Of a stretch of 64,000 nucleotides of DNA, positions 1 through 64,000 are shown piece after piece (within the stretch, counting starts at the first letter, position 1; every line of letters starts with the position of its first letter). The notes beneath the pieces are model-generated. The model was given only the letters and a program-made list of their open reading frames with translations. It did no database searches and was not told the DNA's origin. Made by a program: the position numbers and the translations under genes. Source of the stretch: Candidatus Heimdallarchaeota archaeon (GTDB lineage: Archaea > Asgardarchaeota > Heimdallarchaeia > Heimdallarchaeales > Kariarchaeaceae); NCBI GenBank assembly GCA_026702845.1, contig JADCLS010000001.1, forward strand, positions 1 to 64,000, written 5' to 3'.

Positions 1-1119
1 GAGGAGAAAAAGAAGGCAGAAGAAGTGACAGATGAACCAGAATCTTCAGAAGAATCTCAACCCTTCAAGGATAAATTAGTATCTGGCCTTTCTACAGCAG
101 GATCAAATATTAAGAAATATACAATTATTGCCCTTACAAAAATTTGGATCTTCCTTGGTTTAGTATGGATGTATACAAAACTTTTCTTCAGAGCAGCATG
201 GAAGTATACAAAAATATTCTTCACATGGTTATTCCTATCTATTAAATCATTGGCTAGAAAAACCGTTGCTGGTATCAGAAATATCAATCCTAATAGGGTG
301 GGAACAATTGTACTTGGGATATTACTTGGTGGAATTCTAGGTGGTTTACCATTTATACTCATGGCCTCACCAAAATTATTTGATGAAATTGAGAATAGCG
401 TGGGGATATATTACCTGTTTGCTATCTTATTCGCCAGTTTATGGATGGGTATGAATATTGCACGGGTAAAAAGCATACTTGAAGATGAGTATTATAAAGA
501 TCAGGCTTATTATCATATGTATTTGACCGTAGGTGCTCTAATTGCCTTGTTTGTCTTGACTTTTGTGTACATGGACTATGGAATTACTGGACCTATCCTA
601 GGAATTATTTCAGCAATATCCATAGGTATGATACTTGGTTTATTCATTTTTGTTAGTCAGAAACGAGAAGATCAACGTCTTATGGGCATACTTAATACAG
701 GTGCCAAATATTCCATCACGCTTACATTGATTCATTTCGTCACAACATCATTCATTTTGCCATACATTCGAATACTTCCGATTGCTCAACCTGTTGATCA
801 TTTTGTGGTGATATTCAGTCTACTCATTTACCTCCTGTCCCTTAGCAATGTTTTGATTGGTGTAAGAGATTCAATGGTTAATAGAATTGCTAAATATCAG
901 GAGAAACGTGGAGATGTTCGTTTATCCTCTCTCCATCTTAGAGATGATTATATCAAAATTCTTGCAGAAAATGGCATACGGTATACTTCAGATCTCGAGA
1001 ATATTAAATTAGAGGATCTAGAAGCAATTGAAGGCCTACGAAGAAATGATGCACAGATGATCATGCGTTTTGTTTTTGATCTTGATGATGATTATTTTGA
1101 GGAAGAAGAAGAGGAATAG
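1..1119 (+). CDS. Multi-pass membrane protein with C-terminal helix-hairpin-helix-like domain (5' partial)
   Basis: The reading frame is open to the first base of the window (it begins with a Glu/Lys-rich stretch), so the true start is probably upstream; a GTG at position 25 is only the first available start. About six to eight hydrophobic helices follow between residues 25 and 290. The soluble tail (residues about 310-350) has the pattern of a helix-hairpin-helix or SAM-like unit: a helix, then NGI, then LEDLEAIEGL and a further helix. It ends in a very acidic tail (DDDYFEEEEEE). HhH tails usually bind nucleic acid or protein; what this one binds is unknown. I do not recognise the family. 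The gene converges on the minus-strand gene that ends 2 bases away. Confidence 0.7.
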   Translation, partial: EEKKKAEEVTDEPESSEESQPFKDKLVSGLSTAGSNIKKYTIIALTKIWIFLGLVWMYTKLFFRAAWKYTKIFFTWLFLSIKSLARKTVAGIRNINPNRVGTIVLGILLGGILGGLPFILMASPKLFDEIENSVGIYYLFAILFASLWMGMNIARVKSILEDEYYKDQAYYHMYLTVGALIALFVLTFVYMDYGITGPILGIISAISIGMILGLFIFVSQKREDQRLMGILNTGAKYSITLTLIHFVTTSFILPYIRILPIAQPVDHFVVIFSLLIYLLSLSNVLIGVRDSMVNRIAKYQEKRGDVRLSSLHLRDDYIKILAENGIRYTSDLENIKLEDLEAIEGLRRNDAQMIMRFVFDLDDDYFEEEEEE

Positions 1120-1121
1120 AG

Positions 1122-3128
1122 TTATTTTTTACTGGGTGCCTTGCGTTTAGTAGTTTTCTTCTCTCCACCCTTTGTTTGTTTGATTAATTGATCTAGTTGT
1201 TTGTAATCACGTTGTTTGGAATCCAGCTCATTGATTTTAGTATCCAGCTGTTCTATCTCCTCCAACAAGGAATTAATGGTCTCATCAATGGTCTCAATTT
1301 CTACAATATATTTCTTTCTTGTCGCATCCTCTGAATTCTTATCCAAAACCTCAAGAGTTGAGATGATTTGCTGTCTTCTATCCTTGGATCGTGAGTATCT
1401 CTGGTTAAGTAATTCCTTATGGGAACGTAACTCCTTCAACTCTATGGAAATATTATAGATAGCCCTGATGATCTCCTTATCCTTTTCACTCAAGTTGCTA
1501 TCCTTTAGTAATTTCTCAAGGTCTTTGTCAGAAAGATAGTATAGATAGTCTGATTGGTAGGTTCGTCTTGCAAGTTTGAATTTTACCTTATCTGTTGATT
1601 TACTCTCAATATTGTATTTTACCCTATATTCATCACTTACCGTAACAAATTCATGTTCTTGCTGATGACCATGTATTTTTCCTTCAAATGGATTGTAATC
1701 ACTTTTGGGTACGGCTAAATAGAGACTGATTAGATCATCTGATTTATTTGTTATCTCAAACTCATATACCCTAATATTGGTGTAAATCTCCTTTCTCAAC
1801 AATCCTGAAATCTCAATTTTCTCAAAGTAAGCATGATAGTCCTCACGTTCTGTAACTGCAACATTTTTATCAAGTGCATATGAGAGGAGAAATTCCTCTT
1901 CTTTTCCTATCCTGGGGATCATCGCTTCTCCCTTGAAGTTATTTCCTTCCTTTTCCTTCTGATACACCGACACTGGGCCATTCTCAAGAGCATAGGGTAG
2001 TTCATTGATTAAATCAAGGACAAAGAAAGGATGTTTGTTATGATTATTCTTGTTAAAATAATGCTTCTTGCCACCCTTGATCTGTCCTGAGGCAAGAGGA
2101 ACCACTGAGCTTTGTTTTCTCCTTATCGTGACCGGTTGTTTTAGGATAAATTCTATTGATTCACCCAATTCAAGAGATGCTTGCTCTTCAAATTTTGTTT
2201 CAAATTCATCATAAGCTTCCTCCTCTCCGCCATAGTCATAATCCATGATTTCTTGCATCATGGGTGCGCTTGCTCTTGTCTTCATTCTCATAGCTGGGCT
2301 TCCAGGTGGTGGTGCTGGCATGGGTTCTAATTCTGGCACAGCAATGCCAATATCAGTTTTTCTTGATATTCTTGGTCGTTCGATAATATGTGGTGTTGCC
2401 AAGTCATAGAGAAAACTAACTGGAGTTTTGGTACTCAGAACTAGATTGGCATCTATCCAGTCAACTAGGGTGGCATTATCCACGATTCCATAGGAATCCA
2501 CTTGGATGTTATCATCATCCCCAATTATCATGCGATATGCAAGTTTCCAAGCTGGAATATCCTGTACAAATTGGACCTTTACAGTATAATCTCCCTCTTC
2601 ATTTAATTGAATTTTCAATAATGTTTGTTTCTCATTATCACTTTCATTGGCAAGAGTTGCAAGAAATTCCCTAAGCTGGGCCACATCCTTTTCATCCTTG
2701 GGCGTGATTTCCTGGATTGCCAATCCATCAATGAGAACTACTTTCGCACCACTAAGTAGTGATACTTTGTACTTCTTCTCCTTTCCTTCAATTTCCTGAT
2801 ATCCAAGCACCTTTCCACTGATTGATACTTCTTTTTCATCTTTAATAAAGAGTATATCAACTGATGATCCTCTGAGAAAATCAATTACTCCTAGATAAAC
2901 GTGAGAGCTAGAAAATAATTTCTTTGACAGGCCTTTAGTCTCAAAACTTAGGTTCTTTATTGTTGTAGTTCCTCCTTTTATTCCAACTAGCGATGTTTTG
3001 AGAAAATCATCAAGAGAACTGGATGCCACTGGAAAATACATCACATCTCCCTCAACCTCTCCTTCTGCAGAGAACCATCCAATGCCCGAACGATAGAGAA
3101 CAGCCTTTTTTACTGAGAAATCCGTCAT
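1122..3128 (-). CDS. DUF4139-like protein with C-terminal coiled coil
   Basis: The protein is about 668 residues. The N-terminus (VKKAVLYRSGIGWF, then a beta-rich domain) and the middle (two-strand W-rich segments such as IPAWKLAYRM and VDWIDANLVLST) resemble the DUF4139 / mucoidy-inhibitor-like family, whose function is not established. A Pro/Met-rich linker follows near residue 280, then another beta domain. Residues about 560-650 are a long charged coiled coil and the tail is Lys-rich (TTKRKAPSKK). I chose the ATG at 3128 over the TTG at 3149 because a TATA-like TTATATAA lies at about 3158-3165, which would put transcription start just before 3128. No signal peptide is visible, so it is probably cytoplasmic. 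Family call moderate, function unknown. Confidence 0.65.
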   Translation of the reverse strand: MTDFSVKKAVLYRSGIGWFSAEGEVEGDVMYFPVASSSLDDFLKTSLVGIKGGTTTIKNLSFETKGLSKKLFSSSHVYLGVIDFLRGSSVDILFIKDEKEVSISGKVLGYQEIEGKEKKYKVSLLSGAKVVLIDGLAIQEITPKDEKDVAQLREFLATLANESDNEKQTLLKIQLNEEGDYTVKVQFVQDIPAWKLAYRMIIGDDDNIQVDSYGIVDNATLVDWIDANLVLSTKTPVSFLYDLATPHIIERPRISRKTDIGIAVPELEPMPAPPPGSPAMRMKTRASAPMMQEIMDYDYGGEEEAYDEFETKFEEQASLELGESIEFILKQPVTIRRKQSSVVPLASGQIKGGKKHYFNKNNHNKHPFFVLDLINELPYALENGPVSVYQKEKEGNNFKGEAMIPRIGKEEEFLLSYALDKNVAVTEREDYHAYFEKIEISGLLRKEIYTNIRVYEFEITNKSDDLISLYLAVPKSDYNPFEGKIHGHQQEHEFVTVSDEYRVKYNIESKSTDKVKFKLARRTYQSDYLYYLSDKDLEKLLKDSNLSEKDKEIIRAIYNISIELKELRSHKELLNQRYSRSKDRRQQIISTLEVLDKNSEDATRKKYIVEIETIDETINSLLEEIEQLDTKINELDSKQRDYKQLDQLIKQTKGGEKKTTKRKAPSKK

Positions 3129-3154
3129 AGGTAATCCTTGATTTTCCAAATTAT

Positions 3155-3168
3155 ATAATTATTTGTGA
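3155..3168 (-). promoter_or_regulatory. TATA-like promoter element of the DUF4139-like gene
   Basis: On the minus strand an ATTATATAATT stretch is centred about 33 bases before the ATG at 3128. Archaeal TATA boxes sit about 25-27 bases before the transcript start, so the leader would be only a few bases. Seen by eye only. Confidence 0.35.
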
Positions 3169-3213
3169 TGAAAGGATCACTATTCGATAATTCCTGATTA
3201 TTTTTTTTTGTTG

Positions 3214-3693
3214 TTAGACATTACTGGTTAGATCACCAAATTCCAGTACCGATTTGAAAACTGAATTAGTTTTAGCTCTGGATACTCCTTTAATTCTTCG
3301 AATTTTCTTCAGTACAATCTCTCCTATGGTTTCGATTGAATTTGCCCGAATCTTGCACAGAATATCAAATTCTCCACTCACCAAGTGAACCTCATACACA
3401 CCTTCAATCTTAGAGATTTCCTTGGCAATCTCCTCTTGGTTGAATGAAGACCCATTGGTAGCTGCAATTTCAATGCAAACAAAAGCTGTCGTTACCATAT
3501 CCAGCTGGGTGTAATCTAGGGCAATAGTATATCGTTTTATTATATCCTTCTCTTTTAATCTCTTTACCCTGTTGTAAATCGTGGATGGACTTTCATTTAA
3601 AGATTTGGCCAGTTGTCTCACTGATCTTCTCGAGTCAGCCAGTAGTTCATGTAATAATCTCATATCTAATTCATCAGGAAACAAATTCAACAC
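3214..3693 (-). CDS. Lrp/AsnC-family transcriptional regulator
   Basis: A 159-residue protein of normal Lrp/AsnC length. Residues 6-65 form the AsnC-type winged helix (LDMRLLHELLADSRRSVRQL, then the recognition helix SPSTIYNRVKRLKEKDIIKRY). Residues 70-150 form the RAM/ligand-binding beta-alpha-beta-beta-alpha-beta domain, with the typical GVYEVHLVSGEFDILCKI motif. Members bind DNA as oligomers and sense amino acids or other small metabolites; the effector cannot be told from sequence. GTG start. The gene is transcribed divergently from the DMT transporter at 4216 across a 520-base region with an inverted repeat at 4032-4044, so autoregulation or control of the transporter is possible but unproven. 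Confidence 0.9.
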   Translation of the reverse strand: MLNLFPDELDMRLLHELLADSRRSVRQLAKSLNESPSTIYNRVKRLKEKDIIKRYTIALDYTQLDMVTTAFVCIEIAATNGSSFNQEEIAKEISKIEGVYEVHLVSGEFDILCKIRANSIETIGEIVLKKIRRIKGVSRAKTNSVFKSVLEFGDLTSNV

Positions 3694-4215
3694 CTGTTGT
3701 TAAATTTTCAAAGCAACTTTGCTTACTTGAGAAAATATATGTATATCTTACATAAAAATAATTTGAATATTTCTTAATATTTTAACCTCGATTTGAACGA
3801 TTTTCAGCAAAAATTTTAGTTATTTGATAATTTATCATGATTTTTTTAAACAATGGCAAATAAACGAGGAATAGTTATTAATATGAAAATTTTCAAGATT
3901 CACCTCTTTTACTACACATTTGCATAAAGTTAATAACCTACACTTAGTTTATATTTCTAGCATATTTGATAAACATCTTATATGATTTTCTGAATTTTTA
4001 AACACAATTAATTCAGTTTTGAGTTCAAAACAGGCAAATTGCCTTGTGTGTCCAAAATAATTTTGATATCACCCTCTATACCTATTTTGTAATAATTATT
4101 ACGTTTATTTCAATTTAAAAAATAAACTTATTTACAGAATGTATTCTCATATTCTGAAACACGAAATGAATGACACGATCCTATAGGTTAAGAATGACTC
4201 ATTAATCATTCATCT
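3694..4215. other. Divergent intergenic region with an inverted repeat
   Basis: Very AT-rich region between the Lrp-type regulator (minus) and the DMT transporter (plus). I see no coding signal or RNA gene. It must hold the promoters of both genes; several A/T tracts could be TATA boxes. The one distinctive element is the perfect inverted repeat AGGCAA-A-TTGCCT at 4032-4044. Confidence 0.5.
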
Positions 4216-5094
4216 ATGGATTTACTACTAGGGATTGTTTTAGCCCTTATAGCCAGTATAGCCTGGGGATTAAATGCCATCTTCATCAAAAGAGGAGTAG
4301 TGGATATTGACCCGTATCAGGGATTATTTATCCGGGCAATAATTGGCAGTCCTATCTTAATCATCATTTCAATCAGCCTTGGAAATGATTTAAGGATCTA
4401 TTTTGATTCGTCCATTATTGGATTGGTTATTCTATCCTCTGTAGTTGTGGTCTTTGGTGATGCCTTGTTCATGAAATCACTTCAGAAATACAGTGTGACA
4501 ATAATGCAACCGATAACTAGTATATATCCTCTTATTACCACATTACTGCTTATCATTTCAGAGATTGAGGTAATAGGATTGTATGTGCTCATAGGATCTC
4601 CAATCATTGTTCTTGGTGTTGCAATAGTTTCCTCTGCTGGTGATACAACAGGAAAACGAGGTTTGGAGATGAATGCTCTGGGAATGGGTTTAATTATCGC
4701 AACTCTTTGGGGAACTGCCATATTTATGATCCGCTTTCTCCTGCTCATCCCAGAAGCAGAATCTCTTGGGTTAACAGGTGTACGGGTATTTATCATTGCT
4801 TTGGGTGCCATTATTATTTATCACTTCAAACCCAAACAGGGTATATTCAACCATCCAAGTAGACGTTCTATATCATACTTATCAATATCTGGTTTGCTTG
4901 GATTTGTCATAGGTGCTGGATCTTTATTTATTGCCATGAAAGCCATTGGTGCAGCAATTACCACTCCTATCTCTTCAACCAATCCCATATTCGTAATACT
5001 ATTCTCCATGCTGTTTGGAATGGATAAACCCGATAGTAGAAAAATAATAGGAACGGTTTTATCTGTAATAGGAACGATAATTATAGTTCTCTAA
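4216..5094 (+). CDS. DMT-superfamily transporter (EamA type)
   Basis: 292 residues with ten hydrophobic helices in two homologous halves, the standard EamA layout. The first helix starts LLLGIVLALIASIAWGLNAIF with the conserved W-G-N region, and the second half repeats it (LGMGLIIATLWGTAIFMIRF). The last helices contain the characteristic TTPISSTNPIFVILFS and a DxPDSRKIIGTVLSVIG motif. EamA proteins are membrane exporters or exchangers of metabolites such as amino acids; the substrate is unknown here. The gene is alone, divergent from the Lrp-type regulator, and Lrp proteins often control neighbouring transporters, but that link is inference. Confidence 0.88.
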   Translation: MDLLLGIVLALIASIAWGLNAIFIKRGVVDIDPYQGLFIRAIIGSPILIIISISLGNDLRIYFDSSIIGLVILSSVVVVFGDALFMKSLQKYSVTIMQPITSIYPLITTLLLIISEIEVIGLYVLIGSPIIVLGVAIVSSAGDTTGKRGLEMNALGMGLIIATLWGTAIFMIRFLLLIPEAESLGLTGVRVFIIALGAIIIYHFKPKQGIFNHPSRRSISYLSISGLLGFVIGAGSLFIAMKAIGAAITTPISSTNPIFVILFSMLFGMDKPDSRKIIGTVLSVIGTIIIVL

Positions 5095-5102
5095 TTATTT
5101 TC

Positions 5103-5552
5103 TTATTCTTCGAGCTCTGTATTGACATTGATCTCTATTCCATCTTTAATTGAGGCGGAAACAATACAGTAATTGAAGAACATTTCCTTGCATCGATTGA
5201 ATTTCTTACGAGTTACATCATCTAACTCATTGTATTTGGCCTTGATATCCACATCTATTTTTTTCACTCTCCAGAACCCTGAATCAGCACGGGCAATCTC
5301 TCCAGTTACCTCTGTCACAAGTCCGTCTAGAGGTACACGTGACTTTTCAAGACAGAAACTAAGGGATGCTGACAGACAATTACCCACCGATGCTGCCAGA
5401 ATACGTGAAGCATTTGGGTACTCATTACGACCTGTTGGAACGGTCTCAGGCTCATCAAACATAAGCTCTGGAAAATGCTCGAAATCAAATGTGGTTTTAA
5501 ACTGCATGCCATCAATTCTTTCTAATTTTACTTTGAAGGTAGGACTTACCAT
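5103..5552 (-). CDS. OsmC/Ohr-family protein
   Basis: 149 residues, typical OsmC length. The N-terminal beta sheet precedes PNASRILAASVGNCLSASL, which carries the first conserved cysteine on the central helix, and the second cysteine lies in FNYCIVSASIKDGIEI near the C-terminus. These two cysteines are the peroxidatic and resolving residues of the family, which reduces organic hydroperoxides in dimeric cytoplasmic enzymes. Some OsmC homologues do not show peroxidase activity, so the substrate is uncertain. It converges on the DMT transporter with an 8-base gap. Confidence 0.88.
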   Translation of the reverse strand: MVSPTFKVKLERIDGMQFKTTFDFEHFPELMFDEPETVPTGRNEYPNASRILAASVGNCLSASLSFCLEKSRVPLDGLVTEVTGEIARADSGFWRVKKIDVDIKAKYNELDDVTRKKFNRCKEMFFNYCIVSASIKDGIEINVNTELEE

Positions 5553-5746
5553 AGTATAATGATTTTGATTTTTTATATTACACTTGCGATTGGTTCACAG
5601 CTTCTAACTCTCGAAATGATCTCAATGTGTGAGTGTAGAAGTATATTTTACAAAAATTTTCAATTGTTTAATTTTCACACCAGGAATATGGCAAAACAAT
5701 CTAATTATATCTACGGATTTTTGAATTAAAAGAAGTTTTGGGGAAT

Positions 5747-6133
5747 ATGGCCGGTATAGTATTTGTGAAAACAAAGGATTTAGAAAAGACGGTTTTTTTT
5801 TACAAGGACCTAGGTATGAAGCATTGGCTCAGTCAACCTGGAATTGAATTTCTATCTCATGAGAATATGATAATTGGTTTCCAGCAGACGGATGAGATCT
5901 CCAAGGACCTCCTCCTTACCTTTTTCTACCAGACTAGAGAGGAAGTGGATTTGCTGTTCGAGAAATACAAGAACGTTGCCACATCAGAACTGAAAGAGAA
6001 TACAAAATACAGGATATACAATTTCTTTGCCGAGGATCCTGAAGGTAGGGCAATTGAATTCCAGTGTTTCCTTCATGATCTGAAACCTATTTGTATAACT
6101 TGGATTACATCTCAAGAATTAGATGTGGATTGA
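5747..6133 (+). CDS. VOC-fold (glyoxalase/dioxygenase-like) protein
   Basis: 128 residues from the ATG at 5747; an in-frame TTG nine bases upstream is possible. The N-terminal VFVKTKDLEKTVFFYKDLGM is the usual first beta-alpha unit of a vicinal-oxygen-chelate domain, and DPEGRAIEFQCF near residue 110 is the usual final strand, with Glu as a metal ligand. A single VOC module normally works as a dimer, forming two metal sites. No specific reaction can be assigned. The C-terminal 29 bases overlap the convergent metallophosphoesterase gene. Confidence 0.78.
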   Translation: MAGIVFVKTKDLEKTVFFYKDLGMKHWLSQPGIEFLSHENMIIGFQQTDEISKDLLLTFFYQTREEVDLLFEKYKNVATSELKENTKYRIYNFFAEDPEGRAIEFQCFLHDLKPICITWITSQELDVD

Positions 6134-6845
6134 ACTCTGGAGTATATTCATATCCAACATACCCACGTGGATTACATCTAATCCGAGTGGAACCTATGGA
6201 GTAATCACATACTTCATGGGTATGACCATGAATCCAATAATTAGGCTTGGCCTCAGTTATAAAATGGTTCAAATCTGAGTAAAAAGCTCCATTAAGAGTT
6301 GAATGGTGGTATTTTGGATGTACACTGTTGAAACTGGGAAGATGATGAGTGATTACCACCTTTTTTTCCGCATTTGAATCAGTAACTGCGTTACCTAGCC
6401 AATCTACACTTTGCTTGTGAATCATCAGAGTATCAATTGGAACCAATAAGGCATCATCTTTACGAATAACTTGATAATCCATCATTCCACTCTGAGCTGC
6501 ATTCATTGATGATATAGATTGGTCCTCAAAATCACTCCAGAGAACACAGCCAAAGAATTCTATGTCATCAATTCTTATTGATTGATTTTCAAGGACGGAT
6601 AATCCCTCAGTGATTTTTGATATATGCTTCCATTGTCTCCATACTTCATCATAATCATGATGATAAAATTCGTGATTACCAAGTACATAAATCACTGGTG
6701 AAATCTCAAGTTGTTCTTGGATGAATCCCAGTGCCTTGGTGCCAACAAACACATCACCTGCAAGGATGAGCAGGTCTCTATCTACAGAATCAAGTTTTAT
6801 TGGTCCAAATTCCAGATGAAGATCACTAAGTATCTGAATTCTCAT
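6105..6845 (-). CDS. Calcineurin-like metallophosphoesterase
   Basis: 246 residues carrying all metallophosphoesterase blocks in order: SDLHLEF (residue about 8), GDVFVGT, GNHEFYHHDYDE, THHLPSFNSVHP and GHTHE near residue 205. These Asp, Asn and His residues bind the two metal ions, so the enzyme should be active on a phosphomonoester or diester. It is cytoplasmic, with no signal peptide. The substrate is unknown. The ATG at 6845 is preferred to the TTG immediately before it. The 3' end overlaps the VOC gene on the other strand. Confidence 0.88.
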   Translation of the reverse strand: MRIQILSDLHLEFGPIKLDSVDRDLLILAGDVFVGTKALGFIQEQLEISPVIYVLGNHEFYHHDYDEVWRQWKHISKITEGLSVLENQSIRIDDIEFFGCVLWSDFEDQSISSMNAAQSGMMDYQVIRKDDALLVPIDTLMIHKQSVDWLGNAVTDSNAEKKVVITHHLPSFNSVHPKYHHSTLNGAFYSDLNHFITEAKPNYWIHGHTHEVCDYSIGSTRIRCNPRGYVGYEYTPEFNPHLILEM

Positions 6846-6901
6846 CAATTGTATTCATTAATCATCACTGATAAATATTATTGGCCTACTAGTACAGAAA
6901 A

Positions 6902-7405
6902 TTACTTCTTGAAGATCATTCTTCCAAAATTTCTCAAGATAACAAAAAGTATTAGAAGAAACTTGATGGTGGCGAATAATGAGATAAGAAATGGGGCAAT
7001 GGCTGGATAATTGGGGTTATTAAGTACAATAAAGGTGAATGCATTCTCAACATAATCTGAGAGGCTTGCTAGTGCTGATGCAGTCATCACCACCTTGAGG
7101 CATTTATTCTGATGGTTGATTAGCAGAGCCCAACCACTAAGCACCAGAAAATAGGCAATAGGGAAGAACATATCTACTATCATAAAAGTGATTACATCAT
7201 CGATAAAAGGATCCCATGCTGAAAGGATTGGATTTAATGTCTCTGCATTCCATGCAAATTCTAGATCAAGAATATCATAGCCAGTATCCATCATGAGATT
7301 ATTGGTGGGTGAGAAGAGCAGTTGGCAGATTACTGATCCTATTAGGCCTGCAGCAAACCAAATCCATTTTTGGACCTTAGTGAGAGATTGAAGTTTTTCT
7401 ATCAT
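6902..7405 (-). CDS. Hypothetical membrane protein, 167 residues
   Basis: Four or five hydrophobic segments: residues about 13-30 (WIWFAAGLIGSVICQLLF), 72-95, 103-118 and 138-162. The loop between the first two segments carries an acidic, probably external stretch (DTGYDILDLEFAWNAETL). I do not recognise the family. It lies 53 bases before the metallophosphoesterase on the same strand, so the two may be co-transcribed. Start at ATG. Confidence 0.65.
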   Translation of the reverse strand: MIEKLQSLTKVQKWIWFAAGLIGSVICQLLFSPTNNLMMDTGYDILDLEFAWNAETLNPILSAWDPFIDDVITFMIVDMFFPIAYFLVLSGWALLINHQNKCLKVVMTASALASLSDYVENAFTFIVLNNPNYPAIAPFLISLFATIKFLLILFVILRNFGRMIFKK

Positions 7406-7545
7406 GAATGTTATTTCAGAGGTTTGTATATATGGCTATTTGGCTCATATGGTGGAAATATTAACAAATACTCCTGAAATCATTATTGATACGAATTCAC
7501 AAATTAATTATAAGAAATTGAGTTTAGCTATCTAAACCAAATAAA

Positions 7546-7558
7546 TTTTATATATTTA
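7546..7558 (+). promoter_or_regulatory. TATA-like box of the giant TIR receptor gene
   Basis: TTTTATATATTTA is centred about 25 bases before the ATG at 7577, the spacing expected for a leaderless archaeal transcript. No Shine-Dalgarno-like sequence precedes the start, which fits. Based on spacing and composition only. Confidence 0.45.
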
Positions 7559-7576
7559 TGATATTAATTAAAGAAA

Positions 7577-10500
7577 ATGAAGCTGAGGTATCTCTTAATC
7601 AACATTATGATAGTTTTTTTCCTTCTACCAATATTTCCCGTCAATGAAATTACAGATGATAGTGAGAAGATAGCAGAAGAATTTGATACCTCAGATTACA
7701 AAATCAGATCTTCAAAGAGCTCATACTATAGTACATCAAGCAAGATTGTTTCATCAAAATCTCTTCCCCCGTTACATAATAATTTGATCAGACTAACAGA
7801 TGAAAATACCTTCATTTCCAAGTGGAATACGAGTAAAACTAGTGATGGTTCTAGTAATGCTACACAAATTAAACTGCCTTTGATCATAAGTGGAAATTAT
7901 AACTTTCAGGTGAATTGGGGAGATAGCTCAACTGATACAATCACCAGTTACAATCAAGAAGAGGTAACACATAATTATGCTTCTGAAGGGGTTTATGATA
8001 TTACAATTGATGGTACTATTGCAGGTTGGCAATTTGGTAATTCTTTTGATAAACTAAAAATTCTTGAAATATCACAATGGGGATCTTTTAAATTCGGAAA
8101 TTCAGGAAGTTATTTTCATGGTGCATCAAATCTAAATCTTACAGCAACAGATGCTCCTGATTTATCTGGAACTTTAACATTATATCAAGCTTTTCGCTGG
8201 TGTGATAATCTGGGAAGTACAGGAAGTATGAATTCTTGGAATACATCAAAAATTACAACTATGAATTATGCATTTCAATCAGCTAATACATTTAATCAAT
8301 CAATAGCAAATTGGGATATGTCCAATGTAATAAGTATGGTTGGAATGTTCGGTCAAGCCTACGATTTCAATCAACCTATTGGAAATTGGAATGTATCCAA
8401 AGTAACTGAAATGTACTCTGTATTCCAAGGTGCAATTTCTTTTAATCAATCATTAGCTAATTGGGATATTTCTAGTGCAACATCCTTGTATGCAATGTTC
8501 GCTTCTGCAAGCTCCTTTAATCAAGATTTGAGTAGCTGGAATCTTACTTCCGCTACCTTAACTCATTATATGTTTGCAGATGCGATTGCATTTAATCAAC
8601 CCGTGAGTGGATGGGATGTTTCTCGCGTCACGAATATGAATTCAATGTTTCATAATGCTCAAGCATTCAACCAACCTCTTAATTCATGGGATACTTCGAA
8701 CGTGACTTCTATGCAAGAGATGTTTTGGGATGCTTCTTCATTTAATCAAAGTTTGGACGGTTGGGATGTGTCAAAAGTCACTAATATGTACCGAATGTTC
8801 AGAGGTGCAACACCTTTCAATCAGGATCTGAGTAACTGGAACATTTCAAGCGTTACAAACATGGATTTTATGTTATTTGGAATTGTACCTCAAACTTACT
8901 ATGATGAAATGCTCATCTCTTGGTCCAGTTTGAACTTACAGGATGAAGTAACATTTGATGGTGGAAATTCTAAGTATACTATAGATGCATCTGATAATCG
9001 TCAGTACATTATTGATACTTATAATTGGACAATTAAGGATACTGGTTTAATTCCACCATCTGCTACAGAAAGAACATTTCTGAGTAAATGGAATACTAGT
9101 TCTATTAGTGTAGGTTCATCCAATTCTTCACAAATCCAGCTACCTTTAGAAGAAAATGGTAACTATCATTTCTATGTTGATTGGGGAGATGGTTCTCAGG
9201 AGTTAATTACATCTTGGAATCAAACAGAATCAACTCATAATTATGAAGTTGAGGGAGAATACAACATTTCAATAGATGGATTGTTTGAAGGTTGGATATT
9301 TGACAATCAAGGAGATAAATTGAAACTACTTGAGATTTCTCAATGGGGTGACTTAAAGTTAGGTAATTCTGGTAGCTATTTTAGAGGGGCTGAGAATTTT
9401 CAGCTATCTGCTGTTGATCCTTTGGATTTAACAGATACTACAACTTTTTATCGTGCTTTTGTATTATGTAAAAAATTAGGTGATCTAGGTTTTATGAATA
9501 TGTGGGATGTTTCAAATATCTCTTCGATGGCGCAGATGTTTTATGGAGCAACAACATTTAATCAGTCAATTAGTAATTGGGATGTTTCTCAAGTAACTGA
9601 TATGTCATATTTCTTATTTGATGTTCATGATTTTAATCAACCCTTGGGGAATTGGGATGTTTCGCAGGTAACTGATATGTCTTATATGTTCCAATATAAT
9701 TATATTTTCAATCAACCCTTATCTGATTGGAATGTTTCCCAAGTAAAAAACATGAGATATATGTTTAGCCATTGTGAATACTTTAATCAATCATTAGATA
9801 ACTGGGATGTTTCTAGTGTTACAAATATGTTTGGAACGTTTCATCAAGCCTTCAGATTTAATCAACCTTTAGGCAATTGGAATGTTTCAAATGTGACCTC
9901 AATGTTTGCAATGTTCCATAGTACATACAACTTCGATCAACCTTTAGGCAATTGGGATATTTCAAAAGTTACTTCACTAGAAGATATTTTCAAGAATACA
10001 GAATTATCAATAGAAAATTACAACAATTTGCTTCTAGGTTGGAGTCAATTGAATTTAAAATCAAATCTTACATTTACAGCAGGATCTTCAAGATTTGGGT
10101 ATATTGCTAAGGAGGCAAGAGATATCCTTACTGAAACATTTGGATGGGTAATAACAGATAGTGGACTAGATAATCGATTTATTTCCAGATGGGATACTCG
10201 AAATCTAAGTGATGGATCTAGTAATAGTAATCAGATCACACTTCCGCTTGAGGATATTGGAACTTATGATTTCACAGTGGATTGGGGAGATGGAACCTCA
10301 GATACAATATCTTCATGGGATCAAGTTGAAGTCACACATACTTATTCCACAGAAGGGATCTATACAATTATGATAGAGGGTTCCATCAGTGGCTGGAGAT
10401 TTGAAAATACTGGAGATAGATTGAAGTTACTTGAGATCTCACAGTGGGGAGTTCTGAATTTAGGGAATTCTGGAAGCTATTTCTGGGGTACATCAAATTT

Positions 10501-13500
10501 TGAATTAACAGCAATAGATCCTTTGGATTTAACTGGCACTACGACATTAATTCAAGCATTCGCTGGATGCTCATCACTTGGAGATCAAGGATATATCGAT
10601 CATTGGAATACTTCAGAGATTACCTCAATGAATGCTTTATTTGGCTCTGCTGTCACTTTCAATATGTCGATTGGAGATTGGGATGTATCAAAGGTGACTG
10701 ATATGTATCAACTATTTCACTTAGCCATTGCGTTTAATCAACCAATTGGGGAATGGAATGTTTCCTCTGTAACCTCTATGGATGGTATATTTTGGGATGC
10801 TCGAGCATTTAACCAGCCATTAGATGATTGGGATATATCTCATGTTACTACATTGAGAATTGCGTTCAATGATGCGGAAGTATTCAACCAACCAATAGGT
10901 TCATGGAACACCTCTCAAGTCACAGATATGTATAAGATGTTTGGATCAGCCCCCAAATTCAATCAACCGATAGGAAATTGGGATGTATCACGAGTAACAG
11001 TAATGCAGAGGATGTTTTCTGGAGCAGTTACTTTTAACCAAGATCTCAGTGGATGGAACACATCCCAGGTTCAAGATATGATGAATATGTTCACGAGTGC
11101 GTATGTGTTTAACCAGGATCTCTCTGGATGGGATGTTTCAGAAGTTAGATCTATGGATTCCATGTTTCGACAAGCTTTTGATTTTGATCAAGATCTGAGC
11201 TCTTGGAATATTTCTAATGTTTTAGACATGGATTTAATGTTTGCTGAAACCGGAATTTCTTCTGTATATTATAGCAATATGCTTTCTAGTTGGTCACAAT
11301 TAAATCTGCAACAAGATATTAATTTTGATGCTGGTGATTCCTCCTATCAATACTGGGCAATTGAATACAGAGATATCCTAACTAACACCTTTAATTGGGT
11401 AATTACAGATGCCGGTAGAGATTTTCGTTTTATTTCTAGATGGGATACAAGATTAACGTCCGATGGATCCAGTACCAGTAATCAGATCACCCTACCTTTA
11501 GAATCAATTGGAAGCTATGATTTCACGGTTGATTGGGGTGATGGGAATTCTGATACAATAACCTCCTGGGATCAGATCCAAGTTACCCACACTTATGCTA
11601 CAGAGGGAATTTACACCATCATTATTGATGGTGAACTTAACGGATGGAGATTCAATAACGGTGGAGATAAGCTGAAACTATTAGAGATTTCGCAGTGGGG
11701 ATCAATGCAACTTGGGAATTCAGCCTCATTCTTCTTAGGTAGTTCAAATTTTGTACTTACTGCAATAGATCCTCTAAATCTAACAGGAACAACAACATTA
11801 TATCAAGCATTCACTGGATGTTCATCTTTAGGTGATCAAGGCTTCATTGATCATTGGGATACATCAAAAATCACTTCAATGACACAACTCTTTAGCAACG
11901 CACTTTCTTTCAATATGTCAATCGGAAACTGGAATGTTTCCTCGGTTGAAACTATGTATTTGATGTTTAATCATGCGGATGCTTTCAACCAACCTATTGG
12001 AAATTGGGATGTTTCATCAGTTAGTAACATGAACAATATGTTTTGGAGTGCAGCATACTTCAATCAAGACATAAATTCGTGGAATGTATCACAAGTCACT
12101 ACCATGCAAACTATGTTTAAAGGTGCGATTAGGTTTAATCAGCCATTGGATAACTGGGATGTATCCAAAGTAACAGATATGGATAAAATGTTTAGCTACA
12201 CTCCAAATTTTAATCATCCGATTGGTACTTGGGATGTTTCTAGTGTCACCTCAATGGCAGAGATGTTTGCTGGAGCATCTGTTTTCAACCAAGATCTTAG
12301 CCAGTGGAATACATCACAAGTTAATAATATGTTTGCTATGTTCTCAACAGCTTATGCCTTCAATCAGGATATTAGTTCATGGGATGTTAGCTCTGTAGTT
12401 AATATGAATAGCATGTTTTACCAAGCTTCTAATTTTGACCAGGATCTTAGTAGTTGGAATATTTCTTCAGTAACAGATATGACTGATATTTTCTCTGGTA
12501 TCTCGCTCTTAACTCAATATTATGATCTGATGTTGGAGGAATGGAGCAAACTAAGCTTGCAATATAATGTTTCATTCAATGCTGGCTTATCCAACCACAC
12601 CAATTATGAGGCTCGACAGTTTATTATAGATACATTCAACTGGACAATAACTGATGCTTGGTATCTGGCAGTAGCATCCGCACCTTTGGATGTGGTGACC
12701 GATCTACTGGGTGATCATGCAAACATCACCTGGAGTGCACCAGAATATCTTGGTTCTCCTGGATTAACTGAATACCATATCTACCGTAGGGTGGAACTGG
12801 AATCCCAATTTATATTAATCGGCATATCTTTCTCCCTCTCGTATCTGGATTACAATATCACCCATGGCTACATGTACTACTACAAAGTAGTGGCAATTAA
12901 TGATCATGGCTCGGGAGAGCAATCAGCGGAGGGATTATTAGATTTGGTTGATCCTGGTATAGATGTTCTGTCTGACCTAACTGCAGAATTGGGTGCTGAC
13001 ATAGATTTCTCTTGGAATATTACTGATTCTAACCCACATACATACACCATCTACTTGAATGGAAGCATAGTTGATTCTGGTAATTACAGCTCAGAAGTAA
13101 TCTCCTACAATCTATCACCTTTCGATCTTGGAACATACAATATTACCATTATCGCCAACGATACCTTTGGTAACATTGAATTTGTACAGCGTATGATAAC
13201 TGTAGTGGATACAACTAGTCCGATAGTCTCCTCACCTGTAAATTTACAACTGGAACAGGAAGATGATAATGCTGTGATACTTACCTGGTTGGCCACGGAT
13301 TTAAAAGCTCAGAATGTCTCCTTCTATATTGATGGAAACAAAATCAACGAGACCAGCTGGATTAGCAATCAGAATATCAGCTTCTCTATCACCCAGTTCT
13401 TTAACCTTGGACAGTATAATTTCAGTGTACTTGTTACAGATACATCAGGAAATGCTGTTCTGGATACCGTAATCGTCACAATAATTGATACCAGCCCACC

Positions 13501-14695
13501 TCAGATCACTTCACCAGAAGATCTCAGTTTTGAATCTGGAACCACAGGTAACACCATCACCTGGCAGGGAAATGAGCGCAATCCCTACTATTATCGTATC
13601 TATCTCAATGGGACCCAGATTGCAGGATTGGAGTGGGATGGAGCTGATGTCAGCCTGCAACTTGATAATTTTCTTCCTCATGGATATAATTTCACTATTA
13701 TCCTCTATGATTCCTCAGGAAATACCGTTTCAGATACTGTAATGGTTTCAATCATAGATAGCACAGCACCTGAGATGGATGAGGAAGAAATTCTTGAGAA
13801 TAATCCAAATGTTCAGGCAGGTGGTATTATGGTGGTGTATATAGAAGATGAGAATGAAATTGTTAGGCTCGAATACTCATGGAATGGAGGAGATCTACAA
13901 TTTGGTAGATCACTCAACTCTTCACTTATTCTCACAGCCAAGGACAGGTATTATTTCGAACTCGATGTTCCAGAAGGTATTTCTGGTAATAATGCGTTGC
14001 AACTCAGAGCATATGATAGCTCAGGTAATTTTCAGCTCCTGACAATGACTGTCGGCATTGCATTAGAAAGCTCCAGCGATGATCCTACCGTTGATTTGGA
14101 GGGTATCGGTACTTATCTTCTAATAGCTTTTGCTTCATTATTGACAGTATTGGGACTATTCCTGATGATAAAACGATTGAGAAAGGATACAGAGGAATCA
14201 GATGAAGCTGAAGAAATTTTAACTTCTGGGAAAATTATTCCAGAGGTGTTTATCAGCTTCTCCAGTAAGGATAAGAAACTTGCAGAGGAGGTATTCCGTA
14301 CCATCGATAAGAAATACAGGGTATGGATTTCCACACAGAGTATCGATGCAGGAGAGAATTATGCCAATCAGATCATTGATGCAATCGATTCCTCAAAGGT
14401 ATTTGTGTTACTTATCAGCAAACACTCAATTCAATCTCGACATGTGGAGACTGAGCTAGAACGAGGTTTTTCCAAGCGCAAGGAGATAATACCTGTGATG
14501 CTTGAGGAGATAACCATCCCTCGTAGCTGGGAGTACTATCTGAGCACCTCTCAATGGAAGCGTGCTCATGAAAAACCCAAGAAGGAATGGATAGCAGAAA
14601 TCCTATCCTCAATTCATCAAAAACTGGGTAAATCAGTGGATGAGGAGATCGATGAGCTTATGGATAGATATGATCAGAGTGACAAAAAAATCTGA
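7577..14695 (+). CDS. Giant Toll-like-receptor-like protein: PKD/BspA repeats, FN3/Ig-like domains, one TM helix, cytoplasmic TIR
   Basis: 2372 residues. An N-terminal hydrophobic segment (residues 4-21) is the likely signal peptide. Residues about 79-1695 are four tandem modules, each opening with a PKD-like cap (VDWGDG, later HTY..EGIYTI) followed by BspA/DUF285 repeats of the type FNQPIGNWDVSKVTDMYxMF; I count 9, 7, 9 and 9 units. An FN3-like domain covers about 1702-1792, then three or so Ig/cadherin-like domains each opening DTTSP or similar. One membrane helix lies at about 2176-2199, followed by a basic stop (KRLRKD). Residues 2222-2345 are a TIR domain: VFISFSSKDK, BB-loop region STQSIDAGE, then SRHVETELERGF, whose Glu2293 matches the catalytic Glu of NAD-cleaving TIRs. 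Expected topology is external ectodomain and internal TIR. BspA repeats bind surfaces or ligands in other organisms; the role here is inferred. Confidence 0.92.
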   Translation: MKLRYLLINIMIVFFLLPIFPVNEITDDSEKIAEEFDTSDYKIRSSKSSYYSTSSKIVSSKSLPPLHNNLIRLTDENTFISKWNTSKTSDGSSNATQIKLPLIISGNYNFQVNWGDSSTDTITSYNQEEVTHNYASEGVYDITIDGTIAGWQFGNSFDKLKILEISQWGSFKFGNSGSYFHGASNLNLTATDAPDLSGTLTLYQAFRWCDNLGSTGSMNSWNTSKITTMNYAFQSANTFNQSIANWDMSNVISMVGMFGQAYDFNQPIGNWNVSKVTEMYSVFQGAISFNQSLANWDISSATSLYAMFASASSFNQDLSSWNLTSATLTHYMFADAIAFNQPVSGWDVSRVTNMNSMFHNAQAFNQPLNSWDTSNVTSMQEMFWDASSFNQSLDGWDVSKVTNMYRMFRGATPFNQDLSNWNISSVTNMDFMLFGIVPQTYYDEMLISWSSLNLQDEVTFDGGNSKYTIDASDNRQYIIDTYNWTIKDTGLIPPSATERTFLSKWNTSSISVGSSNSSQIQLPLEENGNYHFYVDWGDGSQELITSWNQTESTHNYEVEGEYNISIDGLFEGWIFDNQGDKLKLLEISQWGDLKLGNSGSYFRGAENFQLSAVDPLDLTDTTTFYRAFVLCKKLGDLGFMNMWDVSNISSMAQMFYGATTFNQSISNWDVSQVTDMSYFLFDVHDFNQPLGNWDVSQVTDMSYMFQYNYIFNQPLSDWNVSQVKNMRYMFSHCEYFNQSLDNWDVSSVTNMFGTFHQAFRFNQPLGNWNVSNVTSMFAMFHSTYNFDQPLGNWDISKVTSLEDIFKNTELSIENYNNLLLGWSQLNLKSNLTFTAGSSRFGYIAKEARDILTETFGWVITDSGLDNRFISRWDTRNLSDGSSNSNQITLPLEDIGTYDFTVDWGDGTSDTISSWDQVEVTHTYSTEGIYTIMIEGSISGWRFENTGDRLKLLEISQWGVLNLGNSGSYFWGTSNFELTAIDPLDLTGTTTLIQAFAGCSSLGDQGYIDHWNTSEITSMNALFGSAVTFNMSIGDWDVSKVTDMYQLFHLAIAFNQPIGEWNVSSVTSMDGIFWDARAFNQPLDDWDISHVTTLRIAFNDAEVFNQPIGSWNTSQVTDMYKMFGSAPKFNQPIGNWDVSRVTVMQRMFSGAVTFNQDLSGWNTSQVQDMMNMFTSAYVFNQDLSGWDVSEVRSMDSMFRQAFDFDQDLSSWNISNVLDMDLMFAETGISSVYYSNMLSSWSQLNLQQDINFDAGDSSYQYWAIEYRDILTNTFNWVITDAGRDFRFISRWDTRLTSDGSSTSNQITLPLESIGSYDFTVDWGDGNSDTITSWDQIQVTHTYATEGIYTIIIDGELNGWRFNNGGDKLKLLEISQWGSMQLGNSASFFLGSSNFVLTAIDPLNLTGTTTLYQAFTGCSSLGDQGFIDHWDTSKITSMTQLFSNALSFNMSIGNWNVSSVETMYLMFNHADAFNQPIGNWDVSSVSNMNNMFWSAAYFNQDINSWNVSQVTTMQTMFKGAIRFNQPLDNWDVSKVTDMDKMFSYTPNFNHPIGTWDVSSVTSMAEMFAGASVFNQDLSQWNTSQVNNMFAMFSTAYAFNQDISSWDVSSVVNMNSMFYQASNFDQDLSSWNISSVTDMTDIFSGISLLTQYYDLMLEEWSKLSLQYNVSFNAGLSNHTNYEARQFIIDTFNWTITDAWYLAVASAPLDVVTDLLGDHANITWSAPEYLGSPGLTEYHIYRRVELESQFILIGISFSLSYLDYNITHGYMYYYKVVAINDHGSGEQSAEGLLDLVDPGIDVLSDLTAELGADIDFSWNITDSNPHTYTIYLNGSIVDSGNYSSEVISYNLSPFDLGTYNITIIANDTFGNIEFVQRMITVVDTTSPIVSSPVNLQLEQEDDNAVILTWLATDLKAQNVSFYIDGNKINETSWISNQNISFSITQFFNLGQYNFSVLVTDTSGNAVLDTVIVTIIDTSPPQITSPEDLSFESGTTGNTITWQGNERNPYYYRIYLNGTQIAGLEWDGADVSLQLDNFLPHGYNFTIILYDSSGNTVSDTVMVSIIDSTAPEMDEEEILENNPNVQAGGIMVVYIEDENEIVRLEYSWNGGDLQFGRSLNSSLILTAKDRYYFELDVPEGISGNNALQLRAYDSSGNFQLLTMTVGIALESSSDDPTVDLEGIGTYLLIAFASLLTVLGLFLMIKRLRKDTEESDEAEEILTSGKIIPEVFISFSSKDKKLAEEVFRTIDKKYRVWISTQSIDAGENYANQIIDAIDSSKVFVLLISKHSIQSRHVETELERGFSKRKEIIPVMLEEITIPRSWEYYLSTSQWKRAHEKPKKEWIAEILSSIHQKLGKSVDEEIDELMDRYDQSDKKI
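7811..12660 (+). repeat. Four tandem coding modules of about 1.1-1.27 kb
   Basis: The modules start near 7811, 9076, 10178 and 11429, each at an F-I/L-S-K/R-W-(N/D)-T segment. Modules 3 and 4 are the most alike (both open RFISRWDTR and share the GCSSLGDQG and DHW(N/D)TS stretches), which suggests the latest duplication. Module 2 is shorter by two BspA units. Within modules a unit of about 24-26 residues repeats. Confidence 0.9.
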
Positions 14696-14697
14696 TC

Positions 14698-15621
14698 TCA
14701 CTGCAGGTTGATCCAAAGATTTGTCAAATCGTCGTCATCAATCTCTGAGATAATCTTTTCAGGTATGTTTTTGAAATGACCATTGAAAACGTCAAAAATG
14801 ATACATTCCTGATCCTTTTCTTCTCTACCCATTTTAATCTGATAGTATCTCTTTGCAGTTTTTAATGATTGATGTTTACTCATAATCAAGGTTTCTGCGT
14901 TGATGAAAATAATGTACCAGTTGAATAGAACAAATACATCAAGTATAAGATGAGCAATGGATAGACTTAACGTTGAGGGATATATTAGTAAAAAGATGAT
15001 GGAACTTAGAAAAGAACTTGATGCAACTAGAAGAACTCTTCTTCCATGACGTAACCTCGGAGATGGATAAAACGGTTTAACAATAAGGATTGAGAAAATC
15101 TGTAGGCTCAGGAGAAAGATAATTGAGAAGGTATATGTGAAAGCTGCATAAATATCCATAATTTGTGAAATAATCGCAATTGGGTAAACTATAACAGTGA
15201 GAATTAGAATTATCTTCTTAATAATTTTATTTGCCACAACTCTGTAAGCAAACCAATTCCATTGTAACATCAGAGAAATAACTATTATATTTGTGATAAT
15301 TGCCCAAGTACTGCTATTGAAGTTTGCAGCTGGAAATTGAATAGTATTCGCAGGTTCAGAGATATCCGGAATTTTTAGCAATAGAAATGTCATTGAAGAG
15401 AGAGGAACTAGAAATTCACTAATTTTAAGTTCCCTGTAGGCTGAAACCGAGGTACTGAAAATCATCAAACATAGTAGAAACATAAAGAACCCGTGAACTA
15501 ATCTAGGTAAGAAATGTATAAATGCATATTCAAGAGAAAAAAATGCTAGAAATGGTACACTCTGTCGGGCAACTTGATCTTTTGCCTGCTGTTTCTTAGA
15601 ATAGTATACGGTTTCTGCCAT
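14698..15621 (-). CDS. Hypothetical membrane protein, about 307 residues
   Basis: Around eight hydrophobic segments spread over residues 20-255, with a short soluble C-terminal domain of about 60 residues (from TAKRYYQIKMGREEKDQE to EIDDDDLTNLWINLQ). I do not recognise the family. The ATG at 15621 is preferred to the TTG at 15633. It converges on the giant TIR gene with only 2 bases between stop codons, so antisense read-through between the two is possible. No other context points to a role. Confidence 0.6.
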   Translation of the reverse strand: MAETVYYSKKQQAKDQVARQSVPFLAFFSLEYAFIHFLPRLVHGFFMFLLCLMIFSTSVSAYRELKISEFLVPLSSMTFLLLKIPDISEPANTIQFPAANFNSSTWAIITNIIVISLMLQWNWFAYRVVANKIIKKIILILTVIVYPIAIISQIMDIYAAFTYTFSIIFLLSLQIFSILIVKPFYPSPRLRHGRRVLLVASSSFLSSIIFLLIYPSTLSLSIAHLILDVFVLFNWYIIFINAETLIMSKHQSLKTAKRYYQIKMGREEKDQECIIFDVFNGHFKNIPEKIISEIDDDDLTNLWINLQ

Positions 15622-16030
15622 AGACCCATACAAAACCTACTACTATTTATTTTTGAAGCCCCGAATTAATGCAATTTCTTGTCTTTTCGTATTCTATTTA
15701 ACATAAATCATGAAATGAAAAAATATCTAAAATATATCTTAAAAATTTATCAATCATCAATGATCATTTTGTATTGGCTTCGAAAATTGCAAAAAAATTC
15801 ATTCTTTTTTCCTTCAAAGTATTGGTTTTAGGACTCGCGGTAAGAAGAATAGGAGTCAAATAGATGCAGCAGTTACAAAGTTTGGTCCAAATGCGGATGC
15901 TGTTGCATCTATTGAGCTGTAGGATCTTTTAGGGTGGTTTTGTCACCAAAGTAATAGATTCCTAGAAATATTCTCATTTTGTCAAATTATATAGGGTTTA
16001 GAATTAATTTCGATCCAACAATTAATATTA
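15622..16030. other. Intergenic region with a short gene-remnant-like stretch
   Basis: Mostly AT-rich, but about 15826-15922 has higher GC and reads as the C-terminal end of a protein on the plus strand (GFRTRGKKNRSQIDAAVTK..., then a TAG stop) with no plausible start. It may be a decayed gene tail. Just after it a hairpin (GGTG, loop GTTTTGT, CACC) could act as a terminator. No RNA gene was recognised. Confidence 0.35.
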
Positions 16031-17455
16031 TTAGTTTTTAGGGGGTTTTGAAATAGGTCGTGTAACTTCCGGTTGGGGTTCAATTTTCTCTCCAGTAAGG
16101 AACTCATGAATTCCCCGAACTGCATTGTGTGCATCAGCAATGGCTGTGATGGCCAGATAAGGTCCAGTTACATCATCTCCAGCCGCAAAAACACCATCTA
16201 TATTGGTCATATTGGGGTACTTTGCACCCTCTACGTCAAAAGTATCCCATCTAGTCATCTTGAATTCCTTACCAGCATCTATATCTTCAGTACTTGGTTT
16301 TTGGCTGATGGCTTGTATCACATTATCTACTTCCATGATGTACTCACTTCCAGGAACTTCTACTGGTCTTCTTCTTCCTGAATCATCAGGTTCACCAAGC
16401 TCCATCTTGATTAATTCAATTGCCTTGACTTTTCCATTCTCATCGCCAATGATCTTTACTGGGTTAGTCAGAAAGTGAATTGGGATATTCTCCACCTGTG
16501 TCTCATGTATCTCAGATTTGGTTGCGGGCATTTCCTCAATAGATCTACGGTAAACAATAAATGATTCACAACCGTATCTTGTTGACACACGCACTGCATC
16601 TATGGCTACATCGCCTCCTCCAATAACTGCTACCTTTTTACCAAGTTGAGGTGGATTTCCAAGACCGACCTCTCTTAGATAATCAACAGCATGCATATTA
16701 CCCTCAAGATCCTCTCCAGGAATTCCCATCCATTTAGGCTTATGAGCTCCATGGGTTATTAGAATTGCATTATACCCCATCTCTTTGAGATGAGTATGAT
16801 TGAATTCAGGACCATAAGCCTTATTGTATACAAATTTAACACCTGTTTTCTCCATCTCCTCTACCTCCTTGAATAAGTATTCATTCTTGAGACGATATTC
16901 GGGGATACCAACAGCAAGCATTCCTCCAGGTACAGATAATTTTTCGTATACTGTAACTTCATGGCCCTTCTTTCTTAGGAAATATGCCGCAGTAAGGCCA
17001 GCTGGACCAGCTCCAATAACGGCTACTTTTTTACCAGTTTCGCCATTTACACTGTACCATGCCTCATCTCTTGGGTAATTATCAACCATATATCTTACAA
17101 TATCAAAAATATTAACACTGTCTCCTCTTTTACCAATAACACAATTCTGCATACAGAGTGCTGGGCAAATTCTATGAAGTGATCCTGGAAATGCATAGAA
17201 TTGGTAGATGAGTTTCATGGTTTCATTAGTTCTTCCTTCCTGAAGGTGATGGAAGAAATCTGGGATTTTGCAATGTGCAGGACAAGCTTCTTGACACTTG
17301 GGTTTGGGGCACTGGATGCAACGTTGTGATTCGGCCATCACCTCATCGAGGGTGAGATATCCATGGTGAACTTCATTGAAATTCAGCTTCCTGTCTTCAA
17401 CAGGTAGCTGATGAACGGGGATCATAGTTTTTTTATCTTGCTTATCACTTGACAT
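16031..17455 (-). CDS. GltD-like NADPH-dependent oxidoreductase (glutamate synthase small-subunit family)
   Basis: 474 residues, the usual length of GltD/NfnB-type flavoproteins. The N-terminus has Cys clusters for two iron-sulfur clusters (RCIQCPKPKCQEACPAHC and CPALCMQNCVIGKRG). Residues about 144-175 are the FAD Rossmann motif VAVIGAGPAGLTAAYFL, and about 285 the NADPH motif VAVIGGGDVAIDAVR. The C-terminal GVFAAGDDVTGP is the second FAD motif. Family members oxidise NAD(P)H and pass electrons to partner subunits: glutamate synthase, sulfide dehydrogenase or transhydrogenase. No large GltB subunit lies nearby, so it may work alone (archaeal homotetrameric type) or with an unlinked partner. 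Confidence 0.9.
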   Translation of the reverse strand: MSSDKQDKKTMIPVHQLPVEDRKLNFNEVHHGYLTLDEVMAESQRCIQCPKPKCQEACPAHCKIPDFFHHLQEGRTNETMKLIYQFYAFPGSLHRICPALCMQNCVIGKRGDSVNIFDIVRYMVDNYPRDEAWYSVNGETGKKVAVIGAGPAGLTAAYFLRKKGHEVTVYEKLSVPGGMLAVGIPEYRLKNEYLFKEVEEMEKTGVKFVYNKAYGPEFNHTHLKEMGYNAILITHGAHKPKWMGIPGEDLEGNMHAVDYLREVGLGNPPQLGKKVAVIGGGDVAIDAVRVSTRYGCESFIVYRRSIEEMPATKSEIHETQVENIPIHFLTNPVKIIGDENGKVKAIELIKMELGEPDDSGRRRPVEVPGSEYIMEVDNVIQAISQKPSTEDIDAGKEFKMTRWDTFDVEGAKYPNMTNIDGVFAAGDDVTGPYLAITAIADAHNAVRGIHEFLTGEKIEPQPEVTRPISKPPKN

Positions 17456-17679
17456 AGTAATCTATCCCGTAGAGCTATTATGTCAAAATATTTGTACACT
17501 CTTTTTTAATTATTTATGTTAATCAGTTTGCTAGCAAATTATCATATCACAAGTATGATTTTGTTCAGAATAAAGGGAATAAAAGTGTACTAAATAATAA
17601 AAAAGAAGAATAATCGATACAATTTGCTATTAATTGATATACTCAACGAAAGTTTTTGGAACGATAAGTATAAGTTCTG

Positions 17680-18585
17680 TTAAGTTTCGATACTTATTTC
17701 CTCTAATTGAGCTTCTCTACCAGCCAATAAGAAACTGCTAATGACAATCAAAACCAATCCTAATGACATATACAGAACTGAGTATTTACTAGGAATAGGG
17801 AGGATGAAGACATAGAAAAAGGTCATAGTAGAAGATAAATAACTGGGAACACCTACAAGAGGAGAAAGAATATTTACTTGCCCCTCCCTAAATGCCTTCT
17901 GAGAATATATCACTGCAAATGTCGTCGCAAGAAAAGTAATTAGAGACCCGAAGACAAATAACATAATCTCAGTTAGAACGGCTGTTCCAGTGAATATTTT
18001 TGTCAAACCTGTGATCATAGGTCCAATCCATAATGTGTTTAATGAATACAGTAATCCTGAGACAAGGGCAAGAAGAATTCCTTTTCTAGTTTCTTTTCTA
18101 TTTGATATAAGAATGAGTACTATTGAGATTAAAGAGAATATACTTGTATATATTGCAAGTCGGAGAATAAAATCCTGCTTTGTAACATCAAATGTTGCCA
18201 GGTCAATGGATAATTCACTAAGGCTGAATATAACAATCCCAATTATCATCATTATGATCCCAGTGATCTCCTCCTTTTGTAATCTCTCATTGAGTATTTT
18301 AACCGATCCAATTGCAAGCACAATCAGTCCAAAGCTCATTATACTGGGAACCAAAGCTGGCCCCAAGAATACCTGTGCGATCATATAAAATACCAGTCCT
18401 CCTATTACCATTTGAGTAAGCATTCCTGCAATCCATGTCTTGTTCTTGCTAATGTTCTTTAAAAATTCTTTATCATTAAGATGTTGATTAATTACCTTTT
18501 TCTGTAATAATACTCCCAGATTAACAAAGGCTCCAGCGAGAATTGCCATTATTATTCCCAAGATATAGGTTTGAGAACTATCCAT
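17680..18585 (-). CDS. EamA/NIPA-like multi-pass transporter
   Basis: 301 residues with about nine or ten hydrophobic helices. The first helix (IIMAILAGAFVNLGVLLQKKV) and the LVPSIMSFGLIVLAIGSVKILNE segment resemble NIPA-type magnesium transporters and more broadly the DMT/EamA fold. Membrane transport is the safe call; magnesium is only one possibility. The C-terminal tail is short and acidic. The gene stands alone, divergent from the acetyltransferase at 18796. ATG start. Confidence 0.72.
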   Translation of the reverse strand: MDSSQTYILGIIMAILAGAFVNLGVLLQKKVINQHLNDKEFLKNISKNKTWIAGMLTQMVIGGLVFYMIAQVFLGPALVPSIMSFGLIVLAIGSVKILNERLQKEEITGIIMMIIGIVIFSLSELSIDLATFDVTKQDFILRLAIYTSIFSLISIVLILISNRKETRKGILLALVSGLLYSLNTLWIGPMITGLTKIFTGTAVLTEIMLFVFGSLITFLATTFAVIYSQKAFREGQVNILSPLVGVPSYLSSTMTFFYVFILPIPSKYSVLYMSLGLVLIVISSFLLAGREAQLEEISIET

Positions 18586-18795
18586 TATTTAATCAATTGT
18601 TGATGAATTATTAATCTTATTTACCCTAGACATCTGAAAGTGTGATTTCGTCATTTGCTACTTAGAGATAGTAATGATAATTGAAGTATTTATCCACTTG
18701 TGAGAAGATCATACAGGATTTTTTTATAATATGTTGATGATAGATTTGCTTAAATATACCTATTTCTTTCTTTTATCATAGGATATGAGATATTA

Positions 18796-19296
18796 TTGGA
18801 TGAAGAAAAGTATATTTTTAGAGAATATAATTTTGATAATGACGTTTATGCAATAACTACTTATCTCTATGACGAGATGAGAGGAGAAGAAGGCATAAAA
18901 CAACTATTGGAAGGAGATAAATTCTTTCTTGAGAAACCGGATCACAGAAAAAGGTATGTGGTGGAGTACAATGGAGAGCTTCACTCATCAGCTGTAGTTG
19001 TCTCTGAAGAAGTCTATCCATTTAATCGATTTTCACTCTATTCAGTTGTAACTTCAAAACAGATGAGGGGTTCAGGAATCACCTCATTTTTACTCAAGAA
19101 TATCTTTGAGATTTTGAGGAGGAAAAATGCTAGATTTTTATTAACCAGTACATCAGAGAACAATAATGCTGCAAGGAACTTCTTTAAGAAAATAGGCTTT
19201 ATTCAATACGGTTCACTACCAAATGGGATCCCATGTGTTAATTCTGATTCATTGTGTGATGAAATCCTATATTATTACCAAATTGAATCGAATTAA
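18796..19296 (+). CDS. GNAT-family N-acetyltransferase
   Basis: 166 residues. The acetyl-CoA-binding segment is TSKQMRGSGITSFLLKNIFEI (residues about 92-112; Q/RxxGxG/A pattern, here MRGSGI), and the C-terminal half has NNAARNFFKKIGF, the usual GNAT helix before the last strands. The start is a TTG at 18796; the nearby ATG at 18785 is in another frame. The substrate is unknown. A TTAAATATA stretch at about 18748-18757 may be its promoter. Confidence 0.82.
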   Translation: MDEEKYIFREYNFDNDVYAITTYLYDEMRGEEGIKQLLEGDKFFLEKPDHRKRYVVEYNGELHSSAVVVSEEVYPFNRFSLYSVVTSKQMRGSGITSFLLKNIFEILRRKNARFLLTSTSENNNAARNFFKKIGFIQYGSLPNGIPCVNSDSLCDEILYYYQIESN

Positions 19297-19494
19297 TTTC
19301 TATATTACATTTAATCCACTCATATTTAGTTAGTTGAAAGACTCGAATTGTGAATTGTGTTTGTGAATCATGAATTTTGGAATATTTCGCATTCAAGTGA
19401 CAGAATTTTTTATTTTTTTTTATGAAATTTCAAATATTCTGAATAATCTTTAAGATATTTTGGTAAAAGGCATTTTCAAGCAAATTGTGATACT

Positions 19495-19995
19495 ATGAGT
19501 AAAATTTCTATTCCTATAATTCCTGAAATTGTTGATAAATCAAAGGGTTGCCCCCATCCTGATCGGGTGATGAAACATACTTGTGAACATTGTGGGGCCT
19601 CGTTATGCTATGATTGTTTTTTTGAGGATGTGCTGAGAAAAAAAACAAAAGCAGTCACTTCAATTGATTCTTTAACATCATTTTCATATGGGACATTTTG
19701 TGCATCCTGTTTCCTCCAGAGAATCCAGAAACCCAAATATATGATCCATTTCAAAGGAACTATGATACCAGATTCTTCAATGAAACCTATCAAACCAACA
19801 TATTTTCGAAGCACTCATACAGCTATTGATTTTCTTTTCATGTTCTTCTTCGTGATGACATTTATTCTCTTCTTCTTTGGACCAATATTTTACACAACCC
19901 AGTATTCACGTGCAGTGAAGGCTTATGATGCTTTTGAGGCTGATCTGGATCGTGCAATTGAGGTTGTAGAGCAAATAATCAGAATTAATTCATAA
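19495..19995 (+). CDS. B-box-like zinc-binding protein with C-terminal membrane helix
   Basis: 166 residues. The N-terminal 25-85 segment has C-x-H near residue 19 (GCPHPDR), then CEHCGASLCYDCF and CASCF, a Cys/His spacing like a B-box zinc finger (C-H, C-C, C-C, C). A strongly hydrophobic helix spans about residues 111-132 (AIDFLFMFFFVMTFILFFFG), followed by a helical tail of about 35 residues. The expected topology is a small soluble zinc domain anchored in the membrane. B-box domains in eukaryotes mediate protein contacts, often with ubiquitin ligases; no such link is shown here. ATG start. Confidence 0.7.
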   Translation: MSKISIPIIPEIVDKSKGCPHPDRVMKHTCEHCGASLCYDCFFEDVLRKKTKAVTSIDSLTSFSYGTFCASCFLQRIQKPKYMIHFKGTMIPDSSMKPIKPTYFRSTHTAIDFLFMFFFVMTFILFFFGPIFYTTQYSRAVKAYDAFEADLDRAIEVVEQIIRINS

Positions 19996-20067
19996 CCAGT
20001 AATTCATTGCCTAGTATCATAATTGAAAATTCTTGAGTGGTATTATTTTATACCATATTTCAACTGC

Positions 20068-21792
20068 TCAATTTAGATAATCAATATCATCAATATTTTC
20101 TATTGTTGAGATGTCTCCAAGGTTCTCTCCCCATTCTCTAGCATGAAGCAATCTTCGCATGATTTTTCCACTTCTCGTCTTAGGTAAGGCCTTCACCATT
20201 TCAATTTCTTGGGGCATTGCTAATGGTGATAATCGTTTCCTAATGAAATTCATAATATTGAGTTCCAACTCTTCAGATGCATCAAATCCTTCTTTTAAGG
20301 TTATATAGGCCTTGGGGATCTCCATATTGATGTCATCAGGTTTTGCAACTACTGCACTCTCGGCAATAGATTCATGCTCTAGCAATGCAGATTCTATTTC
20401 AAATGGTGAGACTAGATGTCCTGCAGTGTTAATTACATCATCATCACGTCCTACAAACCAGAAATAGCCATCTTCATCAAGTTTTGCCTTATCACCAGTC
20501 AGATACCATTCCTTACCAAATTTTTTCTTGAAAGTATCCTCATTGTTCCAGTAGGTACGCAGTCTTGCAGGCCAATCAAATTTGAAACCTATTAATCCAA
20601 TTATCCCAGGTTCATTAATGGGTTCAAATGTTTGAGCATTGAGCACCGTGCCTGTGATACCAGGGAATGGTTTTCCCATAGATCCTGGCTTGACCTTCAT
20701 TCCAGGATAGTTACATATCATCATTGAACCTGTTTCTGTCTGCCAGTACGTATCATAGAATGGCTTTCCAAATACTTTTTCTGACCAGATCACTGCTTCT
20801 GCGTTTAGTGGTTCACCTACACTGGCAAGGTGTCTTAAACTGTTCATATTATACTCCTTAACCACTTCCTCTCCTGCCTTCATCAACGATCGGATGGCTG
20901 TAGGTGCTGAGTACCACATAGTAATCTTGTGTTTGGCAATGAATGCATACCAATTCTTGGCTGAGAATCCCACATCCATAACACACTGGGTGATTCCATT
21001 TGCCCATGGACCAATAATCCCATATGATGTTCCTGTAACCCACCCTGGATCAGCAGTACACCAATATATATCATCCTGCTTAAGATCAAGTACCCACTTT
21101 GCAGTGATGTATTGTGATATAAGTGAGTAATGCACATGTTTCACCCCTTTGGGCTTCCCAGTTGTTCCAGATGTGTAGTGAAGGAGTGATGGGGATTCTG
21201 CAAAAGTTTCAGCTATTTCAAATGAATCAACAGGATCCAGTGCTGCAAGATCCATCGTTATTTCCTTTTCTTTTAGAGTTTTCTTTCCATCATGATCCAC
21301 AATAATGATATGGTCCATGTAGGGCATCTTATCAATGATTTTTCGTACTTTACTCACATGTTTTCTCTGTGTGATAATGGCCTTTGTCTGTGCATCATCT
21401 AACCTCACAAAAAGCGATTCATCACCAAATGCAGAGAATAGGGGTTGTGCAATTGCTCCGATTTTTAGACAGGCTAGTACACCAATAAACAATTCTGGAA
21501 TTTTATCCATGAATAAACAGACACGATCACCCATTTGGATACCATTATCGCGTAGATATTGACCCATTGTATTGGTCGCTATGCGTAACTCGTTGAAAGT
21601 ATAAGTAGCTTCCTTATCGCCCATCCCCTCCCAGATCAGTGCTAGTTTGTCCCCCTTCCCCTGATTACAAATCCGGTCAGTGCAATACCAAGCTATGTTT
21701 ATTTGATCTCCTTCTTTATATTCCAGCTCTTCCTCAACCTGTTTCCAGCTGAAATTTTTTGCAACATTATCATATGAATCTATATTCGACAT
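20068..21792 (-). CDS. AMP-forming acetyl/acyl-CoA synthetase
   Basis: 574 residues, the length of the short AcsA type. The AMP-binding motif TSGTTGKPKGVKH is near residue 210, YWQTETGS near 350, the hinge and catalytic region WYLTGDKAKLDEDGYFWFVGRDDDVI near 430, and PKTRSGKIMRRLL near 547 holds the catalytic Lys that is acetylated in bacteria and archaea. It activates acetate or another acid to acyl-CoA in the cytoplasm. It lies 5 bases after acpS on the same strand, so the two form an operon. That pairing raises the possibility that its product feeds an acyl-carrier-protein reaction, but acetate activation is the default. Confidence 0.92.
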   Translation of the reverse strand: MSNIDSYDNVAKNFSWKQVEEELEYKEGDQINIAWYCTDRICNQGKGDKLALIWEGMGDKEATYTFNELRIATNTMGQYLRDNGIQMGDRVCLFMDKIPELFIGVLACLKIGAIAQPLFSAFGDESLFVRLDDAQTKAIITQRKHVSKVRKIIDKMPYMDHIIIVDHDGKKTLKEKEITMDLAALDPVDSFEIAETFAESPSLLHYTSGTTGKPKGVKHVHYSLISQYITAKWVLDLKQDDIYWCTADPGWVTGTSYGIIGPWANGITQCVMDVGFSAKNWYAFIAKHKITMWYSAPTAIRSLMKAGEEVVKEYNMNSLRHLASVGEPLNAEAVIWSEKVFGKPFYDTYWQTETGSMMICNYPGMKVKPGSMGKPFPGITGTVLNAQTFEPINEPGIIGLIGFKFDWPARLRTYWNNEDTFKKKFGKEWYLTGDKAKLDEDGYFWFVGRDDDVINTAGHLVSPFEIESALLEHESIAESAVVAKPDDINMEIPKAYITLKEGFDASEELELNIMNFIRKRLSPLAMPQEIEMVKALPKTRSGKIMRRLLHAREWGENLGDISTIENIDDIDYLN

Positions 21793-21797
21793 ATTAT

Positions 21798-22175
21798 CTA
21801 CTCCTTCTCAGCAATTACAAATGCTGTAGCATACTTCTTCACATGTGATATGGATATCGAGAACTTAACAATCCCCCTTTCGCTGCAAAATTCGGCTGTT
21901 TTATCACTAATCCGGATATATGGTTGACCAAGATCATTATTAATGATCTCAATATCATTATAGGACATTCCATGTCTCCATCCGGTGCCCAGTGCTTTGA
22001 ATAATGCCTCTTTCCCAGCATATCTCCCAGCAAAGTGTTGATAGGGGAATTTTTTGGATTCACAATACTTAATTTCCTTTTCAGTGAAAAGTGTATGCTT
22101 GAAATCAAGATCCTTGGATAGCTGTTTTTCAAGTGCTTTCACTTCAAAAATATCAGTTCCTACTCCATAAATCAT
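21798..22175 (-). CDS. acpS: Holo-[acyl-carrier-protein] synthase (4'-phosphopantetheinyl transferase, AcpS type)
   Basis: 125 residues, normal AcpS length. Seen: GVGTDIFEV at the N-terminus (metal-binding Asp), FTEKEIKYC, then GRYAGKEALFKALGTG (metal-binding Glu and the Lys of the active site), GQPYIRIS and FSISISHVKKYATAFVIA at the end. AcpS moves the phosphopantetheine arm from CoA to a serine of an acyl carrier protein. This is uncommon in archaea, which generally lack a fatty-acid-synthase ACP. It is followed after 5 bases by the acyl-CoA synthetase, which makes an operon. No ACP gene is visible in the window. Confidence 0.9.
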   Translation of the reverse strand: MIYGVGTDIFEVKALEKQLSKDLDFKHTLFTEKEIKYCESKKFPYQHFAGRYAGKEALFKALGTGWRHGMSYNDIEIINNDLGQPYIRISDKTAEFCSERGIVKFSISISHVKKYATAFVIAEKE

Positions 22176-22339
22176 TACAGGACCTCGTTAGTAATGTAGT
22201 TATTCGATCACAGTCACTATCTAATAAATAGCATAGGCTATCGATCAAAAAAATCTGAAATTAATAGTTAAAAATATGAATATATCCAAATAAATTGGAA
22301 TTATGAATAAAAAATATCGAATATAATGAAATAAATCAA

Positions 22340-22354
22340 AATCATCTGATGATT
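22340..22354. promoter_or_regulatory. Inverted repeat between acpS and a GNAT gene
   Basis: AATCATC-T-GATGATT is a perfect 7-base inverted repeat with a single central base, placed between two divergently transcribed genes. It could be an operator; no regulator is identified. Confidence 0.35.
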
Positions 22355-22436
22355 AGCTCATAGCACTCATGATTGTTATAATTTTTCCAGAAGGTCTGGA
22401 TTACCTATTTTAGAGTGAAAATAATACATTATCAAC

Positions 22437-22910
22437 ATGGAGCAACTCTCACATCGTCCAGTTAAAAGTTATCAACTACTTTCCTATCTGAATGAAGGAT
22501 TTAAAGCTGAAAATGCTCCTAATAGTAGAAGAGCTGTAACTCTCATAGTAGTTTTTCTGGGATTACTCCTCAACTTTTTATTTCTCAATTACTTTTACAA
22601 GAAGATCACAAAGATTTTCATTCCCAAGTATGTTATAAAGGGAGATATTAGAATTGGAGGATACAGCATCGTAGATAAATTAAACAAGGGATACATCTAT
22701 TTTGGTGGTTTCTATATACTTCCGGAATATCAGAATATTGGATATGGTAGCAAAGTCCTAGATCTACTTATCGATACCTACAAGGAATATGAAATTAGGT
22801 TAGATGTGGACAAAGATAATGATCATGCTATTCATTTATATCTGAAATATGGGTTCTCTTTGAATGAGACCGAAAATGGATATCAAATGATTCGTTTAGC
22901 CGATCAATGA
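22437..22910 (+). CDS. Membrane-anchored GNAT-like acetyltransferase
   Basis: 157 residues. Unusually for a GNAT, residues about 33-55 are a strong hydrophobic helix (AVTLIVVFLGLLLNFLFLNYF), placed where the second helix of the fold would be. The second half is clearly GNAT: YILPEYQNIGYGSKVLDLL holds the acetyl-CoA pyrophosphate loop and NDHAIHLYLKYGF the late helix. It may be a membrane-bound acetyltransferase, or a GNAT whose N-terminal half was replaced. Substrate unknown. ATG start. Confidence 0.65.
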   Translation: MEQLSHRPVKSYQLLSYLNEGFKAENAPNSRRAVTLIVVFLGLLLNFLFLNYFYKKITKIFIPKYVIKGDIRIGGYSIVDKLNKGYIYFGGFYILPEYQNIGYGSKVLDLLIDTYKEYEIRLDVDKDNDHAIHLYLKYGFSLNETENGYQMIRLADQ

Positions 22911-22938
22911 ATGATTATAAATGTGGTTTCATCCAAGA

Positions 22939-23730
22939 TCAATGAAACTGAAGGGAAATATCATCTAAGAATTTCATCCGATTCTTAAGAATTGTAATGG
23001 GATCATCTGATTTGAGAATAAAGGTGAATTCGAATCTATGATTTATTGTATAGGGTTTATAAGTTGGTAGATAGCCAAATACAGATTCATACTTATTGCA
23101 AATCTTATCAAAATTATCTTTTATCTTATTCAAGCTAATTAATGGTGCTCCCCAAACAAAAGTGTAGTAAGTAATCTCATTATCATCATAGATAGGTAGT
23201 ATGTCTTTTGTCCAAGCAAGTCTTTGTTCTTCTTTTTTACTGGAATTAATTTTCTTATCATAGTTAATGATAATTGACCCAATTATGTTTTTGTTTGGAA
23301 TTGATTCTATTAATCCATTAAAATTGAGTATACCAGTGTAGTTCAATGAAATTTCAGTAACAACTCCTTCGGATTTCCCTATTCTTACAAAATCATTAAT
23401 TTTGAAGGGCCGAGTAAGTAAAATATACATGCCAGAAACAAAGTTTTGAATAGTATGCATTGATGCAAATGATACCATAGACCCTAGAAATAGAGATAAC
23501 GAAATAACCGTGTTTTGGCCCACATCAAGAACTATTATTGCCGAGTAGATGATTAAAATCACTACACCGAATCTTGATAATACTATTAATCCATTTACAA
23601 CGTCCGCTGGTATTTTTCCCTTCATTGTAGTTTTTCTGATATAGAATATTACTATTCTTTGGATTACAAAAATCAAAATCAGAACAATTATGAATAGTAA
23701 ATATTTTAGATTAGTATCTAAGATACTCAA
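22939..23730 (-). CDS. MscS-family mechanosensitive channel (second of a pair)
   Basis: 263 residues. There are three hydrophobic helices; the third carries the pore-like FLGSMVSFASMHTIQNFVSGMYILLTRPF, followed by the beta domain FKINDFVRIGKSEGVVTEISLNYTGI and NKNIIGSIIINY, the MscS core. The C-terminal alpha/beta domain is longer than minimal. Such channels open under membrane tension to release osmolytes. The gene overlaps its upstream partner by 4 bases (start and stop share ATGA), so the two are translationally coupled and may form related or mixed channels. Confidence 0.85.
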   Translation of the reverse strand: MSILDTNLKYLLFIIVLILIFVIQRIVIFYIRKTTMKGKIPADVVNGLIVLSRFGVVILIIYSAIIVLDVGQNTVISLSLFLGSMVSFASMHTIQNFVSGMYILLTRPFKINDFVRIGKSEGVVTEISLNYTGILNFNGLIESIPNKNIIGSIIINYDKKINSSKKEEQRLAWTKDILPIYDDNEITYYTFVWGAPLISLNKIKDNFDKICNKYESVFGYLPTYKPYTINHRFEFTFILKSDDPITILKNRMKFLDDISLQFH

Positions 23731-24632
23731 TTTGCTCCCTCCTGTAATTCAATAAAGGTACTCACATAGAGATCCTCCAAAAATTTAGGTTGAAGTTCTA
23801 TAATCTGGTGAGGGTTATCAACTACTAGAATGATACTTACATTCTGTCTGAACACGTATTTGCCAAAGTAATATCTTGGCCGGTATCCAACTTTCTCATC
23901 CCATCTCCTACATAGATCATCCATTCGTTCAACAATAACAGATAAAGGAATATCTGGTGAGATAATATTCAATTTAAGATCAACAGTAAAGGGATATCGA
24001 ACTATCTCCTTTCCACCAAGAACCTCGTTTACTACCTCATTGGTAAAATTTTTGTTTTCCAATTGCACATCTTTCATATCGTCTAATAATGCTTGGAAGC
24101 CTATCTCAAACCCCTTCTCTGCACGCTCTTGAAGATCATCCATTTGTAAAGAACAATTGATCAGATTTGCATCAAGTAAGCTTTTGTTAGGAATAATGAT
24201 AACAGATCTATCCATTGCAAGGAGTTTAGAGTAATTCAATCCAATTTCCAGAACAATTCCCTCCACTCCTTTTACAATAATAAGGTCTCCAATTCCAAAG
24301 GGTCTTACTGAGATGAGATAAAACCCTGCGACAATATTCCCTATAACCACTGCCATGGCAAAGCCAATTCCTGTTCCAAAAAGGGCTGATAAACCTATAA
24401 TTGCTGAGGAATCTATTTCAAAGATATATGATGCGGTCAATATAATTGCAATGAATTGAAAGGAGCTTATGATAAGATTAATTCCTCCAATCGTCTCAGG
24501 TCCAAGCTTTTGCCTCATTTTGAAAATTCTTTTCTTCAGAATTATACCCAGTACCCAAATGATAATCACTGAGAGAAAGAATATTAACACCTTGGCCCAA
24601 ATCGATTGTATATCAATATTTAGTAGCTGCAT
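23727..24632 (-). CDS. MscS-family mechanosensitive channel (first of a pair)
   Basis: 301 residues. Three N-terminal helices, the third with FGTGIGFAMAVVIGNIVAGFYLISVRPF (Gly/Ala-rich pore helix), then IGDLIIVKGVEGIVLEIGLNYSKLL and IIPNKSLLDANLINC, the beta domain of MscS. A C-terminal domain of about 140 residues follows. It heads a two-gene operon with another MscS homologue. Function: tension-gated relief of osmotic pressure in the cell membrane (family knowledge). The two proteins are related but clearly divergent, which suggests different gating thresholds or partners. Confidence 0.87.
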   Translation of the reverse strand: MQLLNIDIQSIWAKVLIFFLSVIIIWVLGIILKKRIFKMRQKLGPETIGGINLIISSFQFIAIILTASYIFEIDSSAIIGLSALFGTGIGFAMAVVIGNIVAGFYLISVRPFGIGDLIIVKGVEGIVLEIGLNYSKLLAMDRSVIIIPNKSLLDANLINCSLQMDDLQERAEKGFEIGFQALLDDMKDVQLENKNFTNEVVNEVLGGKEIVRYPFTVDLKLNIISPDIPLSVIVERMDDLCRRWDEKVGYRPRYYFGKYVFRQNVSIILVVDNPHQIIELQPKFLEDLYVSTFIELQEGAN

Positions 24633-24924
24633 ATTTTTAATCTGAGCCTCTTTGTATTAAATCCCCTTGAGGAAATCCAAATCATTGGTGAAAATTAACT
24701 AAATTCACCTCACAAATATATTTACTGCATTGATATTACGAATTTTGAATTCTTAGGATCTCAGTCTATTGATAAAGCAAAATATATTATTCAAAAACTG
24801 ATTAAATGAGGTTCTTCATAGCATTATTCTAAGCTATATATGTGCATAATACATTTTTCCTACCGCATTCAAACACTAGTAAAACAATATGTATTTATTT
24901 TTTAGAACTTTGAGATCTTAAATT

Positions 24925-27900
24925 ATGAACATCTTGGATATTCTAATTATCTTATTATTTGCCTTACCAGTTACAGGAATTTTATTATTACAAACTGGAA
25001 TATTGCTAGAATCACAATATATCATATTTTTACTGGTTCTTTTAGTAATTGGATGGATTCTCGGATTTAGATTAATTAGCAATTTGACTGATAATAGTTA
25101 TGATAGGTATTTTGGTGCAATAATATTTTCATTTGCTTATGTCTTATTGTCTGGTTTCATATTGGAGGAATATCTATCAGGTACAGAACTTTTAGTAGAT
25201 AATATTCTAAGTTATCCATTATTTCTTTCTCTAATTGTGTTCTTGCTTGGATTTAGTTTAATCGAGTGGATAGCATTAGTAAATCCTGAAGAAGCAGATG
25301 CAATCACCCCATTGCAAATGAAGATGGAACAAATACTTGAGAAGCTTACACGAAGTAATCATGTTTTAGTAATAGTAGTATTCTTAGTTATTCATTCACT
25401 TCTATACTTGTTAATTTATTTATTAGTTCAAGATTTTGTATTTTCACTCATCATTCTCGCTCTAGTCTTCCCCCTTATCAATCTCGGGTACATTACAGGA
25501 GTAAATTTAGGGCAGGATCTGTTATGGGCCAAAGTGTGGTTGATTCATAAGACCAAGGAAATTAAAGCAAAAACATCTGAGACTAAAGATTATCTAAATG
25601 ATTACGAATATTATGTAATTAAGGATAAAGTCAATTGGATTGATGTGAATTGGGAAAAGAAACGATTTGGATTTTTGCAGGTAATTGGTTTGGGCATAAA
25701 ATCAGCGGGGATACTTGCTGTTTTCTTACTCTTCACTACTATCAACTCACTTTATTCTGATCTATCAGATCTATCGTCAAGTGATGCAGGAGGAGTAGGG
25801 ACTGGAATACTTGCAATTATATCAATAGCTAGATTATTGATACTGAATGGACGAAATGCTATTGCAGAAACCATGCATATTCATGATGCACTAATCGTTA
25901 AGAAGAGAATATCTCGTTTTAATAAAATCTATCCTATGTATGTGTTAACCACAATATTTATGCTGTTGCTCATAGAATTCCTAACTGGAGTTAGTGCAAG
26001 GGATGATCAAATCATGGAGAAACTATTTTTCACTGAGATTGCTACCTATAATTTTATTCTACTTTTCCAAACAATAATACTAGTTACAGTGGCATTAGCG
26101 ATACTTGTTTTCAAAGCAAAACCTCTCACCTTAGATACAAATGATGAGATATATGACGATTTAGATAATTTATCTCCTCTGGAGAGATTTGATCTTTTTG
26201 AGAAATTACAGAATGATGTACTGCTATCCGCTAATGATGAGATGGATATGCGTGACAATATTCAGAAGATACTTGATATAGCTCCCGATAAAATAAAGAT
26301 CAATGTTATTATGGAGTATATCAATAGCACTTATGATAGTGTACAGGAATTGGTTACAAGAGCTTTTCCTGAAGATTCTGATGGTGAGTTATCTGAATAT
26401 ATACTTGCCCAATTAGAAGAAATTGACCCTGAATCTAGAAAAAAGGCACTAGATGTTATCCGGTGGCATAATTACATTCCTGAGCTTGAATCATTGGTAG
26501 AAACAGGAACAATAAACGGTGATTGGGTAAAATTTAGACTAGATACTGATTTGGAAGAGAAGTATGGATACAGAGATTTCAGCTATACAAAAAAATATTT
26601 TCTCATTCTATCAGAATTGGATCACTATGAGTATAATCTTGAGGTTATAGATAAATCAATCCGAGGTTTTGATCCTGTACTTGATGTGATTGATTTCAAT
26701 GCACATACTGCTTGTTTCCTGACAAATTCAGATAATAGCGTATTTATTGCATATTTAGACGAAAATCGCATTAAAATCAGTAGATACGAAGAAGGAGCAG
26801 GTATGCAAGATATTTGTAGTTTAGTTATTGATGATGATGAATTCAGTAATGATTTAATATTACACAAGGAAAAACCTCAAGCAATTGGATTACAATTAAC
26901 TACTGATAAATCCATAGATAATAATTTCCTGCTTAAAATCCATCACACCAGAATAAACAAGAGGATTGAATATCAACTCCAATTCAATGATATTGATTCA
27001 GAAGTGAAAGTAATTTCTACAAAGAATATTCCAGTGCCCTTCCCACCTGAGATGATGGATAATTTTTACTTTAATGAAGACATACAATTATTCTATCAGC
27101 AGGATATTTTACAAATAAGAGATATGGATAACAAAATTCTTTATCAGTTAGAGGATAAAGATGACAATCCAATATCAATCAATTGTATGGATGTATTTCA
27201 GAAAAAAGCATATTTTGGTATTAACAACTCAATATACTGTATAGATTTATCTCTTAATCAAAATCAACAATTGAAAGCTGATATAATTGAACTCCATGAT
27301 CTGGTTCACAGTATTCAGGTCAATTATAAGTTCATTGTAGTAGGCTTGGGTGAAACTGAAACTGTTCTCATCAATAGAGAATCTGGAAAGATACAATCAT
27401 ATTTACGTGAGATAACAGATTCCAAGGCTAAGAAAATTCTAATAAGAAATAATATTATAGGTGTATCTGATGTAAGGTTAACGACTTTTATTCCAATTTC
27501 AATTGCTATAAGGTATGCCGGATATCCTCCCTATCATAAACAAGAGATTTGCGATCTCAGAATTAATGGTAGTCATTTATTCACTTTATCAATTGATAAT
27601 GTGATTAAAAAATGGGATTCTAAGTCTCTCAAGGAGCTAAATTCTCTAGAAATAAATTCAATTGCTTCTACTAGAATCGCTTTAGATACTGAAGATCTTT
27701 ATTTGGTAACAGCTGAAAAGGAATTACTGGTTATAGATCAAAAGAACTTGGAGGTCAATAAACAAGAAGTCATTGATATTGCAGGTAGGCCTCAATCAAT
27801 TCTGGTTGATGATCAGTATATCTATATTGGAACCTATCCTGAGGGAGAACATTCAGAATTCAAGATTTTTGATAAAAATTCTCTCTCACAGATTTTCCAT

Positions 27901-28548
27901 CATCAAGATAAGGGGGAGATGAAATGTATTTCATGTGATTCTGACTTTGTCTATTTAGGTGTGAATGGATCTCTTGTAATATTTGAGCAGAAAAATGGTT
28001 CATTTGTTGAAATTCATCGTTACAAACAGGAACTTGATGAAATATACATTGACTTTCAACGTTATTCTTCTGAAGATGGCTGCAACTCAGTATTCGTAGA
28101 TGATCATCATATTTATGTTGCAGGTTATGACAAAATCATCGTGTTGAAAAAAGATTCAAGAACTTCATTCCCGGTAATTCAACAATATGGCCCCTATCTA
28201 AGGCCAAATCCAGATGATCAACCTAGTGTCCTTCATGTAGTAGTTGATAAGCATTATGTGATAGCTTCCACAGAGCAGGATGTACATGTATGGGATAAAA
28301 TAAGCGATTCTGAAAAAGGGCAGTATCGAACTAGAGCTGTTTTCTCCGCACATAAGGCAATTATTTCGGCATTGGAAATCAATGAAAATCATATCTATAC
28401 AACATCTTTTGATAAGACAATTAGAAAATTCGAAAAACCCGCAGTACGAGATTTTAGATCTGCATTGATAAAATATCTTTATGTGGTGCCTGTGGCAATT
28501 CCAGCATACTTCTTGTATTCCTACTTGAGTTCGTTCCTAACAGTATAG
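24925..28548 (+). CDS. Large membrane protein with C-terminal WD40-like beta-propeller
   Basis: 1207 residues. About ten hydrophobic helices occupy residues 1-415. A helical region follows (about 425-545; LSPLERFDLFEKLQND...). From about residue 560 to 1180 the sequence is a run of beta-propeller blades with WD40-like signatures, for example NGSHLFTLSIDNVIKKWD near 890 and ISALEINENHIYTTSFDKTIRKF near 1160. A last hydrophobic helix closes the protein. The propeller is most likely cytoplasmic and would serve as a protein-binding platform anchored to the membrane. I recognise no family for the whole chain. Start at ATG; no partner gene is evident. Confidence 0.72.
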   Translation: MNILDILIILLFALPVTGILLLQTGILLESQYIIFLLVLLVIGWILGFRLISNLTDNSYDRYFGAIIFSFAYVLLSGFILEEYLSGTELLVDNILSYPLFLSLIVFLLGFSLIEWIALVNPEEADAITPLQMKMEQILEKLTRSNHVLVIVVFLVIHSLLYLLIYLLVQDFVFSLIILALVFPLINLGYITGVNLGQDLLWAKVWLIHKTKEIKAKTSETKDYLNDYEYYVIKDKVNWIDVNWEKKRFGFLQVIGLGIKSAGILAVFLLFTTINSLYSDLSDLSSSDAGGVGTGILAIISIARLLILNGRNAIAETMHIHDALIVKKRISRFNKIYPMYVLTTIFMLLLIEFLTGVSARDDQIMEKLFFTEIATYNFILLFQTIILVTVALAILVFKAKPLTLDTNDEIYDDLDNLSPLERFDLFEKLQNDVLLSANDEMDMRDNIQKILDIAPDKIKINVIMEYINSTYDSVQELVTRAFPEDSDGELSEYILAQLEEIDPESRKKALDVIRWHNYIPELESLVETGTINGDWVKFRLDTDLEEKYGYRDFSYTKKYFLILSELDHYEYNLEVIDKSIRGFDPVLDVIDFNAHTACFLTNSDNSVFIAYLDENRIKISRYEEGAGMQDICSLVIDDDEFSNDLILHKEKPQAIGLQLTTDKSIDNNFLLKIHHTRINKRIEYQLQFNDIDSEVKVISTKNIPVPFPPEMMDNFYFNEDIQLFYQQDILQIRDMDNKILYQLEDKDDNPISINCMDVFQKKAYFGINNSIYCIDLSLNQNQQLKADIIELHDLVHSIQVNYKFIVVGLGETETVLINRESGKIQSYLREITDSKAKKILIRNNIIGVSDVRLTTFIPISIAIRYAGYPPYHKQEICDLRINGSHLFTLSIDNVIKKWDSKSLKELNSLEINSIASTRIALDTEDLYLVTAEKELLVIDQKNLEVNKQEVIDIAGRPQSILVDDQYIYIGTYPEGEHSEFKIFDKNSLSQIFHHQDKGEMKCISCDSDFVYLGVNGSLVIFEQKNGSFVEIHRYKQELDEIYIDFQRYSSEDGCNSVFVDDHHIYVAGYDKIIVLKKDSRTSFPVIQQYGPYLRPNPDDQPSVLHVVVDKHYVIASTEQDVHVWDKISDSEKGQYRTRAVFSAHKAIISALEINENHIYTTSFDKTIRKFEKPAVRDFRSALIKYLYVVPVAIPAYFLYSYLSSFLTV

Positions 28549-28619
28549 AAGTTGTCTGTTACTGGAGATTTCATGAAAATTCTGTATTAGATGTTTTATG
28601 ATGATTATTGCGTTTAATA

Positions 28620-29552
28620 TTACAAATTTTTTATATTTTGTTCTGAGAAGATCTCCTTCAATCCCTTAGCTAGATCCTCAATGAATTTTTTCCTCTTTAA
28701 CTTGGCAACCTCTTGTTCAATATACTCGGGTGGGATATTGCCTTGCCAAATATTTGGAATCTTATAAAGTTGAGCTTCCTTGGGCGAAGGTAGATGCTGA
28801 ACAACCAAGCGGATAAGAACCTCATGGAGTGGTAAGTTCTCCTCTAACCAGGTAACTTCCTCGAGTTGATATTTCTCAAATACTTGTTTAGGAGTGATAT
28901 TTTGCTCTTTGAGGATTTCCACGGTAAATCCCCAACCATCCTTGGCTGAACCGATTCCGACTGAGTTATCCTTGAAAGATACTTGCCAAAGTTCTGCAAG
29001 ACTTTCAGGGGCCATCTGTTTGATTTTGGAGTTGAATGCCTTCACTTGTCGATCCAGTTGTGCAAAGGTCTCCTCTGTGGTTAATCGCTTCTCACCCAGG
29101 AGTCTGTCTACTTTATTGATGAACAGAACTGGTTTACAGTATTCCTCCTGAATAGCAATCCTCATACTGGTCTCGGTCTGAACCATCATGCCCTCCAGTG
29201 CATCAATGATGGTTATCACACCATCAGAGGCTCTGAGGGCTCGAGAAACCTCTCCTGTGAAGGAAATATGTCCTGGGGTATCATTCAGTTGGAAGAGATA
29301 GGTTTTATCCTTGAAACTAAATGGAAGTGTGATAAGGGAGGTGAAGATGGTCATCATTCTCTCTTTCTCCTCAGGATCATAGGATATGGCCGGTTCTGTG
29401 CCTTTACCTGAAATCAACCCTGCTCTCTGGAGCAGATGGTCAGCAGTGGATGATTTTCCGTGGTCAATATGTGCAATAATAGAGAATATCCGCCGTTGCT
29501 CAGGAGGTAATTCTACAATTAATCTGGCTAATTCTTCTTTTTTCAATTTCAT
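28620..29552 (-). CDS. Stand-alone EF-2-like GTPase (G and G' domains only)
   Basis: 310 residues, against about 730 for archaeal EF-2. It has the EF-2 G domain: G1 AHIDHGKSS (27-35), switch I region ending ERMMTIFTS, G3 NDTPGHISF, G4 NKVD, and the EF-2-specific G' insertion (TPKQVFEKY..., then ASP/SLAELWQVSF). The chain stops after LPSPKEAQLYKIPNIWQG, which is the G'/domain II border in EF-2, then ends in a Lys-rich helix. Domains II-V, including the diphthamide loop, are missing. There is no sign of a frameshift beyond the stop, so this is a precise domain-level truncation. It may be a translation-linked regulator or a ribosome GTPase without translocase activity. Confidence 0.85.
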   Translation of the reverse strand: MKLKKEELARLIVELPPEQRRIFSIIAHIDHGKSSTADHLLQRAGLISGKGTEPAISYDPEEKERMMTIFTSLITLPFSFKDKTYLFQLNDTPGHISFTGEVSRALRASDGVITIIDALEGMMVQTETSMRIAIQEEYCKPVLFINKVDRLLGEKRLTTEETFAQLDRQVKAFNSKIKQMAPESLAELWQVSFKDNSVGIGSAKDGWGFTVEILKEQNITPKQVFEKYQLEEVTWLEENLPLHEVLIRLVVQHLPSPKEAQLYKIPNIWQGNIPPEYIEQEVAKLKRKKFIEDLAKGLKEIFSEQNIKNL

Positions 29553-29804
29553 AGTAATCGTAAATGTGCACTATTTTAATAGTGGCTAACAAAAACAGAT
29601 AATTTCATCTGTGATCAACAAAAGCATATAACAGGGTTTAATGAAAAACATACTCGGTACATTTCGATCACCAGATAGTAAAGCAAACTCTCGTCAATAT
29701 ATAAGTTCATCCTAGGTACACATTATACAAATCACTTGATCAATGTGATAAATACTCTCAGACAGTAGCAGTGTCTTATTAAGTTATAGAGAAATCTTCT
29801 GCCT

Positions 29805-31004
29805 GTGAGGAAATCCAGATCTCTTGCTGTTCTTGCCCTGGCATTATTTGTTGATTCTCTGGGTTTTGGGCTTGTGATTCCACTGCTCCCTTTCTTTGCT
29901 ACATCTCTGGGTGCAAATGAGATCCAGTATGGGCTCCTCATCTCTGTTTTTGCGTTTTGTCATTTTCTATTTGCACCAATCTGGGGGCGACTTAGTGATC
30001 AGTATGGTAGAAGACCAATTATACTCATTGGGGTTCTCGGTTCTTCAGTATCTTTTATCTTGTTTGGGCTCTCAAATACCCTTGGTTTTCTGTTCGTTAC
30101 ACGTATTATCACTGGCTTTTTTACAGCTGCAACTTTATCCACTGCTAATGCATATATTGCAGATTCAACTACTAAGGAAGAACGATCGAAATATTATGGT
30201 ATTTTGGGTGCGGCTAATGGTTTAGGATTCACCTTAGGCCCTGCAATAGGTGGTCTACTTTTTAAATTTTCAATTTTTGGAATAACTGGATTTATGTTAC
30301 CGGCATTCTTTGCGTCTTTCCTTAGTATAATTAATTTCATTGCTGCTTGGTTTATGTTACCTGAAACAGATAGAAAATTACAATTTGCGGATTCTAAATT
30401 TAGAGTGATTTCTATCAGTAATTTTCAACGTGTTCTAAACAACTCAGATTTGCGAATTTTTGTCATATTTATTGCTCTCAATGGGTTGGCATTTTCTACC
30501 TTCATTGCTACCTTTGCATTATTTGCCCCTGTCATTGATCCTCGAATTGATGAACTTACTCTTGGGTTGATTTACTCGGTGGCTGGAATAGGTCAGGTAC
30601 TCGTCCAGGGTTTTCTAATGGGACCTATATCTCGTAGGATGGATGAGATAAGTGCAATACGAGTTGGTTCTATTATATCAACAATAGGGTTTATGCTTGT
30701 AGTGTTCTACACCGCATCTTTACCCCTTTTTATCGTATTTCTATCTCCTCTCCCGGTGATATTTGGTTTAGCTATTCTAATTCCCAGTGTAAATTCTGCC
30801 ATCTCTAAACGAGCCGCCGCAGAAGATCAAGGGATGGCCTCAGGAGTGGCACAGAGTGGTAATGCTCTTATGCGTGTTATTGGACCAATAATTGGAGGAC
30901 TATTACTTTCTTGGAATTTACGCTCTCCATTTGTATTCTCGTCCATAGTTTTTCTTTCGATTTTCATAATATCCAGTACTTCAATACATAAACGAGATCA
31001 GTAG
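29805..31004 (+). CDS. MFS transporter, drug-efflux (TetA-like) type
   Basis: 399 residues, 12 predicted helices. The N-terminus ALFVDSLGFGLVIPLLPF, the A-motif GRLSDQYGRRPIILIG between helices 2 and 3, and GFFTAATLSTANAYIAD fit the DHA1/tetracycline-exporter branch. It would export small hydrophobic compounds by proton antiport. GTG start at 29805. The 3' end overlaps the next, convergent gene by 7 bases. A related MFS gene lies at 34181 on the other strand. Confidence 0.88.
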   Translation: MRKSRSLAVLALALFVDSLGFGLVIPLLPFFATSLGANEIQYGLLISVFAFCHFLFAPIWGRLSDQYGRRPIILIGVLGSSVSFILFGLSNTLGFLFVTRIITGFFTAATLSTANAYIADSTTKEERSKYYGILGAANGLGFTLGPAIGGLLFKFSIFGITGFMLPAFFASFLSIINFIAAWFMLPETDRKLQFADSKFRVISISNFQRVLNNSDLRIFVIFIALNGLAFSTFIATFALFAPVIDPRIDELTLGLIYSVAGIGQVLVQGFLMGPISRRMDEISAIRVGSIISTIGFMLVVFYTASLPLFIVFLSPLPVIFGLAILIPSVNSAISKRAAAEDQGMASGVAQSGNALMRVIGPIIGGLLLSWNLRSPFVFSSIVFLSIFIISSTSIHKRDQ

Positions 31005-31777
31005 CTCATAATTATTTCTACTACTTTAGATAATTGATTTTCCTTGGCAAAAGACAACATCTGTGAGATAATTCCTTCAACCATTTCTTTGGAATTCTCT
31101 TCCCTCTGATAAAGCAAGATGTCTTGAAATAGAAGGATTGATATGGCATAGAATAATAATGATTGCTCATTGTCTAATCTATGTGATAATACTACCTCTT
31201 CCCATGGTTTTTGTATTATATCTGTTAACTCATCAACAAATTTCTCTGATAAATTGATGAGATCATCGATATTATTGCCTATTTTCTTTTCCACAGAAGT
31301 TTGGATTTTTTGTATTTGGTGAGTATACTCGTCAAATGAGTAGAAAATTACATCAGGAACCTCACTTGGATAACTTATCATGAAAATATCTTCTTGATCC
31401 TCAGTTAGCTGAGCAAGGTATTTCATCCCCTCTATTATCCTATCAGCTTGTGAATTTCTCATGATTGCTAACATATTCTTTGGATATAATGTCCAATAAG
31501 ACATCAGTACAGGTTCTTGCAAGCTAGTGTAGACAAGCTCTGCATCCTCATAAAATTCATCTTGGGTATACTGCTCCTCAAATGCATGATATATCTCTTC
31601 TCGTTTCTTTTCAAACATCTGCTTTTCTTTGCTAATCATTCGCAGTAATTTATCTATTTCTTCAGATGGAATGGTTTTCTCCATGTCTTTCTTGGCCAAT
31701 CGCCTCTGCTTATGATAGGCATTGCTCTTTTTCTCTGGCTTTTTTTTCTTGCCTTGACCTTTTTTTCCTGGTTTCAT
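30998..31777 (-). CDS. Hypothetical helical protein with Lys-rich N-terminus
   Basis: 259 residues. The first 30 residues are very basic (KPGKKGQGKKKKPEKK), followed by a charged helical segment (EKQMFEKKREEIYHAFEEQY) and an otherwise mostly alpha-helical, acidic body with no membrane segment. I do not recognise the family. The basic tail could bind nucleic acid or ribosomes. It converges on the MFS gene. Confidence 0.6.
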   Translation of the reverse strand: MKPGKKGQGKKKKPEKKSNAYHKQRRLAKKDMEKTIPSEEIDKLLRMISKEKQMFEKKREEIYHAFEEQYTQDEFYEDAELVYTSLQEPVLMSYWTLYPKNMLAIMRNSQADRIIEGMKYLAQLTEDQEDIFMISYPSEVPDVIFYSFDEYTHQIQKIQTSVEKKIGNNIDDLINLSEKFVDELTDIIQKPWEEVVLSHRLDNEQSLLFYAISILLFQDILLYQREENSKEMVEGIISQMLSFAKENQLSKVVEIIMSY

Positions 31778-32073
31778 TGAGTAAATATTATCTTCTCACC
31801 TTATTAATCTATACATACAAATTCTTTACAAATAAAATAATGGATAATTCTCATTCTATTGAATTATTTTAGTGCATTTCACTGTTTTTTAAGATATAAA
31901 TGAAGTCAAATGCTCAAATTCTATTGAGGTAAACTAGGATTTTCGATTGGACTTGGAAAAAAAATTCAGAAATTTTCGATTTTTAGTCTAATTCAATAGA
32001 CTTTTGAAATATAAATCAATTTGAAAAGCGCATCAACCCTACATTAAAATAATTTTTATTCTATGCTCATATA

Positions 32074-33525
32074 ATGATAAAACTAGATGACAGCGTAGTT
32101 GCATTCTTTGAGGCACAATCCTATGCCATTGTTGGAGCAACAGGTAATAGAGATAAACTAGGCTGGCACATTGTGGAGAATTTTCTTACTTCTTTCAAGG
32201 GACAGAATATATTTTTCGTTAATCCCAAAGGTGGAGAGATAGAGGGGAGACCTGTTTATAAATCAATCAAGGATATTCCTGAGCCTGTAGATGCGGTTGT
32301 TATTGCTATTCCTGCAAGATTTGTGCTGCAGGTGGTTGAGGATTGTGTTGAGAAGGGAGTGAAGAGTGTAATTATCGAATCAGGAGGATTTGCTGAAATT
32401 GGTCCAGAAGGTGCATTGATGCAAGAAAAGTTGAAAGAAACCATTGCTGGTAGTAAGACTAGACTGATCGGCCCCAACTGTATTGGAGTACTCTCACCTG
32501 ATCAAGGAATAGATACAATTTTCATACCTCAGGGTAGGGTTGGTCGACCTAGACAAGGTCCTATCTCGTTTTTCACACAATCAGGTGCTCTTGGAAGTGC
32601 AATTCTATCTGCTTTTAATCATCTTGGAGATGGTCAATGGATTTCCAGATTTGCTTCGTATGGTAATGCAGTTGATGTGAATGAGACCGATTTTATCAAG
32701 TATTTTGGCCACGATCCTGAAACTAAGATCATCATGGCACATCTTGAGGGATTCAGAAATGGTTCTGCCTTTCTCAATTATGTCAAGAAAATCACTCCTA
32801 AAAAACCCGTAATAGTATTGAAAACAAACAGAACAGAACTTGGTGCAACGGCAAGTGCCTCGCATAGTGCATCAGTTGCTGCCAATGATGAGGTAGTATC
32901 TGCACTACTCAAACAACATGGTGTCATCAGGGTAAATGAATTCGAGGAACTCATACGTTTAGCTCGAGCATTACGTACACAACCAATACCAAGAGGACCT
33001 AGAGTTGGAGTAGTAACAGATGGAGGAGGTTTTGCAGTCTCTGCATCAGATGCCATTGAACGGGAAGGATTGGAGCTTGGCACTCTCAGCAAAAAAACTA
33101 TTGAGACGTTCAAAGCCAAGTATCCCCCATGGTATATCTCAGGTAACCCACTTGATCTCACAGGAACAGTAACTGCTGAAGAATTTCAATTTGGAATAGA
33201 GCAATTCTGTTTTGATCCCAATATCGATATTGTTATGGTAATTATCATCCCATCTGCTCCTCAATTTGATGTACATGAGTTTCTGAATCTCTTCAGTGAG
33301 TTCTATATTCATGTGAAATCCAAGCATCCAGAATCTGCAGTGAAACCTATTTTTGCCTGTAGTTTAGGTGGGGAGGAATCCGAGATTATTGAGGCAAAAT
33401 TAGATCGACTTGATATACCTGTATATGTCACTCCAGATAGGGCAATGACAATCCTAAGGTATCTCGTGGAATATCGAAGGTTTCTCAATACGCATCAAAA
33501 TATACTGAGGGAGGGGAGATATTGA
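32074..33525 (+). CDS. ADP-forming acyl-CoA synthetase, alpha subunit
   Basis: 483 residues. Order seen: CoA-binding Rossmann domain (SYAIVGATGNRDKLGWHI, NPKGGEIEGRPVY), the succinyl-CoA-ligase-like domain (GPNCIGVLSP, FFTQSGALGSAIL), then TASASHSASVAAND, whose His is the phospho-histidine carrier of ADP-forming synthetases, and a third domain. Archaea use this enzyme to convert acetyl-CoA plus ADP and phosphate to acetate plus ATP, the last energy-yielding step of fermentation. The gene overlaps the beta subunit by 4 bases, so the two are coupled. Confidence 0.93.
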   Translation: MIKLDDSVVAFFEAQSYAIVGATGNRDKLGWHIVENFLTSFKGQNIFFVNPKGGEIEGRPVYKSIKDIPEPVDAVVIAIPARFVLQVVEDCVEKGVKSVIIESGGFAEIGPEGALMQEKLKETIAGSKTRLIGPNCIGVLSPDQGIDTIFIPQGRVGRPRQGPISFFTQSGALGSAILSAFNHLGDGQWISRFASYGNAVDVNETDFIKYFGHDPETKIIMAHLEGFRNGSAFLNYVKKITPKKPVIVLKTNRTELGATASASHSASVAANDEVVSALLKQHGVIRVNEFEELIRLARALRTQPIPRGPRVGVVTDGGGFAVSASDAIEREGLELGTLSKKTIETFKAKYPPWYISGNPLDLTGTVTAEEFQFGIEQFCFDPNIDIVMVIIIPSAPQFDVHEFLNLFSEFYIHVKSKHPESAVKPIFACSLGGEESEIIEAKLDRLDIPVYVTPDRAMTILRYLVEYRRFLNTHQNILREGRY

Positions 33526-34226
33526 GCGAGCTGAACGAAAAATTAACTGCCATCTATGCTGAACGTAGACAACCACTGGAGGTTGAGTGCTATGAATTTC
33601 TTATTGAAGAGGGAATAAAGTTTCCAGAGTATCACTATGTGAGAAATGAGAAGGAGATGGCCGCAATTCTTGATATTCTTGAGAGTGATGCCCATCCATC
33701 CTATGTATTTAAGGTGATGAGCCCAAAGATTCTTCACAAGAGTGATTTCAAGGCAGTACATCTCAATGTAACCGATGAAGTACTCATGGATAAATTTCTT
33801 GATTTACAAGAACGCTTCAAACCTCTGGATTTCAGAGGAGTATTAATTGTTCCCATGGCATCAGAAGGAGTTGAATTACTCATAGGATCTACCTTTGATC
33901 CTACATTTGGATTAACATCAGTATTTCGAGTTGGTGGTACCATGGTAGAGGTAGTAAACGATGTCACCTTTGGTAAACCTCCTATCTCAAGAGCAGATGC
34001 CTTGTCAATGATAAACTCGTTGAAATTACAAAAATATCTGAATGGCCCCCGTGGTCTTCCACCACTTGATAAAATTGCAATGGTGGATTTCATGGTGAAA
34101 TTATCTGAAATAGCATGTAAATACAAGTATTTGATCAAGGAGATTGATCTCAATCCCATTCGTATAACATCAAATGGTATTTATCCACTTGATGCAAGAA
34201 TAATTCTCTTCTCAGAAACCTGTTGA
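33522..34226 (+). CDS. ADP-forming acyl-CoA synthetase, beta subunit
   Basis: 234 residues, the usual size of the separate beta chain. It is an ATP-grasp domain: YVFKVMSPKILHKSDFKAVHLNV (nucleotide-binding Lys and the H-K-S-D segment), GVLIVPMASEGVELLIGSTFDPTFG, FRVGGTMVEVVNDVTF, and the metal-binding tail EIDLNPIRI. It pairs with the alpha subunit just upstream to bind ADP/ATP. The start is a TTG that overlaps the alpha stop codon. Its 3' end overlaps the convergent MFS gene by 46 bases. Confidence 0.93.
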   Translation: MSELNEKLTAIYAERRQPLEVECYEFLIEEGIKFPEYHYVRNEKEMAAILDILESDAHPSYVFKVMSPKILHKSDFKAVHLNVTDEVLMDKFLDLQERFKPLDFRGVLIVPMASEGVELLIGSTFDPTFGLTSVFRVGGTMVEVVNDVTFGKPPISRADALSMINSLKLQKYLNGPRGLPPLDKIAMVDFMVKLSEIACKYKYLIKEIDLNPIRITSNGIYPLDARIILFSETC

Positions 34227-35464
34227 CGTTCTGGAAATGAAATTTTGACTGATAGTAATATAATTATCAAAATAAATATCGATCCACCGAGATAGTACGG
34301 ATAGAACATATTTATTCCTAGTAACCCTCCAGCAATTAATGGACCAAACACTCTCATCAAAGATGCTAATCCCTGATTAATACCCATTGCCTCTCCCTGT
34401 TTATATTTTGGTACTGTTTGTGAAATCACACTGGTTATTGAGGGATTGAGGAACGATATACCTAGAACAAGTGGTATATTGAAAAGCACCATGGTGAAAA
34501 AATCATCTGTTGTTGGTAATAAGAAAAACCCTGTTAAGGCAAGTATCGCACCTGTTGTGATCATGATTTTCTCACCATATTTGTTATTAATTGGCTTCAC
34601 AATTAATGGTTGGCTAATAAATAGAATTAATCCTGTAATGGTGAAGTTTAATCCCAATTCGGGCTCTCCCACACTTGAATCTAACACAGGGGCATTCAAC
34701 GAAAATGATGATATCCAATTGCTGAACCCCAGAGTAACCAGTGCAAAGAGTAACACAAAAGTTAATGTTCCAGGGAAATCTCTCAATTTACCTATATCTT
34801 TGATGGCAAATAATGTTTTATTCTTGGGGATCGTCTCTCTAGCTTTTGCATCAAGAGATTCTCTAACAAGGAAATAAGCACCAACAAAATTTAGAAATGC
34901 TAGTATACTGGCAAAGAGAGATGGTACAATATGACCAGAAAGACCAAATATCTGCACATCCATCATAAATCCACCTACTGCTGGTCCCAAGGCAAATCCG
35001 AGGCCAAAAGCAGAAGTAATCAAACCAAATGCTCCTCCTCGTTTGTGTGGTGGGGTGACATCGGCGATATACGCATTAGCTGTGGTAAGTGTGGCAGCGG
35101 TGAAGAATCCCGCAATTATTCTTGCAAGAAACAAGAGAATAAGGTTAGTTGACAAACCAAATAATAAAAATCCAATCGACGATCCCAGGACTCCGAAAAG
35201 GATAACTGGTCTTCGACCATGTTTATCTGAGATTCGACCCCATATAGGTGCCATGATAAATTGCATCAAACTATAGGAAGCAATCAATGCACCATAGATC
35301 AACCCATAGTACTCATCAAACCATGAGCCATATTTATGGCCCAAATCAACGAATAGAAAGGGCAGTATGGGGATTATGACGCCAAATCCGAATAAATCGA
35401 TGAATATTGCCAAAAATAGTTGTGATAAGGACTTACTACTTGCAATCTCTTCAGCTGCTTCCAT
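34181..35464 (-). CDS. MFS transporter, drug-efflux (TetA-like) type
   Basis: About 427 residues from the ATG at 35464, 12 helices. Signatures: LAIFIDLFGFGVIIPILPFLF, GRISDKHGRRPVILFGVLGSSIGFLLFG and GFFTAATLTTANAYIADVTPP, nearly the same as in the MFS gene at 29805, so these are paralogues. An open frame continues upstream to 35596, but that would overlap the LRR gene by 74 bases; the inner ATG gives a 58-base gap instead. It probably exports hydrophobic compounds. Possibly co-transcribed with the LRR gene upstream. Confidence 0.85.
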   Translation of the reverse strand: MEAAEEIASSKSLSQLFLAIFIDLFGFGVIIPILPFLFVDLGHKYGSWFDEYYGLIYGALIASYSLMQFIMAPIWGRISDKHGRRPVILFGVLGSSIGFLLFGLSTNLILLFLARIIAGFFTAATLTTANAYIADVTPPHKRGGAFGLITSAFGLGFALGPAVGGFMMDVQIFGLSGHIVPSLFASILAFLNFVGAYFLVRESLDAKARETIPKNKTLFAIKDIGKLRDFPGTLTFVLLFALVTLGFSNWISSFSLNAPVLDSSVGEPELGLNFTITGLILFISQPLIVKPINNKYGEKIMITTGAILALTGFFLLPTTDDFFTMVLFNIPLVLGISFLNPSITSVISQTVPKYKQGEAMGINQGLASLMRVFGPLIAGGLLGINMFYPYYLGGSIFILIIILLSVKISFPERQQVSEKRIILASSG

Positions 35465-35522
35465 AGCTTCAGTATCTCGCTGAATAATATAAGGATAATT
35501 ATCTGAGCCAATATTTGCATTA

Positions 35523-36947
35523 TCATCTGATTTTTGCTGACAGTTGTCTGAAAACAAATGGGTTGTCATTCTCAAAGGTTTCAACCTGAGTATCATCCAA
35601 ATGAATTTCCTGTAATTGTCTAAGTTTGGAGAGATCTGATGGGAATTTTGAGATGGGATTATTGGTTATTTTCAAAAACTGTAGATCTACAAAATTAATC
35701 ATATCAACCAGGCCTATCACTTGATTATCTCGTAGATCTAGTGACTTAATAAACGAGTACGTAGATGCTCTAGGTCCTTCAGTTAACTGATTATTTGAAA
35801 GTGTAAGCTCTGATAACGAGGAGAACCGGGAAAGATCAAATAGGAATTCTGTTAATTGATTATTACTCAGATTAATCTTCTCTACTTTCGTCAGATTGTA
35901 CAGCTCCTGAGGGATTGATTTTAATTTATTATTTGAAACATTAAGCTCCCGTAATGAAATAAGCGAAAATATACTCACTGGAATATCTGTTAATTCCAAG
36001 TTGGATAGATCAAGAGATTTGTATCCTCGTTCATCAATAACTAATCTGGTATAGAGATGTATAGATTCCAGCTCGATCTCAAGTAGTTGACACTCAAGGA
36101 AGAATTTCTTCAAGAAAACAGAAAAATCCTCATGTAAAGCAGCAAAAACTGGATTATGATCTGCTTTTACTGATGGAATACTTAGTATTCCAGAGGGAAA
36201 TTCACTAAGTTTGGTTTTATTTAATAGTAAAGTCTCAAGTGAATCAGGAAATAAAGGGAAAATGGATCGTATGGGATTATTGGAAAGGTCTAATAATTTG
36301 AGTTTAGGTAAGCTGAGAAATGATGGGATTGCTCCTATTCTATTGTTTGAAAGAATTAGAGTTGTAAGATCTAGTAACTGATTGAACTCAGCATTAATAT
36401 TTGAGATATTGTTATAACTAAGATCTATCTCCTCTACTAATTGGAGAAAGGATAGAAAAGAGGGGATTTCACTCAACTGGTTTCCCTGAGCCCTAAAATG
36501 TGTTAAATTCTGGAGTTTAGAGAAATCAGCATGTAAGTTTTTGATTTTGTTATAACTGATATCCATTACCTTCAGATGCTCTAATTCTGAAAAGTCTGAG
36601 GGAATATTCACAAGCTGATTATTGGAGAGTAGGAGCTGTTCAAGCTCGGTGAGTTCAGCTAGTTCATAATTTAGTACCTGCAGGCGATTATGGCTGATAT
36701 CAAGTATTTTTAGATTGTTTAATCGATTAATCTCATCAGGAAGATCATCTATTAAATTCCTGTTCAGATTAACCTCAACAAGATTGGGAATCATATCTAG
36801 ACTTCTTGGCCAAATTTTAATGCGTAAATTGCTAAGATCTATTCTAATTCCATATGGTTCTTCGATAATCCTCTCTAAAAATACCTCCCTATCCATTGAA
36901 AGTTCAAAAGCAAGCTCATCTATTGCTTTTTTAATTCTTCTGAACAT
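35523..36947 (-). CDS. Leucine-rich-repeat protein
   Basis: 474 residues. At least 14 LRR units of the bacterial/plant type LxxLxxLxLSxNxLxxIP are seen in two blocks: about residues 60-265 (for example LKILDISHNRLQVL, LEQLLLSNNQLVNIP) and about 320-460 (LRELNVSNNKLKSIP, VEKINLSNNQLTEF). A spacer of about 50 residues without repeats separates them. There is no signal peptide or membrane helix, so the protein is cytoplasmic and likely binds another protein. The binding partner is unknown; LRR chains often pair with small GTPases in Asgard genomes, but no GTPase gene is adjacent here. Confidence 0.9.
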   Translation of the reverse strand: MFRRIKKAIDELAFELSMDREVFLERIIEEPYGIRIDLSNLRIKIWPRSLDMIPNLVEVNLNRNLIDDLPDEINRLNNLKILDISHNRLQVLNYELAELTELEQLLLSNNQLVNIPSDFSELEHLKVMDISYNKIKNLHADFSKLQNLTHFRAQGNQLSEIPSFLSFLQLVEEIDLSYNNISNINAEFNQLLDLTTLILSNNRIGAIPSFLSLPKLKLLDLSNNPIRSIFPLFPDSLETLLLNKTKLSEFPSGILSIPSVKADHNPVFAALHEDFSVFLKKFFLECQLLEIELESIHLYTRLVIDERGYKSLDLSNLELTDIPVSIFSLISLRELNVSNNKLKSIPQELYNLTKVEKINLSNNQLTEFLFDLSRFSSLSELTLSNNQLTEGPRASTYSFIKSLDLRDNQVIGLVDMINFVDLQFLKITNNPISKFPSDLSKLRQLQEIHLDDTQVETFENDNPFVFRQLSAKIR

Positions 36948-37084
36948 AATCCTTACTCTCCAGAGTACTTTATCAAGTTCTTATTCATCTTAAGGATATT
37001 TGCTTATATTTTTTATTCAACTCCTATCTCAAGTAATCCTTCCAATGCAGATAACTGCATAAATATCACAATATTCTTTCCTAT

Positions 37085-37565
37085 ATGGAAGATTTTATTG
37101 AGACATTACTCAACCTTCCCTCGATTAATCACAGGTACATCATATAGTGGGTTCAGTTCCTGGTGTGGAATCATTATATATCCTGATATTTTTGATGTTT
37201 CCATTCCAGTTTGTTGCATGACAGATCTCGTGGTTGATTACGAGACAACAAGACCTGATTTGAGACCGTACAGTGAGGCAATGATGGGTGGATCTCCTGA
37301 AGAGGTACCAGAAAGATTCTATAATGGATCTCCCATCAATTTTATCAATAATATCAAGGGTTTGATCCTTATAGTTCAAGGAGCAAATGATCCCAATGTT
37401 TCTCCAGCAAACGTAGACGCAGTTGAGACAGCTATGAGGGCTGCACAATTGGAGTATGAAACCTTGATTTTCGATGATGAGGGTCATGGAATCTTGAGAA
37501 AAAACAATAAAAGAACTAAATATATTGAGATAGAGAACTTTGTTAAAACGATGTTTGAGGACTAG
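37085..37565 (+). pseudogene. Decayed S9 (prolyl-oligopeptidase-like) peptidase fragment
   Basis: Only the last 155 residues of an S9-type alpha/beta hydrolase are intact: the nucleophile motif ITGTSYSGFSSW, a QGANDPNVSP segment with the catalytic Asp, and DDEGHGI with the His. Full enzymes are about 600-700 residues and carry an N-terminal beta-propeller. The sequence 37085-37130, read in a different frame, gives EDFIETLLNLPSIN, which fits the segment expected just before the nucleophile motif; this suggests a frameshift. It probably makes no working enzyme. It converges on the fucosidase with a 4-base overlap. Confidence 0.6.
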
Positions 37566-38818
37566 TTAACTACTATTAATTTTTTTAGGATAGCTTCCTC
37601 CCCTTTAATTACTTCAAATTTTATCTTACTGGTGATTATTCTCTTGGGTAAGACTTCAATTCTTTTATGCCCAATGGTTAAACGTTTCCTAGTTGCAGGA
37701 ATTTGGATCCATGTATTCTCTTTCCAGTAGAAAAGGTTGTATGCATGTATCCTCTGCCCTCTAGACAAATCCTCCTGCAGTACGATACGTGAAACCTCAC
37801 TGGATTCAAATTCACAAATACATCTATTGCTTTGTGGAGAACAATCTAAAATTACTCTCTCTTCTGCAAACATATTCTTAAGTTTCTTGCCGAATAATCG
37901 CATATGTTCTGCATCCTTGTCAGTGATCCTTCCAGATCTATCTGGCCCAATTCCCAGGAGCATATTAGCACCTAGGCCTACAGTATTCATATATTTATTG
38001 AGTAGAGAATTAATGCTGAAGAGAGGAGTAGGAAAAGGCAGTATACCTCGTAATGAGCGTTCCTGATAGAACCACTGGAATGGTCGAATGGGAAAATCTG
38101 CTTCAACATTAGTCCACCAATCACCTACTCCATCTGATTTTTTCTTTCCCTTCTCATACTCTGGCCACTGCTTATGAAGGATAACATGGTAATTAGGATT
38201 CACTCCTTTTCCTAATTCATTACCAATCCATCGAATATCTGGATAACCCATATTGAATGCACAGCATTCAGGTTGGTGTTTTCTTAATAGATCAAATACC
38301 CGATCCCAGTCAAAGCCATCCTTATATGAATTTGCACCATCAAACCAGAATTCCACCACCTCATTTGGATTACAATAATCTTCAATCAGTTCTCGTAGCT
38401 GTTCCAGGTAGAAGGAAGTGTACTTTTCCTTGTCATCATAAAAATTACAATTTCTGTCCCAGGGAGATAAGTAGAGGCCGAATTTCATCTCTGCTTTACG
38501 GCATGAGGATATGAACTCACGTACAACATCACCTTGATAAGATGAATTAACCACTGAATAATCCGTCGTGTTCGTTTTCCATAAACAGAATCCATCATGA
38601 TGCTTGGCAACAAATATTACATATCTTGCTCCCATTTCTTTGGATGTTTGTATCCACTGGTCACAATCCACTTCAGTTGGAGAAAAACTTCTGGGATTTA
38701 GATCGCCCTTAGACCATTGTTTATCATGGAAAGTATTGATCCCAAAATGAATAATAGTACCAAGTTCAAGATTCAACCAATCAAGGTGTCTTTTCTGTGG
38801 AATTACTGTGTGCAACAA
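37562..38818 (-). CDS. Alpha-L-fucosidase-like glycoside hydrolase (GH29)
   Basis: 418 residues. GH29 features: HFGINTFHDKQW at residue 24, YVIFVAKHHDGFCLWKTNTTDYSV (substrate-binding His pair), GLYLSPWDRN, and VEFWFDGA with Asp160 as the expected nucleophile. A C-terminal beta domain follows. No signal peptide is seen, so it acts in the cytoplasm, perhaps on imported or internal fucosylated oligosaccharides. The start is TTG (two TTG codons in a row); no ATG lies before residue 60. The inverted repeat at 38817-38832 overlaps this start, which suggests repression at the promoter or start site. Confidence 0.87.
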   Translation of the reverse strand: MLHTVIPQKRHLDWLNLELGTIIHFGINTFHDKQWSKGDLNPRSFSPTEVDCDQWIQTSKEMGARYVIFVAKHHDGFCLWKTNTTDYSVVNSSYQGDVVREFISSCRKAEMKFGLYLSPWDRNCNFYDDKEKYTSFYLEQLRELIEDYCNPNEVVEFWFDGANSYKDGFDWDRVFDLLRKHQPECCAFNMGYPDIRWIGNELGKGVNPNYHVILHKQWPEYEKGKKKSDGVGDWWTNVEADFPIRPFQWFYQERSLRGILPFPTPLFSINSLLNKYMNTVGLGANMLLGIGPDRSGRITDKDAEHMRLFGKKLKNMFAEERVILDCSPQSNRCICEFESSEVSRIVLQEDLSRGQRIHAYNLFYWKENTWIQIPATRKRLTIGHKRIEVLPKRIITSKIKFEVIKGEEAILKKLIVVN

Positions 38819-38832
38819 GTATGTGCATACTT
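38817..38832. promoter_or_regulatory. Inverted repeat overlapping the fucosidase start
   Basis: AAGTATG-TG-CATACTT, two 7-base arms with a 2-base spacer. The repeat covers the first base of the TTG start and the sequence just upstream. An operator at this position could block transcription or translation start. No cognate regulator is identified. Confidence 0.45.
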
Positions 38833-39020
38833 AAAGTAATTAGTGTCTTCTCACCTGAAAGCAAATAATTGACAATAATTACCAAGAGCTCTTTGCATTC
38901 TATTTGACTGTAATTTGATCACGGATAATGTTTGGATCAAGGGTAGTTTTCAGATCTAGATAGATTGAGTTTTGCCGCATATAAACCTTATAATATCACA
39001 ATATTGCTAGTTCTTGTAGC

Positions 39021-39030
39021 ATATAAATAA
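39021..39030 (+). promoter_or_regulatory. TATA-like box of the histidine phosphatase gene
   Basis: ATATAAATAA is centred about 29 bases before the ATG at 39055, consistent with a leaderless transcript. Seen by eye. Confidence 0.4.
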
Positions 39031-39054
39031 TAAGTATATATTATTGAAGAACCT

Positions 39055-39660
39055 ATGAGAGTTATTTTTGTTCGACATGGTGAGAGTACTGGAAATAGGG
39101 ACAGAATAATTCAGGGACAGAAGGATTTTCCACTCACAGAAATGGGTAGAGAGCAGGCAAGAATAGCGATGGAAATAATCAAGTCAATTATCAATGGCAA
39201 TATAGAGGCAGTATATAGCTCTCCCTTAGGCAGAGCATTAGAAACTGCATCAATCATAAGAGATGGTATCTGTGATACCAAACAAATCATTGAGAAATCA
39301 GGATTGATGGAGGCTTCTCTAGGAACACTCGAAGGAGAACCACTTTCAAGTAGAAAGGTTGATGGGAATTTGTTAAAATTCTGGGATACTCTTCCCTATA
39401 CTCCTTATTATTCAAAATATAACATAGAGCCTAAAGATGAGTTTCTTAAACGTGCAATTAAAACTTTTGAGGAAATTATTGAAGAGGTCCAAGCTAATAG
39501 TACACATACAGTGCTTATTGTTTCACATTATGGTGTATTGGGTGCAATTTTATCTGTGTACCTTGATCTTGTTGATGTGAAAATAGCGAACACTGAAGTA
39601 ATTGTGATAGAGAATGATGGTGAAAGATGGAACTTGGTTAACAGAATTCAACCAGAATAG
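39055..39660 (+). CDS. Histidine phosphatase (phosphoglycerate-mutase-like)
   Basis: 201 residues. RHGESTGN near residue 7 has the catalytic His, SSPLGRALETA is the second Arg region, LMEASLGTLEGE holds the acidic proton donor, and VSHYGVLGAIL near 160 carries the second His. The length and layout match the cofactor-dependent PGM/CobC/fructose-2,6-bisphosphatase branch. The substrate is undefined. A TATA-like box directly upstream suggests leaderless expression. It stands alone. Confidence 0.87.
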   Translation: MRVIFVRHGESTGNRDRIIQGQKDFPLTEMGREQARIAMEIIKSIINGNIEAVYSSPLGRALETASIIRDGICDTKQIIEKSGLMEASLGTLEGEPLSSRKVDGNLLKFWDTLPYTPYYSKYNIEPKDEFLKRAIKTFEEIIEEVQANSTHTVLIVSHYGVLGAILSVYLDLVDVKIANTEVIVIENDGERWNLVNRIQPE

Positions 39661-39713
39661 TATTATACAGATAAACTAACTTAGAATTACACAATCAAGT
39701 AGAATAAAGAATT

Positions 39714-39869
39714 TTAGTTTGATTTTTTCTGTAATTTGTTCTTTAAGGAATCGATCTCTTTCTTTAATTCTTTATATCGGGGATTCCTGACTGATATTCT
39801 TCTTAATTGTAGTGTTAATTCAAATATAGTATCTTCTATTTTTTTCGTTTGGGTTTTTGTCATGCTCAT
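39714..39869 (-). CDS. Small coiled-coil protein, 51 residues
   Basis: An ATG at 39869 opens a 51-codon frame ending at 39714. The product starts MSMTKTQTKKIEDT and ends in a charged heptad-like helix (YKELKKEIDSLKNKLQKK). Protein-like composition and good Lys/Glu/Leu periodicity make it a probable real gene, though it is too short for most gene callers. It may act as a dimerising or partner-binding helix. I do not recognise a family. Confidence 0.55.
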   Translation of the reverse strand: MSMTKTQTKKIEDTIFELTLQLRRISVRNPRYKELKKEIDSLKNKLQKKSN

Positions 39870-40160
39870 ATTATCAATTCCTATTGAGTAGGTGGATTAA
39901 AATAAAAAACAAAAGACTGATTATATCTCATTGATTATTCCAATATTCAGCAAAGCCAAATTGAAATGAAAAAATTAATTCTTACTGTAATTTACTCAAT
40001 AATAAATAAATTATCGTGGCTGTACTTATAAATCTGTTGACATCATCATGATATTTGTCAGAACTGTTAAAATTTGACACATAAAAAACATAGATATTAT
40101 TTTTCTTTGTTTATTAATACTTTTTTTGGCTATAATTCAATTTCTGTAAATATAATACTA

Positions 40161-40334
40161 TTAAAATCTGTTATTTCTTCTTGGGGGACGCTTTGCACGG
40201 TAGCAATCCTGACAGTATACGGGTCGTTCACCATCGGGCTTGAAGGGTACTTGTGTTTCTTTTTCGCATTCTGCACATTTGGCATCATGCATTTCTCTTG
40301 GGGGACGATCTCGTCTATCTCTATTATAACTCAT
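40161..40334 (-). CDS. Small CxxC-CxxC zinc-binding protein
   Basis: About 57 residues from the inner ATG at 40334 (a further ATG lies three codons upstream). The product has an Arg-rich N-terminus (SYNRDRRDRPPRE), then AKCAECEKETQVPF, and PVYCQDCYRAKRPPRR. This is the CxxC-x(17-20)-CxxC treble-clef/ribbon found in many small bacterial and archaeal proteins. The basic flanks suggest RNA or DNA binding. An open frame on the plus strand over the same bases has no protein-like features. Confidence 0.75.
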   Translation of the reverse strand: MSYNRDRRDRPPREMHDAKCAECEKETQVPFKPDGERPVYCQDCYRAKRPPRRNNRF

Positions 40335-40343
40335 TGTTATCAC

Positions 40344-40806
40344 TTATTTAGTAAATTCACGTTTCATTCTTTACAAGTAACTATGTATGTCTTGACGTTT
40401 ACTCTACTAATGCATTTTATTTTTTTCCTATACTTAAGCTGATAGTTGTGAAATCAGATTAATATACATCAATGTGACAATTCTGATAATCTTTTATTTA
40501 CAGCTCTCAAAACATAAAATCTATTCACTTTGAGAAATATCCAAGGGAAAATTAAACAAGTTTTACCTTAATTTTCGTTGCAGCTTTAATTTTGTATTGT
40601 TTAGTCATATAAGTTCACATAATTGGAGATGTGATCATTAAGGTATCGCTGATATATTTGATCCTCTGATTTATGTGAAGGAAGTATCATTTATTCAGTT
40701 CTTAATATCCACAATTAACATTCAAGCCCAAAATTTGATTAAGGTCGTGTCATACATTTACACACAAACACATAATATTAATATAGTCTTATGGTGATAG
40801 TGAAGT
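40344..40806. other. Intergenic region, nothing recognised
   Basis: AT-rich, with no convincing coding or RNA signal. Near the right end a TATA-like AATATTAATATAG (about 40775-40787) and a GGTGAT at 40793-40798 probably serve the membrane protein gene at 40807. Confidence 0.4.
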
Positions 40807-41169
40807 ATGAGTGATCTAATCCGAATCGGGATCATATTGTCTCTTGTTTCAGGAATACTAGCAATTATTCAAGGAATATTGGGAATTATAGGGATTTCTC
40901 TAGGATTACTTAGTCTAGGGGTGATAGAGATGAATCATGGATCTATTGAAAGCCAATTAGTACAGATAATAGTAGGGATTATTCTTGTTCTTATTTACCA
41001 GCAAAGAATACAGATCGTTGATGTGCTTATATTATCCATCGTTTATATTGTACTGGGATTGATTGGTGGAGGTGTACTGGCCATCCTTGGAGGAATCCTG
41101 ATTCTTATTGATTATCTGTTTATTAATTCCAGAACAAACACAACTACCCGAAGAGTATACAGAGCTTGA
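40807..41169 (+). CDS. Small hydrophobic membrane protein
   Basis: 120 residues with about four hydrophobic segments, rich in Ile and Gly (ILSLVSGILAIIQGILGIIGISLGLLSLG, IVGIILVLIYQ, VYIVLGLIGGGVLAILGGILILIDYLF). The first segments have Gly-Ile repeats that suggest tight helix packing. The tail is short and basic. I do not recognise the family. A GGTGAT ribosome site lies 8 bases before the ATG. Confidence 0.6.
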   Translation: MSDLIRIGIILSLVSGILAIIQGILGIIGISLGLLSLGVIEMNHGSIESQLVQIIVGIILVLIYQQRIQIVDVLILSIVYIVLGLIGGGVLAILGGILILIDYLFINSRTNTTTRRVYRA

Positions 41170-41239
41170 TATATTTACAATTTCAGATACCGAGTAATTG
41201 AAGCCAATCCATCTAAATATACTTGTGAGGGCTAATATA

Positions 41240-42712
41240 CTAATATGATGTCTGTTCCAATGCCTTTTTGAGATAATTCTTGATCTTAGATTCTTCTACT
41301 CGTGTAAAAATGCTCTTATTCTGGTTTATTTGGTTGTATTGGGTTTCAATTCTTGTATTGAATTCATTTCGTAATGTTATTACCTCATCGAGCATGAAAT
41401 TTATCTCATTATTTTGAATTAATTCTTCAGCTTTATCATATAAAAGTTGAACTGCTTTAAAATCTCCTTCTATCTCTTCTAAATGAGCTTTGACAATCAG
41501 AAATCGCAAATTAGCTTTTATTTTGTTTCCTTCCAATGATTTCTTCTCAATATCACCCATTATTTGATAAATTTCTTTTCTGACTTCTGCCTCTCCATAT
41601 TGTTTATACTCATCTATTAACAAGTCTAATTGATTATATGCTGCTTGGATAAATATCTCAAAGTTAATTGATTTGTTCGCAAGAATTTCTGAAAACAAAT
41701 CTTGAGCCTTTAGTTTATCCTTTGCTCTTCTCCCATGATAATGGTATTGAGCTAAAAGTAAGTTATAGTTAGGTGAATAGTACGGTGTAACCATTTGTAT
41801 TTGATTCAATCTCTCAATATATTCCATTCCTTTCTGCCTTTCATTCCTATTCAGAATTTTAACAATCAATTCGATCACCTCGACTTGTAATCTTTCTTGA
41901 ACAAATTTTTTGAGTTCGGTGTCATTTTCAATATCACTCAATAATTGAATCACCTTTTCAATATCCACCTCTCTATTGGTATCATGATTAAAGGTCATCA
42001 AGTTGATTTCGGAATCATAACTTCTCAGACCTTTATTATTACTTAATTCAATTGCTTTTTCTAAATACTCAATCCCTTCAGAATTATTATTGTTGGATAA
42101 CAGGATCTGACCCAAGTTATTATAATGTAACACTTGATTTTCTTGATATTTTTCAGCAATCTCTACAGTATTACGGAAACATTTCTCTGAGCTAATGTAT
42201 TTACCTACATTGGCATAGTGAATTCCAAGTTGATTATAGAATAATCTCAGCTTTTCATCTCTTTCTTTTCCTTGGTAGGTCTTCTTGACAAAGTCTATAT
42301 GTTTTAGAATGGTAGATATGACTAAATCTATGTGGTTAAATTTCGTATAAAGTAATCTTTCACATATATAGACCAATTCTACGGATTCAAGCTTGCTTTT
42401 AGGTGCTTTTTTCAAAGATTCAATCATTTCAAGTGCTTCTTTTTCCCTTGAATCATTAATTAATGCTCGAATGAGATTATATTTTATTATATTTTTTAAT
42501 TCTTGATCATTAGTTTCACTCAATATTCCTTTCAAAGCAATTGCTTCTTCATTTCTACGTAATTTCCATAACGCTCGTATTTTGTAAGATATAGCCTCAG
42601 TTTCCTTTCTGTTCTCCACTATTTTAAGCATCTCATTGAATTTCTTATCATTATAGAAAGGGTCATTAAGTTCCTCTACTTTCTGCTTGATAGAATCTGG
42701 AAGATAATCCAC
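41240..42712 (-). CDS. TPR-repeat protein
   Basis: 490 residues, almost entirely helical. TPR units are clear in the middle, for example LFYNQLGIHYANVGKYISSEKCFRNTVEIAEK and LHYNNLGQILLSNNNNSEGIEYLEKAIELSNNK, with weaker helix pairs before and after. No membrane segment or signal peptide. TPR arrays hold protein partners; none is known here. The gene follows the ABC exporter operon on the same strand with about 95 bases between. GTG start. Confidence 0.8.
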   Translation of the reverse strand: MDYLPDSIKQKVEELNDPFYNDKKFNEMLKIVENRKETEAISYKIRALWKLRRNEEAIALKGILSETNDQELKNIIKYNLIRALINDSREKEALEMIESLKKAPKSKLESVELVYICERLLYTKFNHIDLVISTILKHIDFVKKTYQGKERDEKLRLFYNQLGIHYANVGKYISSEKCFRNTVEIAEKYQENQVLHYNNLGQILLSNNNNSEGIEYLEKAIELSNNKGLRSYDSEINLMTFNHDTNREVDIEKVIQLLSDIENDTELKKFVQERLQVEVIELIVKILNRNERQKGMEYIERLNQIQMVTPYYSPNYNLLLAQYHYHGRRAKDKLKAQDLFSEILANKSINFEIFIQAAYNQLDLLIDEYKQYGEAEVRKEIYQIMGDIEKKSLEGNKIKANLRFLIVKAHLEEIEGDFKAVQLLYDKAEELIQNNEINFMLDEVITLRNEFNTRIETQYNQINQNKSIFTRVEESKIKNYLKKALEQTSY

Positions 42713-42808
42713 AACTTTAGTTTATACTGATACATAAAATTGTTATTCACAATATTTATTATATTGAAACAGAAATATTAAAATGAAAACAGTTAATATT
42801 TATACTTT

Positions 42809-44662
42809 TTAATCAGCAAAACTCTCCACATACTCTAGGGATTGATGCCTGAAGTAGGTGTCGTACAATTCGGAGTAATGGCCCTTTTGTGCCATCAGTT
42901 CATCATGGTTACCTTCTTCGATGATTTTTCCATCTTTCATGACAAGAATTCTATCCACATGTCTGATCGTGCTCAGTCTGTGGGCTATGATTATTGAAGT
43001 TCGACCCTCAAGGATGAGATCAGTGGCCTTTTGGATCTTGACCTCGGTGAATGGATCTACGCTCGATGTTGCCTCATCCATGATGAGTATGGCTGGGTCA
43101 CGCAGCAGGATTCGTGAGAATGCAATCAGCTGCCTCTGTCCAAAGCTCAATTTACCTCCTCGCTCACCTACGCTGGTTTCAATTCCATTTTCCAGTCTCT
43201 CAATCCAATCCATGGCCTCCACCTTCTTGAGTACTTCAATTAACCGCTCCTCAGCATTATCAATATGCTCTATACCATACATGAGATTATCCTTGATGCT
43301 CTCATTCCACAGAAAAACATCCTGTGAAATGATAGAAAGCTTCTTTCTGTACTCTCTCAGATTCAGCTTTCGAATATCAACACCATCAATGAGTATTTCT
43401 CCGTTCTGATACTCATAATACCGTGAAATCAGTTTAACAAGTGTAGATTTACCAGCTCCTGTATGGCCGACAATGGCGATTTTCTCACCTGGATTGATGT
43501 GTAGATTATAATCATGAAGTACTTTTGTACCATCTGAGTACTCAAAATCCACACCCTTGAATTCGATCTCTCCTTTGATCTCTTCTAGAAGTTGATCATC
43601 TACCTGGACTACGGTATTTTCAGTGTCAATGAGACTGAAAATTCGTTCAGATGCTGCCAATCCCTGCTGAAATTGCGACCAGAAAGATGCTATGGATACT
43701 AGTGGAAAGAAGAAAAGGTTCAATCCCTGGAGGAAGAGATACCATTCTCCAGGTGTGAGTTGTCTACCGGGTAATGAGAATATTATTCTTGATAGAGGCG
43801 TATTGGCCTGCAGAATATCTAAGCCACCAAAGTAAACAATACCTGCTGTACCGATGCCGATGAGAATATTGAGAATGGGGAAAATACTATTGAAAACTAT
43901 CGCACGTCTGAGATTTACATCATAACTCATCTTATTCATATCATCAAATTCATCGTAGATTGATTGCTCTGCTCTGAATGATTTGGCTACATATATCCCA
44001 CTCTGGGTCTCCTGGATTAGAGCATTGACCTTGGCAAGAATTCTCTGCGAGTTCTGCGATACTTTACGTGCTATTCGTCTGAAGGAGAGAGCTGTGAACA
44101 CTACAATAGGAGCAAATAGGATGGTAAATACCGTCAATTTCACTGAGATATTGAGCAACACAAAGATGATGATGAATACGATAAGTACCTGACCGAGTAA
44201 ATTCATAGTAAGTGATACAACCTGCCCGTAATCTCTAGAATCATTAGAAATACGACTTGCCAGTCTACCACTGGGTTGCTCATCAAAAAATGCCATATCC
44301 TTTTCTAGGAGTGCATCAAATGCATCCTCTCGCAGATCGACAACTGCTGCCTGTATCGTTCGTGCGGAGAGTATCTGTTGAAAGGCATTGAGTGCAAAAT
44401 TGACTACCCCGAAAAGGATAACCATAAGCATAAGCTGGGTAATGAAAGTATTCTCAATTCCCTGTTCAAGTTTATCTAGCACATCTGAGATGTATATGGG
44501 TACAAGAGTAGCTGCAGCACTGGATATTGTGATTGCGATACCTATCATCAACATATTATATTTGTACTTGGAGAAGTAACTCAATATGCGTTTTAGTAGA
44601 ACCATATCTCCGTATTCTCTGTCATAATCACTTTTATCTAGTCCATGTAATACAAATCCCAT
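42809..44662 (-). CDS. ABC exporter half-transporter, catalytically complete subunit
   Basis: 617 residues from the ATG at 44662. A GGAGG sits 8 bases before this start, inside the last codons of the upstream gene, and decides it over an ATG seven codons upstream. Six membrane helices (residues about 40-340) are followed by the NBD: Walker A VGHTGAGKSTL, signature LSFGQRQ, Walker B ILIMDEATSSVD with the catalytic Glu, and H-loop IIAHRLSTI. Paired with the gene just upstream it forms a heterodimeric exporter of the TM287/288 or BmrCD type, moving lipids or drugs out of the cell. Confidence 0.9.
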   Translation of the reverse strand: MGFVLHGLDKSDYDREYGDMVLLKRILSYFSKYKYNMLMIGIAITISSAAATLVPIYISDVLDKLEQGIENTFITQLMLMVILFGVVNFALNAFQQILSARTIQAAVVDLREDAFDALLEKDMAFFDEQPSGRLASRISNDSRDYGQVVSLTMNLLGQVLIVFIIIFVLLNISVKLTVFTILFAPIVVFTALSFRRIARKVSQNSQRILAKVNALIQETQSGIYVAKSFRAEQSIYDEFDDMNKMSYDVNLRRAIVFNSIFPILNILIGIGTAGIVYFGGLDILQANTPLSRIIFSLPGRQLTPGEWYLFLQGLNLFFFPLVSIASFWSQFQQGLAASERIFSLIDTENTVVQVDDQLLEEIKGEIEFKGVDFEYSDGTKVLHDYNLHINPGEKIAIVGHTGAGKSTLVKLISRYYEYQNGEILIDGVDIRKLNLREYRKKLSIISQDVFLWNESIKDNLMYGIEHIDNAEERLIEVLKKVEAMDWIERLENGIETSVGERGGKLSFGQRQLIAFSRILLRDPAILIMDEATSSVDPFTEVKIQKATDLILEGRTSIIIAHRLSTIRHVDRILVMKDGKIIEEGNHDELMAQKGHYSELYDTYFRHQSLEYVESFAD

Positions 44663-44663
44663 A

Positions 44664-46463
44664 TTATTTTGCCTCCTTATCAAAAATTGAGAAGATCATC
44701 TTATACTCATCACTATTCTTCATCAAGTACTCATGGGATCCCTGATTGATGATCTCACCTTGATCAAATAGTATAATATGATCTGCTTTGCGTATCTGTG
44801 CTATTCGATGAGTAATGATAAAACTCACCCTATTTTTGAGTACATTTCGAATGGCATTGTTAATCTCATCCTCTGTTTTACTATCGATCGAGCTCGAAGA
44901 ATCATCCAGAATTAGGATGGCTGGATCCCTGATAATCGCACGTGCTATCGCAATACGTTGTTTCTGTCCTCCAGAGATGGTAGATCCACGTTCCCCAATA
45001 ACTGTCTCATAGCCTTCCGGTAGATTCATAATAAATTCATGAGCATGTGCCATCTTTGCAGCTTCAATTACTTGTACCTCTAGATCTGATTTTGGAACAC
45101 CATTCATTCCAAGGGTGATATTATCAATGGCCGACTTGGAGAAGAGGAAAACATCTTGCTCCACCAGGGCCATCTGTGATCGTAAACTCTCGATACTCCA
45201 CTCCTTGAGATCCTTGCCATCGATGAGGATCTGTCCCTCTTGTGGATCATATAGGCGACTTAATAATTTGGTAATGGTGGTTTTACCTGAACCAGTCACT
45301 CCCACAAGGGCAATGGTTTGGCCAGGTGATACTTTGAATGAGATATTTTTCAGCACTGGTAGGTCATCAGAATAGCCAAAGGTTACATTCCTAAACTCTA
45401 TATCCCCTGATATTGGAGCTGCATACCCATCACTATTATCCGAGATTTTACTCTCACCATTGATGAGTTCAAGTACTCGTTCACCAGCAGCGATACCTAG
45501 GCTTATCATGGTCAATGCAAAAATATTGATGAACGTTGGGAAGCGAAGCAAATTCAGCAACAAGATAAACGTTACCAAATCCTCGAATAATATGGCTGAG
45601 TGATTGAGCAGGAATATCCCATGTAGGATACCGACAGCATTGGCCACTCCTAGCATGAGTAATGGATAGTATTTAGCTTGTGTCTCACCAAGTTTAACTT
45701 GAGCTGTTTCAAATTCCTTGATATTCTTTTGAAAAATTGCTCGTTCACCATTTTCCTTGGATGCACCTCTAACGACATGAATGCCATTGATCACCTCATT
45801 CAAACGTGCATTGATTTTGGATACAGCTTGCCTAGATTCCATTGCTGGTGGTTTTAATTGCTTGTTGTACCAGCGAAGAACTATGAGAAAACTAATCAAG
45901 TACAGGATAGGAACAAGTAGGAGTTGATAATTTATCATCCCAATAAATATTAATGGAAAAAGGGCGGAGACGATTGAAGCAAAAACGAGATTCACTCCTG
46001 GATTGATCATGAAGTTCAGCTGTCTGACATCTGTCGCAGCTCTTGACATCAGATCTCCTATTTGCTGTTTATCATGCCAAGTTAGGCTTTTTCCCATCAA
46101 TGATGCATAGAGTTCATCTCTGGTGTCTCGCTCAATTCTCTGTCCGATAAATTCAATGGCTATATTTCTCATCATGACCATCAATCCTATGGCTAATCCA
46201 TAGATCAGTATTTGAATACTATAATCTGTCAGCAGGTCTAAGGTGAGTGTATTCTTGACTAATAGTCCAAATAATGTTCCTATTAGACCAGGTATAATAC
46301 TCTGAGATAGAGAGCTGATGATCTGGAATGAAATCACCATGAAAATGAAAAATTTATTACGTAAAGTGTGAGATACTATCCAGCGAATTGGGCCAGACCT
46401 ATTGGTGTTGAAAGGATTGACCAAACTGAACTCACTCAACTGAGTACTCATTAAGTAATTCAT
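44664..46463 (-). CDS. ABC exporter half-transporter, subunit with degenerate catalytic site
   Basis: 599 residues. Six membrane helices (about 35-330) and an NBD: Walker A VGVTGSGKTTI, signature ISGGQKQR, Walker B ILILDDSSSSID and H-loop IITHRIAQI. In Walker B the residue after the Asp is Asp rather than the usual catalytic Glu, as in the degenerate half of heterodimeric exporters. It is first in the operon; its stop overlaps the ribosome-binding region of the second subunit, so the two are made in equal amounts. Substrate unknown. Confidence 0.9.
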   Translation of the reverse strand: MNYLMSTQLSEFSLVNPFNTNRSGPIRWIVSHTLRNKFFIFMVISFQIISSLSQSIIPGLIGTLFGLLVKNTLTLDLLTDYSIQILIYGLAIGLMVMMRNIAIEFIGQRIERDTRDELYASLMGKSLTWHDKQQIGDLMSRAATDVRQLNFMINPGVNLVFASIVSALFPLIFIGMINYQLLLVPILYLISFLIVLRWYNKQLKPPAMESRQAVSKINARLNEVINGIHVVRGASKENGERAIFQKNIKEFETAQVKLGETQAKYYPLLMLGVANAVGILHGIFLLNHSAILFEDLVTFILLLNLLRFPTFINIFALTMISLGIAAGERVLELINGESKISDNSDGYAAPISGDIEFRNVTFGYSDDLPVLKNISFKVSPGQTIALVGVTGSGKTTITKLLSRLYDPQEGQILIDGKDLKEWSIESLRSQMALVEQDVFLFSKSAIDNITLGMNGVPKSDLEVQVIEAAKMAHAHEFIMNLPEGYETVIGERGSTISGGQKQRIAIARAIIRDPAILILDDSSSSIDSKTEDEINNAIRNVLKNRVSFIITHRIAQIRKADHIILFDQGEIINQGSHEYLMKNSDEYKMIFSIFDKEAK

Positions 46464-46613
46464 CCATAATTAGTTAAAAAGGATTTACATGATGGAAGTT
46501 CCTATTGTTTTGCTGATATATCAGTAAATTCTCATAAATAAAGTACTACTAAAAATGAATTGATTTGGATTTTGGATAAAATCATTAAGATTCATATCCT
46601 GTGCGCTTTATCC

Positions 46614-46623
46614 TTAAATATAT
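46614..46623 (+). promoter_or_regulatory. TATA-like box of the zinc-cluster protein gene
   Basis: TTAAATATAT lies 25-34 bases before the ATG at 46648, the spacing of a leaderless or near-leaderless transcript. Confidence 0.4.
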
Positions 46624-46647
46624 GCGTGCGAAGCATAAAAGGCAAGT

Positions 46648-47460
46648 ATGAATCCCGGAATGTCAACTTTTGAAACCTACTGGACTGATTTATGTGAGAA
46701 TCTTCTTGATACAAGACAGGATTATCAGAGTAGCTTGTTTAACCTTTACAAGGATTTCAAATCTGATATTCTTAGAATAACTGGAAGCATGGATGATGTC
46801 AAGGGATTACTTACTCTAATTACAATTGAGATTGTTAAACGGATCATCAGTGAGAAATTAGAATATCTACCTGAAATATACCTTCGAGGTGAGCGATCAT
46901 TCAACTGGGCCTCTGATGAGGTAATCCTGTCTCGTGCAGAAATTCCCACCTCAATGATGAATAGAGCTATAACATTTAGAAATGAACCTGCTCCTCAACC
47001 AACTTTCCAGCTACAACAATTAAATAAGCCGTTGTCACTAATTTTTGAGATAATTGAGAATATAAATAAACAGGAACTGATAGACTTTTTCCAGGGCTAC
47101 TGGAGACTCCTCGGTGATGATTTTGAGGAAAATGATTATGCTTTGCTCTATATCATCTACCCAGAGAAACTGGATGAGAATTTACTAGAAGTTGTACATG
47201 GCTATCTGAATATGGAATTCAGAAATAAAGTATATTTTATTACACCATTTGATGAGGATGTTCCTCAGGTAAATATTGAGGCTCTATTAGAAGATTATAT
47301 CAACAAGATTGATCTTGAGCCGGAATTGATTTGTATTAATTGTGATGATGAATTTGAACGAAAGGATATGTTGCTACATAAGACAGAGGGATTGATTGAG
47401 TACATGTGCAAGGATTGTGCTAAATATCATGAAGAATGGTGTACTGAATGCTTTAGCTAA
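46648..47460 (+). CDS. Hypothetical protein with C-terminal cysteine cluster
   Basis: 270 residues. Residues 1-225 are soluble alpha/beta with no recognised domain. The last 45 residues contain three CxxC pairs: CINCDDEFERKDMLLHKT, CKDCAKYH and WCTECFS, a zinc-binding arrangement that probably holds one or two metal ions. The C-terminus overlaps the convergent histidine kinase by 8 bases. It may be a nucleic-acid or protein-binding module. Family unknown. Confidence 0.62.
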   Translation: MNPGMSTFETYWTDLCENLLDTRQDYQSSLFNLYKDFKSDILRITGSMDDVKGLLTLITIEIVKRIISEKLEYLPEIYLRGERSFNWASDEVILSRAEIPTSMMNRAITFRNEPAPQPTFQLQQLNKPLSLIFEIIENINKQELIDFFQGYWRLLGDDFEENDYALLYIIYPEKLDENLLEVVHGYLNMEFRNKVYFITPFDEDVPQVNIEALLEDYINKIDLEPELICINCDDEFERKDMLLHKTEGLIEYMCKDCAKYHEEWCTECFS

Positions 47461-49492
47461 ATAATAATCGTAATTGCTTAGCCAATTTCTCAAGCTCATA
47501 TGGTTTAGATAGTATTCCGGATGCATTCTCCATCAATTTTGTATCAATACTCAGATAACCAGAAGAAATAACAATTTTGCAATCACTTTCCGCAGAAATC
47601 TGTTTGTAAACCTCTTGTCCGCTAATTTTGGGTAGATTGAGATCAAGAATGACTAAATCATATTTTTTCTCTCTGAACACTTTCAACCCAAGTTCTCCAT
47701 CAGTTGCGAAATCAACGGTATATCCTAATCTCTCAAGATAATTTTTCAAAATACTAATGGTGTAGAGCTCATCCTCGATGATTAGGATTTTCTCCTCACC
47801 ACTAAGATTCTCAATATCCTTCACCATAAATGTTGGTCCCATATAGTCCTTCTCCGTTGATGGAAGGCCTATAGTTATTTGGGTACCTTTATTATACGTT
47901 GACTTTACCTCTATTGTTCCAGAATATCTATTAATCACCAAATTATATACTATGCTTAACCCAAGCCCCGTTCCTTTTTTCTCAAGACTTTTAGTGGTGA
48001 AGAAGGGATCAAAACATCTTGATTGCTCTTCAGGTTTCATTCCAATCCCATTATCCTCAATGCTGAATAAGATCAAGCTTGAGTCAATATTTGGAATAAT
48101 TGAGAATTTAATGTGACTGTTATCCATTCTACGGGATTCTATCGCATGTACAGAGTTTATAACAAGATTGAGGATTATCTGATGAAGATCCACAGGAACA
48201 GCTTTAATATAGTACCTATCCCTTTCAATCTCATTGATTTTTGTTATGGATTTATCTGTTGTAGTATTGATGAACTGGATAATATCATCAACCATTCTAG
48301 AAAGATCGATTGAATGCATTTCAAGAGTTTGATTGTCACTTAATTGCTGAATTTGGGCTATCAATTCCTTTGCCTTGAGAATTATACCTTTCATCTCGAG
48401 TATGTAGGTATCCCTATTTTCCTCATCAACTTGCATCAGATCCAAATTTCCATTTATTCCCATTAATAGGTTATTAATCTCATGTGCCAATCCTCCAGAG
48501 AAGACATTTAGAGTATCCATTTTGTTTTTTAGATCAATATGTGCTTTGTAATGGGTCAATTCAGTTATATCTTTCAGCTGATAACCAATTTCATTCTCCT
48601 TTTCAAATAATGCCAGTGGTGAGATAAGACAATTTAGTGTAGCACCATACTTTGTGATTAATTTTATCTCAAGAGATCCTAACCTTTCTAACTCCTGATT
48701 ATTGTCCAGTTTATCAATTTCTGGAATAATTTTCAACATATCAACGTCATCAATTGAGTTTGAATGAATCAGCTTTAAAAATGCATGATTTGCACGGATT
48801 AGCTTTTTATTATGATCAATGATGATCATGGCATCACTGGCGGAGTTGAATAGTAAATCATACTCCTGTTCAACAGAGATTACTTTCTTGAGAGTATTCT
48901 CAAAATAAATAATTAATATACCCATTGCGATCAAAAATTCAAAAACAGCACCTAAGATATAGCCATATGGAGCAATCCATGCAATTGGACGTAAAAATGG
49001 GTAATCCGCTTTGTGAATGCCCCATAGGATCAATAATACTCCAATTATTTTTGTAGTTCTCCGATAATCATAAGCATAAAGTTTCATTCCTGCAAAACAA
49101 AAACTTAAACCAATTATTGTCCATCCAGGGATGATTGCCCAAATAGAATCATGATTATACAAAACTGAGATTCCTAGTTGAATCCCTATGATTATGTAAC
49201 TAATCCTCCAGAAAAAATGTTCTTTGGCATCAATAAATAGTAAAACACCCTTGAAGAAAAAATAGCCAAGAATAAGTGCTGCCTCCTGAACAAAGAAAAT
49301 AGCAGCATGATTCCCTGTCTGAATCCAAATTAATTGGCTAATAAATCTCATTATGGTAAATACACTTGAGATGACAAAATACAGGAGGAAGTTGCTTTTA
49401 TACTTATTGTACAGGTAGAGATATACTACTAGCATTATTAGCGAGCCTAGCAAAGAAGATATTACTGCGGGTATCAACCAGCTAGGAGCCAT
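47453..49492 (-). CDS. Membrane hybrid sensor histidine kinase: seven-helix sensor, PAS, kinase, receiver
   Basis: About 679 residues from the ATG at 49492. About seven hydrophobic helices (residues 5-210) form the sensor. A PAS domain follows (about 220-330; YDLLFNSASDAMIIIDHNKKLIRANHAFLKL). The H-box is FSGGLAHEINNLLMGI near 345, with N-box LVINSVHAIE, G1 DNGIGM and G2 KGTGLGLSIV. A receiver closes it: ILIIEDELYT, LVILDLNLPKI with the phospho-accepting Asp, and LSKPYEL. The signal is unknown. Kinase to own receiver transfer is likely; an output partner is not in the window. Confidence 0.9.
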   Translation of the reverse strand: MAPSWLIPAVISSLLGSLIMLVVYLYLYNKYKSNFLLYFVISSVFTIMRFISQLIWIQTGNHAAIFFVQEAALILGYFFFKGVLLFIDAKEHFFWRISYIIIGIQLGISVLYNHDSIWAIIPGWTIIGLSFCFAGMKLYAYDYRRTTKIIGVLLILWGIHKADYPFLRPIAWIAPYGYILGAVFEFLIAMGILIIYFENTLKKVISVEQEYDLLFNSASDAMIIIDHNKKLIRANHAFLKLIHSNSIDDVDMLKIIPEIDKLDNNQELERLGSLEIKLITKYGATLNCLISPLALFEKENEIGYQLKDITELTHYKAHIDLKNKMDTLNVFSGGLAHEINNLLMGINGNLDLMQVDEENRDTYILEMKGIILKAKELIAQIQQLSDNQTLEMHSIDLSRMVDDIIQFINTTTDKSITKINEIERDRYYIKAVPVDLHQIILNLVINSVHAIESRRMDNSHIKFSIIPNIDSSLILFSIEDNGIGMKPEEQSRCFDPFFTTKSLEKKGTGLGLSIVYNLVINRYSGTIEVKSTYNKGTQITIGLPSTEKDYMGPTFMVKDIENLSGEEKILIIEDELYTISILKNYLERLGYTVDFATDGELGLKVFREKKYDLVILDLNLPKISGQEVYKQISAESDCKIVISSGYLSIDTKLMENASGILSKPYELEKLAKQLRLLFS

Positions 49493-49588
49493 AGGATACA
49501 ATATATCTTGAATGATTTAAGAATTCTCAATACAATGTGTATTGATGTTTTTTTTAATCCGAAATGAATTGTTTAATACATTATACTG

Positions 49589-50062
49589 TTAGATTTTATT
49601 TATCATTTGGTCCACTTCTTTTGTAATATCTGCTAATATCTTTCCAATTTTCTTCTGTGTCTCATCCTTATTAGAATCATTATCAAAGATAAATAATTCT
49701 AGAGCCACCATTTCATGGATTGTACTGACATACTCCCATAGATCCAATGTTTTCTCCATCACCTCAAAGGTAGATGGTGTAATCAACAATGTAATGACAT
49801 AATCTATTGCTCCTCCTCTATTATTTGCATTGAAATATGAAAATTTGAGATTAAGCGACGAAAATAACTTATCAGCATAGCTAAATTGCCAGTAGTCAAT
49901 ATCAAAATGGGTATCCACTAATCGATATAAGATATTAATGATCTTCTGACCATCCTTTTCATCAAGTGGAGGCTCAGCTACAAGCACTTGTTGTCCAAGG
50001 ACATCATCAAAATAAAAAATCAAAATGTGCGATGAGGTGGGTACACCTGATTCATAGAGCAA
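49589..50062 (-). CDS. Hypothetical alpha/beta protein, 157 residues
   Basis: Begins with strands HILIFYFDDVLGQQVLVAEP and ends in two helices, a layout that faintly recalls longin or roadblock-like domains; I cannot confirm that by eye. The start is a TTG at 50062 with no ATG alternative in frame. Its position just before the sensor kinase, on the same strand, may be coincidence. Confidence 0.5.
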   Translation of the reverse strand: MLYESGVPTSSHILIFYFDDVLGQQVLVAEPPLDEKDGQKIINILYRLVDTHFDIDYWQFSYADKLFSSLNLKFSYFNANNRGGAIDYVITLLITPSTFEVMEKTLDLWEYVSTIHEMVALELFIFDNDSNKDETQKKIGKILADITKEVDQMINKI

Positions 50063-50122
50063 GTTGAACAGGGTTATTCATAACCAGTTCAAATAAATTG
50101 CCCAAAGATTGTTATTTTTTGA

Positions 50123-50635
50123 TCAGATTATTCCTAGTTCTTGTAAATACTCTGATTGCTTATCAACAATTTCAGTGGAATTAGTACAATTGGCATACCC
50201 ATCAAGTCTATGTTTGTTCAGACGGATAAATTCCTCACCCCATTTAAATTTCTCAAGTAGCTTACGAGCATGTCCTTCCTCACCCAATATCCATAAAGTC
50301 GCAGCTAATGCTTCAACACATGATAATTTTGTTGGTTTTCCATAATTAATGGTATTCGCAGCAACTAATAGCGGAAGAGCTCTGGGAGTACCCCGATTGA
50401 AATATTTTTGCTGAGGGTTGATCTCATTCCAACTCCCATCTATTGCCAGGATGCCATGTTTGAGTGCTATGTAACGATCTGCTGGTGACAAAGCCACATT
50501 TGTGTAAGGACTGAGTACGATGCAATTATGCTTAGTATTTGGATGCAAAGAAGTAACAAGATTAAATTTCAGTAATCGAGATCCTGTACATTTAGATGTA
50601 TCACATTGATCCAGATGTATGAGATTAACCTTCAT
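50123..50635 (-). CDS. tsr3: Tsr3-type rRNA aminocarboxypropyltransferase
   Basis: 170 residues. Family signatures: LIHLDQCDTSKCTGSRLLKF at the N-terminus, VLSPYTNVALSPADRYI, GILAIDGSWNEI, and PRALPLLVAANTINYGKPTKLSCVEALAATLWILG. Tsr3 transfers the acp group from S-adenosylmethionine to a pseudouridine-derived base near the P site of small-subunit rRNA, in archaea and eukaryotes. The usual IDCSW reads IDGSW here, so one conserved Cys is lost. Alone between hydrolase and hypothetical genes. Confidence 0.92.
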   Translation of the reverse strand: MKVNLIHLDQCDTSKCTGSRLLKFNLVTSLHPNTKHNCIVLSPYTNVALSPADRYIALKHGILAIDGSWNEINPQQKYFNRGTPRALPLLVAANTINYGKPTKLSCVEALAATLWILGEEGHARKLLEKFKWGEEFIRLNKHRLDGYANCTNSTEIVDKQSEYLQELGII

Positions 50636-50679
50636 TGATTTGATGATTGGTTAATTTTACATTAATATTTAGTTGTACA

Positions 50680-51618
50680 CTATGATTGTTTTTTTCCTAA
50701 AGGTGAATAAGTATGCACGAAATCACGGATTTTCTGTTTGAGCAGATCGGCTTCTGGTGTCTCTATGATGGAGTGACCAGCATCAGGGGCAATCCATTTG
50801 AAATAGGTATCAGTGGCAAGATGCTCATCAAAATACTCTATTGTTGAAGGATCAACGTGTTCATCATACTCGCCAATCATAGCCAATACAGGTATAGTTA
50901 CATCTTTCAACCGAGATCGTGCAACCTCTGCCATCTCAAATAATCCTGCAACTGCACGGAGTGGGTATTTTTCATAAGCGATGAATCCAAGTTCCTCTAG
51001 CTGTCTTCTCTGTGATCGTTTACTGGGCCAATATTTCACCACATTTGATAATGGACGGAGCATGAAATTTGCCCTGTAGAGGGGAGTAGGTTTAATTATT
51101 ATGGGTACTGAGAGCAGGATGATTGAACTTACTGGATAGAGGCTAGATAGAATTAATCCAATTAATCCCCCAAGAGAATGGCCAAGGATTAGCACTTCAT
51201 CTACCTTGGATTTGAGTTCGATATATCGTTCTCTTATGCTGAGATACCAATCTACAGAGGTGGTGGAGGCTAGATCTGCTTCTGAAGTACCATGCCCCTC
51301 GATTCGTACACCATACGCTATATATCCCTCTGCTAAGAATAACTTGGCAAACTCTCTGAAAATCTGAGGAGAAGTGGCAAAACCATGAATAAGTAAAACA
51401 GCCTTATCTGGATTTCCACCAGGATGCCAATAGTACTCCTCTGCATGTTCCTTAACAGATCTATCTATTGATCGGGGCCAACTAGCTTGAGCAATAGCCA
51501 TGAATGGATATCCAATCACTCTTCCGCCAGAAACCATAATATTTTTGAGTAATCTCCATGAATTATGCAGATACTTCTTACTTGATGGATCCGGTGCGGT
51601 TTTTATTGGGATGAACAA
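50680..51618 (-). CDS. Alpha/beta hydrolase (lysophospholipase-like)
   Basis: About 312 residues. The fold is marked by VLLIHGFATSPQIF (oxyanion hole), IEGHGTSEAD, LILGHSLGGLIGL with the nucleophile Ser, a catalytic Asp in GEYDEHVDP, and the final His in PDAGHSIIE. This is the monoglyceride-lipase/carboxylesterase branch. I place the start at the TTG at 51618, just after the upstream stop, since a GGGAGG precedes it; earlier in-frame starts overlap the upstream gene. It forms an operon with the zinc-ribbon membrane protein. Confidence 0.8.
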   Translation of the reverse strand: MFIPIKTAPDPSSKKYLHNSWRLLKNIMVSGGRVIGYPFMAIAQASWPRSIDRSVKEHAEEYYWHPGGNPDKAVLLIHGFATSPQIFREFAKLFLAEGYIAYGVRIEGHGTSEADLASTTSVDWYLSIRERYIELKSKVDEVLILGHSLGGLIGLILSSLYPVSSIILLSVPIIIKPTPLYRANFMLRPLSNVVKYWPSKRSQRRQLEELGFIAYEKYPLRAVAGLFEMAEVARSRLKDVTIPVLAMIGEYDEHVDPSTIEYFDEHLATDTYFKWIAPDAGHSIIETPEADLLKQKIRDFVHTYSPLGKKQS

Positions 51619-51619
51619 T

Positions 51620-52132
51620 TTAACCCTCCCTGTTCTCATCTTCAAGCTCAATGATTTCCTTAAGGATCTCAAGTGGCTTACGTTGTGATCTACCGGTAAA
51701 GGTCACAATTGGTAAAATCACCAATAATATCAAAATAACAACGATAGGATAAAAACTCCATGAAAGTGCAAAGAGTATGGGAGTTTCATCACTAGTAGTG
51801 ACATCAATGAATCCAAGGTATATACTCAGTAGAAGAAAGAAGAAAGGCAATATTAACCATGCTTCTTCAGATCTGAATTTCATAGCTATACCCAATCCAT
51901 ACAATAACCAAAGTCCAATGACAACAAATAATGACCACCATCCACCATTTGGATTATTCATCACTGTTCCTACATTAATGAGTACCATCATCAGACTTAG
52001 AAATATCATGTTAATAGGTGCAACATAACTTTTGAACCTGATTGGTCCTTTTCTAACCACATGTATAGGTGATTTTGGATTAATTGACTCACCACATTGT
52101 GGGCAGATAATTACTTTTTTCGTTGATTCCAT
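51620..52132 (-). CDS. Membrane protein with N-terminal CxxC motif
   Basis: About 170 residues from the ATG at 52132 (an earlier start gives 16 more, non-conserved-looking residues). A VIICPQCGESI segment at the start is one half of a zinc ribbon, followed by about four to five membrane helices (for example APINMIFLSLMMVLINVGTV and WLILPFFFLLLSIYLGFI) and a charged tail. Only one CxxC pair is present, so metal binding would need a dimer. Family unknown. It is 1 base upstream of the hydrolase start. Confidence 0.6.
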   Translation of the reverse strand: MESTKKVIICPQCGESINPKSPIHVVRKGPIRFKSYVAPINMIFLSLMMVLINVGTVMNNPNGGWWSLFVVIGLWLLYGLGIAMKFRSEEAWLILPFFFLLLSIYLGFIDVTTSDETPILFALSWSFYPIVVILILLVILPIVTFTGRSQRKPLEILKEIIELEDENREG

Positions 52133-52404
52133 GTTGGTAAATTTCACGTTTCCTATATTAAAATATATGTTCAAAGGCACTATTTAGAAAAAATCACTTC
52201 CTCAAGCTAGACAAATTAATGTGATGCTTTAATTGACATAGCAGAATTCCTTGATTGTTGTCAAATTCTCCCCTTCTTAATGTACTGATGCCCTATGTCA
52301 AAATTTTTGTTAAAATATTCATTGTTGTGAATTATATTAAATACTTACAAATACTCATAGCACATCATATCAAATATAGATTAAAATTTAGGTGTACACA
52401 TATT

Positions 52405-53928
52405 ATGACGGAGAGTAAACCACCCAAACTTATTTTCGCAGGTTTAGATAAGGCAGGAAAAACCACTATCTACCAACATGTATTGAAAGAAATGAACGTC
52501 TCCGAGATAAAGGATTTACGGCCTACAAGAGGGATTGAGAGGCATGCTCATGATTTCCTTGATCAAGACTTTAGCGTCTGGGATCTAGGTGGCCAACTTT
52601 CATATAGACAGACATATCTTTCTAAACCAGAAGTATTTAATCAGACTTCAGCCTTGATTTTTGTTGTGGATATCCAGGATTTTGAGAGGATACAGGAAGC
52701 CTATGCATATTATGTTGATATCCTCAACATTCTTGTAAATGTGGAGAATAAACCAAAGCTTTATGTTTTATTCCACAAATATGACCCAGAGCTTAGAGGG
52801 AAGCTAAGAAATAATTTCTACAAGGCAACTAGGATCTTCAGGAAAGCAGATACCATTTTGAATATCAAATTTAAGGGCTATGCCACGAGTATTTTCTCCA
52901 ATCAAATAGAATTGGCCGTGAAAAGAATACTTTTCGACAATTTTGAACAGTTTTCTGAAGAACCTACGGGTACGGTTAAGGCACAATCAACATTACAAGT
53001 GGATATTTCGAAGAAATCAACTGATTCAGGAGATGTTGTAACTCCACCTACCTCTACACCTACACCCACTACAGTTGCCGCACCAGGTACACCAGAAGCA
53101 AAATCTTCTAAACCAAGCATTTCTGCACCCACACCGACAACAAGTGCTGCACCAGGTACACCAGAAGCAAAAGCTCCTACACCTAGTATTTCTGCACCCA
53201 CACCGACAACAAGTGCTGCACCAGGTAAACCAGAAGTAAAAGCTCCTACACCAAGCATTTCTGCACCCACACCGACAACAAGTGCTGCTCCAGCACCTAC
53301 CACTGCTGCAATCAAGGAACCCGAGGTATCTGAACCTGAAAAGACAGTTGAGGAGATAATTGAAGAGGAACCTGAATCTACGTCAGATGAGATGGAAACC
53401 AAAGCTCTCGAGGAAGCAACTCCAAAATCATTTGATGATATATCTCAGGATGTAGTGGAACGCTTGACCAATGTCATCAATAAGCGAATGAAGGATACAC
53501 CAGAGATTGTCGCTCTATCAATTTTATCTAGTAAAGGTGAACAAGTGCTTGGAATTGGAAAATCAGATGATGATTATGAAAAGCTAGAAAAATTACGTGC
53601 TGTAGTGGGTCAATTAAATCCCGAACGTTTCTTCAAAGATCTAACTGATATAGAATATCGAGGTTTGGGTCATTTTCCAATGAATGATTTTGATATTTTC
53701 TTTGCACGCGCTTCTGATAATTATGCAGTTGCAGTGTTAGTAACCGATATTTCTACTATCATGCTCCAAAATGCCCAACGTATTGTTAAATCAATTCGCC
53801 AGGGTCTGAGTCTCACAGCAGATGATGATGCTTTAGATGATGAGGACAAACCCAAAACCAAGAAAAAGGATCTTGTTAGTGACTTACGTAGTAGATTACG
53901 AAATCTCTCCGGATTAGAAGAAGTATAA
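52405..53928 (+). CDS. Rag/Gtr-like small GTPase fused to a roadblock/LC7 domain
   Basis: 507 residues from the ATG at 52405; the open frame begins earlier, but those 50 residues look non-coding. Residues 8-190 are a Ras-superfamily G domain of the Rag/Arf side: P-loop GLDKAGKTT, G3 WDLGGQ (Asp60) and a G4 of HKYD, which matches the HKxD of Rag/Gtr proteins. A Pro/Thr/Ala-rich linker with three 23-residue repeats runs about 215-345. Residues about 355-475 form a roadblock domain (VERLTNVINKRMKDT, VALSILSSKGEQVLG, YAVAVLVTDIS). Eukaryotic Rag GTPases also end in a roadblock fold. The tail is Lys/Asp-rich. It converges on a TerB-like gene. Confidence 0.9.
   Translation: MTESKPPKLIFAGLDKAGKTTIYQHVLKEMNVSEIKDLRPTRGIERHAHDFLDQDFSVWDLGGQLSYRQTYLSKPEVFNQTSALIFVVDIQDFERIQEAYAYYVDILNILVNVENKPKLYVLFHKYDPELRGKLRNNFYKATRIFRKADTILNIKFKGYATSIFSNQIELAVKRILFDNFEQFSEEPTGTVKAQSTLQVDISKKSTDSGDVVTPPTSTPTPTTVAAPGTPEAKSSKPSISAPTPTTSAAPGTPEAKAPTPSISAPTPTTSAAPGKPEVKAPTPSISAPTPTTSAAPAPTTAAIKEPEVSEPEKTVEEIIEEEPESTSDEMETKALEEATPKSFDDISQDVVERLTNVINKRMKDTPEIVALSILSSKGEQVLGIGKSDDDYEKLEKLRAVVGQLNPERFFKDLTDIEYRGLGHFPMNDFDIFFARASDNYAVAVLVTDISTIMLQNAQRIVKSIRQGLSLTADDDALDDEDKPKTKKKDLVSDLRSRLRNLSGLEEV
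53080..53286 (+). repeat. Three tandem 69-base repeats in the GTPase linker
   Basis: Copies begin at 53080, 53149 and 53218. Each encodes a variant of APGTPEAKxxxPSISAPTPT, followed by TSA. Period and near-identity point to recent slippage or unequal crossing-over. Such repeats would let the linker length vary between strains. Confidence 0.9.
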
Positions 53929-53929
53929 A

Positions 53930-54238
53930 TCAAGTCAATTTCTCAATAATAGTAGATAAGATTGCCATCTCATCTTTATCGATTTTATTATCCTCCTTAG
54001 CTTTTGCTGTTAATGTATTGAGTAAGCCTCGTGATACCAGTTTAACCCTTCTTTCAAGCTCATCTCTAGGTAGATCCATATCTGGTAGTAATTCCTTGAT
54101 TTCTTTTCCTATCTGATCCAACTCTAATTTGATGGTTTCAAGTAATGCTGCTTCTTTTTCATTAATAATCCCATCTTTTAGGGCTGTTTCTCTGGAACTA
54201 TCAAGAAATTGGTTTAATATCTTTTCCAAATCTGACAT
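53930..54238 (-). CDS. TerB-like helical protein
   Basis: 102 residues, all helical. Two segments share a pattern of A-x-x-D-x-x-I-x-x-x-E (ALKDGIINEKEAALLETI and AKEDNKIDKDEMAILSTI), as in TerB-like helical bundles whose acidic loops can bind metal or membrane proteins. The 3' ends of this gene and the Rag-roadblock gene are 2 bases apart. The family call is moderate; function unknown. Confidence 0.55.
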   Translation of the reverse strand: MSDLEKILNQFLDSSRETALKDGIINEKEAALLETIKLELDQIGKEIKELLPDMDLPRDELERRVKLVSRGLLNTLTAKAKEDNKIDKDEMAILSTIIEKLT

Positions 54239-54292
54239 ACTTCTTCATGTCAATATCTACTTATAATTCTTTGTAACGATAGTATTATTGCT

Positions 54293-55375
54293 TTAATGTT
54301 CCTCTAGATATAATTTTGCACCTAAGAGAGCTGCATTCTCTTCAGTTATAATATAAATGGGAATTTTAGATAATATAGTCTTCAGATTGTTTATTTGAGC
54401 AGATTCCACACTTCTGTATTCGGTACTCACTTTTATATCTCTGCCACTGAAGACCTTGATAAAATTATCATTAATGATATAGGAGGTGATATTACTAATG
54501 ATTCCTCCGAAAAGGTAAATACCTTGATATGGAAGGAATTGGAGACTCAAATTACTCAGATGCCTGGCTAATATCTCCATCATATACTTGATAACATGAG
54601 AGCAAATATCACAAGCATTTCTCCCCTTGGAGTGTTTTATTATCTCTTTTACAGGGTCTTTGTATCGATGAATTAGATCATAATGATCCTTGGGTTCAAT
54701 ATCTCTCTCCTCTGCAGTTAATGTCTTGTAAATATTATAAATTCCTCGTGATGAACATACATCCTCTATAGTCACTATTCCTAATTCAGGAGCCAGTTTT
54801 TGTTCAAGCTCCCTATCAAAACTGCTGAAGGGGGAGAAACTGCTATGCCCTCCCTCTGATGCATGAATACAGTAATGTCTATCAATATCAATGGGTATAT
54901 TCGGATCCATCTGAGCAAAATTTCGTTCCTTTGATACATCTTGTCCCACTGTAAGGCCAAATCCTGTACCCAGGCCAACCCCAAGAAATGAGTTGGTGGG
55001 TCTCTTGAAGCTACCTGACTTGACTTTGAGATATTTGAGGAGAGGAGATTTGGCAATGTAAAACCCTACTGCTTCCAGATCATTAATGAGAAAGATTTTC
55101 TCTGATGGTAAAACTGCATTGATGGATTTTTTCGATAACTTCCACGATATATTTGGCATCTCGATCACTTCACCAAGAATAGGAGCTGCAATGGCAAGAC
55201 ATAGATTATTTGCAGGGAGAAATGTCTCAAGAGAATGAAATTCGATTAAGTCCATTAAAATTTCTTCAAAACCATTAAAATCCCGATTAATATAATTTTT
55301 TGTGTCTACCTTCCCATTACCATGATAAATTTGGAAAATTGTCTTAGTTCCACCTATATCTGCAGTGATATCCAT
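54293..55375 (-). CDS. glk: Glucokinase (Glk-type)
   Basis: 360 residues. Phosphate-1 motif TADIGGTKTIFQI at the start, LINDLEAVGFYIA near 98, GVGLGTGFGLTV (phosphate 2) near 130, and EGGHSSFSPFSSF near 170, the EGGH signature of the Glk family rather than the ROK family (no CxCGxxGC motif). An adenosine-type GAKLYLEE end is seen. It phosphorylates glucose with ATP in the cytoplasm. This enzyme type is more typical of bacteria, so transfer is possible. No sugar transporter lies nearby. Confidence 0.87.
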   Translation of the reverse strand: MDITADIGGTKTIFQIYHGNGKVDTKNYINRDFNGFEEILMDLIEFHSLETFLPANNLCLAIAAPILGEVIEMPNISWKLSKKSINAVLPSEKIFLINDLEAVGFYIAKSPLLKYLKVKSGSFKRPTNSFLGVGLGTGFGLTVGQDVSKERNFAQMDPNIPIDIDRHYCIHASEGGHSSFSPFSSFDRELEQKLAPELGIVTIEDVCSSRGIYNIYKTLTAEERDIEPKDHYDLIHRYKDPVKEIIKHSKGRNACDICSHVIKYMMEILARHLSNLSLQFLPYQGIYLFGGIISNITSYIINDNFIKVFSGRDIKVSTEYRSVESAQINNLKTILSKIPIYIITEENAALLGAKLYLEEH

Positions 55376-55514
55376 AATAAAAGAGTTTTATATTCATAAT
55401 TTAAGGAATTTTGTTTTTTATAGGAGAAAAATTTCATTAGAATTATTCATTTATTCAATAGACTATTAACATAATTTATTAAAATCAATCTGTATTAATT
55501 AATGTGTAAGCTAT

Positions 55515-55865
55515 ATGAAATTAGAAGAAATCGCTAGAAAATCTATAGATATCATAAAGGAAAAAGGTTCAGATGGTGTAACCACCTCTTATCTAGCAGA
55601 GGTACTACAGGTTCCCAAAAGACGTGTTTATGATGTAAAAGCGATTATGAAGGCAGCAGGATTGATTAACACCCATAGAGATAGAAATGGGACGAGACTC
55701 TATTGGAACCAAATCAATGACAGTGATTCTAAGCAGGTAAGCAAGATCCGGTCAAATAAAATCAAGATAACCACCACTGGTCTCATAACAAATATATCAA
55801 ACAGAGGAACAGAAGTGATAATAGAAGGCACTTCTCCCTCAATGACAATAGAAACAATTGATTAA
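55515..55865 (+). CDS. E2F/DP-like winged-helix DNA-binding protein
   Basis: 116 residues. The first 65 form a winged helix that lines up with the DNA-binding domain of eukaryotic E2F/DP factors: SIDIIKEKGSDGV, then LAEVLQVPKRRVYDV, then IMKAAGLI, and a Trp after the wing (TRLYW). The RRxYD motif (Arg36, Arg37, Tyr39, Asp40) is the sequence that contacts DNA in E2F/DP proteins. No dimerisation coil or transactivation region follows; the tail of about 45 residues is beta-like. It would act as a small DNA-binding regulator, probably a dimer. Its targets are unknown. It converges on the histidine kinase gene with a 4-base overlap. Confidence 0.82.
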   Translation: MKLEEIARKSIDIIKEKGSDGVTTSYLAEVLQVPKRRVYDVKAIMKAAGLINTHRDRNGTRLYWNQINDSDSKQVSKIRSNKIKITTTGLITNISNRGTEVIIEGTSPSMTIETID

Positions 55866-57217
55866 ATCGCTGGAAGATAGATGGCAAATTCAGTAACATT
55901 ATCATCACTTTCAACATTGATAATTCCATTGTAATTAGTAATTAACGTCTTTATCGTGGCCAATCCTATACCATAACCATTTGTCTTTGTGGTGAAAAAT
56001 GGTTCAAATATCTTTTCCTTTACTTCTTGTTTTATCCCCAAACCATTATCTCTGACAGAGATTTTTAGATACTGTTTCTGTAAATTTCTATTACCTGCAT
56101 TCTTACTTAAATCAGTTATATCTTCGGTTTTAATTTGAATGATTTTATTTGTTTTAGAGGTCAAAAGTAGTGAATCTCTTGCATTATTGATCAAATTTAT
56201 CATTACTTCTTCCAGATGACTCGGATCTATTTCTATATGATATCTTCCATAATATGCAGTTTGAATTCTAATATTTTTTTCAATAATCGTTTGATAGAAA
56301 TCAACAATTTCATCTAAGTACGCATTAACTTGAATTTTTTTCAAAGTATTGATTTTGGTTTTTGATATTAGTCTATCTATCAAAACTGAACCTCTTTTGG
56401 TCGCATTAAGTATCTGATCGAGTAATTTCGTTGAAACTTCATCAAGTTCAATTTCCTCTAAAACAAGATCTGCAGAATTTTGTATTATTGCAAGGATATT
56501 ATTGAAATTATGAGATATTCCACCAACATAAGAATTCAACATTTCTGTTCTATTCAATTGCTGTAGTACTTTAAGATATTCCATTTCCCTTTCTTTTGTC
56601 TCGTTCAATAGCTTATAGGCAAGATGCTCTTCTATCTTAAAAATAAAAAGTAAGATAAATACTACTACTAATAACTGCATAAGCCTTGCAAATTGAGAAT
56701 CAGGATATGCTGGAAAGAAAATAAATCCCAATGTCTGTACAATTCCACTAGCTAGAAATAGAATGAGAAAGTATGTACTGTCTCCCCCAATCTTATATGC
56801 CTTTTTGATCTGTAGTAAGAGGAAAATTGTTGTTCCAAGTACAATGAAAAATTGACTTGCCACAATTAATAAGAAAACATTGAACATGGTAAAAATCTGT
56901 AATACAATGATAATTGCTGTATAAACAATACCAATGCCAACTTGAAGCTTTGTATATTTATTATAATAATATTGCACGATGCCGAGTAAGGTTAAATAAA
57001 TTCCAATTACTGCGGAGCTACCATTGATAATTTCCATTGTCCTGGATTGTGTGTCCAAGTAGTATAACAAAGGGCTGATAGACCATAATAGTAATCCAAT
57101 AGTCAGAAGATAGTAATTAGCCTTCCTTAACTTAATAAAATTAAATCCAAAGATGATAGAAGATAGAAACCTCAATGTAAATATCACTAAATAATAATAT
57201 GAGGTATAGCTATCCAT
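55862..57217 (-). CDS. Membrane sensor histidine kinase
   Basis: 451 residues. Seven or so hydrophobic helices (about 5-210) are followed by a short coil, the H-box GGISHNFNNILAII near 230, the N-box INLINNARDSLL, G1 DNGLGI, and G2 GYGIGLATI. No PAS and no receiver are present, so the phosphoryl group must pass to a separate protein, or the kinase signals another way. No response regulator gene adjoins it. The long seven-helix sensor is like that of the kinase at 47453, which suggests a shared type of input. Confidence 0.88.
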   Translation of the reverse strand: MDSYTSYYYLVIFTLRFLSSIIFGFNFIKLRKANYYLLTIGLLLWSISPLLYYLDTQSRTMEIINGSSAVIGIYLTLLGIVQYYYNKYTKLQVGIGIVYTAIIIVLQIFTMFNVFLLIVASQFFIVLGTTIFLLLQIKKAYKIGGDSTYFLILFLASGIVQTLGFIFFPAYPDSQFARLMQLLVVVFILLFIFKIEEHLAYKLLNETKEREMEYLKVLQQLNRTEMLNSYVGGISHNFNNILAIIQNSADLVLEEIELDEVSTKLLDQILNATKRGSVLIDRLISKTKINTLKKIQVNAYLDEIVDFYQTIIEKNIRIQTAYYGRYHIEIDPSHLEEVMINLINNARDSLLLTSKTNKIIQIKTEDITDLSKNAGNRNLQKQYLKISVRDNGLGIKQEVKEKIFEPFFTTKTNGYGIGLATIKTLITNYNGIINVESDDNVTEFAIYLPAI

Positions 57218-57492
57218 TATCTTTTCATTATTGAGAATAAATATAAATTTTTATCTTTTGCCTAGTTTAGACACGACTTTTTTCAATATATGCGAATATT
57301 GTCTAATTCAAGAATATCAGAGTAGTCATATCAGAATGATCCATCTTACTCATTTTTTCATAGCTACATTTGTGTGGCTAAGATAAAGTTTTAATGAAAT
57401 ATTACCATACAGAAATTACGAGATATTTATTCCATGTGAGTGAATAGGCATTTCGAGTAGTGTTGAAATTAGGACACTAATTCAACTACAGA

Positions 57493-57564
57493 GCACAGAT
57501 AGTGAAGTGGATATCACTCGGGCCTTCGGAGCCCGTATCCTGGGTTCGAATCCCAGTCTGTGTA
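57493..57564 (+). tRNA. tRNA-Arg (anticodon UCG)
   Basis: 72-base cloverleaf without intron: acceptor GCACAGA pairs with TCTGTGT (first pair G-U), D arm GTGA/TCAC with AGTGGATA loop, anticodon stem CGGGC/GCCCG with loop CTTCGGA giving anticodon TCG, and T arm CTGGG/CCCAG with loop TTCGAAT. Discriminator base is A. CCA is not encoded. It precedes the RNase P RNA gene by about 50 bases on the same strand and may share its transcript. Confidence 0.92.
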
Positions 57565-57611
57565 TTTCTTGTGGGATAAACTTAATCCTAAAATACTTTG
57601 CAGAGTCATAT

Positions 57612-57903
57612 TGATATGCGGAGTGAGTGGACTGTACAGGTTCTTCGTGAATCAGGAATGTCCAGCTACCATCAAGGATAGGTTCCATAGTAATGTGGAT
57701 TGGTGAGAACCAAGCTCTGGTAATAGCAACGTATGCCTCCTTGTGAGGCCTGGAACGAGCCATCACCTAGGTACAATCGAAACAGGATCCCATAAACCCC
57801 CTTGAGTTTGGATCCGGGTACGAGCATAGATCAATACAGTCATGGAAACAGCAGAGAAATCATGCATCCTAACAGAAGCTGGCTTACACCTCACACCGCA
57901 TCT
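57612..57903 (+). ncRNA. rnpB: RNase P RNA
   Basis: This is the RNA subunit of the tRNA 5'-end processing enzyme. Visible landmarks: P1 pairs ATGCGG-A-GTGAG (57616-57627) with CTCAC-A-CCGCAT (57890-57901); P2 pairs GACTGTA (57630-57636) with TACAGTC (57835-57841); CR-I is AGGAATGTCCAGC (57654-57666); J18/2 is AGATCAA (57828-57834); CR-V is ACAGAAGCTGGCTTA (57872-57886). P4 forms between CR-I and CR-V with the bulged U that is conserved in all RNase P. Internal hairpins include TTGGT-GAGA-ACCAA (GNRA loop) and GCCTC-CTTGT-GAGGC. The region is richer in GC than its surroundings. About 30 bases between P2 and CR-V are more than usual. Rpp30 and Pop5 genes lie 4 kb away. Confidence 0.87.
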
Positions 57904-57918
57904 CTTAATGTGATTGAA

Positions 57919-58554
57919 ATGACACTCCAGAAACATGAGACTATTGCACTTGGAGCAGAATCAGAGGTATTCAGTGGAAAGTATCTTGATTATGAAGTAA
58001 TAGCTAAACATAGATTCAGAAAGGAATATCGAGCTGAAGCAATAGATACCATGTTAAGGAAAAATCGAAGTATACAGGAGGTTCGTCTGCTTAACTCTGC
58101 TAAACAGATCGGGGTGCGCGTGCCCTATCTACTTGATTTTGATAAGGAGGAATGGATTATTGTCATGCAGAAAATTACAGGTAAACCCATGAGAGAGCAT
58201 ATGCATCGTGATGAGGAATTTCTGCGTGAAAAATTTCATATCATAGGACAATATATGGGTCGTTTACATTTCAACAACATCGTTCATGGGGATTTGACAA
58301 CCTCAAATGTGATAGTAGATGATGAAGAAAATATCTGGTTCATAGATTTCGGACTGGGATTTGTATCCACTCAGATAGAAGATAAAGCTGTAGATATACT
58401 AGTACTGAAGCATACACTAACCAGCTCTCATCATTCAGCAATGGCAGTGAGTTTAGAATCATTCTTGAAGGGTTATAAGGAGGAAAATCCTGAAATGGAA
58501 AAGATTATGAAACGATTAAAAAAAGTTGAAGATAGGATCCGTTACAGCCATTAG
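57919..58554 (+). CDS. bud32: Bud32/PRPK-type kinase of the KEOPS complex
   Basis: 211 residues from the ATG at 57919. Kinase landmarks: GAESEVFSG loop (short P-loop), VIAKHRFRKEYR (ATP-binding Lys), HGDLTTSN (catalytic loop) and IDFGLGF (DFG). This is the small archaeal Bud32, which with Kae1, Cgi121 and Pcc1 makes the t6A modification on tRNA; here it is separate from Kae1. A longer reading from a TTG at 57802 is rejected because those bases are the 3' part of the RNase P RNA, whose P1 ends at 57901, 17 bases before this start. Confidence 0.9.
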   Translation: MTLQKHETIALGAESEVFSGKYLDYEVIAKHRFRKEYRAEAIDTMLRKNRSIQEVRLLNSAKQIGVRVPYLLDFDKEEWIIVMQKITGKPMREHMHRDEEFLREKFHIIGQYMGRLHFNNIVHGDLTTSNVIVDDEENIWFIDFGLGFVSTQIEDKAVDILVLKHTLTSSHHSAMAVSLESFLKGYKEENPEMEKIMKRLKKVEDRIRYSH

Positions 58555-58865
58555 ACTACACTGTCGATTTCCTTGCGTAGTCTGCCAATGTCTGCTCCAG
58601 CCCATTTTTTAATCAGTTTGCCATTTTTGAAGATTGCAAAAGTTGGTAAAGACATCACTTTCAATTTCTTAGCTGCATTCATCTGATTCTGTGCATCAAG
58701 TTTTGCAAATATTTTCGTATCATCACCATGTTTGTCAGCTAGTTTTTCAAATACAGGTGTGGAACGCTTACATGGGCCACACCACTCCGCCCACACATCT
58801 ATTAACAGCAGCTCTGATTTTTCAACATATTCATCAAAATTGTCATCAGTTAATTCTACGGTCAT
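58551..58865 (-). CDS. Thioredoxin
   Basis: 104 residues, exact thioredoxin size. The active site WAEWCGPCKRSTP has the CxxC disulfide pair in the CGPC form, and the cis-Pro segment is VMSLPTFAIFKNG near residue 75, with the usual GA after it. It reduces protein disulfides in the cytoplasm. Its 3' end overlaps the end of bud32 by 4 bases on the opposite strand. Confidence 0.94.
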   Translation of the reverse strand: MTVELTDDNFDEYVEKSELLLIDVWAEWCGPCKRSTPVFEKLADKHGDDTKIFAKLDAQNQMNAAKKLKVMSLPTFAIFKNGKLIKKWAGADIGRLRKEIDSVV

Positions 58866-58937
58866 ATATCGGCGAAGTTTTGTGAGTTATTAAAAACTTA
58901 GCTTGAAGGTGATACAAGTGACAAATCTTGAGTAATC

Positions 58938-59873
58938 TTATAAAACTTTGATGAGTTTAGGAATAATTTCAATCAATTTCCATTTTTTGCTTTCTATAAG
59001 GTAAGGAAGTGATATCCTGAGTTGATTTTCTTCTAACGTACGATCTGGTAATTTATTGATAATCTTTTGAATACTTCTCTTTTCAAGTAGTGTTGATGAT
59101 GAAAGTAATATTCTGTATTGGTTATGTAAAACACTAGATTTTTGTTTTATCACTCGTACATTATTCTCATCCATCCATGCAATAGGGTACTCAGATCCGA
59201 ATAATTGAGAAAAATGTATTTCTGAACTCATCTGAAATAAACTATACTCTGGAGACACATCAAAATTCCCATAAAGAAATTCAAACATCTCAGGAGGATG
59301 ATAGGCTATCCATCTATTCTCATCTAGAGTTCCATTTGCTGAGTATACATGAATATTATTGGGCCCATTGACATAACCACATTTTTGATAGAAATCAGTC
59401 ACTCCGGCTTCAGGTTCCGTTAGAATAACTATTTTGTCTCTATGCCTGGATTTCAATACATCTTCAAGTTGGTTGAGAAGATTTCTACCCCAACCCATCT
59501 GCTGATGATGTGGATCAATCATCATCCAGTCTAGATGAAATACTCTATGTTCAGTACCCAGATCACTTATATATTCCTTATGTGGCCTATTTATCTCATG
59601 AAATTCCAATTCTCCAATAAGTTCACCATCAAGCCATAGGAGCAGGATTTCTCCAAACACGGTGAAGTTATCTAAATGGACTTTCAGCGTGTCTTTGGAT
59701 AACCATGGACCTCCATGAATAAATCGCTCCCTTGAACTCAAAGTACCCCAATTTGTCTTATTCCCTCGTTCTGCCTTTTTGGTGTAATGATACCATTCAG
59801 GTACCAATTTCTTGTTTAGCTCAACAATATCCCCAATCTCTTCCCTTCCAGCAAATGAGTAGGAGCTAGGCAT
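58938..59873 (-). CDS. GNAT acetyltransferase with extra C-terminal domain
   Basis: 311 residues, twice a single GNAT domain. Residues about 1-175 hold the GNAT fold, with MIDPHHQQMGWGRNLLNQLEDVL as the acetyl-CoA segment and VTDFYQKCGYV after it. Residues 180-311 form a second alpha/beta domain without recognised motifs. Substrate unknown. ATG start at 59873. Thioredoxin lies downstream on the same strand, about 70 bases away. Confidence 0.78.
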   Translation of the reverse strand: MPSSYSFAGREEIGDIVELNKKLVPEWYHYTKKAERGNKTNWGTLSSRERFIHGGPWLSKDTLKVHLDNFTVFGEILLLWLDGELIGELEFHEINRPHKEYISDLGTEHRVFHLDWMMIDPHHQQMGWGRNLLNQLEDVLKSRHRDKIVILTEPEAGVTDFYQKCGYVNGPNNIHVYSANGTLDENRWIAYHPPEMFEFLYGNFDVSPEYSLFQMSSEIHFSQLFGSEYPIAWMDENNVRVIKQKSSVLHNQYRILLSSSTLLEKRSIQKIINKLPDRTLEENQLRISLPYLIESKKWKLIEIIPKLIKVL

Positions 59874-59943
59874 TATTGTTTAGTAATGCAGTGGATATTT
59901 TTAATATTTTAGATTTGTAGATAGTGAAATAACTTTAGTACAA

Positions 59944-60939
59944 TTACTCAAGTACCTCCGCTAGTGTTTTATTGTTACTTTCTAGATTCTCAACAATGTT
60001 TGCTGCAAATGAATTGAAAATTCCTGGTCCTTTAATTAGGAAAGCAGATAGATTAAGAGGAAGGGCTTGAAAATTATTAAGTACATTCCATGCCTGTTGA
60101 GGGTTCATTATGCCACCCATGGCAAAAATCGGTAATTCTGAAAATCGTGGGTATTCTACACGAATATGATGGAGAAATTCCAGCAGAGTATCATGAACAG
60201 GTTTTCCAGATAATCCACCTCGTTTCATTGGATTACCAAGTTTTTCATTTTGAACGGGGATGGTATTGATCAGAGAGATTCCTGCAATATCAGAGTCAAC
60301 TGATCCAATGAAGGATAGATTATCCTTTATACTGTATTCTGGAGATAACTTGAGAAATACTGGTTTGGTGGTTATACTCGCAATATCTTTAACGATTTTT
60401 CTACTTGCATTGAGATCCATCACCCCTGCATGCAGATTTGGGCAGGAGAAATTGAATTCAAATATATCAGTAATATTTTCCAGGACCTCGATTAGTAACT
60501 CCCAGTCAGGAATACTTTCCCCACGAATTGAATGGATTGCGGGATGATTTCCTTTCGTAAAATTGGATTTCCACCATTCAACTCCCTTATTAGGCAATCC
60601 CATTGAATTAATGAGCTGCATATCTCCCCTAATTAACCTTGGGCGTTTATTCCCCTTCCTTGGTGCACTTGTTAATGTTTTTGCTATAACCACCCCTGCT
60701 CCCAGTTTATGAATGTTCGCTACTTTTTGTGGAGTATCTGCCCATCCAGAGCTCATTCCAACAGGATTTTGAAATTCGATATTTTTTATTTTAAAGGGAA
60801 TGGATATTATTTGTGGTGCAAATTTCGCCGAGATTGCAGTGAATGGACCTCCCATTTTTTCTACTAACGATTCAGGTGAATACGAAATAATATTCTTGTA
60901 GAAGAATGAGTAAAGGTTCATAACGAACCGAACACTCAT
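59944..60939 (-). CDS. pyrD: Dihydroorotate dehydrogenase-like FMN enzyme
   Basis: About 331 residues from the ATG at 60939; a start at 60921 is also possible. FMN-binding TIM barrel: FQNPVGMSSGWADTPQKV, TLTSAPRKGNKRPRL, NSMGLPNKGVEWW, FNFSCPNLHAG (with a Cys at the class-1 catalytic position), FLKLSPEYS, GLSGKPVHD, and FAMGGIMNP. It catalyses the fourth step of UMP synthesis, dihydroorotate to orotate. The N-terminal helix (LYSFFYKNIISYSPESL) is like the class-2 membrane-associated helix, while the Cys is class-1-like, so the electron acceptor is uncertain. Confidence 0.85.
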   Translation of the reverse strand: MSVRFVMNLYSFFYKNIISYSPESLVEKMGGPFTAISAKFAPQIISIPFKIKNIEFQNPVGMSSGWADTPQKVANIHKLGAGVVIAKTLTSAPRKGNKRPRLIRGDMQLINSMGLPNKGVEWWKSNFTKGNHPAIHSIRGESIPDWELLIEVLENITDIFEFNFSCPNLHAGVMDLNASRKIVKDIASITTKPVFLKLSPEYSIKDNLSFIGSVDSDIAGISLINTIPVQNEKLGNPMKRGGLSGKPVHDTLLEFLHHIRVEYPRFSELPIFAMGGIMNPQQAWNVLNNFQALPLNLSAFLIKGPGIFNSFAANIVENLESNNKTLAEVLE

Positions 60940-61040
60940 CAAGCTAAAAATATTACAATTCTTAATGTCTCAATGATAAGAAATCTTCAGCTAAAATATC
61001 CAAATCGCTAGCCACACAAGATTTGATATCTATCAACACC

Positions 61041-61050
61041 TTTAATATAA
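61041..61050 (+). promoter_or_regulatory. TATA-like box of the L15e operon
   Basis: TTTAATATAA, expected transcript start about 61070, giving a leader of about 40 bases before the TTG start, with a GGTGAT ribosome site at 61100-61105. Confidence 0.4.
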
Positions 61051-61109
61051 GTAGAGTAACCCATATCATATTGGCTGATGACCCAAAAGGGAGGCCAAGG
61101 GTGATATAA

Positions 61110-61688
61110 TTGAACCTTTATAAAAATGTACGTCAATTCTGGAGAAATCCTAGAAGCCCCGAGTTTAAAGAAATTCAAAAACCAAGACTTATGCAGTGGA
61201 GAAGAGATCCCACCATTATGAGGATTGATAGACCTACTCGTATTGATAGAGCTCGTGCTCTTGGATACAAAGCCAAGCAGGGTTATATTATCGTTAGAAC
61301 CAAAGTAAGAAGAGGTTCAAGAAGAATGTCTCGTCCCAATAGAGGAAGAACTGGTAAAAATCTTGCTTCTTCAGACATCACCTCTGGAAGAAACTTACGA
61401 TGGATTGCAGAAACTAGAACTGCAAGAAAATACACCAACATGGAAGTTTTAGGTTCCTACTGGTGTGGTCAGGATGGTAGATCCAAATGGTTCGAGGTAA
61501 TCCTTGTAGATCCTTCTCATGCTAGTATCAAGAATGATAAGCGTATTTCTTGGATAGCTAACAAGAAAGGTAGGTCTTTCAGAGGTCTTTCTGCAGCGGG
61601 TAGAAAATCAAGAGGATTGCAGAGAAAAGGTAAAGGTGCTGAAAAGGCCAGACCCTCAAACAGAGCTCATGGAAATCGTAATAAGTAA
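61110..61688 (+). CDS. rpl15e: Large-subunit ribosomal protein L15e (eL15)
   Basis: 192 residues, normal archaeal length. Landmarks: VRQFWRNPRSPEF at the N-terminus, RPTRIDRARALGYKAKQGYIIVR, VRRGSRRMSRPNRGR, NMEVLGSYWCGQDGRSKWFEVILVDPSH, and the basic RGLSAAGRKSRGLQRKG tail. A shared archaeal/eukaryotic ribosomal protein absent from bacteria. TTG start with a GGTGAT site 4 bases upstream. First gene of a four-gene operon with the COG1325 protein and the RNase P proteins. Confidence 0.97.
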   Translation: MNLYKNVRQFWRNPRSPEFKEIQKPRLMQWRRDPTIMRIDRPTRIDRARALGYKAKQGYIIVRTKVRRGSRRMSRPNRGRTGKNLASSDITSGRNLRWIAETRTARKYTNMEVLGSYWCGQDGRSKWFEVILVDPSHASIKNDKRISWIANKKGRSFRGLSAAGRKSRGLQRKGKGAEKARPSNRAHGNRNK

Positions 61689-61705
61689 ATAACGAGAGCA
61701 TAGGT

Positions 61706-62158
61706 ATGTCCCATTTATCGCGAGTATCATTTACTGTTTATGTGTATATCACAGAGGATATAGCGTTAGTGGAGACATGCCTAAAACATTGTCTACCAGA
61801 GGAATTACGTAGTACTCCGATCCAGAGAGTTGATACTCAATCGCAATTCAAGGATAAACTCACTATATTATCTATTGTTCTAGAAAGGAAGAAAGAAATG
61901 GATCACATCATTCCTTATTTGAGAGAACATCTCGAAAATAAAGAATATATTACGGATAATTTTGATCATATGCTTGATGCAGATTCCAATATTCTACATT
62001 TCAGGATTGATAAGTTCAAAGCACTTGATAATGTACTTGAGGTAACAACAGGTAGTGATGTAATTAAATGTCAGATTTCTGTTACCAGCTATAACCAGCA
62101 AGATGGGTGCTATGATGAGGTTAAAAAATTATTCCACTCCTCTGGGTTGATTGTATGA
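61706..62158 (+). CDS. COG1325-type RNA-binding protein (exosome/RNase P operon)
   Basis: 150 residues. Its position between L15e and Rpp30, and its sequence (VSFTVYVYITEDIALVETCL at the start, then a DKLTILSIVLERKKEMDHII core), match the COG1325 RNA-binding-like family that archaea keep in this operon. The role is not settled; binding to RNA or exosome is proposed in the family. Its end overlaps rpp30 by 4 bases (ATGA), so translation is coupled. Length is usual. Confidence 0.8.
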   Translation: MSHLSRVSFTVYVYITEDIALVETCLKHCLPEELRSTPIQRVDTQSQFKDKLTILSIVLERKKEMDHIIPYLREHLENKEYITDNFDHMLDADSNILHFRIDKFKALDNVLEVTTGSDVIKCQISVTSYNQQDGCYDEVKKLFHSSGLIV

Positions 62159-62784
62159 CTATATTGCTTTCCACTAACAAATTTGATACTGCAATTCTAA
62201 ATTTTTTAAAAATCAGCAAGCAGGCAGTGAAGCATCCAATTACTGAATGTCAAGATGGTCAATTTTCCCATCTAATCCTTTCTGAGAAAGAGCACAAAAT
62301 TGGAACTATCAAGCAGATGTTGAATAAACAACGATCGAAGTATCATATTGTTTCCATGAATGCTGTATCTGCAAAATATCTTGCTTATGCAGCTGTTGAA
62401 GACAGAATAGATGCAATTTGGTTGGATCATCGAGTTAATCTAAGGCTATTCAATCTGCGATATGCAAGGAGACTGGAAGAGAGTAAGAAACTAATTTTCT
62501 TGGATCTATCGATTTTCTTTGATTCTTACAAGGCCTCGAAAATTCGTAATCTAGTAAGAATTATCAATGTCATAGATAAAACTTCTCTGGCCTTTATTCT
62601 AACCAAGCAAGTATCATCATCTGATGATCTCAGATCTTACCGTGGATTACAATCACTAGCGACTATACTCGGATTATCTCGGAAACAAACTAATCCACAA
62701 TCTCTTTTAAACAGAATCAATGAGAATACTGCTAGGCTAAATGGAACAATTCCAGCCCGGGGAGTTAGACTGGAGGAAAATTAA
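62155..62784 (+). CDS. rpp30: RNase P protein component 3 (Rpp30)
   Basis: 209 residues, a TIM-barrel protein of the PHP-like group. Recognised by its N-terminal layout, operon place and by LDLSIFFDSYKASKIRNLVRIINVIDKT, which fits Rpp30. It binds the specificity domain of RNase P RNA together with Pop5. The start overlaps the COG1325 stop by 4 bases, and pop5 begins 1 base after its own stop. Confidence 0.88.
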   Translation: MTILLSTNKFDTAILNFLKISKQAVKHPITECQDGQFSHLILSEKEHKIGTIKQMLNKQRSKYHIVSMNAVSAKYLAYAAVEDRIDAIWLDHRVNLRLFNLRYARRLEESKKLIFLDLSIFFDSYKASKIRNLVRIINVIDKTSLAFILTKQVSSSDDLRSYRGLQSLATILGLSRKQTNPQSLLNRINENTARLNGTIPARGVRLEEN

Positions 62785-62785
62785 T

Positions 62786-63085
62786 ATGGTGGTTAAAGAC
62801 GAGAGGAAACGATACTTTTTGTTAGAGTTTTTAAAAACTAATCCATCAGTTAGAGAAATTAACGATCAACTTAGAAAAATTGTCCTAAAATTGGGTGGTG
62901 AGTTGTTTGTTGCTCGATCAGGGTTGCATGTCTTCGAATTCAAAGGACGAGTGATTGTAAAAACTAATCACATATCCAGAGATATAGTTGAGGCATCAAT
63001 TACTCTACTCTCATTCTCAAATAATCTATGTACCATCGAAACTGTAAGTGGAACCATTAAATCACTATTATCAAAAATCAACTAA
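62786..63085 (+). CDS. pop5: RNase P protein component 2 (Pop5)
   Basis: 99 residues. The N-terminus KDERKRYFLLEFL and the VFEFKGRVIVKTNHISRDIV segment match Pop5/Rpp14, an RRM-like fold that pairs with Rpp30 on the catalytic domain of RNase P RNA. The ATG at 62786 is chosen over one 15 codons upstream because a GGAGG lies at 62772-62776 at good spacing. It is somewhat shorter than many archaeal Pop5 proteins. The 3' end meets the minus-strand kinase gene. Confidence 0.88.
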   Translation: MVVKDERKRYFLLEFLKTNPSVREINDQLRKIVLKLGGELFVARSGLHVFEFKGRVIVKTNHISRDIVEASITLLSFSNNLCTIETVSGTIKSLLSKIN

Positions 63086-64000
63086 GTAACTTGTTAACCA
63101 GTTCAAGAAAACTTTTGCTACTGTAAGGTTTTGGTAATAAGTGGATATTTGTTTTATTGGCACATGTATTGACATCCTCCATGGAGAACCCACTTGAAAT
63201 GATTATCGACTGGAAAGGATTTATTTTAAGTAACTGTTTACAAGTTTCTTCACCGTTCAGTACGGGCATACTCATATCCAATATTATCAGATCTACAGCC
63301 TGATCCATCTTGTTGTACATATCGAGACATTCCTGACCATTGCTTGCTTCTAGTACCTCATATCCAATCCTCGAAAGCATCAGACGTTGGACATTGCGAA
63401 TTGCTTCTTGGTCATCGACAACCATTATAGTTTTTTTCTGTGTCTGAACAATTACCTTCTCTGAGGATTGGATATTTGGAATTGTGTGTTTGGTAGTCAT
63501 CGGAATATATACATTAAAACAAGTTCCCTCAGAAGGATTACTTCTGAGTTCAATAAATCCCTCATGATAGAAGACATATCCCTGTAAAATTGACAGACCC
63601 ATACCAAGATGATTGGTTTTACTTGTATAAAATGGGTCAAAAATCCTCTCAAAACTTTGCTCATCAATGCCTGATCCGTTATCACAAACTCTGATCTGTA
63701 CGTAATTTCTCGATTTAATTGGTGAATTTGTAAATATCCTACCCTCATAACTATCTGTTGAGCGTAGGTATTTTCTATCTATCTCTACATGAATAGTTCC
63801 CTCATTACTAACTGATTCTATGGCATTATCAACAAGGATTTTAAATATCAATTTGAAGTAATCAAGATCTGTACTGAATATAATATTATCATTTACACTG
63901 TAGGTAAAATCAATATTTGAAGGTAATTCAATTTTATAATCTTCTATCATCGCTGTGATGACTGTATTTACATTTACATTTACAATATTCATATCAATTC
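63078..64000 (-). CDS. Histidine kinase catalytic domain with receiver (5' partial)
   Basis: The frame remains open beyond the first visible ATG (63992) up to the right window edge, so the N-terminal part with the H-box is missing. Visible: HATPase N-box ILVDNAIESV, G1 DNGSGI, G2 HLGMGLSILQG, then a receiver with IMVVDDQEA, LIILDMSMPVLNGEE (phospho-accepting Asp) and LLPKPY. This resembles the kinase at 47453. The sensor lies outside the window. It overlaps the pop5 end by 8 bases on the other strand. Confidence 0.87.
   Translation of the reverse strand, partial: IDMNIVNVNVNTVITAMIEDYKIELPSNIDFTYSVNDNIIFSTDLDYFKLIFKILVDNAIESVSNEGTIHVEIDRKYLRSTDSYEGRIFTNSPIKSRNYVQIRVCDNGSGIDEQSFERIFDPFYTSKTNHLGMGLSILQGYVFYHEGFIELRSNPSEGTCFNVYIPMTTKHTIPNIQSSEKVIVQTQKKTIMVVDDQEAIRNVQRLMLSRIGYEVLEASNGQECLDMYNKMDQAVDLIILDMSMPVLNGEETCKQLLKINPFQSIIISSGFSMEDVNTCANKTNIHLLPKPYSSKSFLELVNKLLS

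Follow-up and report, generated by a model that had tools for sequence, protein, structure and literature searches.

Toll and the Toll-like receptors (TLRs) join a solenoid ectodomain to one membrane helix and a C-terminal cytoplasmic TIR fold. Prokaryotic TIR proteins are, to our knowledge, intracellular sensors or effectors; Cat1, ThsB, SPARTA TIR-APAZ, AbTir and the archaeal TcpA/TcpO share the TIR fold and a conserved Glu. Known proteins with PARCEL/BspA-like repeats are mostly surface lipoproteins or adhesins, and Asgard archaea are held to be nearest to eukaryotes. According to passages of PMC7075850, members of the IL-1 receptor family carry Ig-like domains beside their one membrane helix, a TIR in the cytoplasm and box 2 (RDxxPG). 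In the passages of an Asgard defence survey (PMC11291487), names of defence systems account for both occurrences of the whole word ‘TIR’, and the whole words ‘Toll’ and ‘receptor’ are absent. Among the matches listed from open-licence PubMed Central, there was no description of archaeal receptors of this kind. Here we analyse such a candidate receptor, encoded in a 64,000-nucleotide stretch of DNA (hereafter, the window).

Positions 7577–14695 (+) hold one intact open reading frame (ORF) of 2,372 amino acids (protein P0001), exactly where the original prediction had placed it and more than twice as long as a TLR. The upstream neighbour is divergent and the downstream neighbour convergent, ending two bases away, so the receptor gene stands alone as a single gene. 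Only two segments exceed the hydropathy threshold, namely the proposed signal-like N-terminus (residues 1–26; 7577–7654) and a single predicted transmembrane segment (residues 2171–2202; 14087–14182) that ends in basic residues and is followed by KRLRK, which bears out the helix with a basic stop that had been described; the best remaining 19-residue window reaches 1.33, and hydropathy gave no second membrane helix besides the N-terminus. Between them lie four modules, each with a PKD-like domain and 25-residue PARCEL/DUF285 repeats (7796–9061, 9062–10192, 10193–11428 and 11429–12667, with 8, 6, 8 and 8 strict units, respectively), then fn3/Ig-like stalk domains (residues 1698–2061; 12668–13759) and a membrane-proximal Ig-like domain (residues 2062–2170; 13760–14086). 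The helix is followed by a TIR domain (residues 2224–2332; 14246–14572) and a C-terminal helical extension (residues 2336–2372; 14582–14692), all on the (+) strand. From the signal-like N-terminus and the basic stop after the helix we infer the orientation, and together with fold prediction the hydropathy describes a single-pass receptor with a C-terminal cytoplasmic TIR domain. By eye, a TATA-like stretch in 7540–7577 ends about 20 bases 5′ of the ATG, which would imply a leaderless or nearly leaderless transcript.

The ectodomain repeats pass the Pfam DUF285 model in 13 stretches (1196.7 bits, cut-off 25) and the NCBIfam PARCEL model TIGR02167 (276.6 bits, cut-off 30), which places them with the tandem repeats of PARCEL/BspA-like surface proteins, and they also pass a Mycoplasma PARCEL lipoprotein model of NCBIfam (684.8 versus 500). 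Unlike in those proteins, the array is here fused to a helix and a TIR domain. By these models the repeats are PARCEL/DUF285 rather than ‘BspA’, as they were first labelled, although one relative (P0002, below) does bear the database name ‘BspA family leucine-rich repeat surface protein’. The four PKD–repeat modules are confirmed by four PKD ‘WGD’ marks (residues 112, 534, 901 and 1318), each heading one repeat array, and modules 1, 3 and 4 are 48, 53 and 52% identical to module 2. A strict motif recurs 30 times in an exact 25-residue register (8 + 6 + 8 + 8); the 34 repeats counted earlier would fit if one looser first unit were added per module. Both PKD_4 (37.9 bits, one stretch significant alone) and PKD (32.7 bits, none significant alone) exceed their Pfam cut-offs. 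The FN3/Ig-like domains of the original prediction are matched weakly or under other names: fn3 scores 24.4 bits, slightly below its cut-off of 25, and ChitinaseA_N (35.1) and hGDE_N (31.5) exceed theirs over the Ig/PKD-like parts. In an AlphaFold model, module 2 is predicted to adopt the claimed LRR-like fold, with less certainty than the TIR domain; the structures that it resembles are in part putative LRR proteins, and Foldseek alone gave no match to the ectodomain below E = 0.001. Elsewhere in the window, a 474-amino-acid protein (35523–36947, (−)) carries true leucine-rich repeats (LRR_4, E = 3.3e-36; LRR_8, E = 4e-36), a family different from the PARCEL repeats.

With residues 2100–2372 as query, three proteins among 2295 candidates reached E ≤ 0.001: the window’s own, P0002 (3926 amino acids, Candidatus Heimdallarchaeota; 42% identity over 100% of the query) and P0003 (2117 amino acids; 39% over 92%). 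Each of the two relatives has one strong hydrophobic segment N-terminal of its TIR domain, so that the order of stalk, helix and TIR with a single helix recurs. The N-terminus of P0003 is signal-like, and a weaker hydrophobic segment (643–662; 1.59) lies within its propeller repeats; P0002 has no N-terminal hydrophobic segment. The ectodomain of P0002 consists of DUF285/PKD modules; that of P0003 has DUF7948 and SBBP beta-propeller repeats in their place, followed by Ig-like domains that align with the receptor stalk. Pairwise identities among the three receptors are 64/54/56% in the TIR domain (the best conserved part), 49/36/32% in the membrane-proximal Ig-like domain (P0001 with P0002, 49%; with P0003, 36%) and 27/24/28% in helix plus linker, and the C-terminal extension is 59% identical in P0002 but not conserved in P0003 (20%). 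A tree of 22 TIR domains (the three receptors, 13 loci titled bacterial and six database proteins) groups the three receptors in a clade with support of 100/99. Because the inside part is kept while the outside part of P0003 is wholly different, a fixed TIR output joined to exchanged sensors emerges, which is the pattern expected of a receptor family. The TIR region of P0003, searched against 517 candidates, found P0003 alone and neither P0001 nor P0002. With so low a sensitivity of the protein search, the family probably has more members than were counted. N-glycosylation sequons in the outside parts, observed versus expected, number 54 versus 37 (P0001), 69 versus 66.7 (P0002) and 31 versus 25 (P0003). 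Given the two further proteins with the same domain order and a source contig of 865,877 bases, an assembly artefact was ruled out. Residues 1800–2117 of P0003, after the TIR domain, form a region of about 300 residues in which four CxxC motifs may mark zinc ribbons.

The claimed TIR domain is matched by Pfam TIR_2 (71.3 bits, E = 1.3e-19, residues 2224–2332) and has a predicted TIR fold (mean pLDDT 93.9); a C-terminal segment of some other fold, which would have spoken against a TIR receptor, was not what the prediction gave. PF01582, the TIR model, scores 27.3 bits (cut-off 21.3). The BB loop reads SIDAGE rather than RDxxPG, so box 2, which the IL-1 receptor family has, is absent, and the domain is not of the animal type. 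A single-sequence search of solved structures at E ≤ 0.1 returned only the CRISPR-associated TIR effector Cat1 (4.9e-7), which is the nearest solved kin, and a tetratricopeptide-repeat TIR protein, and no TLR; Cat1 is the top match of the profile search as well (4.4e-12). The shared layout notwithstanding, we therefore regard it as highly improbable that animal TLRs inherited this architecture vertically from Asgard archaea: the TIR domain is best described as prokaryotic TIR_2, box 2 is lacking, and 25-residue PARCEL/DUF285 repeats interrupted by PKD domains above an Ig stalk are unlike TLR anatomy. On these sequences, convergence with TLRs would be the better reading than descent, and ‘Toll-like’ holds for the layout only. 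The resemblance to the IL-1 receptor family is likewise partial, as the Ig-like domains here form a stalk beneath large repeat modules. Third-position GC content (GC3) of the TIR piece is 0.461 against a control mean of 0.314, a value that 5 of 378 overlapping control windows, equal in length, also attain, all within two ORFs; along the gene it climbs gradually, to 0.45–0.46 at 14087–14692. With so gradual a rise and control windows as high, recent transfer of the TIR piece is not claimed.

E2293 (codon 14453–14455), the Glu that had been assigned to NAD-cleaving TIRs, is indeed present; it is kept in all three receptors and invariant in 14 of 14 aligned TIRs (the window’s own and those of 13 of the 16 bacterial loci; the alignment, and with it the count, the model and the tree, leaves out L013, L015 and L016). 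It matches the catalytic Glu but is not diagnostic of NADase activity, nor specific to NAD-cleaving TIRs, because passages of PMC7075850 give this Glu for >70% of all TIRs and >90% of TLR1/2/6/10. In SARM1, the pocket Trp and catalytic Glu are W71 and E75 in the numbering of those passages; the place of this Trp, four residues before the Glu, is taken by His in all three receptors (H2289 in P0001), and across the 14 aligned TIRs by H in 7, E in 5, D in 1 and W in 1.

Defence-related TIRs bear on a further alternative, in which attachment of a virus or vesicle triggers TIR NADase activity and cell death, making the protein an anti-virus suicide receptor and a membrane analogue of Thoeris/SPARTA effectors. 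Cat1 as nearest solved kin, a Pfam ThsB_TIR score above cut-off (26.5 versus 21.2) and low-scoring hits to ThsB and retron-TIR models of PADLOC and NCBIfam argue for it. The NCBIfam scores lie far below curated cut-offs, however (ThcB4, 22.3 bits versus 220), and no recognised defence gene stands beside the receptor gene among the 40 ORFs scanned, which makes this alternative improbable. The Pfam scan covered 40 of the 70 mechanical ORFs (≥100 amino acids) in the window and found transporters, mechanosensitive channels, acetyltransferases, kinases and metabolic enzymes, with 7 ORFs matching nothing. No known TIR partner was among these 40, and no ThsA-type partner of Thoeris was found among them by Pfam or among 10 of them by PADLOC. 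The six-frame profile search of the window found no second TIR (receptor frame, E = 1.8e-47; next best, a frame of 42 residues, 0.023), so the earlier remark that no obvious TIR adaptor lies in the window holds for what was scanned. The sole PADLOC match among the 10 ORFs was a metallophosphoesterase (6105–6848, (−); candidate PDC-S10, E = 1.1e-11), perhaps a housekeeping enzyme.

A stalk-based search for shorter relatives listed 42 of 7997 scored proteins, most without a TIR domain. Six carry Asgard names (Kariarchaeaceae P0010; Thorarchaeota P0014, P0022 and P0047; Heimdallarchaeota P0015; Sigynarchaeota P0023) and one is named Nitrosopelagicus. By precomputed domains, 6 of the 42 have a TIR domain and none of these 6 a stalk family; a shorter protein with both was not found among the 42 listed, 10 of which were retrieved as sequences. 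By eye (P0015, P0020, P0025, P0029, P0040 and P0041), most other matches appear to be due to Ig-like domains. P0020 has a PARCEL and Ig ectodomain, 52% identical to module 1, with a short hydrophobic tail and no TIR domain. Since stalk-like Asgard proteins and this TIR-less ectodomain exist, the receptor seems to have been put together from local surface modules and a prokaryotic TIR. The same proteins would also suit a surface adhesin or cell-envelope protein in which no ligand sets off enzymatic signalling and the TIR domain serves only as a scaffold or anchor inside the cell, with other TIR proteins or cytoskeletal proteins as conceivable partners, and so would H2289 and the frequency of the Glu in some TLR TIRs (PMC7075850, in the passages cited above). 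We consider this unlikely, though the least so of the alternatives: the TIR domain is best conserved while the ectodomain is exchanged, which points to the TIR as output, and E2293 is retained throughout the three receptors.

The reading we favour, with fair but incomplete confidence, is a type I membrane receptor of a probable Asgard archaeon, in which binding outside leads to clustering and TIR signalling. As anatomy (domain order, single helix, TIR fold, conserved Glu and swapped ectodomain, by sequence or prediction) it is well supported, and as mechanism it is plausible; of the outside-in TIR receptor first proposed, the single-pass layout with a cytoplasmic TIR stands and recurs in P0002 and P0003. 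Export of the N-terminus would place the repeat modules (PKD/LRR-like) and the Ig stalk on the outer side of the membrane, with the TIR domain on the inner side. A ligand outside (another cell, a virus or a polymer) could draw receptors together, whereupon the clustered TIR domains would self-associate and signal, most likely by NAD+ cleavage that yields a messenger or depletes NAD, or alternatively by recruiting a TIR-bearing partner. The family would retain stalk, helix and TIR and swap the sensor, which, unlike in prokaryotic TIR effectors, is predicted to be extracellular. More tentatively, these proteins may form an Asgard receptor family that signals outside-in through TIR domains, exchanges its ectodomains and arose independently of animal TLRs; by coupling recognition of cells or viruses at the surface to an NAD-derived signal, it would be the archaeal equivalent of pattern-recognition receptors. 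If archaea possess a surface-facing TIR receptor with one membrane pass, the layout of Toll receptors would seem to have arisen more than once, and archaea would seem able to link recognition at the cell surface to TIR signalling.

Contig scans with two peptide patterns, which as such give no proof of absence, extended the comparison. The first matched 144 stretches and zero relatives; the second, which used the TIR alignment, yielded 16 loci out of 202 stretches, and no title among these loci was archaeal. Viral contigs gave no match. The 16 bacterial loci encode proteins of 235–715 amino acids (one truncated by a contig end), and in 13 of them the TIR domain starts within the first 27 residues. 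At E ≤ 1e-10, a stalk–helix–TIR profile matched 5 times in the phylum of G003 (4 of 199 genomes) and 16 times in that of G002 (13 of 198 genomes). These fall on the TIR part, in frames of ≤810 amino acids; two of the five in the G003 phylum extend upstream to profile positions 299 (across a stop codon) and 314, and no match in either phylum covers the stalk. On bacterial contig JAFGCO010000039.1, two different TIR genes (L012 and L013) lie a few kilobases apart. Contig 7 of G003 (a Lachnospiraceae MAG, source of L002) has a DUF285 match in a 4252-amino-acid open frame, and the family occurs in one of four genomes searched and none of 14 controls.

The contig is archaeal, as the archaeal RNase P RNA at 57619–57898 (133.8 bits versus 84) shows, and both the nearest relatives of the receptor and a Rag-like GTPase (below) point to an Asgard. 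Among other genes of the window, 24925–28548 (+) encodes a protein of 1207 amino acids; several hydrophobic stretches can be seen by eye in its N-terminal half, and its weak matches to WD40-like propellers, towards the C-terminus, all fall below curated cut-offs. Two adjacent ABC half-transporters with membrane and ATPase domains (42809–46463, (−)) perhaps form a heterodimer. A 557-amino-acid protein (52255–53928, (+)) contains a Rag/Arf-like small GTPase domain (Gtr1_RagA, E = 6.7e-23), a kind associated with Asgard archaea.
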